Source of the DNA: a virus
Direction: 5' to 3' (one strand)
Virus record (IMG/VR): IMGVR_UViG_3300021957_000111
Span: 1-38,731 of that record
DNA length: 38,731 nucleotides
The position numbers and the translations under genes are program-made. The number at the start of each line of letters is the position of its first letter. Positions within the stretch are counted from its first letter, which is position 1. The notes below the pieces were generated by a model, which saw nothing but the letters and a program-made list of their open reading frames with translations, did no database searches and was not told the origin of the DNA. Shown piece after piece: positions 1 through 38,731 of the stretch.

Positions 1-1
1 A

Positions 2-1189
2 AAAAAATCATTAAATGAAACTAATAAAATATCTGACGATAAGTTAATGAGGTTAATGCCAAAAATACCTAAAGGGTATGGTGGTAAAAATACAGGAATT
101 GGAGAATATACAATCTCAACACCAGAGGGTGAAGATATAGTTCTGACACAGAGTAAAGATAAGAAAAATTGGTTCTATGAACCATCTAATGTTGCATTAA
201 AAATATTAAATGAAGTTACCCGTTATAGTGGTTTTAATAGAAACCCAGAGGATCCAGATTCTATTCCATTCGAACCAACAGGATCAGTATCTGAATTTAG
301 AGAAGAATTAAGAGCATTATTTGGTAAATTTAAGGGTGATTTAAAAAGTCCGGAGTTTATAAAAGGAGTGGCTCAAATAATGGTTAATTGGAAATCACTT
401 TTAAGAAGTCAATTAAATGAATCCAATTCTAACTACCCAGATTTTGATTTAGATAAAAACATAAGATACCAAGATACTGTTATCACAAACGGAATGTGGA
501 GATATACAGGTAAAGAATCAGGTGGAGCAGGTGTTTATAGAAATTTAAATAATGGCCAATTCTTAGCTTTTGATAAAAATGATTTTGATATATTTAGAAA
601 ACATCTTAGCAGTCATTTTGATTTTTCACAATCAGGAGGACCAGATTTCTCAACATTAAATGAAGCTGACGATAAATTATTAAAAATTAAACAAGAACTT
701 GAATCATTAAGACCAAGTATTAGTTGGATAGATGATATATTTGTATCTTCATATGATGGTAGCTTACAAGTTGAACTGGATTATACGTTATATCCTGACG
801 AAATAAAACAACTTGCCCAAATTGCTGCCAAATATGGTATGGAATTAAAATACATGACAGGTAAAAATGCTACTTTAGTAAAAAATAGAATAGATGAAGC
901 GGTTAAAAAAAATACTAAAAAATTAAATAAACCAATGCGCGACTCTTCAGGAGGTAAAGCATATAAGGTTTATGTTAAAGATCCAAAAACCAAGAAAATT
1001 AAAACAGTACGTTTTGGTTCAGGTGGTTTAAGAGCTAAAATCAACGATAAAAAAGCACGTAACGCATTCGCTAAACGTCACAAATGCTCAACTAAAAAAG
1101 ATAAAACTAAAGCAGGATATTGGAGTTGTAGATTACCTCGATATGCCAAATTATTAGGACTTAAATCTAATTTTGGTGGATTCTGGTAA
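2..1189 (+). CDS. Conserved T4-type marine phage protein of unknown function, 5' truncated
   Basis: The reading frame is open from the left edge (first full codon at base 2). The first ATG at 47 lies within continuous coding sequence (upstream residues KKSLNETNKISDDKL), so the true start is probably outside the window and the ATG at 47 is internal. The last ~85 residues form a basic module with KAYKVYVKDPKTKKIK, then FGSGGLRAKI, and a segment with two cysteines (HKCSTKKDK, YWSCRLPRYAKLLG). I remember this C-terminal module as recurring in marine T4-like phage proteins of unknown role. The high Lys/Arg content could suit nucleic-acid binding or a virion protein, but nothing catalytic is visible. 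The stop overlaps the next start (TAATG), implying translational coupling. Confidence is high that it is a gene and low on function. Confidence 0.85.
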   Translation, partial: KKSLNETNKISDDKLMRLMPKIPKGYGGKNTGIGEYTISTPEGEDIVLTQSKDKKNWFYEPSNVALKILNEVTRYSGFNRNPEDPDSIPFEPTGSVSEFREELRALFGKFKGDLKSPEFIKGVAQIMVNWKSLLRSQLNESNSNYPDFDLDKNIRYQDTVITNGMWRYTGKESGGAGVYRNLNNGQFLAFDKNDFDIFRKHLSSHFDFSQSGGPDFSTLNEADDKLLKIKQELESLRPSISWIDDIFVSSYDGSLQVELDYTLYPDEIKQLAQIAAKYGMELKYMTGKNATLVKNRIDEAVKKNTKKLNKPMRDSSGGKAYKVYVKDPKTKKIKTVRFGSGGLRAKINDKKARNAFAKRHKCSTKKDKTKAGYWSCRLPRYAKLLGLKSNFGGFW

Positions 1190-1464
1190 TGGATATCTTT
1201 AATGAAATATTATGGCCTCAATTTACTCAATTAAATGAAGTGCGTAATTTACCTCTTAATGAGCAGGTAAACCGCTACAATCAATATTTAAATGAGTTAC
1301 AAAACCAGCGCCAATGTTATATCCAACAATTAAACTGGCTTGAATGTAATAAAGGGGGAAAGAAGAAAAAAACTATTCAAAATGTAGGTTTTCTTCTCCA
1401 AGAAGATTTATTTGATTTAGAACAAGAAGATAATAGTAAAATTTTTATAACAGCTTATGCCTAA
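1189..1464 (+). CDS. Small phage protein of unknown function
   Basis: The product has 91 residues. The start overlaps the previous stop by one base (TAATG) and the end overlaps the next start by 8 bp, so it sits inside a translationally coupled string. The N-terminal half is rich in Asn, Gln and Leu and looks helical (NEQVNRYNQYLNELQNQRQ), followed by a Lys cluster (GGKKKKT) and an acidic C-terminus. There is no signal peptide or membrane segment. The pattern resembles short conserved proteins I remember from marine T4-like phages, but no function is assigned to those. The gene call is supported by length, coupling and codon use like its neighbours. Confidence 0.8.
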   Translation: MDIFNEILWPQFTQLNEVRNLPLNEQVNRYNQYLNELQNQRQCYIQQLNWLECNKGGKKKKTIQNVGFLLQEDLFDLEQEDNSKIFITAYA

Positions 1465-1972
1465 TTTACCAATTTCAGGATTACCAGCTTCATCTACCTT
1501 ACAAGGAGATGAATTGTTTGCTGATGTACAAGGTGGTGTAACTAAATACACTACTTTAGATGATGTAACAAGCTATGTAAGTAGCTCAATTGAAGTCTAT
1601 AACCAAACTAATACTAATAATTCATATATAGTACCAGTACCAATAACAGTATCTGCAGGTGATACTATAAATTTATCAGATACAATATATCAAAATGCTT
1701 CAATGGTTGAATTATCATGGAGTGGGGGTACTAACCCCGATGTTACTCTTAATTTACCGGATGCAACAAATGCTAACAATACTTATAGAACAATAAGATT
1801 TATTTCTGATTCAACCTTTATCAATGCTAGTCATCATGTTGATTTAACTCCAACAGGAGGTCAAACATTAGATGGAAGTACAGACCCTTACGTAATAAAT
1901 AAAGCATATGAGGGTATTATGGTATGGTCAGATGGAGCAGAATGGTTTATAATACAGAAAAAAGCTGGATAA
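1457..1972 (+). CDS. Probable virion/tail-fibre-associated beta-rich protein
   Basis: The product has 171 residues. The N-terminus (LPISGLPASSTLQGDELFADVQGG, counted with a break after residue 20) follows the pattern 'x-I-S-x-L-P ... G-x-E/D-x-x-x-x-V-Q-x-G-x-T-x-x-T'. That pattern is common at the start of phage fibre and baseplate-associated proteins. The remainder is Thr/Asn/Ser-rich and predicted beta (VPVPITVSAGDTINL, DVTLNLPDATNANNTYRTI), ending in a Trp-rich strand pair (GIMVWSDGAEWFIIQKK). It has no signal peptide, cysteine or catalytic motif. The assignment as a structural protein comes from composition and the N-terminal motif. Whether it is a fibre, a head fibre or a decoration protein cannot be decided. 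Confidence 0.7.
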   Translation: MPNLPISGLPASSTLQGDELFADVQGGVTKYTTLDDVTSYVSSSIEVYNQTNTNNSYIVPVPITVSAGDTINLSDTIYQNASMVELSWSGGTNPDVTLNLPDATNANNTYRTIRFISDSTFINASHHVDLTPTGGQTLDGSTDPYVINKAYEGIMVWSDGAEWFIIQKKAG

Positions 1973-2235
1973 TGAAACCATACACTGACATAGAAGTCAC
2001 AGATGAGTATATTATTCGTGAATTTGGGGATAATATAGACCCAATTGAATTAATGTGGCATCGTGATGATGAAGATAGATTAGTTGAAATTATAGATGAA
2101 ACTGATTGGAAACTACAACTTGATAATTCCTTGCCTACCTCACTTAAGGGTCGTATATTTATACCAAAACATGAATGGCATAGAGCTATTAAAGGAACTG
2201 GAAAGTTAAGATTAAAAATACATAAAATAAACTAA
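1972..2235 (+). CDS. Small cupin-like phage protein
   Basis: I chose the ATG at 1972 because it overlaps the previous stop (TAATG) like its neighbours. An in-frame ATG at 1924 lies wholly inside the previous gene and is unlikely. The 87-residue product contains MWHRDDEDRLVEII, LPTSLKGRIFIPKHEWHR and an AIKGTGKL-type ending. The order (His/acidic cluster, short beta strands, a 'G-R-I-x-I-P-x-x-x-x-H-R' strand, then a terminal strand) resembles a minimal cupin barrel with possible metal-binding histidines. Similar small proteins occur in marine T4-like phages without a known role. The fold is inferred from motif spacing only. Confidence 0.65.
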   Translation: MKPYTDIEVTDEYIIREFGDNIDPIELMWHRDDEDRLVEIIDETDWKLQLDNSLPTSLKGRIFIPKHEWHRAIKGTGKLRLKIHKIN

Positions 2236-2236
2236 A

Positions 2237-2578
2237 ATGGAAAATTTCGATTTAAAAAAATATTTAGCTGAGGGTGTATTACTAAAAGAAGCTAAGGAAA
2301 TAGATATGGCTAAGTCCTTTTTACAAAATAAAGGATTAGAAGTTGAAGCTGTTAAAAGTGGAAATGAAGGACATAGTAAAGCTGGTGATAAAGGTAAAGC
2401 ATTTATTTGGGATGGTGGTGAAGGAGATATGAATTATAAAAGTGATGGTAAAGAAGCTTTTTATGTTTATATGCCTTTTGATAAGGAAATTATGGAAGAA
2501 ATGAAAGATAAATTCCCAGTAATTAAAATAGGTGGAAAATCTGGAAATTATTATGAAGTAATAATTGAGAAAAAATAA
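2237..2578 (+). CDS. Small protein with capsid-targeting-like N-terminus (1 of 3 tandem)
   Basis: The product has 113 residues and starts MENFDLKKYLAEGVLLKE. The first 12 residues end in L-A-E, which matches the (L/I)-x-E cleavage rule of T4 gp21-type prohead proteases. They also resemble the N-terminal capsid-targeting peptide of T4 internal head proteins (MKTYQEFIAE in T4). The rest (AKSFLQNKG, GDKGKAFIWDGGEGD, FYVYMPFDKEIMEEM, VIKIGGKSGNYYEVII) is a small alpha/beta domain I do not recognise. The next two genes share the N-terminal module but not the body. A working inference is a protein packaged in the prohead, trimmed by the protease encoded at 13332, and possibly injected with DNA. The body function is unknown. 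Confidence 0.75.
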   Translation: MENFDLKKYLAEGVLLKEAKEIDMAKSFLQNKGLEVEAVKSGNEGHSKAGDKGKAFIWDGGEGDMNYKSDGKEAFYVYMPFDKEIMEEMKDKFPVIKIGGKSGNYYEVIIEKK

Positions 2579-2582
2579 AAAA

Positions 2583-2876
2583 ATGAATAATTTCGATTTA
2601 AAAAAATATTTAGTTGAAGGTAAGCTATTAAAACAATCTAAATTATCATCATCAGAATATCAAAAAGCTAAAAAATTAAAAGGGTTTGATCCTAAAAATT
2701 ATGAATGGGATAAAAACCAAAGTCTTTATTTAATGAAAGAATCTAACACCCTTAAAGAAGGTCATGGTTTAAGCCAACATGACTTAGATTATTTAGAAGG
2801 TTTAGCTGGTAGAACAGATAATGAAAAATTAAAAAAAATAGTTAAATTTTTATCTAAAACAAACATTAAAAATTAA
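2583..2876 (+). CDS. Small protein with capsid-targeting-like N-terminus (2 of 3 tandem)
   Basis: I chose the ATG at 2583 because the shared module MNNFDLKKYLVEGKLLKQ begins there. An in-frame upstream ATG at 2565 would overlap the previous gene and add an unshared leader. The product has 97 residues. After the L-V-E site it reads SKLSSSEYQKAKKLKGFDPK and then NYEWDKNQSLYLMKES, a basic-rich mostly helical protein ending in a Lys/Leu helix. It lies 4 bp downstream of the preceding gene and 4 bp upstream of the next. The body is unlike either neighbour, so the shared N-terminus is a module rather than the trace of a simple whole-gene duplication. Function unknown; internal head protein is a hypothesis. 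Confidence 0.72.
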   Translation: MNNFDLKKYLVEGKLLKQSKLSSSEYQKAKKLKGFDPKNYEWDKNQSLYLMKESNTLKEGHGLSQHDLDYLEGLAGRTDNEKLKKIVKFLSKTNIKN

Positions 2877-2880
2877 ATAA

Positions 2881-3360
2881 ATGGATAACTTCGATTTAAG
2901 AAAATATTTAGCTGAAGGTAAGCTATTAAAGGAATTCGTAGGTAAAGAATTAGAAGATAGAAACGAACCTTTATATGATGAATTAGTTTCAGGATCTGGC
3001 AAATCAGATACTGTAGAAGGTGAAATGCTAAGAGCTATTAATAGAATAGTTTACCGTTATTATAATGACGGAGATGAATATCATACAGGATATGGAACTG
3101 AAACAGCAGGACCAGCACATTCATTTTTAGTTAACGCTAATCATCCTCTTAAATCATTAGTTAGTACTCTATTTAGTAAAGGAACTAATTATGAGCAAAC
3201 AATCAAAGATGTTTTAGATGCTATTTTAGATCATATTGAATCAAGACGAGGTAAATATACTCCTAATAGTGAAGATATGTATGACTATGAGCCTGAATTT
3301 GAGGATGATGAATTTGAAGAAGAAGATTATGATGATTATGATGATGATTATGATTATTAA
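2881..3360 (+). CDS. Small acidic protein with capsid-targeting-like N-terminus (3 of 3 tandem)
   Basis: The product has 159 residues and starts MDNFDLRKYLAEGKLLKE, the third copy of the module ending in L-A-E. The middle is helical (GEMLRAINRIVYRYYND, SLVSTLFSKGTNYEQTIKD, LDAILDHIESRRGK). The last ~28 residues are an extreme Asp/Glu/Tyr tail (EFEDDEFEEEDYDDYDDDY). An acidic tail on a small head-associated protein could interact with basic capsid or DNA-binding proteins or mimic DNA, but this is speculation. It is the last gene before a strong terminator at 3421-3454, so it closes a transcription unit. Confidence 0.75.
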   Translation: MDNFDLRKYLAEGKLLKEFVGKELEDRNEPLYDELVSGSGKSDTVEGEMLRAINRIVYRYYNDGDEYHTGYGTETAGPAHSFLVNANHPLKSLVSTLFSKGTNYEQTIKDVLDAILDHIESRRGKYTPNSEDMYDYEPEFEDDEFEEEDYDDYDDDYDY

Positions 3361-3420
3361 AAACTAAAACAAACAGCTTGATTCATAGCCAAGCGATTAT
3401 ATAAAATCAATTTTGAGATC

Positions 3421-3454
3421 TGTGGCCTCCTATTTGGAGGTCACATTTTTTTTT
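3421..3454 (+). terminator. Rho-independent terminator after the small-gene cluster
   Basis: A 10-bp stem TGTGGCCTCC / GGAGGTCACA (one G-U pair) with loop TATTT is followed by nine Ts at 3446-3454. It separates the cluster ending at 3360 from the FAD-dependent dehydrogenase at 3488. Confidence 0.9.
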
Positions 3455-3462
3455 CGTATATT
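3453..3462 (+). promoter_or_regulatory. Promoter-like TTCGTATATT box upstream of the dehydrogenase gene
   Basis: TTCGTATATT lies directly after the terminator T-run and 25 bp before the ATG at 3488. The identical 10-mer occurs at 4794-4803, also in a short intergenic gap before a start codon. The TATATT core fits the TAnnTTTG-like -7 element of Bacteroidota primary-sigma promoters only partly (the final G is missing and no clear -33 TTG is seen). This is a candidate, not proven. Confidence 0.4.
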
Positions 3463-3487
3463 AATAACAAATAAAATTTAAGTCTAA

Positions 3488-4783
3488 ATGAGTAAAAATG
3501 TAGTAATGGTTGGAGCAGGTGTAGCAAATGTAAATGCTGCTACTAAGCTAATTGACAATGGTTTTAAAGGTAAAATTACCATAATTGATATGGGTAAAGA
3601 TCCATATTTAAGACCATATGAAGAGGTAATGACAGGTTTCTTAGGAGCAGGAGGTTGGTCTGATGGTAAATTAACTTATCACACTTCAATTGGAGGACAA
3701 TTATCTAAATATTGTGGTGAAGAAAAAGCAATGGAATTATTTGATCAGGTGATAGATAATTTTAAACGATTCCACCCTAAACCAGAAGAAGTACAATGTT
3801 CAAACCCAATAGCAGAACCAGAATTTATTAAACCATATTTCGGTTTACGTTTATTCCCTGTATGGCACGTTGGTACTGATTATTTACATGAAATAGGTAA
3901 AAATTGGTATGATTTCTTAGTTGATGGTGGTGTTGAATTTATTTGGGAAACCAAAGTTACAGATATTGATTTTGAAAATCAAATTGTATCTATAGGAGCA
4001 GTAGATGAAATGAAATATGATGAACTTATATTTGGTGTAGGCAAATCAGGTATTGACTTTGGTAAAGTATTAGCTGAAAAATACGACTTACCAACTGAAC
4101 CAAAACCAGTACAAATAGGTGTTCGATTTGAAGCACCACAAAAACACTTCCAAAAATTAATTGATGTATCTTATGATTTCAAATTATATAGAAAATATGA
4201 AGATGAGGGAGTATCATTACGTTCATTCTGTACAAACAACAACGCAGCTTATGTTGCTGTAGAAGAAACATATGGTGACCATTCATATAATGGACACGCT
4301 AAAAAAGATGAGGCGTTCCGAAATGATATGACCAATTTTGGTATATTAATGGAAGTACAAGGTATTGATAAACCATTTGATTGGTCTAGGGATGTAGTTA
4401 AAAAATTACAAATAGATGGTACAGGATTATATTATAGCCCCAGTAGAAAACCATCAACAACATCTGAAGGTGTAAATGTATCAGCTATACAAGTAGATAC
4501 ATTACATAAAATAACAAAAGCAATGCAACCATACTTTGCGTATGTGTATGATTTTATTGAAGATATGAAAAAAGTATTTCCAACACTTAAAGATGATTGG
4601 GGTATTTATATACCTGAAGTAAAGTATTTATCACCTGAGCCACTTGTCGATTATACTAATTTAGCCCTCACCAAGTATCCTAATGTACACTTTGTTGGTG
4701 ATGCTCTATCAGCTAGAGGTATAACAGTATCAGGAGCACAAGGGACATATGTAGCAGAAAGTATATTAAAAAACTTGGATTAG
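3488..4783 (+). CDS. FAD-dependent dehydrogenase/oxidoreductase (COG2509-like)
   Basis: The product has 431 residues. The N-terminal Rossmann dinucleotide-binding segment is VVMVGAGVANVNAATKL (residues 5-21), a G-x-G-x-x-N variant of the usual G-x-G-x-x-G, followed by an acidic residue ending strand 2 (TIIDMG). GFLGAGGWSDGKL (50-62) matches the 'GG-A-G-x-x-S-D-G-K-L' signature of the uncharacterised FAD-dependent dehydrogenase family. Further family-type blocks are KPVQIGVRFEAPQ and SFCTNNNAAYVAVEE. The C-terminal FAD-binding block is VHFVGDALSARGITVSGAQG (401-420). The length fits the family. The substrate is unknown; a cytosolic redox reaction in the infected cell is inferred. It sits alone between a terminator and a promoter-like box, surrounded by non-structural genes, like an acquired auxiliary metabolic gene. 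The Asn in the Rossmann motif is unusual and could affect cofactor binding. Confidence 0.85.
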   Translation: MSKNVVMVGAGVANVNAATKLIDNGFKGKITIIDMGKDPYLRPYEEVMTGFLGAGGWSDGKLTYHTSIGGQLSKYCGEEKAMELFDQVIDNFKRFHPKPEEVQCSNPIAEPEFIKPYFGLRLFPVWHVGTDYLHEIGKNWYDFLVDGGVEFIWETKVTDIDFENQIVSIGAVDEMKYDELIFGVGKSGIDFGKVLAEKYDLPTEPKPVQIGVRFEAPQKHFQKLIDVSYDFKLYRKYEDEGVSLRSFCTNNNAAYVAVEETYGDHSYNGHAKKDEAFRNDMTNFGILMEVQGIDKPFDWSRDVVKKLQIDGTGLYYSPSRKPSTTSEGVNVSAIQVDTLHKITKAMQPYFAYVYDFIEDMKKVFPTLKDDWGIYIPEVKYLSPEPLVDYTNLALTKYPNVHFVGDALSARGITVSGAQGTYVAESILKNLD

Positions 4784-4793
4784 CGAAATATCT

Positions 4794-4803
4794 TTCGTAT
4801 ATT
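4794..4803 (+). promoter_or_regulatory. Second TTCGTATATT box
   Basis: This is an exact copy of the 10-mer at 3453-3462, followed by TAGAGCAT. It lies in the 56-bp gap after the dehydrogenase gene, 36 bp upstream of the ATG at 4840. The TATATTTA core resembles a Bacteroidota -7 box. It could give the 4840-6075 genes their own transcript. Confidence 0.4.
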
Positions 4804-4839
4804 TAGAGCATATTAAAATAAATCATTAAAATAAAAGTT

Positions 4840-5124
4840 ATGGCAAAAAAATCAAATCAAGTGAAACTTTACGAAGAAAAAGTAATTAAGTATAAGGGTG
4901 CAAGACATTACTTAATAAAAATGGAAGGTGAAGAACACTTCAAACATCATAGATGGGATAACCCCGCAATTGTTCCCCTTAGCAAGGATTCTGAATTCCA
5001 AAAAGGATATTTTTTAAATGGAATTGAATTTGATCCTGAAGAATTTAAAGAAATTATGAAAGAACGTGAAGGTTTACCTTGGTATAAAACCATGAAAGGT
5101 AGAGCAGGAGAAAATAGAAACTAA
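4840..5124 (+). CDS. Small conserved phage protein of unknown function
   Basis: The 94-residue product is basic and hydrophilic. The centre (EEHFKHHRWDNPAIVPL, then GYFLNGIEFDPEEFKEIMKE) resembles the 'W-H-R-x-D-x-P-A-I ... Y-x-L-N-G-x-x-x-x-x-E-x-F' pattern of short repeat proteins in phage and bacterial genomes, whose role is unknown to me. There is no membrane segment or catalytic signature. It is followed after one base by the cupin gene, so the two are probably co-translated. Function not assigned. Confidence 0.75.
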   Translation: MAKKSNQVKLYEEKVIKYKGARHYLIKMEGEEHFKHHRWDNPAIVPLSKDSEFQKGYFLNGIEFDPEEFKEIMKEREGLPWYKTMKGRAGENRN

Positions 5125-5125
5125 T

Positions 5126-5533
5126 ATGAGAGATCACACACTACAAGCTATGCCTTATCAAGGTGAACGTCATGAAAAAGCATGGGGTCATGAACTATGG
5201 ATTATTAATAATGAACTTTATTGTGGTAAATTATTAGTATTCAAAAAAGATAAATCATTTTCAATGCATTACCATCTGTTAAAAGATGAAGCATGGTATA
5301 TTTCTAAAGGAAAGTTCCAATATACCTACATTGATACAGAAATAGCTGAACAAATAGATATAATAGTAAAAGAAGGTGATTGTATCCATTTACTACCAGG
5401 ACAACCCCACCAAATGTTGGCCCTTGAAGAAGGAAGTTGTATATTTGAAGTATCCACTCAACATTTTGACAATGATAGTTATAGAGTAGGAAAAGGTTCA
5501 TCACAATTAGAACCTAAAAACTTACCATTTTAA
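5126..5533 (+). CDS. Cupin-domain protein, sugar-phosphate-isomerase-like barrel
   Basis: The product has 135 residues forming a single cupin. The N-terminal KAWGHELWIINNELYCGKLL resembles the 'WG-x-E-x-x-I-x-N' strand preceding the cupin of type II mannose-6-phosphate isomerases. Cupin motif 1 is SMHYHLLKDEAWYISKG, with candidate metal ligands His48, His50 and Glu55. Motif 2 is GDCIHLLPGQPHQM with His95. The metal-binding set is therefore complete. It could be a small sugar-binding or isomerase-type enzyme, or a sensor; the substrate is unknown. Its placement beside the oxidoreductase and a P-loop kinase suggests a metabolic accessory block rather than virion assembly. Confidence 0.8.
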   Translation: MRDHTLQAMPYQGERHEKAWGHELWIINNELYCGKLLVFKKDKSFSMHYHLLKDEAWYISKGKFQYTYIDTEIAEQIDIIVKEGDCIHLLPGQPHQMLALEEGSCIFEVSTQHFDNDSYRVGKGSSQLEPKNLPF

Positions 5534-5544
5534 ATAAATAAGTT

Positions 5545-6075
5545 ATGAAAATAGGATTATGTGGTACAATGAGTGTAGGTAAAACAACCCTAGTTAATGC
5601 TCTAGAAAATATACCAGAATTTAAGGGTTATAAATTTACAACAGAACGCTCTAAGGAATTAATGGATCAAGGTATTCCATTAAATACTGATTCAACATTA
5701 AAAGGTCAATGTGTGTTTTTAGCTGAGAGAGCAGGTGAACTAATGTATGAGGATATTATTACAGATAGAACAATTATTGATGTTATGGCTTTTTCTAATT
5801 GTTCAACATCTATGGATGCTATTGATAAAGATGATTTTGAAACACTGGCATCTAGATTGATTAAAGAATATGATTATATTTTTTATGTTTCACCTGAAGG
5901 GGTTGAAATTGAAAATAATGGAATAAGAGAAACTGATGCTGAATATAGGAAATCAATTGATTTTTCAATAACTAAACTACTAAATAGATATAGACATAGA
6001 ATAAAAAATCTATATACTATATCGGGTAGTACTGAAGAACGTATAAAATTAATTAAACAAGCAATTTCTTTGTGA
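5545..6075 (+). CDS. P-loop NTPase / nucleotide-kinase-like protein (AAA_28 type)
   Basis: The product has 176 residues. The Walker A motif is GTMSVGKTT (residues 7-15) right after the first beta strand. DRTIIDVMAF (residues 74-83) fits the Asp-Arg motif after strand 3 of kinases. EYDYIFYVSPEGVEIENNGI and ETDAEYRKSID match the substrate/lid region of the AAA_28 (NadR C-terminal-like) family, in which 'D-G-x-R-x-x-D-x-x-x-R-x-x-I-D' is typical. The length fits a single kinase domain without the nucleotidyltransferase half of NadR. Probable ATP-dependent phosphorylation of a small molecule such as a nucleoside or nucleotide precursor; substrate unknown. It lies 11 bp downstream of the cupin gene in the same direction. 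Confidence 0.82.
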   Translation: MKIGLCGTMSVGKTTLVNALENIPEFKGYKFTTERSKELMDQGIPLNTDSTLKGQCVFLAERAGELMYEDIITDRTIIDVMAFSNCSTSMDAIDKDDFETLASRLIKEYDYIFYVSPEGVEIENNGIRETDAEYRKSIDFSITKLLNRYRHRIKNLYTISGSTEERIKLIKQAISL

Positions 6076-6084
6076 TATTTATAA
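6075..6084 (+). promoter_or_regulatory. ATATTTATAA element 1 of 4
   Basis: ATATTTATAA followed by CAAAA lies 15 bp upstream of the ATG at 6100, and its first base is the last base of the preceding stop codon. The same 10-mer precedes three other genes at nearly the same distance. It may be a late-promoter element or a translation-start enhancer. Confidence 0.5.
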
Positions 6085-6099
6085 CAAAAATACACTATA

Positions 6100-6453
6100 A
6101 TGAAAAAATCAACCTTAAGAGATTCTATTAAAGCAGAAATTATTGAAATTTTATCTGAAGAAACAGCAGAAGATATTCAAGACAAAACAAGTGCTCAAGC
6201 TGAGTTGAATAAAGAACTAGAAAAAACTCAGGATTTGATGAAGGAAGATGAAGAAGAACCATCTTCTAAAGATTTAAAGGCTGGTAAAAAAGATTCTATA
6301 TCTAAAATTTCTAATAAACTACAACAAACAACTAAAGAAATGAAGTCAGTAGTTAAAAAATGGAAAAATGCTGATGGTAGTGAAAAAGATAAGTTAACAT
6401 CTCGTTTAAAAGAGTTAACTAAAATAAAGAAAGAACTTGAAGGCCTTCTTTAA
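6100..6453 (+). CDS. Small charged, probably coiled-coil protein
   Basis: The product has 117 residues and is very rich in Lys, Glu, Ser and Leu. The N-terminus MKKSTLRDSIKAEIIEILSE is an amphipathic helix of a type I remember from small proteins of marine T4-like phages. It is followed by heptad-like runs (AQAELNKELEKTQDLMKED; SRLKELTKIKKELEGLL), so a helical-bundle or coiled-coil structure is likely. The 3' end overlaps the next gene by 17 bp in another frame, implying coupling to the membrane protein. By position upstream of gp17 one could consider a gp16-like small terminase, but no helix-turn-helix or gp16 signature is visible, so I do not assign that. Confidence 0.75.
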   Translation: MKKSTLRDSIKAEIIEILSEETAEDIQDKTSAQAELNKELEKTQDLMKEDEEEPSSKDLKAGKKDSISKISNKLQQTTKEMKSVVKKWKNADGSEKDKLTSRLKELTKIKKELEGLL

Positions 6454-7027
6454 AAATATCCAAACACTACTTATAGTAGTATTAGTTGTAGTTATTCTTT
6501 TTATGAGATCTTGTGATGGGGGTGGGGGAAGTATTGAACCCAAAGTTATTACAAAGGTAGAAACTAAATGGGATACTATAACCATAACAAAAAATGTTTA
6601 TATTCCTAAATGGAAAACTAAAATAGTTACTGAAGTTGATTCTATTTTAATAAACGTTCCAATTGATACATTAGAAGTATTAAAAGATTATTATGCTAAA
6701 AATGTTTTTGTAGATGAAATTAAATTAGATTCATTAGGTGTAGTAACTATAACCGATACAATTTATAAAAATACAGTATGGAGAAGAGCAGTTGAATCTA
6801 ATATATTAATCCCAACAACAACAGTAACTAAAAAGATATATCTTAATAATAGAGAATTTTATTGGGGGTTAAATGTAGCTGGTAATAGAAACCAAATTAA
6901 CTATTTAGGTGGAGGAATATTATTTAAATCAAAAAGAAAAAACATATATGGCTTGGGAATTGGAGTTAATGAAAACTTCGAACCAATTATTTCAGCTAGC
7001 TATTATATGAAATTAGGTAAAAAATAA
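6437..7027 (+). CDS. Membrane-anchored protein with extracytoplasmic beta-rich domain
   Basis: The product has 196 residues. A single N-terminal hydrophobic segment (LLIVVLVVVILF, residues 11-22) after two lysines is followed by MRSCDGGGGS. The cysteine could be a lipid-attachment site, but Arg at -2 fits a lipobox poorly. The rest (VETKWDTITITKNVYIPKW, then alternating hydrophobic strands) is extracytoplasmic and beta-rich. It ends in glycine/aromatic-rich hairpins (YGLGIGVNENFEPIISASYY) like outer-membrane strands. This architecture would suit a lysis protein that spans the envelope, such as a unimolecular spanin, but no sequence signature proves it. An alternative is a superinfection-exclusion or other envelope protein. 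The stop overlaps the terminase start (TAATG). Confidence 0.75.
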   Translation: MKAFFKNIQTLLIVVLVVVILFMRSCDGGGGSIEPKVITKVETKWDTITITKNVYIPKWKTKIVTEVDSILINVPIDTLEVLKDYYAKNVFVDEIKLDSLGVVTITDTIYKNTVWRRAVESNILIPTTTVTKKIYLNNREFYWGLNVAGNRNQINYLGGGILFKSKRKNIYGLGIGVNENFEPIISASYYMKLGKK

Positions 7028-8601
7028 TGGGTCAGGATTTAAAACAAGTAATAAGACAAGAATATTTAAAATGTGCTAAAGATCCAGTCCATTTTATGAA
7101 AAAGTACTGTTTTATCCAACACCCCCAAAGAGGTAGAATACAATTTAATTTATACCCATTCCAAGAAAAAACCTTACATTTACTTAGAGATAACCCCTAT
7201 TCAATTATATTAAAATCAAGACAATTAGGTATATCTACATTATCAGCAGGTTATTCTCTGTGGTTAATGTTATTCCATAAGGATAAAAATGTGTTATGTA
7301 TCGCGACTAAACAAGAGACAGCGCGTAACATGGTTACTAAGGTAAAATTCATGTATGACAATTTACCATCATGGTTATCCATAAAAGCAGATGAAAATAA
7401 CAAACTATCACTTAGGTTAAAAAATGGGTCTATAATCAAAGCAACCTCAGCCTCAAGTGATGCAGGTAGATCCGAAGCAGTATCTTTACTATTAGTTGAT
7501 GAGGCAGCTTTTATTGATAATATTGGGGAAATTTGGGCATCAGCTCAACAAACACTAGCAACTGGTGGTGGTGCTATTGTATTATCTACACCTTATGGTA
7601 CTGGAAATTGGTTCCATAAAACTTGGGTTAATGCTGAATCAAATGAAAATCAATTTTTACCTATTAAATTACCTTGGTGGGTTCACCCTGAAAGAAACCA
7701 AGAATGGAGAGATGCACAAGATTCATTATTAGGTGATCCTAGATTAGCAGCCCAAGAATGTGATTGTGATTTTAGCACATCAGGTGATATAGTATTTCAT
7801 TCTGAATGGATTGATTTTTTACAAGAAACTACTATTCAAGACCCAGTAGAACGTAGGGGTGTTGATCAAAATCTATGGGTTTGGGAAAATGCAGATTATT
7901 CAAGAGAATATATGGTAGTAGCAGATGTTGCTCGAGGAGATGGTAAAGATTTTTCAGCATGTCATGTAATGGATATAGCAACTAATACTCAAGTAGCTGA
8001 ATATAAAGGACAAATGCCTCCAAAAGAATTTGGATTCTTTCTTACAGGGTTAGCTACAGAGTATAACAATGCAATGTTAGTAGTAGAAAATGCTAATATT
8101 GGATGGGCAACATTAGATGCAATTAGAGAAAGAGGATATAGAAATTTATACCAATCACCAAAATCCGACCAGCGTACAGCAGAATCATATTTAAGAGTAT
8201 ATGAAGGTAACTCAGAAATGGTACCTGGGTTTACTATGTCAATGAGAACAAGACCTCTATGTATTAATAAATTTAGAGAATTTGTTGGTGATAAATCCGT
8301 GACTATTCGCTCAAAACGTTTAATAGAAGAAATGAAAGTATTTGTTTGGAGGAATGGAAGACCAGAAGCTCAAACAGGCTACAATGATGACTTGGTTATG
8401 TCATTTGGGATAGGTATGTTTCTACGAGATACATCATTGAAATTCCAACAGCAAAGTTTAGATATGGCTAGGGCAGCATTGGGGAATATAAAATCAAATA
8501 AATCACCATATAGTGGTGGTTTTTCAGGTAATAAGGGTGTTAGTAATCCATATGGTATGGATGTTGGCGGTAAAAACGAAAGCATTAAATGGCTTTTATA
8601 A
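7027..8601 (+). CDS. 17: Terminase large subunit, gp17-like packaging ATPase/nuclease
   Basis: The product has 524 residues, close to but shorter than T4 gp17 (610). The N-terminal ATPase has a Walker A of the classic terminase type at SRQLGIST (64-71), Walker B LLLVDEA with the catalytic Glu (154-160), and the coupling motif IVLSTPYGTG (184-193). The C-terminal RNase H-like nuclease has acidic residues Asp300 (VVADVARGDGKDFS), Glu354 (LVVENANIGW) and Asp455 (GYNDDLVMSF), matching the catalytic triad pattern of gp17. The enzyme docks on the portal, cuts concatemeric DNA and pumps it into the prohead. The tail (residues ~485-524) is Gly/Ser/Asn-rich. The portal gene follows 23 bp downstream. 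Confidence 0.97.
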   Translation: MGQDLKQVIRQEYLKCAKDPVHFMKKYCFIQHPQRGRIQFNLYPFQEKTLHLLRDNPYSIILKSRQLGISTLSAGYSLWLMLFHKDKNVLCIATKQETARNMVTKVKFMYDNLPSWLSIKADENNKLSLRLKNGSIIKATSASSDAGRSEAVSLLLVDEAAFIDNIGEIWASAQQTLATGGGAIVLSTPYGTGNWFHKTWVNAESNENQFLPIKLPWWVHPERNQEWRDAQDSLLGDPRLAAQECDCDFSTSGDIVFHSEWIDFLQETTIQDPVERRGVDQNLWVWENADYSREYMVVADVARGDGKDFSACHVMDIATNTQVAEYKGQMPPKEFGFFLTGLATEYNNAMLVVENANIGWATLDAIRERGYRNLYQSPKSDQRTAESYLRVYEGNSEMVPGFTMSMRTRPLCINKFREFVGDKSVTIRSKRLIEEMKVFVWRNGRPEAQTGYNDDLVMSFGIGMFLRDTSLKFQQQSLDMARAALGNIKSNKSPYSGGFSGNKGVSNPYGMDVGGKNESIKWLL

Positions 8602-8602
8602 T

Positions 8603-8612
8603 ATATTTATAA
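8603..8612 (+). promoter_or_regulatory. ATATTTATAA element 2 of 4
   Basis: ATATTTATAA followed by TAAAA lies 12 bp upstream of the portal ATG at 8625, in the only gap between the terminase and portal genes. It is identical in core to the elements at 6075, 10531 and 17961. Confidence 0.5.
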
Positions 8613-8624
8613 TAAAATAATAAC

Positions 8625-10523
8625 ATGGCAGATACAGGTTTATTTTCAAGATTAAGAAGATTATTCTCTACAGACGTAATTATACGTAATGCTGGAGGTA
8701 ATCAACTTAAAGTCTTTGATGTTAATAAAATGCAACAATCGGGGGAAATAGAAACAAATTCTCTAGTAGATAGATTTAATAGAATATATTCTAACTCATC
8801 AACCTCACTATGGGGTCAACAAGCTGGATATAATTATCAATATTTAAGACCTCAACTTTATGCTGAATATGATTCAATGGATACAGATGCAATTGTAGCA
8901 TCTGCTTTAGATATCATAGCTGATGAATCTACTCTTAAAAATGAGTATGGAGAGGTGTTAACAATCAAATCCTCAGATGAAGATATTCAAAAAATACTAT
9001 ACAACTTATTTTATGATGTTTTAAACATTGAATTTAACCTTTGGCCTTGGGTTAGAAACCTAGCCAAATATGGTGATTTTTTCTTAAAATTAGAAATAGC
9101 AGAAAAGTATGGAGTATATAATGTAATCCCTTATACAGCATTTCACATTGAAAGAATAGAAGGAGGAGATTTAGGCAATACTGAAAATGCTATGGATGTT
9201 AAGTTTAGATTTGATCCTGCTGGTATTGCAGCTTCAGATTATGGATATTATAATGTTCCAAATCAAGAAAACCAACCAAATGCTATTATATTTGATAATT
9301 ATGAAATGGCTCATTTCCGTTTATTAACAGATATGAATTTTTTACCATATGGTAGAAGTTATATTGAACCAGCTCGTAAATTATTTAAACAATACATTTT
9401 AATGGAAGATGCTATGTTAATTCATAGGATTGTCCGCGCCCCAGAAAAACGTATTTTTTATATGAATGTTGGATCTATCCCTCCAAATGAGGTAGATGCC
9501 TTTATGGAAAAAACTTTAAGTAAACTTAAGCGTACTCCTCATGTAGATGAAAAAACAGGTGAGTATAACTTAAATTATAACATGCAAAACTTATTGGAAG
9601 ATTTTTATATTCCTTTAAGGGGTAATGATGCGAGTACTAAAATTGAAAGTGCAAATGGTTTACAATGGGATGGTATTCAAGATGTTGAGTATTTAAGAGA
9701 TAAATTATTTGCTGCTCTTAAAGTACCTAAAGCATTTATGGGTTATGATGAAAATACAGATGGTAAAGCTACATTAGCTGCCCAAGATATTAGATTTGCT
9801 CGTACAATTGAAAGAATACAAAGAATAATAATATCAGAATTATATAAAATAGCATTAGTTCATTTATACACTCAAGGTTATAAAGATGAACAATTATCTA
9901 ATTTTACATTAGATTTAACTACACCTTCAATAATTTATGATCAAGAAAGAGTAGCATTAATGAAGGAAAAGATGGATTTAGCTCAACAAATGACTGAAAC
10001 TAATCTATTCCCATCTGATTATATTTACGACCATTTATTCCACTTAAGTGAAGACCAATATGATGATTATAGAGATCTAATTAGAGAAGATGCTAAACGT
10101 AAATTTAGAATTGACCAAATAGAAGCAGAAGGTAATGACCCAGTTGAAACTGGTCAATCATATGGTACACCTCATGATTTAGCCTCATTATATGGTAAAG
10201 GTAGAATGTATTCAGATCCAGGTGGAGTACCAAAACCTGATGAATATGCTAAAGATGAAAAAACAGTTTTAGGAAGACCAAAAGAAAAAGCATCTAAGAG
10301 AAATACTCAAGATGATAATTTTGGTAAAGATAGATTAGGAAGAGATGGAATGAAAAATGATTACAATAACCCATCAAAATCAGGTTTAGCTTTAGAAAAT
10401 AATATCCATATTTCTAAACATCAATCTATGTTAAAATCAATTCCTACTGGGAAAAGATTAGTATTTGAGCAAGATAGCGAAGAAAGTTCGCTTCTTGATG
10501 AATCAAATATCAAGGAACAATAA
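8625..10523 (+). CDS. 20: Portal vertex protein, gp20-like
   Basis: The product has 632 residues (T4 gp20 has 524), with extra length in a charged C-terminal tail. Family blocks are LRPQLYAEYDSMDTDAIVAS, LRPYGRSY-like FLPYGRSYIEPARKLFKQ, APEKRIFYMNVG and GYDENTDGKATLAAQD followed by RFARTIERIQR. The last is the most diagnostic stretch of T4-type portals. It should form the dodecameric ring at one capsid vertex, serve as the site of prohead initiation and terminase docking, and act as the DNA channel. The last ~130 residues are Lys/Asp/Gly-rich and look disordered, and are not part of the conserved core. It lies between the terminase gene and the three unknown genes leading to the protease. 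Confidence 0.96.
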   Translation: MADTGLFSRLRRLFSTDVIIRNAGGNQLKVFDVNKMQQSGEIETNSLVDRFNRIYSNSSTSLWGQQAGYNYQYLRPQLYAEYDSMDTDAIVASALDIIADESTLKNEYGEVLTIKSSDEDIQKILYNLFYDVLNIEFNLWPWVRNLAKYGDFFLKLEIAEKYGVYNVIPYTAFHIERIEGGDLGNTENAMDVKFRFDPAGIAASDYGYYNVPNQENQPNAIIFDNYEMAHFRLLTDMNFLPYGRSYIEPARKLFKQYILMEDAMLIHRIVRAPEKRIFYMNVGSIPPNEVDAFMEKTLSKLKRTPHVDEKTGEYNLNYNMQNLLEDFYIPLRGNDASTKIESANGLQWDGIQDVEYLRDKLFAALKVPKAFMGYDENTDGKATLAAQDIRFARTIERIQRIIISELYKIALVHLYTQGYKDEQLSNFTLDLTTPSIIYDQERVALMKEKMDLAQQMTETNLFPSDYIYDHLFHLSEDQYDDYRDLIREDAKRKFRIDQIEAEGNDPVETGQSYGTPHDLASLYGKGRMYSDPGGVPKPDEYAKDEKTVLGRPKEKASKRNTQDDNFGKDRLGRDGMKNDYNNPSKSGLALENNIHISKHQSMLKSIPTGKRLVFEQDSEESSLLDESNIKEQ

Positions 10524-10530
10524 TTTTAGT

Positions 10531-10540
10531 ATATTTATAA
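10531..10540 (+). promoter_or_regulatory. ATATTTATAA element 3 of 4
   Basis: ATATTTATAA followed by AAAAA lies 14 bp upstream of the ATG at 10555, just after the portal gene. Confidence 0.5.
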
Positions 10541-10554
10541 AAAAATAGGTATTG

Positions 10555-11421
10555 ATGTATATAAAACACTCAAAATTTAAAAATACTGGTATTTTATTCG
10601 AAGTAGTAGTAAGAAAAATTACTTCGGAAACCTTATCAGGCAAGGACTCCCCAGCTATTAATATTCTTAAATCTCACTTCGTCAATACTGAATTAGGGAA
10701 AGAGTATAAATTGTATGAAACCCTATTTAATTCAAAAGGGTTAAATTCTCTTAAAGCAACTGCTGTATTAGATACAGTTTTAGAGCAATCTAAAAAATTA
10801 AACAGAACTGCAATTAGAAAAGAAAAATATAGTTTAATAAAATCATTAAAAGAGCACTATAATGTAGAAGGTTTATTTAAAACCAAACTTAATGATTATA
10901 AGGCACAAGCTTCTTTTTATACCTTAATTGAAACTTACAATACTAAAAAATTAATAGACCCTAATCAAATAGTTGATAATAAAGTAACATTATTAGAATA
11001 CTTAACATCAAAATCAGTAGATAGAGATAATGTAAAAGAAAATGTAATCGAAGAATTTAAATCTCAAGATGCAGACATTCGTACTTTAACATATCATATT
11101 ATGTTAGAAAACTTTAATAATAAATATTCTTCATTAAACAAAAGACAAAAATATATTCTTAAAGAATTTATTGAATCAGTAGATAATACCCCATCATTAA
11201 AAGAATTTTATAATAAAGAAGTTAATTTTATCAAAGAAGAAATTACTAAACAATTAAAAGTTGTTTCAAGTGAAGTGATTAAAATTAAATTAAATGAAGT
11301 ACATTCATTAATTAAAGAATTAAATAAAAGAACAGTTATTAATAGTAAGCATTTAGTGGATTTGTTGCAATATCATTCATTATTAGAAGAATTAAAAAAA
11401 TCAAATGGGGCACAAATATAA
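10555..11421 (+). CDS. Conserved helical protein in the prohead-core slot, unknown function
   Basis: I chose the ATG at 10555 (288 residues); a TTG codon directly before it would add one residue but is less likely. The start MYIKHSKFKNTGILFEVVVRKI and the following text are mostly alpha-helical and Lys/Glu/Leu-rich, with no signal peptide, membrane segment or catalytic motif. I remember the 'K-F-K-N-T-G-I-L-F-E' start from conserved hypothetical proteins of marine T4-like phages. It lies between portal and protease, where T4 has core genes 67 and 68, so a role in the prohead core or portal assembly is plausible but unproven. The 3' end overlaps the next gene by 17 bp. Confidence 0.85.
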   Translation: MYIKHSKFKNTGILFEVVVRKITSETLSGKDSPAINILKSHFVNTELGKEYKLYETLFNSKGLNSLKATAVLDTVLEQSKKLNRTAIRKEKYSLIKSLKEHYNVEGLFKTKLNDYKAQASFYTLIETYNTKKLIDPNQIVDNKVTLLEYLTSKSVDRDNVKENVIEEFKSQDADIRTLTYHIMLENFNNKYSSLNKRQKYILKEFIESVDNTPSLKEFYNKEVNFIKEEITKQLKVVSSEVIKIKLNEVHSLIKELNKRTVINSKHLVDLLQYHSLLEELKKSNGAQI

Positions 11422-12211
11422 ACTAAAAGAGGTTGAAGTAGGTGATAAAGAAGTTCGTGATGGATTTCTATCTACAGTAACTGATATAGACTCAGAAACT
11501 GGTGCTATAACTTGGGATATTCTACAAATACCTAATTTAGATAAGCTATTAGATGAATCAGATGATTTAGTTAAAACAGCTAAAGGGGTTTATGTTAAAG
11601 CTAAAGATGATAAAAAATTTCTAGAAATATATGAAGATTCTAGAAAATTAAGAAATATCATACGAACCCACATTCGAAACAATTACCCAGAAGAATATAA
11701 AAAATCAAGGGGAGTTAATGAAACTGATTTAGATGAAATGTCTACAACAGGTGGAGGAGCAGGTGCTGCTTCATTTACGGGAGGTACTGGGATGCAATAT
11801 GCAACCCCTTATGCCTTTAAAAAACCAAAAAAGAAAAAGAAAAAACCCGTACAAGAAGGAATAGGAGCATCATTAGGTCCAGGCCCTAAAGCAAGTGAAA
11901 ATGGGGTTAAAGATAATGCTTATGTAAAGCAATTTAAATACAAATTAGTTCCAAAAAAAATTAAAGGGTCAGGTTTAGAAGTTAAACAATTATTTGAAGA
12001 TAGTGATGTTAAGTCATTCCAACAAGAAAGAATATCATCATTCGATGTGATTGAGCAAGAAATGAATGATATTTATAAGATGTTGAGCAATGCTAAAAAT
12101 GAAACTAATGATTACTACTCAGAAAATCCAGGTTCATTTGAGGTGATTAAACCAACAGATTTAGTTTTAGACTATATAAAAGACATAAAAGACTTATTAA
12201 AAGGAAAATAA
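11405..12211 (+). CDS. Conserved phage head-assembly-region protein, unknown function
   Basis: The product has 268 residues with three parts. The N-terminal ~95 residues form a mixed domain (YKLKEVEVGDKEV, DSRKLRNIIRTHIRNNYPEE). A low-complexity linker follows with DEMSTTGGGAGAASFTGGTG, ATPYAFKK and a Lys/Pro run (KKPKKKKKKPVQ). The C-terminal helical part includes VKSFQQERISSFDVIEQEMN. The Gly-rich linker type recurs in marine T4-like phages. L-D-E just before it is a possible gp21 protease site, so the protein might be cut during maturation (inference). It is coupled to both neighbours: a 17-bp overlap upstream and direct abutment with the ATG at 12212. Confidence 0.85.
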   Translation: MGHKYKLKEVEVGDKEVRDGFLSTVTDIDSETGAITWDILQIPNLDKLLDESDDLVKTAKGVYVKAKDDKKFLEIYEDSRKLRNIIRTHIRNNYPEEYKKSRGVNETDLDEMSTTGGGAGAASFTGGTGMQYATPYAFKKPKKKKKKPVQEGIGASLGPGPKASENGVKDNAYVKQFKYKLVPKKIKGSGLEVKQLFEDSDVKSFQQERISSFDVIEQEMNDIYKMLSNAKNETNDYYSENPGSFEVIKPTDLVLDYIKDIKDLLKGK

Positions 12212-13330
12212 ATGAAAACATTACAAGAACAATACAACCAAATTAAAAAGGGAAAAGGTAGTAAAGAAATTTTCCTTAAAGAAGTTAAATCTAAGTATCC
12301 CAATTTAGTACGTAATGCTGCTGGGTTTGGAGAAGCATCTTCTGCTTTAATTAAAAGAAGTATTATATCAGAAAATATTCATGTAGCCACAGGCTCAACT
12401 GAAAAACCAGATTGGTTTAAATTATTTGATAAAAATATGAATTTAATATCTGAGGAAGAAGCTAAAGCTATTGAAAAAAAAGTAACTAAAGGAGTAACTG
12501 ACTTACAAGCCCCTAACAGGGGATATGATTATAAAGATGATAAAGCTCTTGATAATATACCTGGTGAACAGTTTCGTCAAGGTTATTATACAGAGTTAAC
12601 AGATGTAGCTAATGAAGATAAAACTAAACAAGAATTAATTGATTTAGTTATTAAAAATATTAGTAAAAATCCTTTATACTATGTTGAAGAAGCTCAATTT
12701 GGAATTAAAGGAATAGGCTACACAGAAGAAGCACCAGCTTTAGGTAAAGGAAAAATGGTTAAAGACCCTGGTGTAGGTGGAGGTTATGGTGCTGAAACTA
12801 AAAAAGACTTCCCAGAAGGTGAAGTAGGTACTGGTTATATAGAAATTAAAGAAAACAAAAACACAACACATATGATATCATTATTAGACTTATACGAAAG
12901 CGGTCCTTTAGGAGAAAAAGAATTACCTAAGAAAAAAGCTAAAAAAGTAAAAAAAGAAACAACAGATAGCAAATTAGCTGAAATTGAAAAGAATGGAAGA
13001 ATTGCTACTCTAGAATTGCAAATAAATGCTTTAGATGAAATAATTGAAGGTAAAAATGGTAGGATTTCTATGGTAACTGAAGATGATAGTTTATCTGAGT
13101 TAGTAGATAAGAAGAAAATGAAAGAAATGCAACGCGAAGTAAAACTTTTAGAAAAGAAAAAAGCGGGCATGGAAAAAATGTATGAGAAAATGTGTGGTAA
13201 AGCATATAAGAGAGTTGTAGATGAAGGTAGCAATGATAATAGTAACCTAGGCAGTAACGAAGATAGTAATGAAAACTCTAATGAAAACCCAGAGTCATAT
13301 TCAGGACTAGAAAAATTTAAAGAAGACTAA
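12212..13330 (+). CDS. Conserved head-region protein with coiled-coil tail, unknown function
   Basis: The product has 372 residues. The N-terminus (MKTLQEQYNQIKKGKGSKEI, then FLKEVKSKYPNLVRNAAGF) resembles conserved hypothetical proteins preceding the protease gene in marine T4-like phages. The middle is Gly/Lys-rich and probably flexible (GYTEEAPALGKGKMVKDPG). Residues ~265-330 are a predicted coiled coil (LAEIEKNGRIATLELQINAL; KKKMKEMQREVKLLEKKK). The C-terminus is a Asn/Ser/Glu run (DEGSNDNSNLGSNEDSNENS). I-x-E sites such as IISE near residue 55 could be protease targets. Position and composition suit a prohead core protein, but there is no direct proof. The next start lies 1 bp after the stop. 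Confidence 0.83.
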   Translation: MKTLQEQYNQIKKGKGSKEIFLKEVKSKYPNLVRNAAGFGEASSALIKRSIISENIHVATGSTEKPDWFKLFDKNMNLISEEEAKAIEKKVTKGVTDLQAPNRGYDYKDDKALDNIPGEQFRQGYYTELTDVANEDKTKQELIDLVIKNISKNPLYYVEEAQFGIKGIGYTEEAPALGKGKMVKDPGVGGGYGAETKKDFPEGEVGTGYIEIKENKNTTHMISLLDLYESGPLGEKELPKKKAKKVKKETTDSKLAEIEKNGRIATLELQINALDEIIEGKNGRISMVTEDDSLSELVDKKKMKEMQREVKLLEKKKAGMEKMYEKMCGKAYKRVVDEGSNDNSNLGSNEDSNENSNENPESYSGLEKFKED

Positions 13331-13331
13331 T

Positions 13332-13934
13332 ATGAGTCAATTATTAGTAGAAACCCATGTCTTTAAACCCAATAAGGTAAGACTATCTGAAAACAAATCA
13401 GGTAGAGGTCTTCCCTTAGTTGAGGGAATATTAGCTACAGCTGAAGTAAAAAATGGCAATGGTAGATACTATTCAAAAGATTTATGGGATAGAGAAATAG
13501 ATAAATATATGCCCTTAGTTAAAGAGCATAGAGCAATGGGTGAATTAGACCATCCTGAATCTTCAGTAATTAACTTAAAAAATGTATCCCATAATATCTC
13601 TGATATGTGGTGGGATGGAGATAATGTAATGGGTAAAATAGAAATTTTACCAACCCCAGCTGGTAATATTCTTAAAGCACTTATTGAAAGTGGTATTACA
13701 GTAGGTGTTTCATCTCGTGGTATGGGCTCATTAGAAGATAAAGGTGGAGTAATGGAAGTACAAGATGATTTTGAATTATTGTGTTGGGATTTTGTATCAA
13801 CACCTTCCAATCCTGGTTCATATATGCAGTTAGTACAAGAAAGTAAGGAATTTAAATCCCAAGATAAATATAAAACAGTAAATGAAATTTTAGGTGAAAT
13901 TCTATGTTCACATGGATTTTGCCCAGTTCAATAA
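13332..13934 (+). CDS. 21: Prohead core protease, gp21-like
   Basis: The product has 200 residues, near T4 gp21 (212). The beta-barrel start LPLVEGILATAEVKNGNGRY is followed by the catalytic His block MGELDHPESS (His74), the Ser block GVSSRGMGS (Ser127/128) and the acidic strand CWDFVSTPSNPG (Asp153). This is the layout of herpes-assemblin-like phage prohead proteases. The enzyme sits in the prohead core, is autoactivated, and cuts scaffold, core proteins and the N-terminus of the major capsid protein after (L/I)-x-E. It is the likely processing enzyme for the three small proteins at 2237-3360. A terminator follows 20 bp after the stop. Confidence 0.95.
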   Translation: MSQLLVETHVFKPNKVRLSENKSGRGLPLVEGILATAEVKNGNGRYYSKDLWDREIDKYMPLVKEHRAMGELDHPESSVINLKNVSHNISDMWWDGDNVMGKIEILPTPAGNILKALIESGITVGVSSRGMGSLEDKGGVMEVQDDFELLCWDFVSTPSNPGSYMQLVQESKEFKSQDKYKTVNEILGEILCSHGFCPVQ

Positions 13935-13953
13935 TTTTACCCCCTGATTTCCT

Positions 13954-13986
13954 AAAAAGGCGTTTCCACTCTTGGAGCGCCTTTTT
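13954..13986 (+). terminator. Rho-independent terminator after the protease gene
   Basis: A 9-bp stem AAAAAGGCG / CGCCTTTTT, with further inner pairing TCCA/TGGA, ends in a T-run at 13982-13986 followed by GTATTTTT. It closes the packaging/portal/protease unit and separates it from the scaffold and capsid genes. Confidence 0.88.
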
Positions 13987-14010
13987 GTATTTTTATATCT
14001 CCTCATATAC

Positions 14011-14023
14011 GTATAATTGATAA
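14011..14023 (+). promoter_or_regulatory. Late-promoter-like GTATAATTGATAA, scaffold/capsid unit
   Basis: The 13-mer GTATAATTGATAA occurs here and again at 17161-17173, both times just after a terminator and before a gene. It contains a TATAAT-type core and resembles the T4 late-promoter octamer TATAAATA. The start would lie about 10 bp downstream, giving a leader of ~90 bases before the ATG at 14119. Confidence 0.55.
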
Positions 14024-14024
14024 T

Positions 14025-14045
14025 ATGCCATTTCTTATATGGCAT
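14025..14045 (+). other. Leader hairpin 1 of the scaffold/capsid transcript
   Basis: A perfect 7-bp inverted repeat ATGCCAT / ATGGCAT with a 7-base loop lies immediately downstream of the promoter-like element. If transcription starts near 14025-14030 the hairpin would be at or near the 5' end of the mRNA, a position known to stabilise transcripts. No T-run follows, so it is not a terminator. Confidence 0.5.
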
Positions 14046-14070
14046 CAAAAGAATTATTTACAACCCCCAT

Positions 14071-14090
14071 TACGTTTCTTAATAAACGTA
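14071..14090 (+). other. Leader hairpin 2 of the scaffold/capsid transcript
   Basis: A perfect 7-bp inverted repeat TACGTTT / AAACGTA with loop CTTAAT ends 28 bp before the scaffold ATG. It may affect mRNA stability or translation. AGGA seven to ten bases before the ATG at 14119 is one of the few Shine-Dalgarno-like sequences in the window. Confidence 0.45.
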
Positions 14091-14118
14091 GTTTCCCAAC
14101 AAAAAATTTAGGAAAAAA

Positions 14119-15405
14119 ATGAACAGAAACTTTTTAAACGAAGCAATCGCTGACGCTAAAGCTGTAAAAGAATCAGCAATAGCAAATGCAAAAGTCGCGT
14201 TAGAAGAAGCATTCTCTCCACAAGTCCAAGCCATGTTTGCTAGCAAGCTAGAAGAAATGGAAAATGAAGACAATGTGGAAGAATCTTATGATGACGTAGA
14301 CGAAGCTGAAATTACAGAAAAAAAAGAGTACATGACCAAAAAGGAAAAACGTGAAGGTGATGATCGTAAGTCTGATAACAAGGCTGAGACCAAAACTGAA
14401 AAAATGCGTAAAATCAAAGAGGAAAGTGAATTCAATTTAGATGAAATTTTAGCAGAACTAGAAAAAGATGAAAATCTTGAAGAAAATAAACGTACAGATG
14501 CTGAAGAAGAAGGCTACTTAGATGGTATGAAAGACGAGAAAGAAGATCTTGATGAAGATGCTCGTACTGATGCTGAAGAAGAAGGCTACTTAGACGGAGA
14601 AAAAGACGAAAAAGAAGACATGGAAGATGAGGACATTGACCTCGAAGATATGTCAGAAGATGATCTTAAGAAATTTATCGAAGACGTAATCGAAGATATG
14701 GTTGAATCAGGTGAAATTGAAGCTGGTGAATCATTCGAAGAAGACGAAGAAGACGTTGATGTTGACATTGACGTAGAAGACGATGTTGAAGTAGAAGAAT
14801 TAGAAGAAGGATTACTTAATGAAGAACCTGTTAGTATAGGTCTAGTAGCTGCTGGTGTAGCTTCTTTATTAGGAGGTTCTGCTGCCTTAAGCAAAGCTTT
14901 AGAAAAAGCTGAAAAAGGTGATCTTGGACCTAAAGCTAAGAAATTAGCAGATTTACTTGGTAAAGCAGGATCCTCAGCTTCAGATGTTACTCAACAAAAA
15001 GGTGTTAAAGAAGTAGAAGATGTTGATGAAATTAAAGTAGATTTAGATGAAGCAATGTCTACCATTGAAACATTAAAATCTGAATTAAATGAAATCAATT
15101 TATTAAATGCTAAACTACTTTACACAAACAAAGTGTTCCGTGGTAAAAATCTTACTGAAGCACAAAAAGTTAAAGTATTAGGAGCTTTTGATAGAGCTGA
15201 AACAGTTAAAGAAGTAAAATTAGTGTTCGAAACACTTAATAGTTCAGTTAAAGCGAAAGCTACAAACAAATCTATTACAGAAGGTGTTAGAGCAAAAGGT
15301 AGTGCTTCTAATTTAACAGCAACTCCAAAAGTAACTAAGAAACAACCTATTGTTGAATCAAATGAGATGGTTAACAGGTTCAAGAAATTAGCTGGTCTAA
15401 TTTAG
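14119..15405 (+). CDS. 22: Prohead core scaffold protein, gp22-like
   Basis: The product has 428 residues, longer than T4 gp22 (269). It starts MNRNFLNEAIADAKAVKESA, then has an extremely acidic central region (residues ~50-240) including a tandem 24-residue duplication (see 14491-14634). The C-terminal helical segment contains ELNEINLLNAKLLYTNKVF, GKNLTEAQKVKVLGAFDRAE and the ending MVNRFKKLAGLI, typical of gp22-type scaffolds of marine T4-like phages. Many (L/I)-x-E sites fit destruction by the prohead protease. It assembles the core around which gp23 polymerises and is later cleaved and lost. A short hydrophobic, Gly/Ala-rich stretch (residues 235-260) is unusual in such an acidic protein. 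It has an AGGA Shine-Dalgarno-like site. Confidence 0.9.
   Translation: MNRNFLNEAIADAKAVKESAIANAKVALEEAFSPQVQAMFASKLEEMENEDNVEESYDDVDEAEITEKKEYMTKKEKREGDDRKSDNKAETKTEKMRKIKEESEFNLDEILAELEKDENLEENKRTDAEEEGYLDGMKDEKEDLDEDARTDAEEEGYLDGEKDEKEDMEDEDIDLEDMSEDDLKKFIEDVIEDMVESGEIEAGESFEEDEEDVDVDIDVEDDVEVEELEEGLLNEEPVSIGLVAAGVASLLGGSAALSKALEKAEKGDLGPKAKKLADLLGKAGSSASDVTQQKGVKEVEDVDEIKVDLDEAMSTIETLKSELNEINLLNAKLLYTNKVFRGKNLTEAQKVKVLGAFDRAETVKEVKLVFETLNSSVKAKATNKSITEGVRAKGSASNLTATPKVTKKQPIVESNEMVNRFKKLAGLI
14491..14634 (+). repeat. Tandem 72-bp duplication inside the scaffold gene
   Basis: Two adjacent in-frame 72-bp units starting at 14491 and 14563 both encode RTDAEEEGYLDG-(M/E)-KDEKED (19 residues) plus a variable acidic spacer. 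The DNA copies differ at several synonymous sites, so the duplication is not very recent. Confidence 0.85.
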
Positions 15406-15446
15406 TAAAAATTAAAAATTAATAATAAAACTTAAATTAAAAAAAA

Positions 15447-17099
15447 ATGAGTCAATTAAATTCTCTTTTAGAAAGTGCTAATCCTTACAAGTCGCTACAA
15501 AGTGATGCGGCTAGATTAGCAAACAAATGGAATAAGACAGGTTTATTAGAAGGTATCGGAAACGAAACTGAAAAAAACAATATGTCTCTTATTCTTGAAA
15601 ACCAAGCTAAGCAATTAGTTATGGAAGAAAGTAATACAGGAGGTCCACTTCCTGGAGCTGGTACATTTACTCCTGGTACAGGAGCACAATGGGCTGGAGT
15701 TGCTTTACCATTAGTAAGAAAAGTATTTGGACAGATAGCAGCGAAAGAATTCGTTTCTGTACAACCAATGAACTTACCTTCTGGTCTAGTATTTTACTTA
15801 GATTTCCAATATGGAACTACAAAAGCGCCATTCGCAGCTAACGAGTCACTATATGGTGATACTGATGGAAACCTTCCATTTGGTAACGGTGCTACAGGTG
15901 GTCTTTACGGAGCTGGACGTTTCGGATATTCAATCAACAACACACAATCAGCTGCTGAAACAGATGGTACAAACTTTGTAACAGATGCACTTACAGATGT
16001 TGATTGGTATGCTGATTTACAAGCTGATTCTTCAGTATCTGCATCTTATGTAGCTGGAGAAATTTCTTTAATTCAAATTGATCTTACAGCACTTCCTAAC
16101 TATGACACTAGAGGTGTAAAAGGATTTTATTTAGTAGATGGTACAGATACTGCTCCAACAGTAGCTAACCAATTACCACAATTTACAAAAATTGATGGTG
16201 CTAAATTAAACTTCTACATAGTTAACACAGGTTTAGTTGATGCTGCAACATTTAATGTAGAGTATTTACTACAAACAAATGATGCTCAAAGAGGTGATTT
16301 TGAAGATGGTAACAACAACTTAAATGCTGATAATTCACCAATTTCAATTCCAGAAATCAACATTCAAATGCAGTCAGAAGCAATTGTTGCTAAGACTCGT
16401 AAATTGAAAGCAGTTTGGACTCCTGAGTTTGCTCAAGATTTAAATGCTTACCATTCTTTGGATGCTGAAGCTGAATTAACTTCAATTATGAGTGAGTATA
16501 TCTCATTAGAAATTGATTTAGAAATTCTTGATATGTTAATCGAATCTGCATCTGCTGGTACTGAGTACTGGAGTGCACAGAATAACTTAGCATTAAATGC
16601 AACAGGAGTTTTAGATAGCGATTTAGGATTCTATAATTCACAAGGACAATGGTTCCAAACTTTAGGAACTAAAATGCAGAAATTGAGTAACATAATTCAC
16701 CAGAAAACATTAAGAGGTGGAGCTAATTTTATGGTATGTTCTCCAACAGTAGCTACTATTATCGAATCTATTCCAGGATTTGCTAGTACTTCTGATGGTG
16801 ATGCTGCTAAAATGAGCTACGCATTCGGTGTACAAAAAGCTGGTACTATCAACTCAAGATATACTGTTTATAAGAACCCATACATGACTGAAAATACCAT
16901 TTTAATGGGCTTTAGAGGTGGACAATTCTTAGAAGCAGGTGCTGTATTTGCTCCATACATTCCATTAATTATGACTCCTCTAGTATACGATCCAGAAACC
17001 TTCACACCACGTAAAGGATTACTGACTCGTTACGCTAAGAAAGTAGTGAGACCAGAATTTTATGGTAAGATCTTCGTAGAAGGTTTAAACACTCTATAA
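15447..17099 (+). CDS. 23: Major capsid protein, gp23-like
   Basis: The product has 550 residues (T4 gp23 has 521). The N-terminal region to be removed contains candidate gp21 sites LLE (ending residue 35) and ILE (ending residue 51), just before MEESNTGGPLPGAGTFTPG. The core carries family blocks: GVALPLVRKVFGQIAAKEFV, then SVQPMNLPSGLVFYLDFQYG; LKAVWTPEFAQDLNAYHSLD; GANFMVCSPTVATIIESIPG; and the ending YAKKVVRPEFYGKIFVEGL. It forms the hexamers of the HK97-fold shell. Upstream lies a 41-bp AT-only-like gap with no terminator, so it is co-transcribed with the scaffold. A strong terminator follows at 17126. Confidence 0.97.
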   Translation: MSQLNSLLESANPYKSLQSDAARLANKWNKTGLLEGIGNETEKNNMSLILENQAKQLVMEESNTGGPLPGAGTFTPGTGAQWAGVALPLVRKVFGQIAAKEFVSVQPMNLPSGLVFYLDFQYGTTKAPFAANESLYGDTDGNLPFGNGATGGLYGAGRFGYSINNTQSAAETDGTNFVTDALTDVDWYADLQADSSVSASYVAGEISLIQIDLTALPNYDTRGVKGFYLVDGTDTAPTVANQLPQFTKIDGAKLNFYIVNTGLVDAATFNVEYLLQTNDAQRGDFEDGNNNLNADNSPISIPEINIQMQSEAIVAKTRKLKAVWTPEFAQDLNAYHSLDAEAELTSIMSEYISLEIDLEILDMLIESASAGTEYWSAQNNLALNATGVLDSDLGFYNSQGQWFQTLGTKMQKLSNIIHQKTLRGGANFMVCSPTVATIIESIPGFASTSDGDAAKMSYAFGVQKAGTINSRYTVYKNPYMTENTILMGFRGGQFLEAGAVFAPYIPLIMTPLVYDPETFTPRKGLLTRYAKKVVRPEFYGKIFVEGLNTL

Positions 17100-17125
17100 T
17101 CAATAGATTATAATTAATAGTAATT

Positions 17126-17155
17126 AAAGCCCCGCATTAGCGGGGCTTTTTTTTT
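17126..17155 (+). terminator. Rho-independent terminator after the major capsid gene
   Basis: A perfect 10-bp stem AAAGCCCCGC / GCGGGGCTTT with tetraloop ATTA is followed by a T-run to 17155. It is the strongest terminator in the window, as expected for a highly expressed capsid transcript. Confidence 0.95.
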
Positions 17156-17173
17156 AATATGTATAATTGATAA
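17156..17173 (+). promoter_or_regulatory. Late-promoter-like AATATGTATAATTGATAA before PhoH gene
   Basis: It directly follows the terminator T-run. AATATGTATAA is shared exactly with 22038-22048, and GTATAATTGATAA exactly with 14011-14023. It lies 15 bp upstream of the ATG at 17189. Confidence 0.55.
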
Positions 17174-17188
17174 ATAAATAGTTTTTAA

Positions 17189-17935
17189 ATGAAAAAAAAT
17201 ATGGCATCTAAACCACACACAGATGAAGTACACAGAAAACAAAGAGTAGTAAAAAATCCAATAAAATTTAAAATAACATTAAACGAAGAACAAAAAGAAG
17301 CAAAAGCAAAAATATTACAAAATACAATAGCAATGTTAGCTGGTAAAGCAGGTTCAGGTAAAACCCTTTTAGCAGTACAAGTAGCATTAGATGGTCTTCT
17401 TAGAAGACACTATGATAAAATCATAATCACCAGACCTACAGTGTCAAAAGAAGAAATAGGTTTTTTACCTGGTGATTTAAGAGAAAAAATGGATCCTTGG
17501 ATTCAACCTATTTACCAAAATATGTATGCTCTTTATAATAAAGAAAAAATAGAAAAACTTATTGAAGATGGTAAAATAGAAATAGTTCCATTAGCATTTA
17601 TGAGAGGTAGAACATTCTTAGATTCATGTATAATTGTAGATGAAGCCCAAAATGTTACCCATGAACAAATGGAAATGATAGCTACCAGAATAGGTTTACG
17701 TTCTAAAATGATTGTATGTGGGGATGATCATCAAGTTGATTTAAAATCAAAACGTGAGTCCGGATTTAGGTTTTTATATAAATCAATGCGTACTATTAAA
17801 AATGGTATTGGTATAACTTTACTCAAAAACCATAGAGACCCTATTGTTGATGATTTAATTCAAGTATATGAAAAAGCAAGTGCCCAAGGTATAAATTTAG
17901 GATCTTCAGGCACTAGTGGTAGAAACAAAAAATAA
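17189..17935 (+). CDS. phoH: PhoH-like ATPase
   Basis: The product has 248 residues. It has Walker A GKAGSGKT (52-59), Walker B with catalytic Glu IIVDEAQN (148-155), and PhoH family blocks IIITRPTVSKEEIGFLPGDL, MRGRTFLDSCII, ATRIGLRSKMIVCGD and GITLLKNHRDPIV. The length matches a single PhoH domain. PhoH proteins are widespread in marine T4-like phages. Their biochemical role (ATP-dependent RNA-related helicase or ribonuclease partner, phosphate-starvation link) is not settled, and in phages it is unknown. An alternative start at 17201 is possible (MASKPHTDE). Here it splits the head genes from the neck genes and is preceded by its own promoter-like element. Confidence 0.93.
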   Translation: MKKNMASKPHTDEVHRKQRVVKNPIKFKITLNEEQKEAKAKILQNTIAMLAGKAGSGKTLLAVQVALDGLLRRHYDKIIITRPTVSKEEIGFLPGDLREKMDPWIQPIYQNMYALYNKEKIEKLIEDGKIEIVPLAFMRGRTFLDSCIIVDEAQNVTHEQMEMIATRIGLRSKMIVCGDDHQVDLKSKRESGFRFLYKSMRTIKNGIGITLLKNHRDPIVDDLIQVYEKASAQGINLGSSGTSGRNKK

Positions 17936-17960
17936 TTTTATATATTAAATAAATTCTTAT

Positions 17961-17970
17961 ATATTTATAA
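17961..17970 (+). promoter_or_regulatory. ATATTTATAA element 4 of 4
   Basis: ATATTTATAA followed by CAAAA lies 12 bp upstream of the ATG at 17983. Confidence 0.5.
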
Positions 17971-17982
17971 CAAAATTCAAAC

Positions 17983-19296
17983 ATGGCATCTATACTAACT
18001 CCATCTTCATTCCAAATTAAAATTAAGGAGGAACACGTAGTTAAAGGTATAAAAACTACAAATGAAACTTTTAACACATTAAGTAATATTACTAATGTAG
18101 ATAGAAGAATAGTAACTATACCAGCATCTACTTCAATTGATTTAATTAATGTTAATGGGGTAGACCCATCAGCAGGTACTTTTCCTTCAAGTAGTATGAA
18201 GTATGCTAGGATTACTAACTTAGATACAGACTCTTCTTTAGCAGTTTCTTTTACTTCATCAAAATCCCCAGATGGGCAAGGTATTGTAGGAAAAAATTTA
18301 ATTTCATCTTACGTTAGTGGTGGAGTAGGAGGAGTAACAGGATTATATTTAGGAGTTGAAACAACTTCTAGTTTTAATGGCTCAGGCATGACGTTAGATA
18401 TCGATATATCATCGTCTTTAATTGTGGGAGATAATATTTCCATAGCATCTAATGCTACTAATTGTGCCACTGGTACTTACGTAGTTCCTCTAAGTAGCGG
18501 AACAGGAACAGGAGCAATAGCAACTGTAATAGTAACAGGAGCTAACCCTGAAGCGCCAACAGTATCTAGTGCAGTTGTATTAGAAACTGGTAGAGGTTAT
18601 GTTGTGGGAGATGCATTAACAATAGCACAAGGTGCTTTAGGAACAGGACAATTAGTAAGTGGAGTAGCATTAACAAATAATGGTTTAACACCAACTGTAA
18701 CTAGTGATATAACAAGGGAAGTAGCAGTTTATACTCCAACAGGTCATGGAGCTACAGTTAGTATAGTATCTTTAGGAGGAGTAATTACTACAGTAACACC
18801 TGTTAATATAGGAACCGGATATGAAGAAAATCAAGTTATTACAATTACAGATGCTCAATTAACAAATTTAGGATTTGGAATAGTAAGTTCAGATTACACT
18901 ACAACTTTACAAGTTAGTGATGTACAAAATTCATCAGTAGTAACTTTAACACCCCTTATATCACAAGATATAACAACCAACATATTTACAGCAACAATAG
19001 CTACCCCAGGAAATGGGTATGTAGTAGGTGAAACTTTAACAGTAGGTGGCAGCAGTATAGGAAATGCAACTGATGTTGTATTTGACCTAACACTAAATGA
19101 TTTTACAGAAAATGGACCAAGAAGTTATTGGACGATGGATTTATTACCCACTTCATCATTAATGTTTTCAAGTCCTCAAGTTACAGGAAGTATGTTCAAT
19201 GGCTTCTTTAGTCAAGATATAGAATTTATTTCTGTATATGCTGAAACAGAAAGAATGGATGTTGAATATGTAGTTGTTAATTCAGATAACGTATAA
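17983..19296 (+). CDS. Probable virion decoration/structural protein with inserted beta-repeat domain
   Basis: The product has 437 residues. Residues 1-93 (SSFQIKIKEEHVVKGIKTTN; VDRRIVTIPASTSIDLINVN; MKYARITNLDTDSSLAVSF) and ~376-437 (SYWTMDLLPTSSLMFSSPQV; DIEFISVYAETERMDVEYVV) read as the two halves of one small beta-sandwich protein. In between, residues ~115-370 are low-complexity Thr/Val/Gly-rich strands with three copies of a 'G-x-G-Y-x-x-G-x-x-L-T-I' motif (GRGYVVGDALTI 204-215, GTGYEENQVITI 277-288, GNGYVVGETLTV 343-354). The position between PhoH and the neck genes suits a head or neck decoration protein. The insertion could be a surface-exposed adhesion domain. There is no signal peptide. 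The structural role is inferred. Confidence 0.8.
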   Translation: MASILTPSSFQIKIKEEHVVKGIKTTNETFNTLSNITNVDRRIVTIPASTSIDLINVNGVDPSAGTFPSSSMKYARITNLDTDSSLAVSFTSSKSPDGQGIVGKNLISSYVSGGVGGVTGLYLGVETTSSFNGSGMTLDIDISSSLIVGDNISIASNATNCATGTYVVPLSSGTGTGAIATVIVTGANPEAPTVSSAVVLETGRGYVVGDALTIAQGALGTGQLVSGVALTNNGLTPTVTSDITREVAVYTPTGHGATVSIVSLGGVITTVTPVNIGTGYEENQVITITDAQLTNLGFGIVSSDYTTTLQVSDVQNSSVVTLTPLISQDITTNIFTATIATPGNGYVVGETLTVGGSSIGNATDVVFDLTLNDFTENGPRSYWTMDLLPTSSLMFSSPQVTGSMFNGFFSQDIEFISVYAETERMDVEYVVVNSDNV

Positions 19297-19306
19297 ATAA
19301 AAAAAT

Positions 19307-20470
19307 ATGGCAAACGTAGCAATATGGCCCGGATCAAGTTCATTTCAACCAGGAGATACACCTTTTGGGTTTTATGATAATGACCCTGAATTTCAAGAAG
19401 ATGCAGATAAGTTCGCAACTTTTGCAGCTAGAAGGTTAGGTTATCCAATTGTAGATATTGAATTACAAGATATAAACTTTTATGCTGCTTTTGAAGAAGC
19501 AGTAACTATTTATGCTAATGAATTATATGGGTATAAAGTTAGAGATAATTATTTAACACTTGAAGGAGCTGATGCTTCTACTATGGATATTCAAAATACT
19601 GTAATTGTACCTAACTTAGGAAGAATTATAGAAATATCTCAACAATATGGAGTTGAAGCTGGAACTGGTGGTAATGTAGATTGGCATAAGGGTTCAGTAG
19701 AATTAACAGCATCAATTCAAGATTATGATTTAGAAGCTTGGGCTAAAGCTAATATACCTCATTATAAAAATCATGATATAGAAATCATGAGAGTATTTTA
19801 TGAAACACCCCCTGCACTTTTAAGATATTTTGATCCATATATTGGTACTGGAATGGGTACTATGAATTTAATGGATACTATGGGTTGGGATGGCTATTCA
19901 CCAGCAGGTGTAGATTTCTTATTAATGCCTATTAATTATGATTTGCAGGTAATTCAAACCATTGAGTTCAATGACATGATTAGAAGAGCTAATTACTCTT
20001 TTGAAATGCATAATAATAAACTAAGAATATTCCCCATACCAGATGGAGCAGTTCCTAAATTATACTTTGAATATCTTCTTAAATCAGAAAGATCATCAGC
20101 CTCTTTTGTAGTAGGAGGAAGTAGTACTATTTCAAATATTTATGATGTTCCTTATGAGAACCCAAATTATGATGATATTAATTCTGTTGGTAGAAGTTGG
20201 ATATTTGAGTATGCTTTGGCTATATGTAAAGAAATGTTAGGATATGTTAGAGGTAAATACCAAGTAGTCCCAATACCAGGAGATAATGTAACATTAAATG
20301 CAAATGATTTAATAACAGCAGCTACAGGAGAAAAAGAAAGATTAATTGATAGATTAAGAGCTTATTTAGGAGAAACATCAAGAGAAAAATTATTAGAAAG
20401 AAGAGCAGCAGAAAGTAAATTTATACAAGATGAATTAGCTAATGTTCCCTTTCCAATTTACATAGGATAG
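19307..20470 (+). CDS. 13: Neck protein, gp13-like
   Basis: The product has 387 residues (T4 gp13 has 309). The N-terminal block ARRLGYPIVDIELQDINFY, then AAFEEAVTIYANELYGY, parallels the T4 gp13 start (RRLGAPIINVELTPDQIYD). The C-terminal part ISWIFEYALAICKEMLG-type text (SWIFEYALAICKEMLGYVRG), PIPGDNVTLNANDLI and ERLIDRLRAYLGE parallel the T4 C-terminus (WVKDYATALAKELNG, LPGGVTIDGQRLIEEA). It ends PFPIYIG, as T4 ends PFGILVG. With gp14 it seals the packaged head and accepts the tail. The gp14 gene follows after 1 bp. Confidence 0.92.
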   Translation: MANVAIWPGSSSFQPGDTPFGFYDNDPEFQEDADKFATFAARRLGYPIVDIELQDINFYAAFEEAVTIYANELYGYKVRDNYLTLEGADASTMDIQNTVIVPNLGRIIEISQQYGVEAGTGGNVDWHKGSVELTASIQDYDLEAWAKANIPHYKNHDIEIMRVFYETPPALLRYFDPYIGTGMGTMNLMDTMGWDGYSPAGVDFLLMPINYDLQVIQTIEFNDMIRRANYSFEMHNNKLRIFPIPDGAVPKLYFEYLLKSERSSASFVVGGSSTISNIYDVPYENPNYDDINSVGRSWIFEYALAICKEMLGYVRGKYQVVPIPGDNVTLNANDLITAATGEKERLIDRLRAYLGETSREKLLERRAAESKFIQDELANVPFPIYIG

Positions 20471-20471
20471 T

Positions 20472-21068
20472 ATGGCATTATTTGGAGGAGCAAGAGACAT
20501 AAGTCTATTTAGACATTTGAATAGGGAATTGATGGCTGACATCATTACCCAACAATGTTCTTTCTATAAATTTAAGTTAGAGGAAACTAAAGTAAACATA
20601 TATGGAGAAGCAGCTGAGGAAAAATTTTATATGGGTCCTGTTTTACTTAATTGTCTTATAGAAAGAGATAATGAGGACTTCCCAGAAACTGAATTAGGTA
20701 CAGATTTTAGTTGGGGTGCTACTTTTAAATTTCTCAGAGATGATTTATTAAATAAAAACCCTGATTTTAATGCAGAGTTTGCTCCTACAAACTATCAATA
20801 TGGAGCTGATTTAGTTCCTGAAGTTGGAGATATTATATTATATCAAGAAGGATACTATGAAGTAGATGTGGTTAATGCTAATCAGTATTTTATGGGTAAA
20901 AACCCAGATTATCCAAATTCACCTCAATTACAAAACCCAGGCTTAGAGGAATTTGGTTCATCTATTTCAATAATTTGTCAAACCCACTATGTACCAGCAG
21001 ATAAAGTCGGGATTACACAAGAAAGATTATATACTGGAAATAATTCAAACCCATCATTAAATGGCTAA
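20472..21068 (+). CDS. 14: Neck protein, gp14-like
   Basis: The product has 198 residues (T4 gp14 has 256). RHLNRELMADIITQQCSFYK, ETKVNIYGEAAEEKFYMGPV and especially VGDIILYQEGYYEVDVVNAN, followed by QYFMGKN, parallel T4 gp14 ([28 protein letters not shown]). It should form a head-closure ring with gp13. The C-terminus is shorter than in T4. The end overlaps the next gene by 8 bp. The order 13-14-15 is the T4 order. Confidence 0.9.
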   Translation: MALFGGARDISLFRHLNRELMADIITQQCSFYKFKLEETKVNIYGEAAEEKFYMGPVLLNCLIERDNEDFPETELGTDFSWGATFKFLRDDLLNKNPDFNAEFAPTNYQYGADLVPEVGDIILYQEGYYEVDVVNANQYFMGKNPDYPNSPQLQNPGLEEFGSSISIICQTHYVPADKVGITQERLYTGNNSNPSLNG

Positions 21069-22020
21069 TAGAGGAAAAATACCAATACCTAAAACACAAA
21101 GAGAAATATTAAATTCTCAAATTGAACCTTATAACCCGCCACCGGGTTCTCCTGGTTTCTCGGAAACAGGTAACCCTAATAATTCTAATGTTGTAAATAG
21201 AGGTAATCAAGTATCCTTTAGAGATGATAATACAAAACCCTTTTCATTAGGAATTAAAGATATTGATGAAGCTATAATGTATTATATGGAGGAGGTTATT
21301 AAACCTACAGTAATACAAAATGGAACAGTTCAACAAGTACCTTTTATTTATGGTGCTCCTGAAAGGTGGAAACAAATTCAAAAAGATGGATATTATAGGG
21401 ATAAGAATGGTAAAATAATGTTACCCTTAATTACATTTAAACGAAGTAATATTGAAAAAGTTAGAAATATAGCTAATAAATTAGATGCAAATAATCCCCA
21501 CAATGTAAGTATTTTTCAAAAACAATATAGTGTTAATAATGCTTATGATAATTTTAATACACTAAATAATAAAATACCCCAAAAAGTTAACTATGCTGTT
21601 GTAGTACCCGATTATGTTAATCTAACTTATGATTTTATTGTTGCTACTTATTATATAGAACAATTAAATAAAATAGTAGAAGCTATAAACTATGCATCTG
21701 ATTCGTATTGGGGTAATCCTGAAAGATACCAATTTAGAGCAAGAATAGACAACTTCGCAACCCCAGTACAAATAGAACAAAAAGGTGAACGATCTGTTAA
21801 AGCAACTTTTTCATTAAAACTTTATGGTTATTTAGTACCTGATACAATTAATAAAGAATTAAGTACAATTAGAAAAATGAATACCCCTACCCAAATCAAT
21901 TTTAATATGGAGACAGTACAAAATATAGAACAATTAAATAATCAATCTCAAAAAGACAATTCTCGTCTTAGCATTCAATCGAATAACAATTATACAAATT
22001 TTTCTTCAAAATCTAAGTAA
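21061..22020 (+). CDS. 15: Tail completion / sheath terminator protein, gp15-like
   Basis: The product has 319 residues (T4 gp15 has 272). After a Pro/Asn-rich leader come VPFIYGAPERWKQIQKDGYY, LPLITFKRSNIEKV, NYAVVVPDYVNLTYDFIVAT followed by YYIEQLNKIVEAINY, and SVKATFSLKLYGYLVPD. These match the order of T4 gp15 features: VPITYASKEHF; ILPRINL; PIKMIYELSIFTRYEDDMFQ; WSLTFEVNGWMYP. gp15 caps the sheath/tube end and connects the tail to the neck. The placement right after gp14 supports this. The C-terminal ~45 residues are Asn/Gln/Ser-rich and likely flexible. Confidence 0.85.
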   Translation: MANRGKIPIPKTQREILNSQIEPYNPPPGSPGFSETGNPNNSNVVNRGNQVSFRDDNTKPFSLGIKDIDEAIMYYMEEVIKPTVIQNGTVQQVPFIYGAPERWKQIQKDGYYRDKNGKIMLPLITFKRSNIEKVRNIANKLDANNPHNVSIFQKQYSVNNAYDNFNTLNNKIPQKVNYAVVVPDYVNLTYDFIVATYYIEQLNKIVEAINYASDSYWGNPERYQFRARIDNFATPVQIEQKGERSVKATFSLKLYGYLVPDTINKELSTIRKMNTPTQINFNMETVQNIEQLNNQSQKDNSRLSIQSNNNYTNFSSKSK

Positions 22021-22037
22021 TGATAACGATTTTTTAT

Positions 22038-22051
22038 AATATGTATAAATA
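22038..22051 (+). promoter_or_regulatory. Late-promoter-like AATATGTATAAATA before the fibre genes
   Basis: It contains the exact T4 late-promoter octamer TATAAATA at 22044-22051 and shares AATATGTATAA with 17156-17166. It lies 7 bp before the ATG at 22059, so a transcript from it would have almost no leader. It would drive the fibre gene and the giant gene behind it. Confidence 0.55.
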
Positions 22052-22058
22052 AAATTAG

Positions 22059-23417
22059 ATGGGATTAATCTTAAGAAATATAAAAGGTTCTGAGTTAACT
22101 TGGACAGAAGTAGATGGGAATTTTTCCCAACTATTGTATGATGTCACAATTTCAGGTACCCAACTACAATTTTTTACCAATAATGGAGTAAATGATGTTT
22201 TAAAAAGATCATTTGATTTATCCCAAATCCCAGGATTTGCAGGGGTTACTATTTATGATGATGGCACTGAAATTGAAACTGGTGTTACAGAATTAAACTT
22301 CTTTGGAGCTGGTATTGCTGGTATAACTACTGACGGTAATAATAAAGTTAATATAGAAATAGAAGGTGGTGGTGGTGGTGATACTTACACATTAGAAGCA
22401 GGCCCTAAATCAGGAACAAGTGTTCCTTTAAATTTAGATGCTGCAGCGGGAGCAGATTCTACTGTTAATCTTACAGAAGGAGCAGGTATTACTATTACAC
22501 AAACATCTGCAGATGAAATAACCATTGAGGCAACTGCAACAGAGCCACTTTTTACAAATGCAACCCCAACACCTTTAAATTTCCCAGGTAATTCCCCATT
22601 TGATACTATACCATCTGGTACAACATTTAATGCAAAAACATTTGAACAAATGATGAATTTAATGTTGTATCCAACTTTATACCCTACTTTAACTGCCCCT
22701 TCAAATGGTTTTAATGTAACAACAACTCCAAATATAAGTGGTAATTTTAGAGAAATAGGAACTGTGTATGATATGGTATCCACATTAATTAATTTAAATT
22801 CATCATTTAATAGAGGATCCATCAACCCAGATTATGGTACAGATGGGTTTAGAAGTGGTTTACCTAATGGATATGTTTATACTGGACCCAATGCAAATTT
22901 TACTATAGTTAGTACATCTTTAACTAATAATATAAATCTCGCGGGTTCATACACAATATTACAAGGTAATAACACATGGACATCAGCAGTTTCTTATGAT
23001 GCAGGTCAACAACCTCTAGACAGTGTAGGAGATAATTTTGATTCTCCACTTCCAGCAGGTACAACAAGTCCTCCAAAATCAAGATCACTGGTAGGTGTTT
23101 ACCCAGTATTTGCTACTACTTCTAATATTACTACTTTAACACAACAAGGACTCCAATCTATGAGTCAGAGAATTCAAGTAGCCATGGTAGCAGAAACAGG
23201 AGGAAATAAACAAACAATAGATATACCAGTAGCATGGTCAACAATAACAGGATTACAACAATTTAATACTTTGAGTGGTCAATGGGATACCATTAGTTTA
23301 TCCTCATTTACAGTTACATCAGTAACTAATACAATTCAAGGCAATATAGTTAATTATAATAGATACACACATAACGGATCTACCATAGGTGGTAGATCGC
23401 TAAGATTTTTAGTATAA
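22059..23417 (+). CDS. Tail-fibre-like structural protein
   Basis: The product has 452 residues. The N-terminus MGLILRNIKGSELTWTEVDG, then NFSQL, follows the 'K-G-x-x-L-T-W-x-E-x-D-x-N-F' pattern common at the start of phage fibre proteins. VTELNFFGAGIAGITTDGNN and EGAGITITQTSADEITIEAT are repeated beta 'G-A-G-I-x-I-T' elements of the kind found in fibre shafts. A poly-Gly hinge (EGGGGGD) lies near residue 106. The C-terminal half is Ser/Thr/Asn-rich with aromatic residues and ends RSLRFLV, without a recognisable lectin motif. It is separated by one base from the giant collagen-like gene, so the two probably build one fibre system (for example a baseplate-proximal part plus a distal shaft), which is an inference. 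Confidence 0.8.
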   Translation: MGLILRNIKGSELTWTEVDGNFSQLLYDVTISGTQLQFFTNNGVNDVLKRSFDLSQIPGFAGVTIYDDGTEIETGVTELNFFGAGIAGITTDGNNKVNIEIEGGGGGDTYTLEAGPKSGTSVPLNLDAAAGADSTVNLTEGAGITITQTSADEITIEATATEPLFTNATPTPLNFPGNSPFDTIPSGTTFNAKTFEQMMNLMLYPTLYPTLTAPSNGFNVTTTPNISGNFREIGTVYDMVSTLINLNSSFNRGSINPDYGTDGFRSGLPNGYVYTGPNANFTIVSTSLTNNINLAGSYTILQGNNTWTSAVSYDAGQQPLDSVGDNFDSPLPAGTTSPPKSRSLVGVYPVFATTSNITTLTQQGLQSMSQRIQVAMVAETGGNKQTIDIPVAWSTITGLQQFNTLSGQWDTISLSSFTVTSVTNTIQGNIVNYNRYTHNGSTIGGRSLRFLV

Positions 23418-23418
23418 T

Positions 23419-26400
23419 ATGGGAAGAGATAAAGGATTATTACCATTTGCAGGAAATTTCGAACCTGAAAAAGCGGGAGCATTTGATGCACGTGCAAACA
23501 TACCTACAAAGGCCGATTTAATTGTAGCTTCCAATTGGACTGCTAATGATGGAAATTCTTATGTTTATGAGGGTATGACTGTTACAGTTGCTCAAGATAC
23601 AACAACCGAAAATAATGGTATTTATGTTTTAGTAGACCCAAGTAATATTACAGCAGTTGATTACTCAGGTTGGATATTTATAGGAGCTGGTGGTGCATCC
23701 GGAGGATCAGGTACATCTGGTTCTTCAGGTTCTTCAGGTTCATCAGGTGCTTCAGGCGAATCAGGTGCTTCAGGTACAACAGGTACATCAGGAACCTCAG
23801 GTGAATCAGGTTCAAATGGTTCATCAGGTACAAGTGGAGAATCTAATACTTCAGGTTCAGCAGGTACTTCAGGAGAATCAGGAACTTCAGGCCTCGCAGG
23901 TACATCAGGCGAATCAGGTTCAAATGGTTCAATAGGTACATCAGGCGAATCAGGTACTTCAGGCGAATCAGGTACATCAGGTATATCAGGTACATCAGGT
24001 GAATCAGGAACTTCTGGTTCCGCAGGAACTTCAGGAGAATCAGGTACTTCAGGCGAATCAGGTACATCAGGCGAATCAGGTTCAAACGGTTCAAGTGGTA
24101 CATCAGGAGAATCAGGTACATCAGGTACATCAGGTATATCAGGTACATCAGGTACATCAGGTGAATCAGGAACTTCTGGTTCAGCAGGTACTTCAGGTGA
24201 AAGTGGAACAACAGGTTCAGCAGGAACTTCAGGAGAATCAGGAACATCAGGCTCAGCAGGAACTTCAGGCGAATCCGGTTCAAATGGTTCAAGTGGTACA
24301 TCAGGCGAATCAGGCACAAATGGCTCAAGTGGTACATCAGGAGAAGCAGGTTCAAATGGTTCAAGCGGTACTTCAGGAGAAAGTGGAACAACTGGTTCAA
24401 GTGGTACATCTGGAGAATCAGGTACAACTGGTTCAAGTGGTACATCTGGAGAATCAGGTTCAGCAGGTTCAGCAGGTACATCTGGTACTTCAGGCTCAAC
24501 AGGTACATCAGGTACTTCAGGAGAATCAAATACAAGCGGTTCAGCAGGGACATCTGGAACATCAGGTTCAAGTGGTACTGCAGGAACTTCAGGAGAATCT
24601 AACACATCTGGTAGTTCAGGTACTGCAGGTACTTCAGGTTCAAGTGGTACTGCAGGTACAAGTGGTGAATCAAATACAAGTGGTTCAGCAGGAACTTCAG
24701 GAACATCTGGTTCAAGTGGTACTGCAGGTACTTCGGGTGAATCAAATACAAGTGGTTCAGCAGGAACTTCAGGAACATCAGGTTCGACAGGTTCAGCTGG
24801 TACATCCGGAGAATCTAACACTTCAGGTTCAGCAGGTACATCAGGAACATCTGGTTCAAGCGGTTCAGCAGGTACTTCAGGTGAATCTAACACAAGTGGT
24901 TCAGCAGGAACCTCAGGAACATCAGGTTCAACAGGTACAGCAGGTACAAGTGGAGAATCAAATACAAGCGGTTCAGCAGGTACATCAGGTACTTCAGGTT
25001 CAAGTGGTACTGTAGGTACAAGTGGAGAATCTAATACATCAGGTTCAGCAGGTACTTCAGGAACATCGGGAACATCAGGTACAGTAGGTACAAGTGGAGA
25101 ATCAAATACAAGTGGTTCAGCAGGAACATCTGGAACTTCAGGTTCAAGTGGTACTGCAGGAACATCAGGTGAATCAAACACATCAGGCTCAGCAGGAACT
25201 TCAGGTACTTCAGGTTCGACAGGTTCAGCTGGTACATCAGGAGAATCAAACACATCAGGCTCAGCAGGAACTTCAGGTACTTCAGGTTCAACTGGAACCT
25301 CAGGTACAAGTGGAGAATCAAACACATCAGGTTCAGCAGGAACTTCAGGAACTTCAGGCACATCAGGTTCATCAGGAACTGCTGGTACAAGTGGTGAATC
25401 AAATACATCAGGTTCAGCAGGTACATCTGGAACTTCGGGTTCAACTGGAACTGCAGGAACATCAGGTGAATCAAATACAAGTGGTTCAGCGGGTACATCA
25501 GGTACTTCAGGATCAACAGGTACTGCAGGTACCTCAGGTGAATCAAATACTAGTGGTTCAGCAGGTACTTCAGGTACATCAGGCTCAACTGGAACTGCAG
25601 GTACTTCAGGAGAATCTAACACAAGTGGTTCAGCAGGTACATCAGGTACTTCGGGTTCAAGTGGCTCAGCAGGAACTTCAGGTGAATCAAATACTTCAGG
25701 TTCAGCGGGTACTTCAGGAACATCAGGTTCATCAGGTTCATCAGGAACAGCAGGAACTTCAGGAGAATCTAACACAAGTGGTTCAGCAGGAACATCAGGC
25801 ACATCAGGCTCAACTGGAACTGCAGGTACTTCAGGTGAATCTAATACTTCAGGTTCAGCAGGAACATCAGGCACATCAGGTTCATCAGGTTCAGCAGGAA
25901 CTTCGGGAGAATCAAATACAAGTGGTTCAGCAGGTACTTCAGGTACATCAGGTTCAACTGGAACTGCAGGTACAAGTGGTGAATCAGGAACATCAGGTTC
26001 AGCAGGAACTTCAGGTGAATCAGGTTCAAATGGCTCTTCAGGAACTTCAGGAGAATCAGGATCAACAGGCTCAAGTGGTACATCTGGAGAATCAGGTTCA
26101 AATGGTTCAGCAGGTACATCAGGTGAATCAGGAACTTCAGGCTCAGCAGGAACTTCAGGTGAATCAGGATCAAATGGTTCAAATGGTACTTCAGGAGAAA
26201 GTGGAACAACTGGTTCAGCAGGTACATCAGGCGAATCAGGTTCAAATGGTTCAAGCGGTACATCAGGCGAATCAGGTACAAACGGTTCAAGTGGTACTTC
26301 AGGTGAGTCAGGTTCAAATGGCTCAAGTGGTACATCTGGAGAAAGTGGAACAAATGGTTCAAGTGGTACTTCAGGCGAATCAGGTACAAACGGTTCAAGT

Positions 26401-29400
26401 GGCACTTCAGGTGAATCAGGATCAAATGGTTCAAATGGTACTTCAGGCGAGTCAGGAACATCAGGTTCAGCAGGAACTTCAGGTGAATCAGGTTCAAATG
26501 GTTCTTCAGGAACATCAGGTGAATCTAATACATCAGGTTCATCGGGTACTTCAGGTACATCAGGAGAAAATGGCTCAAGTGGTACATCTGGTGAATCAGG
26601 AACTTCAGGTTCAACTGGTACTTCAGGTACATCAGGTGAATCAGGTTCAAATGGTTCTGCAGGTACAAGTGGAGAATCAGGAACATCAGGCTCAGCAGGA
26701 ACTTCAGGTGAATCTGGATCAAATGGTTCAAATGGTACTTCAGGTGAATCAGGCACAAATGGCTCAAGCGGTACTTCAGGCGAATCAGGTTCAAATGGCT
26801 CAAGTGGCACTTCAGGAGAATCAGGTTCAGCAGGTACTTCAGGTGAATCTAATACTTCAGGTTCAACAGGAACTTCAGGTACATCAGGAGAAAATGGTTC
26901 AAGTGGTACTTCAGGCGAATCAGGAACCTCAGGTTCAACTGGTACTTCAGGTGAATCAGGTTCAAATGGTTCTGCAGGTACATCAGGCGAATCTGGTACA
27001 AGTGGTTCTGCAGGAACTTCAGGAGAATCAGGTACAAATGGCTCAAGTGGTACTTCAGGTGAATCAGGAACAAATGGCTCAAGTGGTACATCAGGTGAAT
27101 CAGGAACAAATGGCTCAAGTGGTACTTCAGGTACTTCAGGAGAATCAGGATCAGCAGGTACTTCAGGTGAATCTAATACTTCAGGTTCAGCAGGAACTTC
27201 AGGTACATCAGGTGAATCAGGATCAGCAGGTACATCAGGTGAATCTAATACATCAGGTTCAACTGGTACTTCAGGCACATCAGGAGAAAATGGTTCAAGC
27301 GGTACTTCAGGCGAATCAGGAACTTCAGGCTCAGCAGGAACTTCAGGCGAATCAGGTTCAAATGGTTCAAGCGGTACTTCAGGCGAATCAGGAACAAATG
27401 GTTCAAGTGGTTCTGCAGGAACATCAGGTGAAAATGGTTCAAGTGGTACTTCAGGCGAATCAGGAGAATCTGGTACAAGTGGTTCAGCGGGTACTTCAGG
27501 AGAAGCAGGATCATCAGGTGATAGTAAAGAATCAGGAACAAGCGGTTCAAGTGGATCTGCAGGTACAACTGGAGAAGCAGGATCATCAGGTGATAGTAAA
27601 GAATCAGGAACAAGTGGTTCAAGTGGTTCTGCAGGAACATCAGGTGAAAATGGTTCAACAGGTACAAGCGGTATAGCAGGAGAAAGTGGAACTTCAGGTT
27701 CATCCGGAACATCAGGTGAAAATGGTTCAACTGGTACAAGTGGTATAGCAGGAGAAAGTGGAACAAACGGTTCAAGCGGTACTTCAGGAGAAAATGGTTC
27801 TACAGGTACAAATGGTGAAGCAGGCGAGTCAGGTTCAGATGGAACAAACGGAACATCAGGAGAAGATGGTTCAACTGGATCAAATGGTGATGCAGGTGAG
27901 TCAGGTTCAGATGGTACTAATGGTACTTCAGGAGAAGATGGTTCAACAGGTTCAAATGGAGAAGCTGGAGAAAGTGGTTCAGACGGAACAAATGGAACAT
28001 CTGGAGAAAATGGTTCAACAGGATCTAACGGAGCCGATGGTGAATCAGGTTCAGATGGTACAAGTGGTACTTCAGGAGAAAATGGTTCAACAGGTACTAA
28101 TGGAGCAGCAGGTGAGTCAGGCTCGGATGGTACAAATGGAACTTCAGGTGAAAACGGTTCAACAGGTACAAGTGGTGAAGCAGGCGAATCAGGTTCAAAT
28201 GGTTCATCAGGTACATCAGGTGAAAATGGTTCAACTGGTACAAGTGGTATAGCAGGGGAAAGTGGAACAAGCGGTTCATCAGGTACATCAGGTGAAAACG
28301 GCTCAACAGGTACAAACGGTGAAGCTGGAGAAAGTGGTTCAGATGGTACTAATGGTACTTCAGGTGAGAATGGCTCAACAGGGTCTAATGGAGCAGCAGG
28401 TGAGTCAGGTTCAGATGGTACTAATGGAACATCAGGTATAAACGGTTCAACAGGTTCTAATGGAGCAGCAGGAGAAAGTGGTGCAGATGGAACAAATGGT
28501 ACATCAGGAGAAGATGGTTCAACAGGTACAACAGGTGAAGCAGGTGAGTCAGGAGCTGATGGAACATCAGGAACTTCAGGTGTAAATGGTTCTACTGGTT
28601 CAAACGGAGCAGATGGCGAATCAGGTGCTAATGGTTCATCAGGTACATCAGGTGAAAATGGTTCAACAGGATCTAATGGAGTAGCAGGCGAATCAGGTTC
28701 AGATGGTACAAGTGGTACTTCAGGAGAAAATGGTTCAACTGGTACTAATGGTGAAGCTGGAGAAAGCGGTGCAGATGGTACAAATGGAACAAGTGGAGAA
28801 GACGGCTCAACAGGTACAAATGGTGAAGCAGGTGAGTCAGGTGCTAATGGTACAAGCGGTACTTCAGGAGTTAATGGTTCAACAGGATCAAATGGTGCTG
28901 ATGGCGAATCAGGTGCTAATGGAACATCAGGTACATCAGGTGAAAACGGTTCAACAGGGTCTAATGGAGCAGCAGGTGAATCAGGTTCAGATGGTACTAA
29001 CGGTACTTCAGGAGAAAATGGTTCAACAGGTACAAATGGTGAAGCAGGTGAGTCAGGTGCTAATGGTTCATCAGGTACATCAGGTGAAAATGGTTCAACA
29101 GGTACAACAGGTGATGCAGGTGAGTCAGGAGCTGATGGAACATCAGGAACCTCAGGTGAAAACGGATCAACAGGTACAAACGGAGAAGCAGGTGAATCAG
29201 GTGCTAATGGTTCATCAGGTACATCAGGTGAAAATGGTTCAACAGGATCTAACGGAGCCGATGGTGAATCAGGTGCTAATGGTACTAGCGGAACATCAGG
29301 TGAAAATGGTTCAACTGGTACAACAGGTGATGCAGGTGAAAGCGGAGCAGATGGTACTAACGGTACTTCAGGAGAAAATGGTTCAGTAGGTTCTAGTGGT

Positions 29401-32400
29401 GAAGCAGGCGAATCAGGTTCAAATGGTTCTGCAGGAACATCAGGTGAAAATGGTTCAACAGGTACAAGCGGTATAGCAGGGGAAAGTGGAATAAATGGTT
29501 CATCAGGTACTTCAGGTGAAAATGGTTCAACAGGTTCAAACGGAGCAGCAGGTGAAAGCGGAGCTGATGGTACTAGCGGAACATCAGGAGTTAATGGTTC
29601 AACAGGATCAAATGGTGCAGACGGAGAATCAGGAGCAGACGGAACAAATGGAACATCAGGTGAAAATGGTTCAACTGGATCAAATGGTGATGCAGGCGAA
29701 TCAGGTTCAGACGGAACAAACGGAACAAGTGGTGAGAATGGTTCAACAGGTACAAATGGTGAAGCAGGTGAGTCAGGTGCTAATGGTTCATCAGGTACAT
29801 CAGGTGAAAATGGTTCAACAGGATCTAACGGAGCCGATGGTGAATCAGGTTCAGATGGTACAAGTGGTACTTCAGGTGAAAATGGTTCAACAGGTTCTAA
29901 TGGAGCCGATGGTGAATCAGGTTCAGATGGAACAAACGGAACAAGCGGTGAAGATGGCTCAACAGGTACAAATGGAGACGCAGGCGAATCAGGTTCAGAT
30001 GGTACAAACGGAACAAGTGGAGAAGACGGCTCAACAGGTACAAATGGTGAAGCAGGAGAAAGTGGCTCAGATGGAACAAATGGAACATCTGGAGAAAATG
30101 GTTCTACAGGATCAAATGGTGCTGATGGTGAATCAGGTGCTAATGGTACTAGCGGAACATCAGGAGAAAATGGTTCAATAGGATCAAATGGTGCTGATGG
30201 CGAATCAGGTGCTAATGGTACTAGCGGAACATCAGGTGAAAATGGTTCAACAGGTTCTAATGGAGCCGATGGTGAGTCAGGTTCAGATGGTACCAACGGA
30301 ACATCAGGAGAAGATGGTTCAACAGGTACAACTGGGGATGCTGGAGAAAGCGGAGCTGATGGAACAAGTGGTACTTCAGGTGAAAATGGTTCAACAGGTT
30401 CAAATGGAGCAAATGGCGAATCAGGTGCTAATGGAACAAGCGGTACTTCAGGAGTTAATGGTTCAACAGGATCAAATGGTGCAAACGGAGAATCAGGAGC
30501 AGATGGTACTAATGGTACTTCAGGTGAAAATGGTTCTCAAGGATCTAATGGAGCAGGTGGTGAGTCAGGTGCTAATGGAACAAATGGTACTTCAGGAGAA
30601 GATGGTTCAACAGGTACTAATGGTGAGGCAGGCGAATCAGGTTCAGATGGAACAAACGGAACAAGTGGTGAGAATGGTTCAACTGGTACTAATGGTGAAG
30701 CAGGTGAGTCAGGTGCTAATGGAACATCAGGTACATCAGGTGAAGATGGTTCTACAGGATCAAATGGTGCTGATGGCGAATCAGGTGCTAATGGAACATC
30801 AGGTACATCAGGTGAAAATGGTTCTACAGGATCAAATGGTGCTGATGGCGAATCAGGTGCTAATGGTACTAGCGGAACATCAGGTGAAAACGGCTCAACA
30901 GGTACAAACGGAGAAGCAGGTGAATCAGGTTCAGATGGAACAAACGGAACATCAGGAGAAGATGGTTCAACAGGTTCAAGTGGAGATGATGGTGAAAGTG
31001 GAGCGGATGGAACAAGTGGTACTTCAGGTATAAACGGTTCAATAGGTTCAAACGGAGCAAATGGCGAATCAGGTGCTAATGGAACAAGCGGTACTTCAGG
31101 AGAAAATGGTTCAATAGGATCAAATGGTGCAAACGGAGAATCAGGTGCAGATGGAACAAATGGAACATCAGGAGAAGATGGTTCTCAAGGTTCAAACGGA
31201 GCAGGTGGAGAAAGTGGTGCAGATGGTACTAACGGTACTTCAGGAGAAAATGGTTCAACTGGTACAACTGGGGATGCTGGAGAAAGCGGAGCTGATGGTA
31301 CTAGCGGAACATCAGGTGTAAACGGCTCAACAGGTTCAAACGGAGCAGCAGGACAATCAGGTGCTAATGGTACAAGCGGTACTTCAGGAGAAAATGGTTC
31401 TACAGGATCTAACGGAGCAAATGGAGAATCAGGAGCAGATGGTACATCAGGAACATCAGGTGAAAATGGTTCTACTGGTACAAACGGAGCAGCAGGAGAA
31501 AGTGGTGCTAATGGAACAAATGGAACAAGTGGAGAAGATGGCTCAACAGGTACAAATGGAGACGCAGGCGAATCAGGTTCAGATGGTACAAACGGAACTT
31601 CAGGTGAAAATGGTTCAACAGGTTCAAGTGGAGATGATGGTGAAAGTGGAGCTGATGGAACAAGCGGTACTTCAGGTGAAAATGGTTCAACAGGTTCAAA
31701 CGGAGCAGCAGGTGAAAGCGGAGCAGATGGTACATCAGGAACATCAGGTGTAAACGGCTCAACAGGTTCAAACGGAGCAAACGGAGAATCAGGAGCAGAC
31801 GGAACAAATGGAACATCAGGTGAAAACGGTTCAACAGGTACAAATGGAGATGCAGGAGAAAGCGGTGCAGATGGAACAAATGGAACATCTGGAGAAAATG
31901 GTTCAACAGGTACAACTGGGGATGCTGGAGAAAGCGGAGCTGATGGTACTAGCGGAACATCAGGTGTAAATGGTTCTATAGGGTCAAATGGCGCAGCAGG
32001 TCAATCAGGTGCAGATGGTACTAACGGAACATCAGGTATAAATGGTTCTACAGGATCTAACGGAGCAAATGGAGAATCAGGAGCAGATGGTACATCAGGA
32101 ACATCAGGAGAAGATGGTTCTCAAGGTTCAAACGGAGCAGGTGGAGAAAGTGGTGCAGATGGTACTAACGGTACTTCAGGAGAAAATGGTTCAACAGGTA
32201 CAACTGGAGATGCAGGCGAATCAGGTGCTGATGGTACAAGCGGTACTTCAGGAGAAGATGGCTCAACAGGTACAAACGGTGAAGCAGGAGAAAGTGGAGC
32301 GGATGGAACAAGTGGTACTTCAGGTGAAAATGGTTCTACTGGTTCTAACGGAGCAAATGGAGAATCAGGAGCAGATGGTACATCAGGAACATCAGGTGTA

Positions 32401-35400
32401 AACGGCTCAACAGGTTCAAACGGAGCAAACGGAGAATCAGGTGCAGATGGAACAAACGGAACAAGTGGAGAAGATGGTTCAACAGGTACAAATGGAGATG
32501 CAGGAGAAAGCGGTGCAGATGGAACAAATGGAACATCTGGAGAAAATGGTTCAACAGGTACAAATGGTGAAGCAGGTGAGTCAGGTGCTAATGGTACAAG
32601 CGGTACTTCAGGAGTTAATGGTTCAACAGGATCAAATGGTGCAAACGGAGAATCAGGAGCAGACGGAACAAATGGAACAAGTGGTGAAGATGGTTCTCAA
32701 GGTTCAAACGGAGCAGCAGGTGAAAGCGGAGCTGACGGAACAAATGGAACAAGCGGTGAAGATGGTTCAACTGGTACCAATGGTGAAGCAGGTGAATCAG
32801 GCTCAGATGGAACAAACGGAACATCTGGAGAAGATGGCTCAACAGGTACAAACGGTGAAGCAGGAGAAAGTGGATCAGACGGAACAAACGGAACAAGTGG
32901 TGTAAACGGCTCAACAGGTTCAAACGGAGCAGCAGGACAATCAGGTGCTAATGGTACAAGCGGTACTTCAGGAGAAAATGGTTCAACAGGATCTAATGGT
33001 GCAGGTGGTGAATCAGGTGCAGACGGAACAAATGGAACATCAGGAGAAGATGGTTCTCAAGGTTCAAACGGAGCAGGTGGAGAAAGTGGTGCAGACGGAA
33101 CGAATGGTACTTCAGGTGAAGATGGTTCAACTGGTACAACTGGAGATGCAGGTCAATCAGGTGCGGACGGAACAAACGGTACTTCAGGAGAAGATGGCTC
33201 AACTGGTACTAATGGTGAGGCAGGCGAATCAGGTTCAGATGGAACAAACGGAACAAGTGGTGAAAACGGCTCAACAGGTTCAAACGGAGCAGCAGGTGAA
33301 TCAGGTGCTGATGGAACATCAGGAACATCAGGTGAAAACGGTTCAACAGGTACAAACGGAGAAGCTGGAGAAAGCGGTGCAGACGGAACAAACGGAACTT
33401 CAGGTGAAAACGGATCAACAGGTACAAACGGAGACGCAGGCGAATCAGGTTCAGATGGTACAAATGGTACAAGCGGTGAAAACGGATCAACAGGTACAAA
33501 CGGAGAAGCAGGTGAATCAGGTTCAGATGGTACAAATGGTACTTCTGGAGAAGATGGTTCTCAAGGTTCTAACGGAGCAGGTGGAGAAAGTGGTGCAGAC
33601 GGAACGAATGGTACTTCAGGTGAAGATGGTTCTCAAGGTTCAAATGGAGCAGGTGGACAATCTGGAGCAGATGGTACTAACGGAACAAGTGGAGAAGATG
33701 GTTCAACAGGTACAAATGGAGATGCAGGAGAAAGCGGAGCTGATGGTACTAGCGGAACATCAGGTATAAACGGCTCAACAGGTTCAAACGGAGCAGCAGG
33801 CGAATCAGGTGCAGATGGTACAAACGGAACTTCAGGTGAAAATGGTTCAACAGGATCTAATGGAGTAGCAGGTCAATCAGGTTCAGATGGTACTAACGGT
33901 ACATCAGGTGAAAACGGATCAACAGGTACAAACGGAGAAGCAGGTGAATCAGGTGCAGATGGTACAAATGGTACTTCTGGAGAAGATGGTTCTCAAGGTT
34001 CAAACGGAGCAGGTGGTGAATCAGGAGCTGATGGTACTAATGGTACAAGCGGTGAAAATGGTTCAACTGGTACTAATGGTGATGCAGGTCAATCAGGTGC
34101 GGACGGAACAAACGGTACTTCAGGAGAAGATGGTTCAACTGGTACAAACGGAGAAGCAGGCGAATCAGGCTCAGATGGAACGAATGGTACTTCAGGTAAA
34201 AATGGTTCTACTGGTTCAAACGGAGCAGCAGGACAATCAGGTTCAGATGGTACTAATGGTACAAGCGGTGAAAACGGCTCAACAGGTACAAATGGTGAAG
34301 CAGGACAAAGTGGTGCTGATGGTACTAACGGAACATCAGGAGAAGATGGTTCTCAAGGATCTAATGGTGCAGGTGGACAATCAGGTGCTGATGGTACAAA
34401 TGGTACTTCAGGAGAAGATGGTTCTCAAGGTACCAATGGTGATGGGGGGCAAAGTGGTGCTGATGGAACAAATGGAACATCAGGAGAAGATGGTTCAACA
34501 GGTACAAACGGAGAAGCAGGCGAATCAGGTGCTGATGGTACAAATGGTACTTCAGGTGAAAACGGCTCAACAGGTTCAAATGGAGCAGCGGGACAATCAG
34601 GTTCAGATGGTACTAATGGAACGAGTGGAGAAAATGGTTCAACAGGTACAAATGGTGAAGCAGGAGAAAGCGGTGCAGACGGAACAAACGGAACAAGCGG
34701 TGAAAACGGCTCAACAGGATCTAATGGTGCAGCAGGACAATCAGGTTCAGATGGTACTAATGGAACGAGTGGAGAAGATGGTTCTCAAGGTACAAATGGA
34801 GATGCAGGCGAATCAGGCTCAGATGGTACTAACGGAACTTCTGGAGAAGATGGTTCAACAGGTACAAATGGAGATGCAGGTCAATCAGGTGCAGACGGAA
34901 CAAACGGAACAAGTGGTGAAGATGGTTCAGTAGGATCAAATGGTGATGGAGGTGCATCAGGAGCTGATGGTACAAATGGAACATCAGGTGAAGATGGTTC
35001 TCAAGGATCTAATGGAGCAGGCGGACAATCAGGTGCTGATGGTACTAATGGTACATCAGGTGAAGATGGTTCTCAAGGTTCTAACGGAGCAGGTGGACAA
35101 TCAGGTGCTGATGGTACTAATGGTACATCAGGTGAAGATGGTTCAACTGGTACTAATGGTGAAGCAGGTGAGTCAGGTGCTGATGGTACAAATGGTACTT
35201 CAGGTGAAAATGGTTCAACAGGATCTAATGGAGCAGCAGGACAAAGTGGTGCTGATGGTACTAACGGAACATCAGGAGAAGATGGTTCTAATGGAACATC
35301 AGGAGATGCAGGTCAATCAGGTGCTGATGGTACTAATGGTACATCAGGAGAAGATGGTTCAACAGGTACAAACGGAGAAGCAGGTCAATCAGGTTCAGAT

Positions 35401-38352
35401 GGTACAAACGGAACAAGTGGTGAAAACGGCTCAACAGGATCTAATGGAGCAGCAGGTGCATCAGGTTCAGATGGTACTAACGGAACTTCAGGAGAAGATG
35501 GTTCTCAAGGTACAAATGGAGACGCAGGTCAATCAGGTTCAGATGGTACAAATGGTACTTCTGGAGAAGATGGTTCAGTAGGATCAAACGGTGATGCAGG
35601 TGCATCAGGTTCAGATGGTACAAATGGAACATCAGGAGAAGATGGCTCAGTAGGATCAAATGGTGATGGAGGTGCATCAGGAGCTGATGGTACAAATGGA
35701 ACATCAGGTGAAGATGGTTCTCAAGGTACAAATGGTGATGGAGGTCAAAGTGGTGCTGATGGTACAAATGGTACTTCAGGAGAAGATGGTTCTCAAGGTT
35801 CTAACGGAGCAGGTGGACAATCAGGTGCAGACGGAACAAATGGAACTTCTGGAGAAGATGGTTCAATAGGTACAAACGGAGAAGCAGGTGAATCAGGTGC
35901 AGATGGTACTAATGGAACAAGTGGAGAAGATGGTTCTCAAGGTTCTAACGGAGCAGGTGGACAATCAGGTGCAGACGGAACAAATGGAACTTCAGGTGAA
36001 AACGGCTCAACAGGTACAAATGGTAACGCAGGTCAATCAGGTGCAGACGGAACGAATGGTACTTCAGGAGAAAATGGTTCAACAGGATCTAATGGAGTAG
36101 CAGGTCAATCAGGTTCAGATGGTACAAACGGAACATCAGGTGAAAATGGTTCAACAGGTACAAATGGAGCAGCAGGTCAATCAGGTGCAGATGGTACTAA
36201 CGGAACATCAGGAGAAGATGGTTCTCAAGGTACAACTGGAGATGCGGGTCAAAGTGGTGCTGATGGTACAAACGGAACAAGTGGAGAAAATGGTTCAACA
36301 GGATCTAATGGAGCAGCAGGACAATCAGGTGCAGACGGAACAAATGGAACAAGTGGAGAAGATGGCTCTACAGGTACAAATGGTGATGGAGGTCAAAGTG
36401 GTGCTGATGGTACAAACGGAACAAGTGGAGAAGATGGTTCTCAAGGTACAAATGGTGATGGTGGACAATCAGGAGCAGATGGTACTAATGGAACATCAGG
36501 AGAAAATGGTTCAACAGGATCTAATGGAGTAGCAGGTCAATCAGGAGCTGATGGTACAAACGGAACATCTGGAGAAGATGGTTCAACAGGTACAACTGGA
36601 GATGCAGGTCAATCAGGTGCAGATGGTACTAACGGAACAAGTGGAGAAGATGGTTCAACAGGTTCTAATGGAGCAGCAGGACAATCAGGTTCAGATGGTA
36701 CAAATGGTACAAGCGGTGAAAACGGATCAACAGGTACAAATGGTAATGCAGGTCAATCAGGTGCAGATGGTACTAACGGAACATCAGGTGAAAATGGTTC
36801 AACAGGATCTAACGGAGCAGCAGGAGCCTCAGGTGTAGATGGTGCAGGTGGAACATCAGGTGAAAATGGTTCAAATGGTTCAAATGGAGCAGCAGGACAA
36901 TCAGGTGCAGACGGAACTAATGGTACTTCAGGTGAAAACGGTTCAACAGGATCTAATGGAGCAGCAGGAGCAAGTGGTTCAGATGGTACAAATGGCACAT
37001 CAGGTGAAGATGGTTCTCAAGGTACAAATGGTGATGGAGGTCAAAGTGGTGCTGATGGTACAAACGGAACAAGCGGTGAAGATGGTTCAACAGGATCTAA
37101 TGGAGTAGCAGGTCAATCAGGAGCTGATGGTACAAACGGAACATCTGGAGAAGATGGTTCAACAGGTACAACTGGAGATGCAGGTCAATCAGGTGCTGAT
37201 GGAACAAATGGTACAAGTGGTGAAGATGGTTCTCAAGGCTCAAACGGAGCAGGTGGACAATCCGGAGCAGATGGTACTAACGGAACAAGCGGTGAAGATG
37301 GCTCAACAGGTACAAATGGTGATGGTGGACAATCAGGAGCAGATGGTACTAATGGAACATCAGGAGAAGATGGTACAACAGGATCAAATGGTGGTGCAGG
37401 TCAATCAGGAGCAGATGGTGCAAATGGAACATCTGGAGAAGATGGTTCAAATGGTTCAAATGGAGCAGCAGGAGCATCAGGAGTAGATGGTGCCAATGGA
37501 ACAAGTGGAGAAGATGGTTCAACAGGATCAAATGGTGATGCAGGTCAATCAGGTGCTGATGGTACTAGTGGAACATCAGGAGAAGATGGTTCAACAGGAT
37601 CAAATGGAGCAAACGGAGGATCAGGTTTAAATGGTATAAGTAATACTTCAGGTACTTCAGGTTCATCAGGTTCAAGTGGTGTAGGTGGTGCTGGAGGTGT
37701 TTCTGGAGGTACAGGTTCATCAGGTACTTCAGGAGTTGATGGAACATCTGGTAAAGATGGTTCAAATGGTACTTCAGGTGTAATTGGAGGATCAGGTTCT
37801 TCAATTACCATTACAACTAACCGTAATGTGGTAATTGCTGGTGGTACTTCAGCTACTTTAGATCAAGATAGAAGTCTTTCAATTTTAAATCCAATTGATT
37901 TAGGTGCAGATGTATTCGGTCAAGCAGGTAAAATAAAATATCCTCATGTTACATCACTTAACCTTGCTTCAGGTGATGTAGTTTATTTTGGAGGTCAATC
38001 AACAGGTACTTTAGCCCCACAGCTTGGTAGTGTAGTGTTTTTATCTTCTCAAGGACTTTGGGGTAGAACAATTAGTAGTAGTAGTAATGTCGGTAGAATG
38101 GTAGGTTTAGCTTTAGGAGGCACAATTTCTACTAGTGGGGTATTACTAAGAGGAGTTTTTAGGACAGGTTCTAGTACCTTATATCCAGCAGGAGCTCCAC
38201 TATATATTACAAACTCATATGGTGCGTTTTCTGGTACAAAACCATCTAGTGGATATGTAAAAATAATAGGATTTGGTATGAATGGAAGTAGTTCATCTAC
38301 AGTGACACAATCTATATGGTTCGATCCTGATAAAACATGGGTGACATTATAA
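23419..38352 (+). CDS. Giant collagen-like fibre protein (4977 residues)
   Basis: This is a single uninterrupted reading frame. Residues 1-88 form an N-terminal domain (LLPFAGNFEPEKAGAFDARA; NSYVYEGMTVTVAQDTT; YSGWIFIG) like anchoring domains of phage fibres. Residues 89-4795 are 1569 consecutive three-residue units with Gly first, apart from rare Asn or Lys replacements. I saw no proline, cysteine or aromatic residue in them and only a few Lys, but abundant Ser, Thr, Asn, Asp and Glu. Residues 4796-4977 form a globular knob (DVVYFGGQSTGTLAPQLGSV; GLALGGTISTSGVLLRGVFR; QSIWFDPDKTWVTL) resembling fibre-tip domains in which 'F-(N/D)-P-D-x-T-W' ends the chain. It likely forms a very long trimeric fibre or a polyglycine-II-like bundle for reaching host surface polymers. 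It starts 1 bp after the previous stop. The next gene, another adhesin-like protein, may be its partner. The fold is not proven by sequence. Confidence 0.92.
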   Translation: MGRDKGLLPFAGNFEPEKAGAFDARANIPTKADLIVASNWTANDGNSYVYEGMTVTVAQDTTTENNGIYVLVDPSNITAVDYSGWIFIGAGGASGGSGTSGSSGSSGSSGASGESGASGTTGTSGTSGESGSNGSSGTSGESNTSGSAGTSGESGTSGLAGTSGESGSNGSIGTSGESGTSGESGTSGISGTSGESGTSGSAGTSGESGTSGESGTSGESGSNGSSGTSGESGTSGTSGISGTSGTSGESGTSGSAGTSGESGTTGSAGTSGESGTSGSAGTSGESGSNGSSGTSGESGTNGSSGTSGEAGSNGSSGTSGESGTTGSSGTSGESGTTGSSGTSGESGSAGSAGTSGTSGSTGTSGTSGESNTSGSAGTSGTSGSSGTAGTSGESNTSGSSGTAGTSGSSGTAGTSGESNTSGSAGTSGTSGSSGTAGTSGESNTSGSAGTSGTSGSTGSAGTSGESNTSGSAGTSGTSGSSGSAGTSGESNTSGSAGTSGTSGSTGTAGTSGESNTSGSAGTSGTSGSSGTVGTSGESNTSGSAGTSGTSGTSGTVGTSGESNTSGSAGTSGTSGSSGTAGTSGESNTSGSAGTSGTSGSTGSAGTSGESNTSGSAGTSGTSGSTGTSGTSGESNTSGSAGTSGTSGTSGSSGTAGTSGESNTSGSAGTSGTSGSTGTAGTSGESNTSGSAGTSGTSGSTGTAGTSGESNTSGSAGTSGTSGSTGTAGTSGESNTSGSAGTSGTSGSSGSAGTSGESNTSGSAGTSGTSGSSGSSGTAGTSGESNTSGSAGTSGTSGSTGTAGTSGESNTSGSAGTSGTSGSSGSAGTSGESNTSGSAGTSGTSGSTGTAGTSGESGTSGSAGTSGESGSNGSSGTSGESGSTGSSGTSGESGSNGSAGTSGESGTSGSAGTSGESGSNGSNGTSGESGTTGSAGTSGESGSNGSSGTSGESGTNGSSGTSGESGSNGSSGTSGESGTNGSSGTSGESGTNGSSGTSGESGSNGSNGTSGESGTSGSAGTSGESGSNGSSGTSGESNTSGSSGTSGTSGENGSSGTSGESGTSGSTGTSGTSGESGSNGSAGTSGESGTSGSAGTSGESGSNGSNGTSGESGTNGSSGTSGESGSNGSSGTSGESGSAGTSGESNTSGSTGTSGTSGENGSSGTSGESGTSGSTGTSGESGSNGSAGTSGESGTSGSAGTSGESGTNGSSGTSGESGTNGSSGTSGESGTNGSSGTSGTSGESGSAGTSGESNTSGSAGTSGTSGESGSAGTSGESNTSGSTGTSGTSGENGSSGTSGESGTSGSAGTSGESGSNGSSGTSGESGTNGSSGSAGTSGENGSSGTSGESGESGTSGSAGTSGEAGSSGDSKESGTSGSSGSAGTTGEAGSSGDSKESGTSGSSGSAGTSGENGSTGTSGIAGESGTSGSSGTSGENGSTGTSGIAGESGTNGSSGTSGENGSTGTNGEAGESGSDGTNGTSGEDGSTGSNGDAGESGSDGTNGTSGEDGSTGSNGEAGESGSDGTNGTSGENGSTGSNGADGESGSDGTSGTSGENGSTGTNGAAGESGSDGTNGTSGENGSTGTSGEAGESGSNGSSGTSGENGSTGTSGIAGESGTSGSSGTSGENGSTGTNGEAGESGSDGTNGTSGENGSTGSNGAAGESGSDGTNGTSGINGSTGSNGAAGESGADGTNGTSGEDGSTGTTGEAGESGADGTSGTSGVNGSTGSNGADGESGANGSSGTSGENGSTGSNGVAGESGSDGTSGTSGENGSTGTNGEAGESGADGTNGTSGEDGSTGTNGEAGESGANGTSGTSGVNGSTGSNGADGESGANGTSGTSGENGSTGSNGAAGESGSDGTNGTSGENGSTGTNGEAGESGANGSSGTSGENGSTGTTGDAGESGADGTSGTSGENGSTGTNGEAGESGANGSSGTSGENGSTGSNGADGESGANGTSGTSGENGSTGTTGDAGESGADGTNGTSGENGSVGSSGEAGESGSNGSAGTSGENGSTGTSGIAGESGINGSSGTSGENGSTGSNGAAGESGADGTSGTSGVNGSTGSNGADGESGADGTNGTSGENGSTGSNGDAGESGSDGTNGTSGENGSTGTNGEAGESGANGSSGTSGENGSTGSNGADGESGSDGTSGTSGENGSTGSNGADGESGSDGTNGTSGEDGSTGTNGDAGESGSDGTNGTSGEDGSTGTNGEAGESGSDGTNGTSGENGSTGSNGADGESGANGTSGTSGENGSIGSNGADGESGANGTSGTSGENGSTGSNGADGESGSDGTNGTSGEDGSTGTTGDAGESGADGTSGTSGENGSTGSNGANGESGANGTSGTSGVNGSTGSNGANGESGADGTNGTSGENGSQGSNGAGGESGANGTNGTSGEDGSTGTNGEAGESGSDGTNGTSGENGSTGTNGEAGESGANGTSGTSGEDGSTGSNGADGESGANGTSGTSGENGSTGSNGADGESGANGTSGTSGENGSTGTNGEAGESGSDGTNGTSGEDGSTGSSGDDGESGADGTSGTSGINGSIGSNGANGESGANGTSGTSGENGSIGSNGANGESGADGTNGTSGEDGSQGSNGAGGESGADGTNGTSGENGSTGTTGDAGESGADGTSGTSGVNGSTGSNGAAGQSGANGTSGTSGENGSTGSNGANGESGADGTSGTSGENGSTGTNGAAGESGANGTNGTSGEDGSTGTNGDAGESGSDGTNGTSGENGSTGSSGDDGESGADGTSGTSGENGSTGSNGAAGESGADGTSGTSGVNGSTGSNGANGESGADGTNGTSGENGSTGTNGDAGESGADGTNGTSGENGSTGTTGDAGESGADGTSGTSGVNGSIGSNGAAGQSGADGTNGTSGINGSTGSNGANGESGADGTSGTSGEDGSQGSNGAGGESGADGTNGTSGENGSTGTTGDAGESGADGTSGTSGEDGSTGTNGEAGESGADGTSGTSGENGSTGSNGANGESGADGTSGTSGVNGSTGSNGANGESGADGTNGTSGEDGSTGTNGDAGESGADGTNGTSGENGSTGTNGEAGESGANGTSGTSGVNGSTGSNGANGESGADGTNGTSGEDGSQGSNGAAGESGADGTNGTSGEDGSTGTNGEAGESGSDGTNGTSGEDGSTGTNGEAGESGSDGTNGTSGVNGSTGSNGAAGQSGANGTSGTSGENGSTGSNGAGGESGADGTNGTSGEDGSQGSNGAGGESGADGTNGTSGEDGSTGTTGDAGQSGADGTNGTSGEDGSTGTNGEAGESGSDGTNGTSGENGSTGSNGAAGESGADGTSGTSGENGSTGTNGEAGESGADGTNGTSGENGSTGTNGDAGESGSDGTNGTSGENGSTGTNGEAGESGSDGTNGTSGEDGSQGSNGAGGESGADGTNGTSGEDGSQGSNGAGGQSGADGTNGTSGEDGSTGTNGDAGESGADGTSGTSGINGSTGSNGAAGESGADGTNGTSGENGSTGSNGVAGQSGSDGTNGTSGENGSTGTNGEAGESGADGTNGTSGEDGSQGSNGAGGESGADGTNGTSGENGSTGTNGDAGQSGADGTNGTSGEDGSTGTNGEAGESGSDGTNGTSGKNGSTGSNGAAGQSGSDGTNGTSGENGSTGTNGEAGQSGADGTNGTSGEDGSQGSNGAGGQSGADGTNGTSGEDGSQGTNGDGGQSGADGTNGTSGEDGSTGTNGEAGESGADGTNGTSGENGSTGSNGAAGQSGSDGTNGTSGENGSTGTNGEAGESGADGTNGTSGENGSTGSNGAAGQSGSDGTNGTSGEDGSQGTNGDAGESGSDGTNGTSGEDGSTGTNGDAGQSGADGTNGTSGEDGSVGSNGDGGASGADGTNGTSGEDGSQGSNGAGGQSGADGTNGTSGEDGSQGSNGAGGQSGADGTNGTSGEDGSTGTNGEAGESGADGTNGTSGENGSTGSNGAAGQSGADGTNGTSGEDGSNGTSGDAGQSGADGTNGTSGEDGSTGTNGEAGQSGSDGTNGTSGENGSTGSNGAAGASGSDGTNGTSGEDGSQGTNGDAGQSGSDGTNGTSGEDGSVGSNGDAGASGSDGTNGTSGEDGSVGSNGDGGASGADGTNGTSGEDGSQGTNGDGGQSGADGTNGTSGEDGSQGSNGAGGQSGADGTNGTSGEDGSIGTNGEAGESGADGTNGTSGEDGSQGSNGAGGQSGADGTNGTSGENGSTGTNGNAGQSGADGTNGTSGENGSTGSNGVAGQSGSDGTNGTSGENGSTGTNGAAGQSGADGTNGTSGEDGSQGTTGDAGQSGADGTNGTSGENGSTGSNGAAGQSGADGTNGTSGEDGSTGTNGDGGQSGADGTNGTSGEDGSQGTNGDGGQSGADGTNGTSGENGSTGSNGVAGQSGADGTNGTSGEDGSTGTTGDAGQSGADGTNGTSGEDGSTGSNGAAGQSGSDGTNGTSGENGSTGTNGNAGQSGADGTNGTSGENGSTGSNGAAGASGVDGAGGTSGENGSNGSNGAAGQSGADGTNGTSGENGSTGSNGAAGASGSDGTNGTSGEDGSQGTNGDGGQSGADGTNGTSGEDGSTGSNGVAGQSGADGTNGTSGEDGSTGTTGDAGQSGADGTNGTSGEDGSQGSNGAGGQSGADGTNGTSGEDGSTGTNGDGGQSGADGTNGTSGEDGTTGSNGGAGQSGADGANGTSGEDGSNGSNGAAGASGVDGANGTSGEDGSTGSNGDAGQSGADGTSGTSGEDGSTGSNGANGGSGLNGISNTSGTSGSSGSSGVGGAGGVSGGTGSSGTSGVDGTSGKDGSNGTSGVIGGSGSSITITTNRNVVIAGGTSATLDQDRSLSILNPIDLGADVFGQAGKIKYPHVTSLNLASGDVVYFGGQSTGTLAPQLGSVVFLSSQGLWGRTISSSSNVGRMVGLALGGTISTSGVLLRGVFRTGSSTLYPAGAPLYITNSYGAFSGTKPSSGYVKIIGFGMNGSSSSTVTQSIWFDPDKTWVTL
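23683..24519 (+). repeat. Collagen-like triplets, zone 1 (93 triplets)
   Basis: This is an irregular mixture of GTS, GES, GSS, GSN, GSA and GAS triplets directly after the N-terminal domain. GTS GES alternation is frequent. One NTS triplet (Asn in the Gly place) occurs near 23850. No longer unit length is kept. Confidence 0.9.
24520..25977 (+). repeat. Collagen-like triplets, zone 2: 20 units with an Asn-for-Gly break in each
   Basis: Twenty units each begin GES NTS (usually followed by GSA) and end GTS. Eighteen units have 8 triplets (72 bp) and two have 9, which accounts exactly for the 1458 bp. The second triplet NTS puts Asn (AAT or AAC) where Gly is expected, making a regularly spaced break in the Gly register. 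Confidence 0.92.
25978..27642 (+). repeat. Collagen-like triplets, zone 3 (185 triplets)
   Basis: Mostly alternating GES, GTS, GSN/GTN, GSS/GSA triplets without a fixed long unit. It has scattered NTS breaks and, at its end, two KES triplets at 27526 and 27598 (72 bp apart) where Lys replaces Gly. It is transitional between zones 2 and 4. Confidence 0.88.
36506..36620 (+). repeat. 115-bp perfect direct repeat, copy 1 (copy 2 at 37082-37196)
   Basis: This stretch is identical base for base to 37082-37196, a displacement of 576 bp or exactly eight units. Most neighbouring units differ at many synonymous sites, so such long identity points to recent copying or conversion inside the array. Confidence 0.85.
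37082..37196 (+). repeat. 115-bp perfect direct repeat, copy 2
   Basis: Second copy of 36506-36620; both flanks differ (preceding base G versus A, following base T versus A). Confidence 0.85.
37651..37803 (+). repeat. Collagen-like triplets, terminal zone (17 triplets)
   Basis: After the last 24-residue unit, which ends in a single NTS break, the array returns to irregular GTS, GSS, GVG, GAG and GVS triplets. It stops at GSS immediately before the C-terminal knob (ITITTNRNVVIAGG). Confidence 0.88.
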
Positions 38353-38361
38353 TATAAGAAT

Positions 38362-38731
38362 ATGGCAGCAACAATAGTATATATACAAGAAACTAAAAAT
38401 GCAGTTGCTTATGCTGTAGGTTCCAGTTCATCAAGTACTACATCTTGGTTATTAGCTAGAAATTCAACAACTGCAGCTTCATTTAATTCATATACCTCAT
38501 TAACTAATGTATCTAATGCTATATTTGCTCAACAAACATTTAGTAAAGGTAATTATAATTCAATAATTTATCGAACATTTTTTTATTTCGATTTAAGCAG
38601 TATTCCAGGCACTATAACATCTCTACAATTAAGAATTTATACAATTGATAATAATACAGGGGGTGAGGGTAGGACAATTATAATGAAAACAAATGCATTT
38701 GGGAATAATGGGTCAAACTTTGTTAGTGGTG
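38362..38731 (+). CDS. DNRLRE-like adhesin/fibre protein, 3' truncated
   Basis: The ATG at 38362 lies 9 bp after the giant fibre gene, and the frame stays open to the window end (123 codons). It reads MAATIVYIQETKNAVAYAVG, then a Ser/Thr run, then IIYRTFFYFDLSSIPGTITS followed by LQLRIYTIDNN. The 'R-x-x-x-x-F-D-L-S-S-I-P-x-x-x-T-x-x-x-L-x-(I/L)-Y' pattern matches the DNRLRE beta-sandwich found in secreted and surface proteins, often next to carbohydrate-active or adhesive domains. There is no signal peptide, as expected for a virion protein. Likely a fibre or receptor-contact protein that works with the preceding gene product. The remainder lies outside the window. Confidence 0.8.
   Translation, partial: MAATIVYIQETKNAVAYAVGSSSSSTTSWLLARNSTTAASFNSYTSLTNVSNAIFAQQTFSKGNYNSIIYRTFFYFDLSSIPGTITSLQLRIYTIDNNTGGEGRTIIMKTNAFGNNGSNFVSG

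Follow-up and report, generated by a model that had tools for sequence, protein, structure and literature searches.

The virus fragment analysed here (the window; 38,731 nt, IMG/VR virus record IMGVR_UViG_3300021957_000111) carries an exact 10-mer, ATATTTATAA, just upstream of several genes, which raises the question of whether this word is a promoter, a translation signal or an accident of AT-rich DNA. An exact match search of the window located the 10-mer on the + strand at 6075, 8603, 10531 and 17961, followed by CAAAA, TAAAA, AAAAA and CAAAA, with gaps of 15, 12, 14 and 12 nt, respectively, between its end and the ATG. At the 10531 site the gap was measured to the ATG at 10555; an alternative TTG at 10552 is 11 nt away. 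An earlier note on this DNA had reported the same four positions and the 12–15 nt gaps, which are reproduced exactly, as is the (C/T/A)AAAA tail after each copy. All four listed copies are real, and a fifth + strand copy (12069–12078) had been overlooked. It lies within the ORF at 11405–12211, is followed by GATGT and not AAAA, and is considered to be a chance occurrence. No copy was found on the − strand of the whole window, and the search for position and strand bias that the note had proposed thus returned five copies on +, one of them intragenic, and none on −. The GC content of ~30% in this region lends some appeal to the idea that the box is only a chance AT-rich word in AT-rich intergenic DNA. 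This idea is refuted by dinucleotide shuffles of the window (n = 100; mean 0.43 copies, maximum 2, 0/100 reaching 5), and also by the comparison with 126 permutations and the conservation at gene junctions described below, and we give it next to no probability.

The window contains a T4-type head module, with gene starts at 7027 (large terminase), 8625 (portal), 13332 (protease), 15447 (major capsid protein, MCP) and 17189 (PhoH). The structural portal gene (8625–10523, + strand) matches phrog_213 (E 1.2e-58), and the MCP gene (15447–17099, + strand), which has no box of its own, matches phrog_138 (E 1.1e-71). The phrogs and pfam scans named no function for the genes at 6100, 10552 and 22059. 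The nearest isolate record is Flavobacterium phage immuto, whose capsid and terminase are 58.5% and 58% identical to those of the window, respectively, followed by Microcystis phage Mel-JY01. Relatives were IMG/VR contigs found with one protein (capsid), of which 80 of 599 were kept. This set is redundant, with 153 of 299 box sites non-redundant at <60% flank identity. Genes in the relatives were called from ATG only, at least 60 aa long and longest first; for G001, a 163-kb relative, calls of at least 50 aa were used. One relative with a 100% identical MCP (L006) was left out of matrix training, the leader search and the junction test.

The box is a trait of the whole family. Upstream of genes in the window and 80 relatives, TATTTATAA outranks every other 9-mer, occurring in 297 of 720 upstream regions, and it also ranks first there among its 126 permutations. 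On the + strand, 307 copies lie ≤40 nt before a start, 23 in genes and 30 elsewhere in intergenic DNA; the corresponding − strand counts are 56, 20 and 7, and many of the 56 near-start matches are probably due to overlap with the near-palindrome TATTTATAAATA. Counted per k-mer, there are 290 + strand copies among 25,085 upstream k-mers vs 30 among 1,098,716 genic ones. A position weight matrix trained on the relatives only, with the window excluded, has the consensus ATAT[T/g]TATAAn[a]AAA and places a site in 356 of the 698 upstream regions, leaving about half without one. This matrix recovers the four window sites, namely 6075–6089 (core octamer 6076–6083; score 19.0), 8603–8617 before the portal gene, which is gp20-like (17.1), 10531–10545 before the gene after the portal gene (16.4) and 17961–17975 before gene 17983 (18.7), all on the + strand with scores of 16.4–19.0. 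It adds the variant TATGTATAA at 17158 and 22040, within the + strand boxes ATATGTATAA before PhoH (17157–17171; 11.1) and ATATGTATAAATAAAA before gene 22059 (22039–22053; 15.5), and also picks a site at 2156 within a small ORF. The intragenic 12069 copy is not listed by the matrix at scores of at least 6. In immuto, CTATTTATAA and ATATTTATAA precede structural genes. As a control, the same script run on T4 places TATAAATA at 12/18 upstream. The RM378 and LR756508 stretches show no + strand upstream pattern of the box (0–2 copies). Regarding the register of the −10 box, TATAAnnA fits T4 at window-type sites, but ATAYKTAT is all that the variants of the capsid operon and of Mel-JY01 have in common. 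As a separate observation, A residues upstream show a weak ~10-nt periodicity, with peaks at −10, −20 and −29.

Box presence was then scored at orthologous gene starts across the relatives, the window itself being excluded. Orthologues were dropped when the alignment started after residue 25, when fewer than 70 nt separated them from the contig start or when there was no ATG within 60 nt. The box is present at the portal junction in 33/48 relatives, at the following gene in 49/53, at PhoH in 27/61, and at genes 17983, 19307 and 22059 in 12/13, 37/52 and 3/6, respectively. Portal, the gene after portal, PhoH and neck thus recur as boxed operon heads. The box is rare at terminase (3/43) and gene 20472 (2/52), and in this test none was found inside operons, at protease (0/63) or MCP (0/76), or at genes 11405 (0/25), 12212 (0/42), 14119 (0/5) and 21061 (0/48). 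Of the 36 + strand sites in G001, 32 are followed by a start within 60 nt. Structural blocks or their surroundings account for 21 of these 32 upstream sites, the other 11 precede metabolic or hypothetical genes at 79–128 kb, and none falls in the replication block at 69.1–78.1 kb.

The earlier note had also observed that the reverse complement of ATATTTATAA includes the T4 late octamer TATAAATA. The octamer is indeed present there, and the − strand copies could be imagined as T4 late promoters transcribing leftwards. Across the window and relatives, however, the + strand carries 1225 of the 1229 called genes, leaving a leftward promoter almost without targets; moreover, the spacing of the box relates to + strand starts, and the capsid-operon variant TACGTATAA contains no TATAAATA on either strand. 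Leftward transcription is therefore highly improbable, and the opposite-strand octamer is probably incidental. The coding strand of the late box reads TATTTATA, two substitutions from T4 TATAAATA, so the box is not the canonical T4 octamer on that strand; among the window sites, TATAAATA appears on the coding strand only at 22040.

A promoter and a translation-start element replacing Shine-Dalgarno (SD) had both been offered as readings of the box, on the argument that its distance to the start codon is fixed. Across the sites, the box-ATG spacing is mostly 8–20 nt and ranges from 1 to 57 nt, so the distance is not fixed. A ribosome-read element at fixed distance would be in keeping with the spacing peaks at 12 and 15 nt, with the retention of the AAA tail close to the ATG (20/20 sites at 8–10 nt and 39/43 at 11–13 nt, falling to 17/28 at 14–16, 11/19 at 17–19 and 16/33 at ≥20 nt), and with the preference of flavobacteria for A at −3, −6, −12 and −13 around starts (PMC6847099). 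The AAA after the box may be partly promoter and partly the A-rich translation signal of Bacteroidetes. However, the box is missing before intra-operon genes, stands ~100 nt ahead of the ATG in its capsid-operon variant, and coexists with SD in Mel-JY01. SD-like words precede 4/27 starts in the window and 10/232 in immuto, compared with 23/42 in Mel-JY01 and 21/33 in T4. In Mel-JY01, six starts have TATTTAT(A/G) 32–36 nt upstream, and nine matches in total fall within 60 nt of a start; the box is separate from SD there and both are present. Taken across the full 50-kb stretch, the pattern as such shows no strand bias (15 on +, 13 on −). The ribosomal protein bS21 (PF01165), considered as a link to translation, was found in 1/13 records, only that of Mel-JY01, and was set aside. 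The variable distance, the coexistence in Mel-JY01 and the ~100-nt capsid-operon leader argue for a single-box late promoter rather than an SD substitute, which we consider very unlikely. The near-leaderless promoter half of the earlier reading is retained, as the box is strand-biased, intergenic, single, placed at conserved operon heads and distinct from an early class.

This early class was recognized in immuto, where 14 non-redundant upstream sites matching TAT[AC]TTTA[GA], mostly at 60–76 kb, represent putative early promoters. They are bipartite, with TTG-N20-TATATTTAG in 14/14 non-redundant sites, and from the sequence this arrangement putatively corresponds to that of host sigma-A promoters. 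For the late box no strong −35 partner was found: at 153 non-redundant sites, upstream positions beyond the box and its flanks carry ≤0.32 bit, and no TTG or TTTG signal near −33 was seen at late sites. The Flavobacterium sigma-A promoter is given as TAnnTTTG/TAHHTTTG (PMC6847099, PMC9723704) and resembles the late box in being an AT-rich box just before short leaders, with some letters in common. It could thus be supposed that middle or late genes are read from a host sigma-A promoter, the box being its −7 element (TAnnTTTG), the more so as the sites at 8603, 10531 and 17961 read TATATTTA, which is near TAnnTTTG and is common to the putative early promoters of immuto. Against this, the first T and final G of the sigma-A pattern are not conserved in the late box, with the required T two bases before the core present at just 23% of 299 late sites and the final G replaced. 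In addition, the late boxes of immuto are often CTATTTATAA, and the TTG located 20 nt upstream at all 14 putative early sites is missing. The sigma-A pattern is a better match for the putative early promoters of immuto than for the late box, and a host sigma-A origin of the latter is unlikely.

The late-promoter reading also accommodates the capsid operon, which is headed by a variant box (ATATACGTATAA, 14006–14021, + strand; core TACGTATAA, 14008–14016) ~100 nt before the ATG of gene 14119, a layout that is also found in many relatives. A two-hairpin leader RNA is predicted at 14025–14092 on the + strand (fold z −3.14). In the window fold, stem 1 pairs 14025–14031 with 14039–14045 and stem 2 pairs 14069–14077 with 14084–14092. 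Stem 1 starts 9 nt after the variant core and some 5 nt downstream of the predicted RNA start, the former distance being in keeping with a predicted start ~6 nt after the box. In an alignment of 27 leader sequences, 97.1% of cells pair vs a shuffled mean of 86.1, and both partners vary in 8 of the 14 consensus pairs. Cells with such a two-sided change number 61 vs 21.7 by shuffling, with 0/500 shuffles reaching 61. A covariance model of the leader matches the window and 66/79 relatives (26 of which are training rows) at E ≤ 3.3e-5, at one place each, with weaker matches in immuto (E 2.3e-4), L035 (0.01) and LR756508 (0.13). Mel-JY01 is not matched at E ≤ 1, and its two hairpins were assigned by eye only. 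A search of the window against Rfam at the gathering threshold gave 0 matches, and the leader appears to be a previously undescribed RNA element.

A candidate for the protein that would read the box was found in two relatives. The phrog_234 profile (T4 gp55) matches one gene each in G001 (E 3.8e-5) and immuto (E 0.008), which are orthologous (46%), the immuto gene lying at 78174–78872, and has no match in three shorter records; no gp55-like gene was found in the scans of the window, which is a fragment. Alignment of the gp55-like protein with eight T4-like gp55 proteins by hhalign gave E 5e-4 and a probability of 31%. Its AlphaFold2 model (mean pLDDT 70) superimposes on sigmaE region 2 over 93 residues (rmsd 2.9 Å, Z 9.9) and on sigma70 over 101 residues (3.3 Å, Z 10.1), middling Z values that helical models reach easily. 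Foldseek with the whole model found nothing at E ≤ 0.001, with sigma factors making up most of the best 50 matches listed, and its C-terminal half gave matches only at E ≥ 1.1, with no recognised fold. A sequence search of solved structures with the sigma alignment returned only a weak phospholipase match. The T4 gp55 structure 7D7C (7D7C/7D7D being the names given in PMC7892883) is not among the matches listed for the model, which is uninformative either way. Based on the profile matches and the model, it is plausible that the immuto and G001 protein is the counterpart of gp55.

Collectively, ATATTTATAANAAAA is very probably the late promoter of a distant T4-like (Far-T4 type) flavobacteriophage lineage, a variant of the T4 type that is near-leaderless in most operons. 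This reading builds on the observed position, strand, conservation and single-box structure of the box, the distinct putative early class and the sigma-2-type protein in relatives. We infer the late timing of the box-headed genes from their gene content, and also the identity of the recognising sigma, the exact RNA starts and the host phylum. In the proposed mechanism, one −10-type box without a −35/−33 partner would head structural-gene operons and point downstream. Once replication has taken place, the box would most likely be opened by a phage gp55-like sigma bound to the host RNA polymerase core, in the manner of T4 gp55 at TATAAATA. By T4 geometry (−13 to −6), RNA would start ~6 nt beyond the octamer, placing +1 on the + strand near 6089 (leader ~11 nt to ATG 6100), 8617 (~8 nt to ATG 8625), 10545 (~10 nt to ATG 10555), 17171 (PhoH, ~18 nt), 17975 (~8 nt) and 22053 (~6 nt). 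Most late leaders would then be ~6–18 nt long, and thus mostly too short for an SD element, a feature that is rare in these phages. With the AAA behind the box overlapping the A-rich initiation region favoured by Bacteroidetes ribosomes, the signals for transcription and for translation would almost merge. At the capsid operon, the variant box (ATAYGTAT) would instead start near 14021, ~98 nt before ATG 14119, a ~100-nt leader opening with a conserved hairpin.

A wider scenario, to which we give slightly less than an even chance, is that this large, widespread lineage rebuilt late transcription for SD-less hosts, a diverged gp55 with an extra C-terminal domain of no recognised fold reading ATAYKTAT boxes that merge with the translation start and give 6–18 nt leaders. 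In this scenario the capsid operon alone would have a G-core box and a long, covarying leader of two hairpins, which would protect its mRNA, the most abundant late one, or regulate it. These results provide a consensus for the late promoter, together with a candidate sigma and predicted start sites, in a widespread aquatic T4-like phage group for which searches of an open-access library found no promoter work. They suggest that the T4-type late programme is adaptable to hosts initiating translation without SD pairing, and the pairing of a changed sigma with a changed box could help to find the DNA-reading residues of gp55.

Among known systems, the Far-T4 phages share gp17, gp20 and gp23 with this group, and in both PhoH adjoins the capsid gene, which is a Far-T4 trait; immuto has queuosine genes, as does Far-T4 clade 1 (PMC4360716). 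The words 'promoter' and 'motif' appear nowhere in the text of that paper (PMC4360716). The T4 late promoter TATAAATA depends on gp55, gp33 and gp45 (PMC2988020, PMC1524935), is described as a single box without −35 (PMC2988020) and is placed at −13 to −6 (PMC1524935). The promoters proposed here are alike in having a single −10-type box without −35 and with AT-rich DNA downstream, in preceding structural genes, in the existence of a separate early class, and in a candidate gp55-like sigma in relatives. They differ in that TATTTATAA (variants TATGTATAA and TACGTATAA) replaces TATAAATA, the box is nearer to the start codon (mostly 8–20 nt) and SD-like words are rare. A changed late box in a T4-like phage has a parallel in Aeromonas phage Aeh1, whose altered box CTAAATA begins at −12 (PMC1524935), although its base changes are different and its host is gammaproteobacterial (PMC1524935).

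The leader of the capsid operon (window 14006-14118) comprises a variant of the proposed late promoter, ATATACGTATAA, followed by a predicted two-hairpin RNA whose hairpin pairs covary. An Rfam search of the window returned no match. It is also present in Flavobacterium phage immuto, the nearest isolate (L088:25505-25633), and a counterpart was spotted by eye in the more distant Microcystis phage Mel-JY01 (L184, about 23760-23870). Mel-JY01 also carries a gene for ribosomal protein bS21 (L184:22183-22410), which is absent from all 12 other records searched.

Metabolic-type genes of the window encode dehydrogenase-like and cysteine-dioxygenase-like products (3488-4783 and 5126-5533), with a thymidylate-kinase-like gene close by at 5545. 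A single ORF of 4977 aa occupies 23419-38352; it repeatedly matches collagen-like tail-fibre families, and G+C content rises abruptly there from about 31% to 45–48%.

In immuto and the 163-kb relative G001 (L092:1465-2571; L093:1435-2512), the gp55-like gene, a candidate late sigma factor, is followed by a conserved gene of unknown function. The encoded proteins (113–116 aa) share 59% identity over the matched part and might act as a co-factor.

A putative bipartite early promoter, AGTTG-N20-TATATTTAGGTATCAATAATTAAAA, recurs upstream of small unknown genes in immuto (L086-L089), mostly at 60000-76300; it resembles the host sigma-A type.

Follow-up and report, generated by a model that had tools for sequence, protein, structure and literature searches.

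A giant proline-free collagen-like fibre gene in a T4-superfamily phage fragment and putative TibC-type glycosylation cassettes beside the fibre genes of its relatives

EPclA, a prophage side-tail protein of Escherichia coli O157:H7, is a trimer with a collagen triple helix that melts at 42 °C, and rEPclA was found not to be glycosylated (PMC3368898). Bacterial collagens contain about 19% Pro in the X position (PMC8968730). Among the TibC/AAH autotransporter O-heptosyltransferase systems, the catalytic residues Asp110 and Lys230 and the four iron-finger Cys of TibC have been described (PMC4358343). In marine T4-like pelagimyophages, glycosyltransferases, rfaE and collagen-repeat proteins occur in or near the host-recognition cluster; the authors read the cluster enzymes as LPS modifiers, and in the accessible portion of that study no link between these enzymes and the collagen repeats is drawn (PMC7029224). 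Gene 224 of Flavobacterium phage immuto (vB_FspM_immuto, MW353175) encodes a 578-aa "tail fiber protein". The window analysed here, which is the whole stretch of 38,731 nucleotides from an IMG/VR virus record, contains a gene (23419-38352, + strand) for a 4977-aa collagen-like fibre (430 kDa, calculated pI 4.05). As in EPclA and its relatives, a Gly-X-Y stalk connects globular domains at the N- and C-terminus. The window fibre departs from EPclA in having 1569 triplets in one chain, in the absence of Pro and of any recognisable coiled coil or Pfam fibre domain, and in the kind of C-terminal domain; moreover, its relatives possess a TibC cassette.

Gene content and order identify the window as part of the genome of an immuto-related phage of the T4 superfamily. 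The head and packaging genes (7027-17935, +) include the large terminase, gp20 portal, prohead protease and gp23 in syntenic order, and the sequence of terminase, gp20, prohead protease, gp23, PhoH and a neck-type protein is immuto-like, with the major capsid protein gp23 at 58.5% to its immuto counterpart. The order from terminase to tail sheath is similar in both phages, the sheath-like gene being located downstream in the relatives, in a region beyond the window's end. A conserved homologue of immuto gp214 (21061-22020, +; 49%) is followed by a gene for a 452-aa protein (22059-23417, +), whose first ~107 residues are of the GSELT..EVD.NF type and correspond to the giant-fibre N-terminus in four relatives (L011, L012, L015 and L082). 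No match was obtained in Pfam or PHROGs for the N-terminal domain of the fibre, its C-terminal domain alone or the 452-aa neighbour, and profile searches against PDB sequences returned nothing useful for the two terminal domains or the 319-aa neighbour. The window contains no tRNA genes. Since a related fibre with its cassette occurs on a contig that was binned into a Flavobacteriales MAG, the host of the window phage is likely among the Flavobacteriales. Elsewhere in the window, a 431-aa FAD/NAD oxidoreductase-like protein and a cupin (WbuC / D-lyxose isomerase-like) are encoded at 3488-5530 (+) beside a nucleotide-kinase-like gene, perhaps for sugar metabolism. The first ~20 residues of three adjacent small genes (2237-3360, +) resemble those of immuto gene 195, possibly representing a common leader or processing signal.

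The fibre gene is a single open frame of 4977 codons with an ATG start and one stop, as the sequence-only reading had proposed. Its triplet array (23683-37803, +; residues 89-4795) covers 14,121 bp and 4707 residues in one register, confirming that reading's statement that the register never slips. Its description of 1569 consecutive triplets was correct in number and too strict in placing Gly first throughout: 28 of the 1569 triplets carry another residue at the Gly place, namely Asn in 26 cases (NTS) and Lys in two (KES). Residues 371-835 (24529-25923, +) hold 20 of these 28 substitutions, with Asn taking the place of Gly at intervals of 24 or 27 residues. The longest perfect Gly run (27607-37641, +; residues 1397-4741) extends over 1115 triplets, comprising 139 unbroken 24-residue (72-bp) units, with a log10 P of about -531 at the array's own Gly frequency. 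A 2211-aa antisense open frame overlaps the array (23661-30296, - strand); as a gene it was dropped, being a by-product of the repeat codon pattern.

The composition of the array is far from that of a classical Pro-stabilised collagen with Pro in X and/or (hydroxy)Pro in Y, as Pro, Cys and aromatic residues are all absent among the 4707 residues. The stalk is rich in Ser, Thr and Asn (1055 Ser in the array), and 555 Asp and Glu stand against four Lys/Arg, all of them Lys, giving a net charge of -551. Because there is no Pro, almost no Lys or Arg and 28 Gly substitutions, an unmodified classical triple helix over the whole array length is not assured. The 1.3 micrometres of the sequence-only reading presuppose that the whole array forms one straight triple helix; the stalk would then measure 4707 x 0.286 nm = 1346 nm, and ~1.35 micrometres could be reached as an upper figure.

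Comparison of neighbouring 72-bp units, which are related by duplication and hence partly dependent, revealed 0 changes in 2208 at Gly codon positions 1-2 (1104 Gly codons compared), with position 3 differing in 46% of adjacent pairs. With the same dependence between units, all 139 units retain Ser as their third and twelfth residue although both TCN and AGY codons are in use, and in the Asn codon of NTS the first and second positions each showed 0/17 changes versus 8/17 at position 3, demonstrating that the Gly-to-Asn substitution itself is conserved. From these codon-position contrasts it follows that Gly, certain Ser/Thr and the Gly substitutions are maintained at the protein level. A flexible, disordered Gly/Ser-rich tether with no fixed fold would agree with the GTSGTSG-like composition, which resembles engineered linkers, and with the strong negative charge of the array. 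However, a linker needs no Gly at every third place, and the invariance of all compared Gly codons at positions 1-2 renders such a tether quite improbable.

The integrity of so long a repetitive gene was assessed from the repeats themselves and from other assemblies. The longest exact repeat within the fibre gene is 115 bp, and the 139 units of the perfect run are all distinct. A contig from another metagenome (G025), 99.4% identical to the window, aligns collinearly and free of indels with the initial 950 bp of the gene and breaks off within the array; therefore, the full length of the window's fibre gene rests on one assembly. Among the relatives, the gene for a 3010-aa fibre differs between two separate assemblies (G002 and G003) by three mismatches and no indel over 30 kb, a third contig (G007) agrees with it in two pieces, and the gene for a 2543-aa fibre is identical in two contigs. 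With two relative genes reproduced in separate assemblies, the family and the size class of these long Gly-X-X genes are real and no artefact. That assembly has inflated the window's gene and the true one is shorter would fit the break of the 99.4% identical contig within the array and the presence of repeats up to 115 bp, yet it is highly improbable given that no longer repeat exists, that the units are distinct, and that relatives carry genes of 2291-3250 aa, two of them reproduced in separate assemblies.

Relatives were retrieved by synteny with the neighbour at 21061-22020, resulting in at least 80 syntenic loci, of which about 40 have Gly-X-X frames at the same place. The complete relative proteins comprise 2291, 2468, 2543, 3010 and 3250 aa, and the complete long fibres of the clade contain 1569 (the window), 843, 701, 665 and 650 triplets with the register unbroken. 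In the main clade, 72-85 Gly are replaced per protein, mostly at 21- or 24-residue spacing without a slip of register, and the window fibre stands apart by its very long unsubstituted distal run. The collagen model PF01391 scored above its cut-off in the 99.4% identical contig and in 15 relatives. Three N-terminal types were distinguished, i.e., A (the window's), B (GSELT/EVD, also present on the 452-aa neighbour) and C (MALDK). When used as tblastn queries, neither a piece of the array nor the fibre N-termini of the relatives retrieved any cultured phage. Two members are unusual in architecture. In one array (L098, G008:C1:36000-47438), Gly is substituted in 209 of 1015 triplets, for the most part at 12-residue intervals and without register slip; such an array is hard to reconcile with a normal triple helix. 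In the 3250-aa fibre (L082:7382-17132), Gly-X-X blocks alternate with inserted domains of ~110 aa, and a Peptidase_S74 domain is located at the end.

Bundles of short polyglycine-II helices are known from snow flea antifreeze protein and S16 gp38, and the array might analogously fold back about every 24 residues. The absence of Pro accords with such a bundle, as does the conservation across the family of Gly substitutions every 24 residues (12 in L098). Against it, the substitutions leave the register unbroken, and a run of 1115 triplets in the window contains none, leaving this fold improbable.

The N-terminal domain (residues 1-88; 23419-23682, +) shares 48-70% identity with the fibre genes of four relatives (L042, L070, L076 and L077) and about 42% with tail proteins of crAss-like phages; its AlphaFold2 model was poor, with a pLDDT of 47. 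The C-terminal domain, a putative tip of 182 aa (37804-38349, +), is homologous to the end of immuto gene 224 (31%), although the immuto protein has no Gly-X-X stalk. Its predicted structure has an overall pLDDT of 82, with the last ~135 residues confident and beta-rich. This domain is homologous across fibres of N-terminal types A, B and C, and its position is always the extreme C-terminus in a range of fibre-like proteins, some of them without collagen. A search of its model against BFVD revealed resemblance to viral fibre C-termini and fibre-like proteins; the PDB matches were weak, with 8hdt_G at prob 0.99, E 0.02 and a TM-score of about 0.5, and 8saj at prob 0.96, both being phage capsid decoration proteins. 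The distal part of the fibre has weak PHROG tail-fibre matches, and one Gly-X-X relative ends in a Peptidase_S74 fibre chaperone (E 1.1e-18). Together, the recurrence of the C-terminal domain, its likeness to BFVD entries and the Peptidase_S74 relative point to a fibre with a terminal knob.

The earlier proposal of a collagen-like phage fibre is supported by the selection on Gly in an in-register repeat, the non-collagen domains on both sides of the stalk, the T4-type structural gene neighbourhood, the C-terminal domain shared with the immuto tail fibre protein and many fibre-like proteins, and the Peptidase_S74 end of a relative. SPP1 gp12 is a capsid-bound collagen-like protein. With this precedent, the weak resemblance of the C-terminal model to capsid decoration proteins and the adjacency of the fibre gene to neck-type genes, the C-terminal domain might sit on the capsid or neck of a head or neck fibre with the N-terminus directed outward. 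This arrangement has a low probability, considering that the C-terminal domain is the variable end of many fibre-like proteins, that the structure search in BFVD returns fibre-like proteins, and that the window's N-terminal domain matches tail proteins of crAss-like phages. Where the tip domain is a separate gene, it moreover follows a tail-fibre gene, directly 3' of it in one locus (L165). The idea that separate 153-aa tip-domain genes beside a capsid gene encode capsid decoration proteins was dropped because of this L165 gene.

A putative TibC-type glycosylation cassette beside long Gly-X-X fibre genes is, on the evidence of gene order and profile matches, a new observation. In the relatives, the fibre gene is followed at its 3' side by a methyltransferase-like gene (in several), a ~235-aa gene, a two-domain ~900-aa GT4 protein with a weak GT25 match, a ~318-aa GT4 and a TibC-like gene, after which one more gene precedes the tail sheath. 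The TibC-like protein scored 313-336 bits with TIGR04414, above the equivalog cut-off of 200, and the proteins of Microcystis phage Mel-JY01 and of G026 also exceeded that cut-off. It matched the solved TibC (4rap/4rb4) at E 1e-71, and the TibC Asp110, Lys230 and four iron-finger Cys align to invariant D116, K238, C350, C353, C367 and C379. The relatives thereby share TIGR04414 membership, catalytic and iron-finger residues, and a long, repetitive, Ser-rich adjacent gene for the presumed substrate with the TibC/AAH systems. Unlike in those systems, the presumed acceptor would be a collagen-like phage fibre instead of a beta-helical autotransporter, and the transfer of heptose is presumed.

In the window, a truncated homologue of the ~235-aa cassette gene, which lies between fibre and glycosyltransferases in the relatives, occupies 38362-38730 (+; 51.8 bits) and is cut off by the end of the contig, which comes 379 bp after the fibre and before any glycosyltransferase. 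For that reason the window's own TibC-type enzyme is not seen, and as this last gene belongs to the cassette, the remainder is predicted just beyond the window's end. No contig was found that continues the window beyond its 3' end. The small SAM-methyltransferase-like gene (L111:10502-11062 and homologues), often placed directly after the fibre, could act on the fibre or on a fibre glycan. Glycosyltransferases, NAD-dependent sugar epimerases and a nucleotide-sugar dehydrogenase are clustered in one relative (L274:72-9498; G002:C1:38071-47497).

A same-strand Gly-X-X gene was present upstream in 42/43 TibC loci with at least 5.3 kb of upstream sequence, and in 23/24 TibC clusters at 90% identity, figures that come partly from one clade and ignore kinship. 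Much of the association lies within one related clade, and shared descent accordingly explains part of it. When loci were anchored on the tip domain, TibC was located downstream in 7/12 with Gly-X-X (two of the seven being identical) versus 1/51 without (Fisher p 1e-5). TibC-linked stalks contain at most 2.1% Pro, with Ser making up 28-64% of X+Y, and of the five Gly-X-X genes found without TibC, Pro is present in four and Ser is scarce in four; L180 is not counted among these five, since its TibC lies on the opposite strand. The exceptions on the TibC side are L260, with Gly-X-X on the other strand, and LR756504, with no Gly-X-X within 15 kb. The link recurs in other arrangements in the cultured Mel-JY01, a 735-kb phage and G026. 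At the start of the Mel-JY01 record (L267:2-3049), a long Gly-X-X frame, as a whole unannotated, adjoins an ORF that bears the annotation "methyltransferase FkbM" and includes a TibC domain.

HldE kinase-like and adenylyltransferase-like genes occur in G002 and G006, and the best NCBIfam models for those of G002 are ADP-heptose ones, below their equivalog cut-offs; gmhA was not found. In Mel-JY01, TibC is present and the two HldE domains are missing, HldE-like genes occur in one genome that lacks Gly-X-X, and immuto contains neither the kinase-like nor the adenylyltransferase-like gene.

The enzymes might instead alter the host LPS or O-antigen in superinfection exclusion, lying by chance in a host-recognition island next to an unglycosylated collagen-like fibre, much as the pelagimyophage cluster has been interpreted (PMC7029224). 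Both settings are marine and T4-like, with glycosyltransferases in the fibre island and collagen repeats. This account is unlikely, though it deserves to be weighed: the enzyme scores above the cut-off of TIGR04414, a protein-specific model, and retains both the catalytic and the iron-finger residues of TibC, TibC tracks Ser-rich, Pro-free Gly-X-X genes and not fibres in general, and immuto, with the same C-terminal domain but without Gly-X-X, has no TibC.

Glycosylation of the virion's own fibre is proposed in its place, because the stalk has no Pro and is Ser/Thr/Asn-rich. The product is, with somewhat better than even confidence, a trimeric collagen-like virion adhesion fibre whose Pro-free stalk is stabilised by serine O-glycosylation through a TibC-type enzyme. 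In the proposed pathway, residues 1-88 would form the docking end on the virion, and residues 89-4795 the stalk; the latter is most likely a homotrimeric Gly-X-X helix whose proximal part bears Gly substitutions at regular intervals. The C-terminal domain, likely a distal trimeric knob for receptor binding or registration, would nucleate the stalk trimer, and the TibC-type heptosyltransferase from the downstream cassette would O-glycosylate stalk serines. This modification may replace (hydroxy)proline in folding, stabilising or protecting the stalk, supplying the stability given in other bacterial collagens by Pro and Lys-Glu pairs. Counting against it, TibC is known for beta-helical autotransporters and not for Gly-X-X proteins. 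The Bacteroidota O-glycosylation motif D(S/T)(A/I/L/M/V/T) occurs 0 times in the array, so that O-glycosylation by a Bacteroidota host is not indicated. In purified TibA, glycosylation left the final fold unchanged by proteolysis and CD, and in TibC's own substrate it affects folding dynamics and conformational change (PMC3835316). Considering the unaffected final fold of TibA, the benefit for the stalk could be in folding, solubility or protection and not in thermal stability.

The window array would be among the longest single-chain collagen-like domains known, here in a phage. Human type VII collagen comprises about 1530 residues, and, as far as is known, only the annelid cuticle collagens are longer. 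That a class of marine phages builds micrometre-scale, Pro-free collagen-like fibres whose conserved stalk serines receive heptose or heptose-based glycans from phage TibC-type enzymes, replacing hydroxyproline, is a tentative generalisation that falls slightly short of an even chance. Use of the fibre as a fisher of hosts, an anchor to particles or a linker of virions is speculation. The adjoining serine-glycosylating enzyme type in the relatives may explain how a Pro-free collagen holds together. Two questions become testable, namely the stability of Pro-free collagen and the true targets of the "LPS-modifying" glycosyltransferases of marine T4-like phages, and the cultured Mel-JY01, with its Gly-X-X gene beside a TibC domain, offers a system for trying the glycosylation idea. 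Should these enzymes prove to glycosylate the fibre of their own virion, the annotation of many phage sugar genes would have to be revised.
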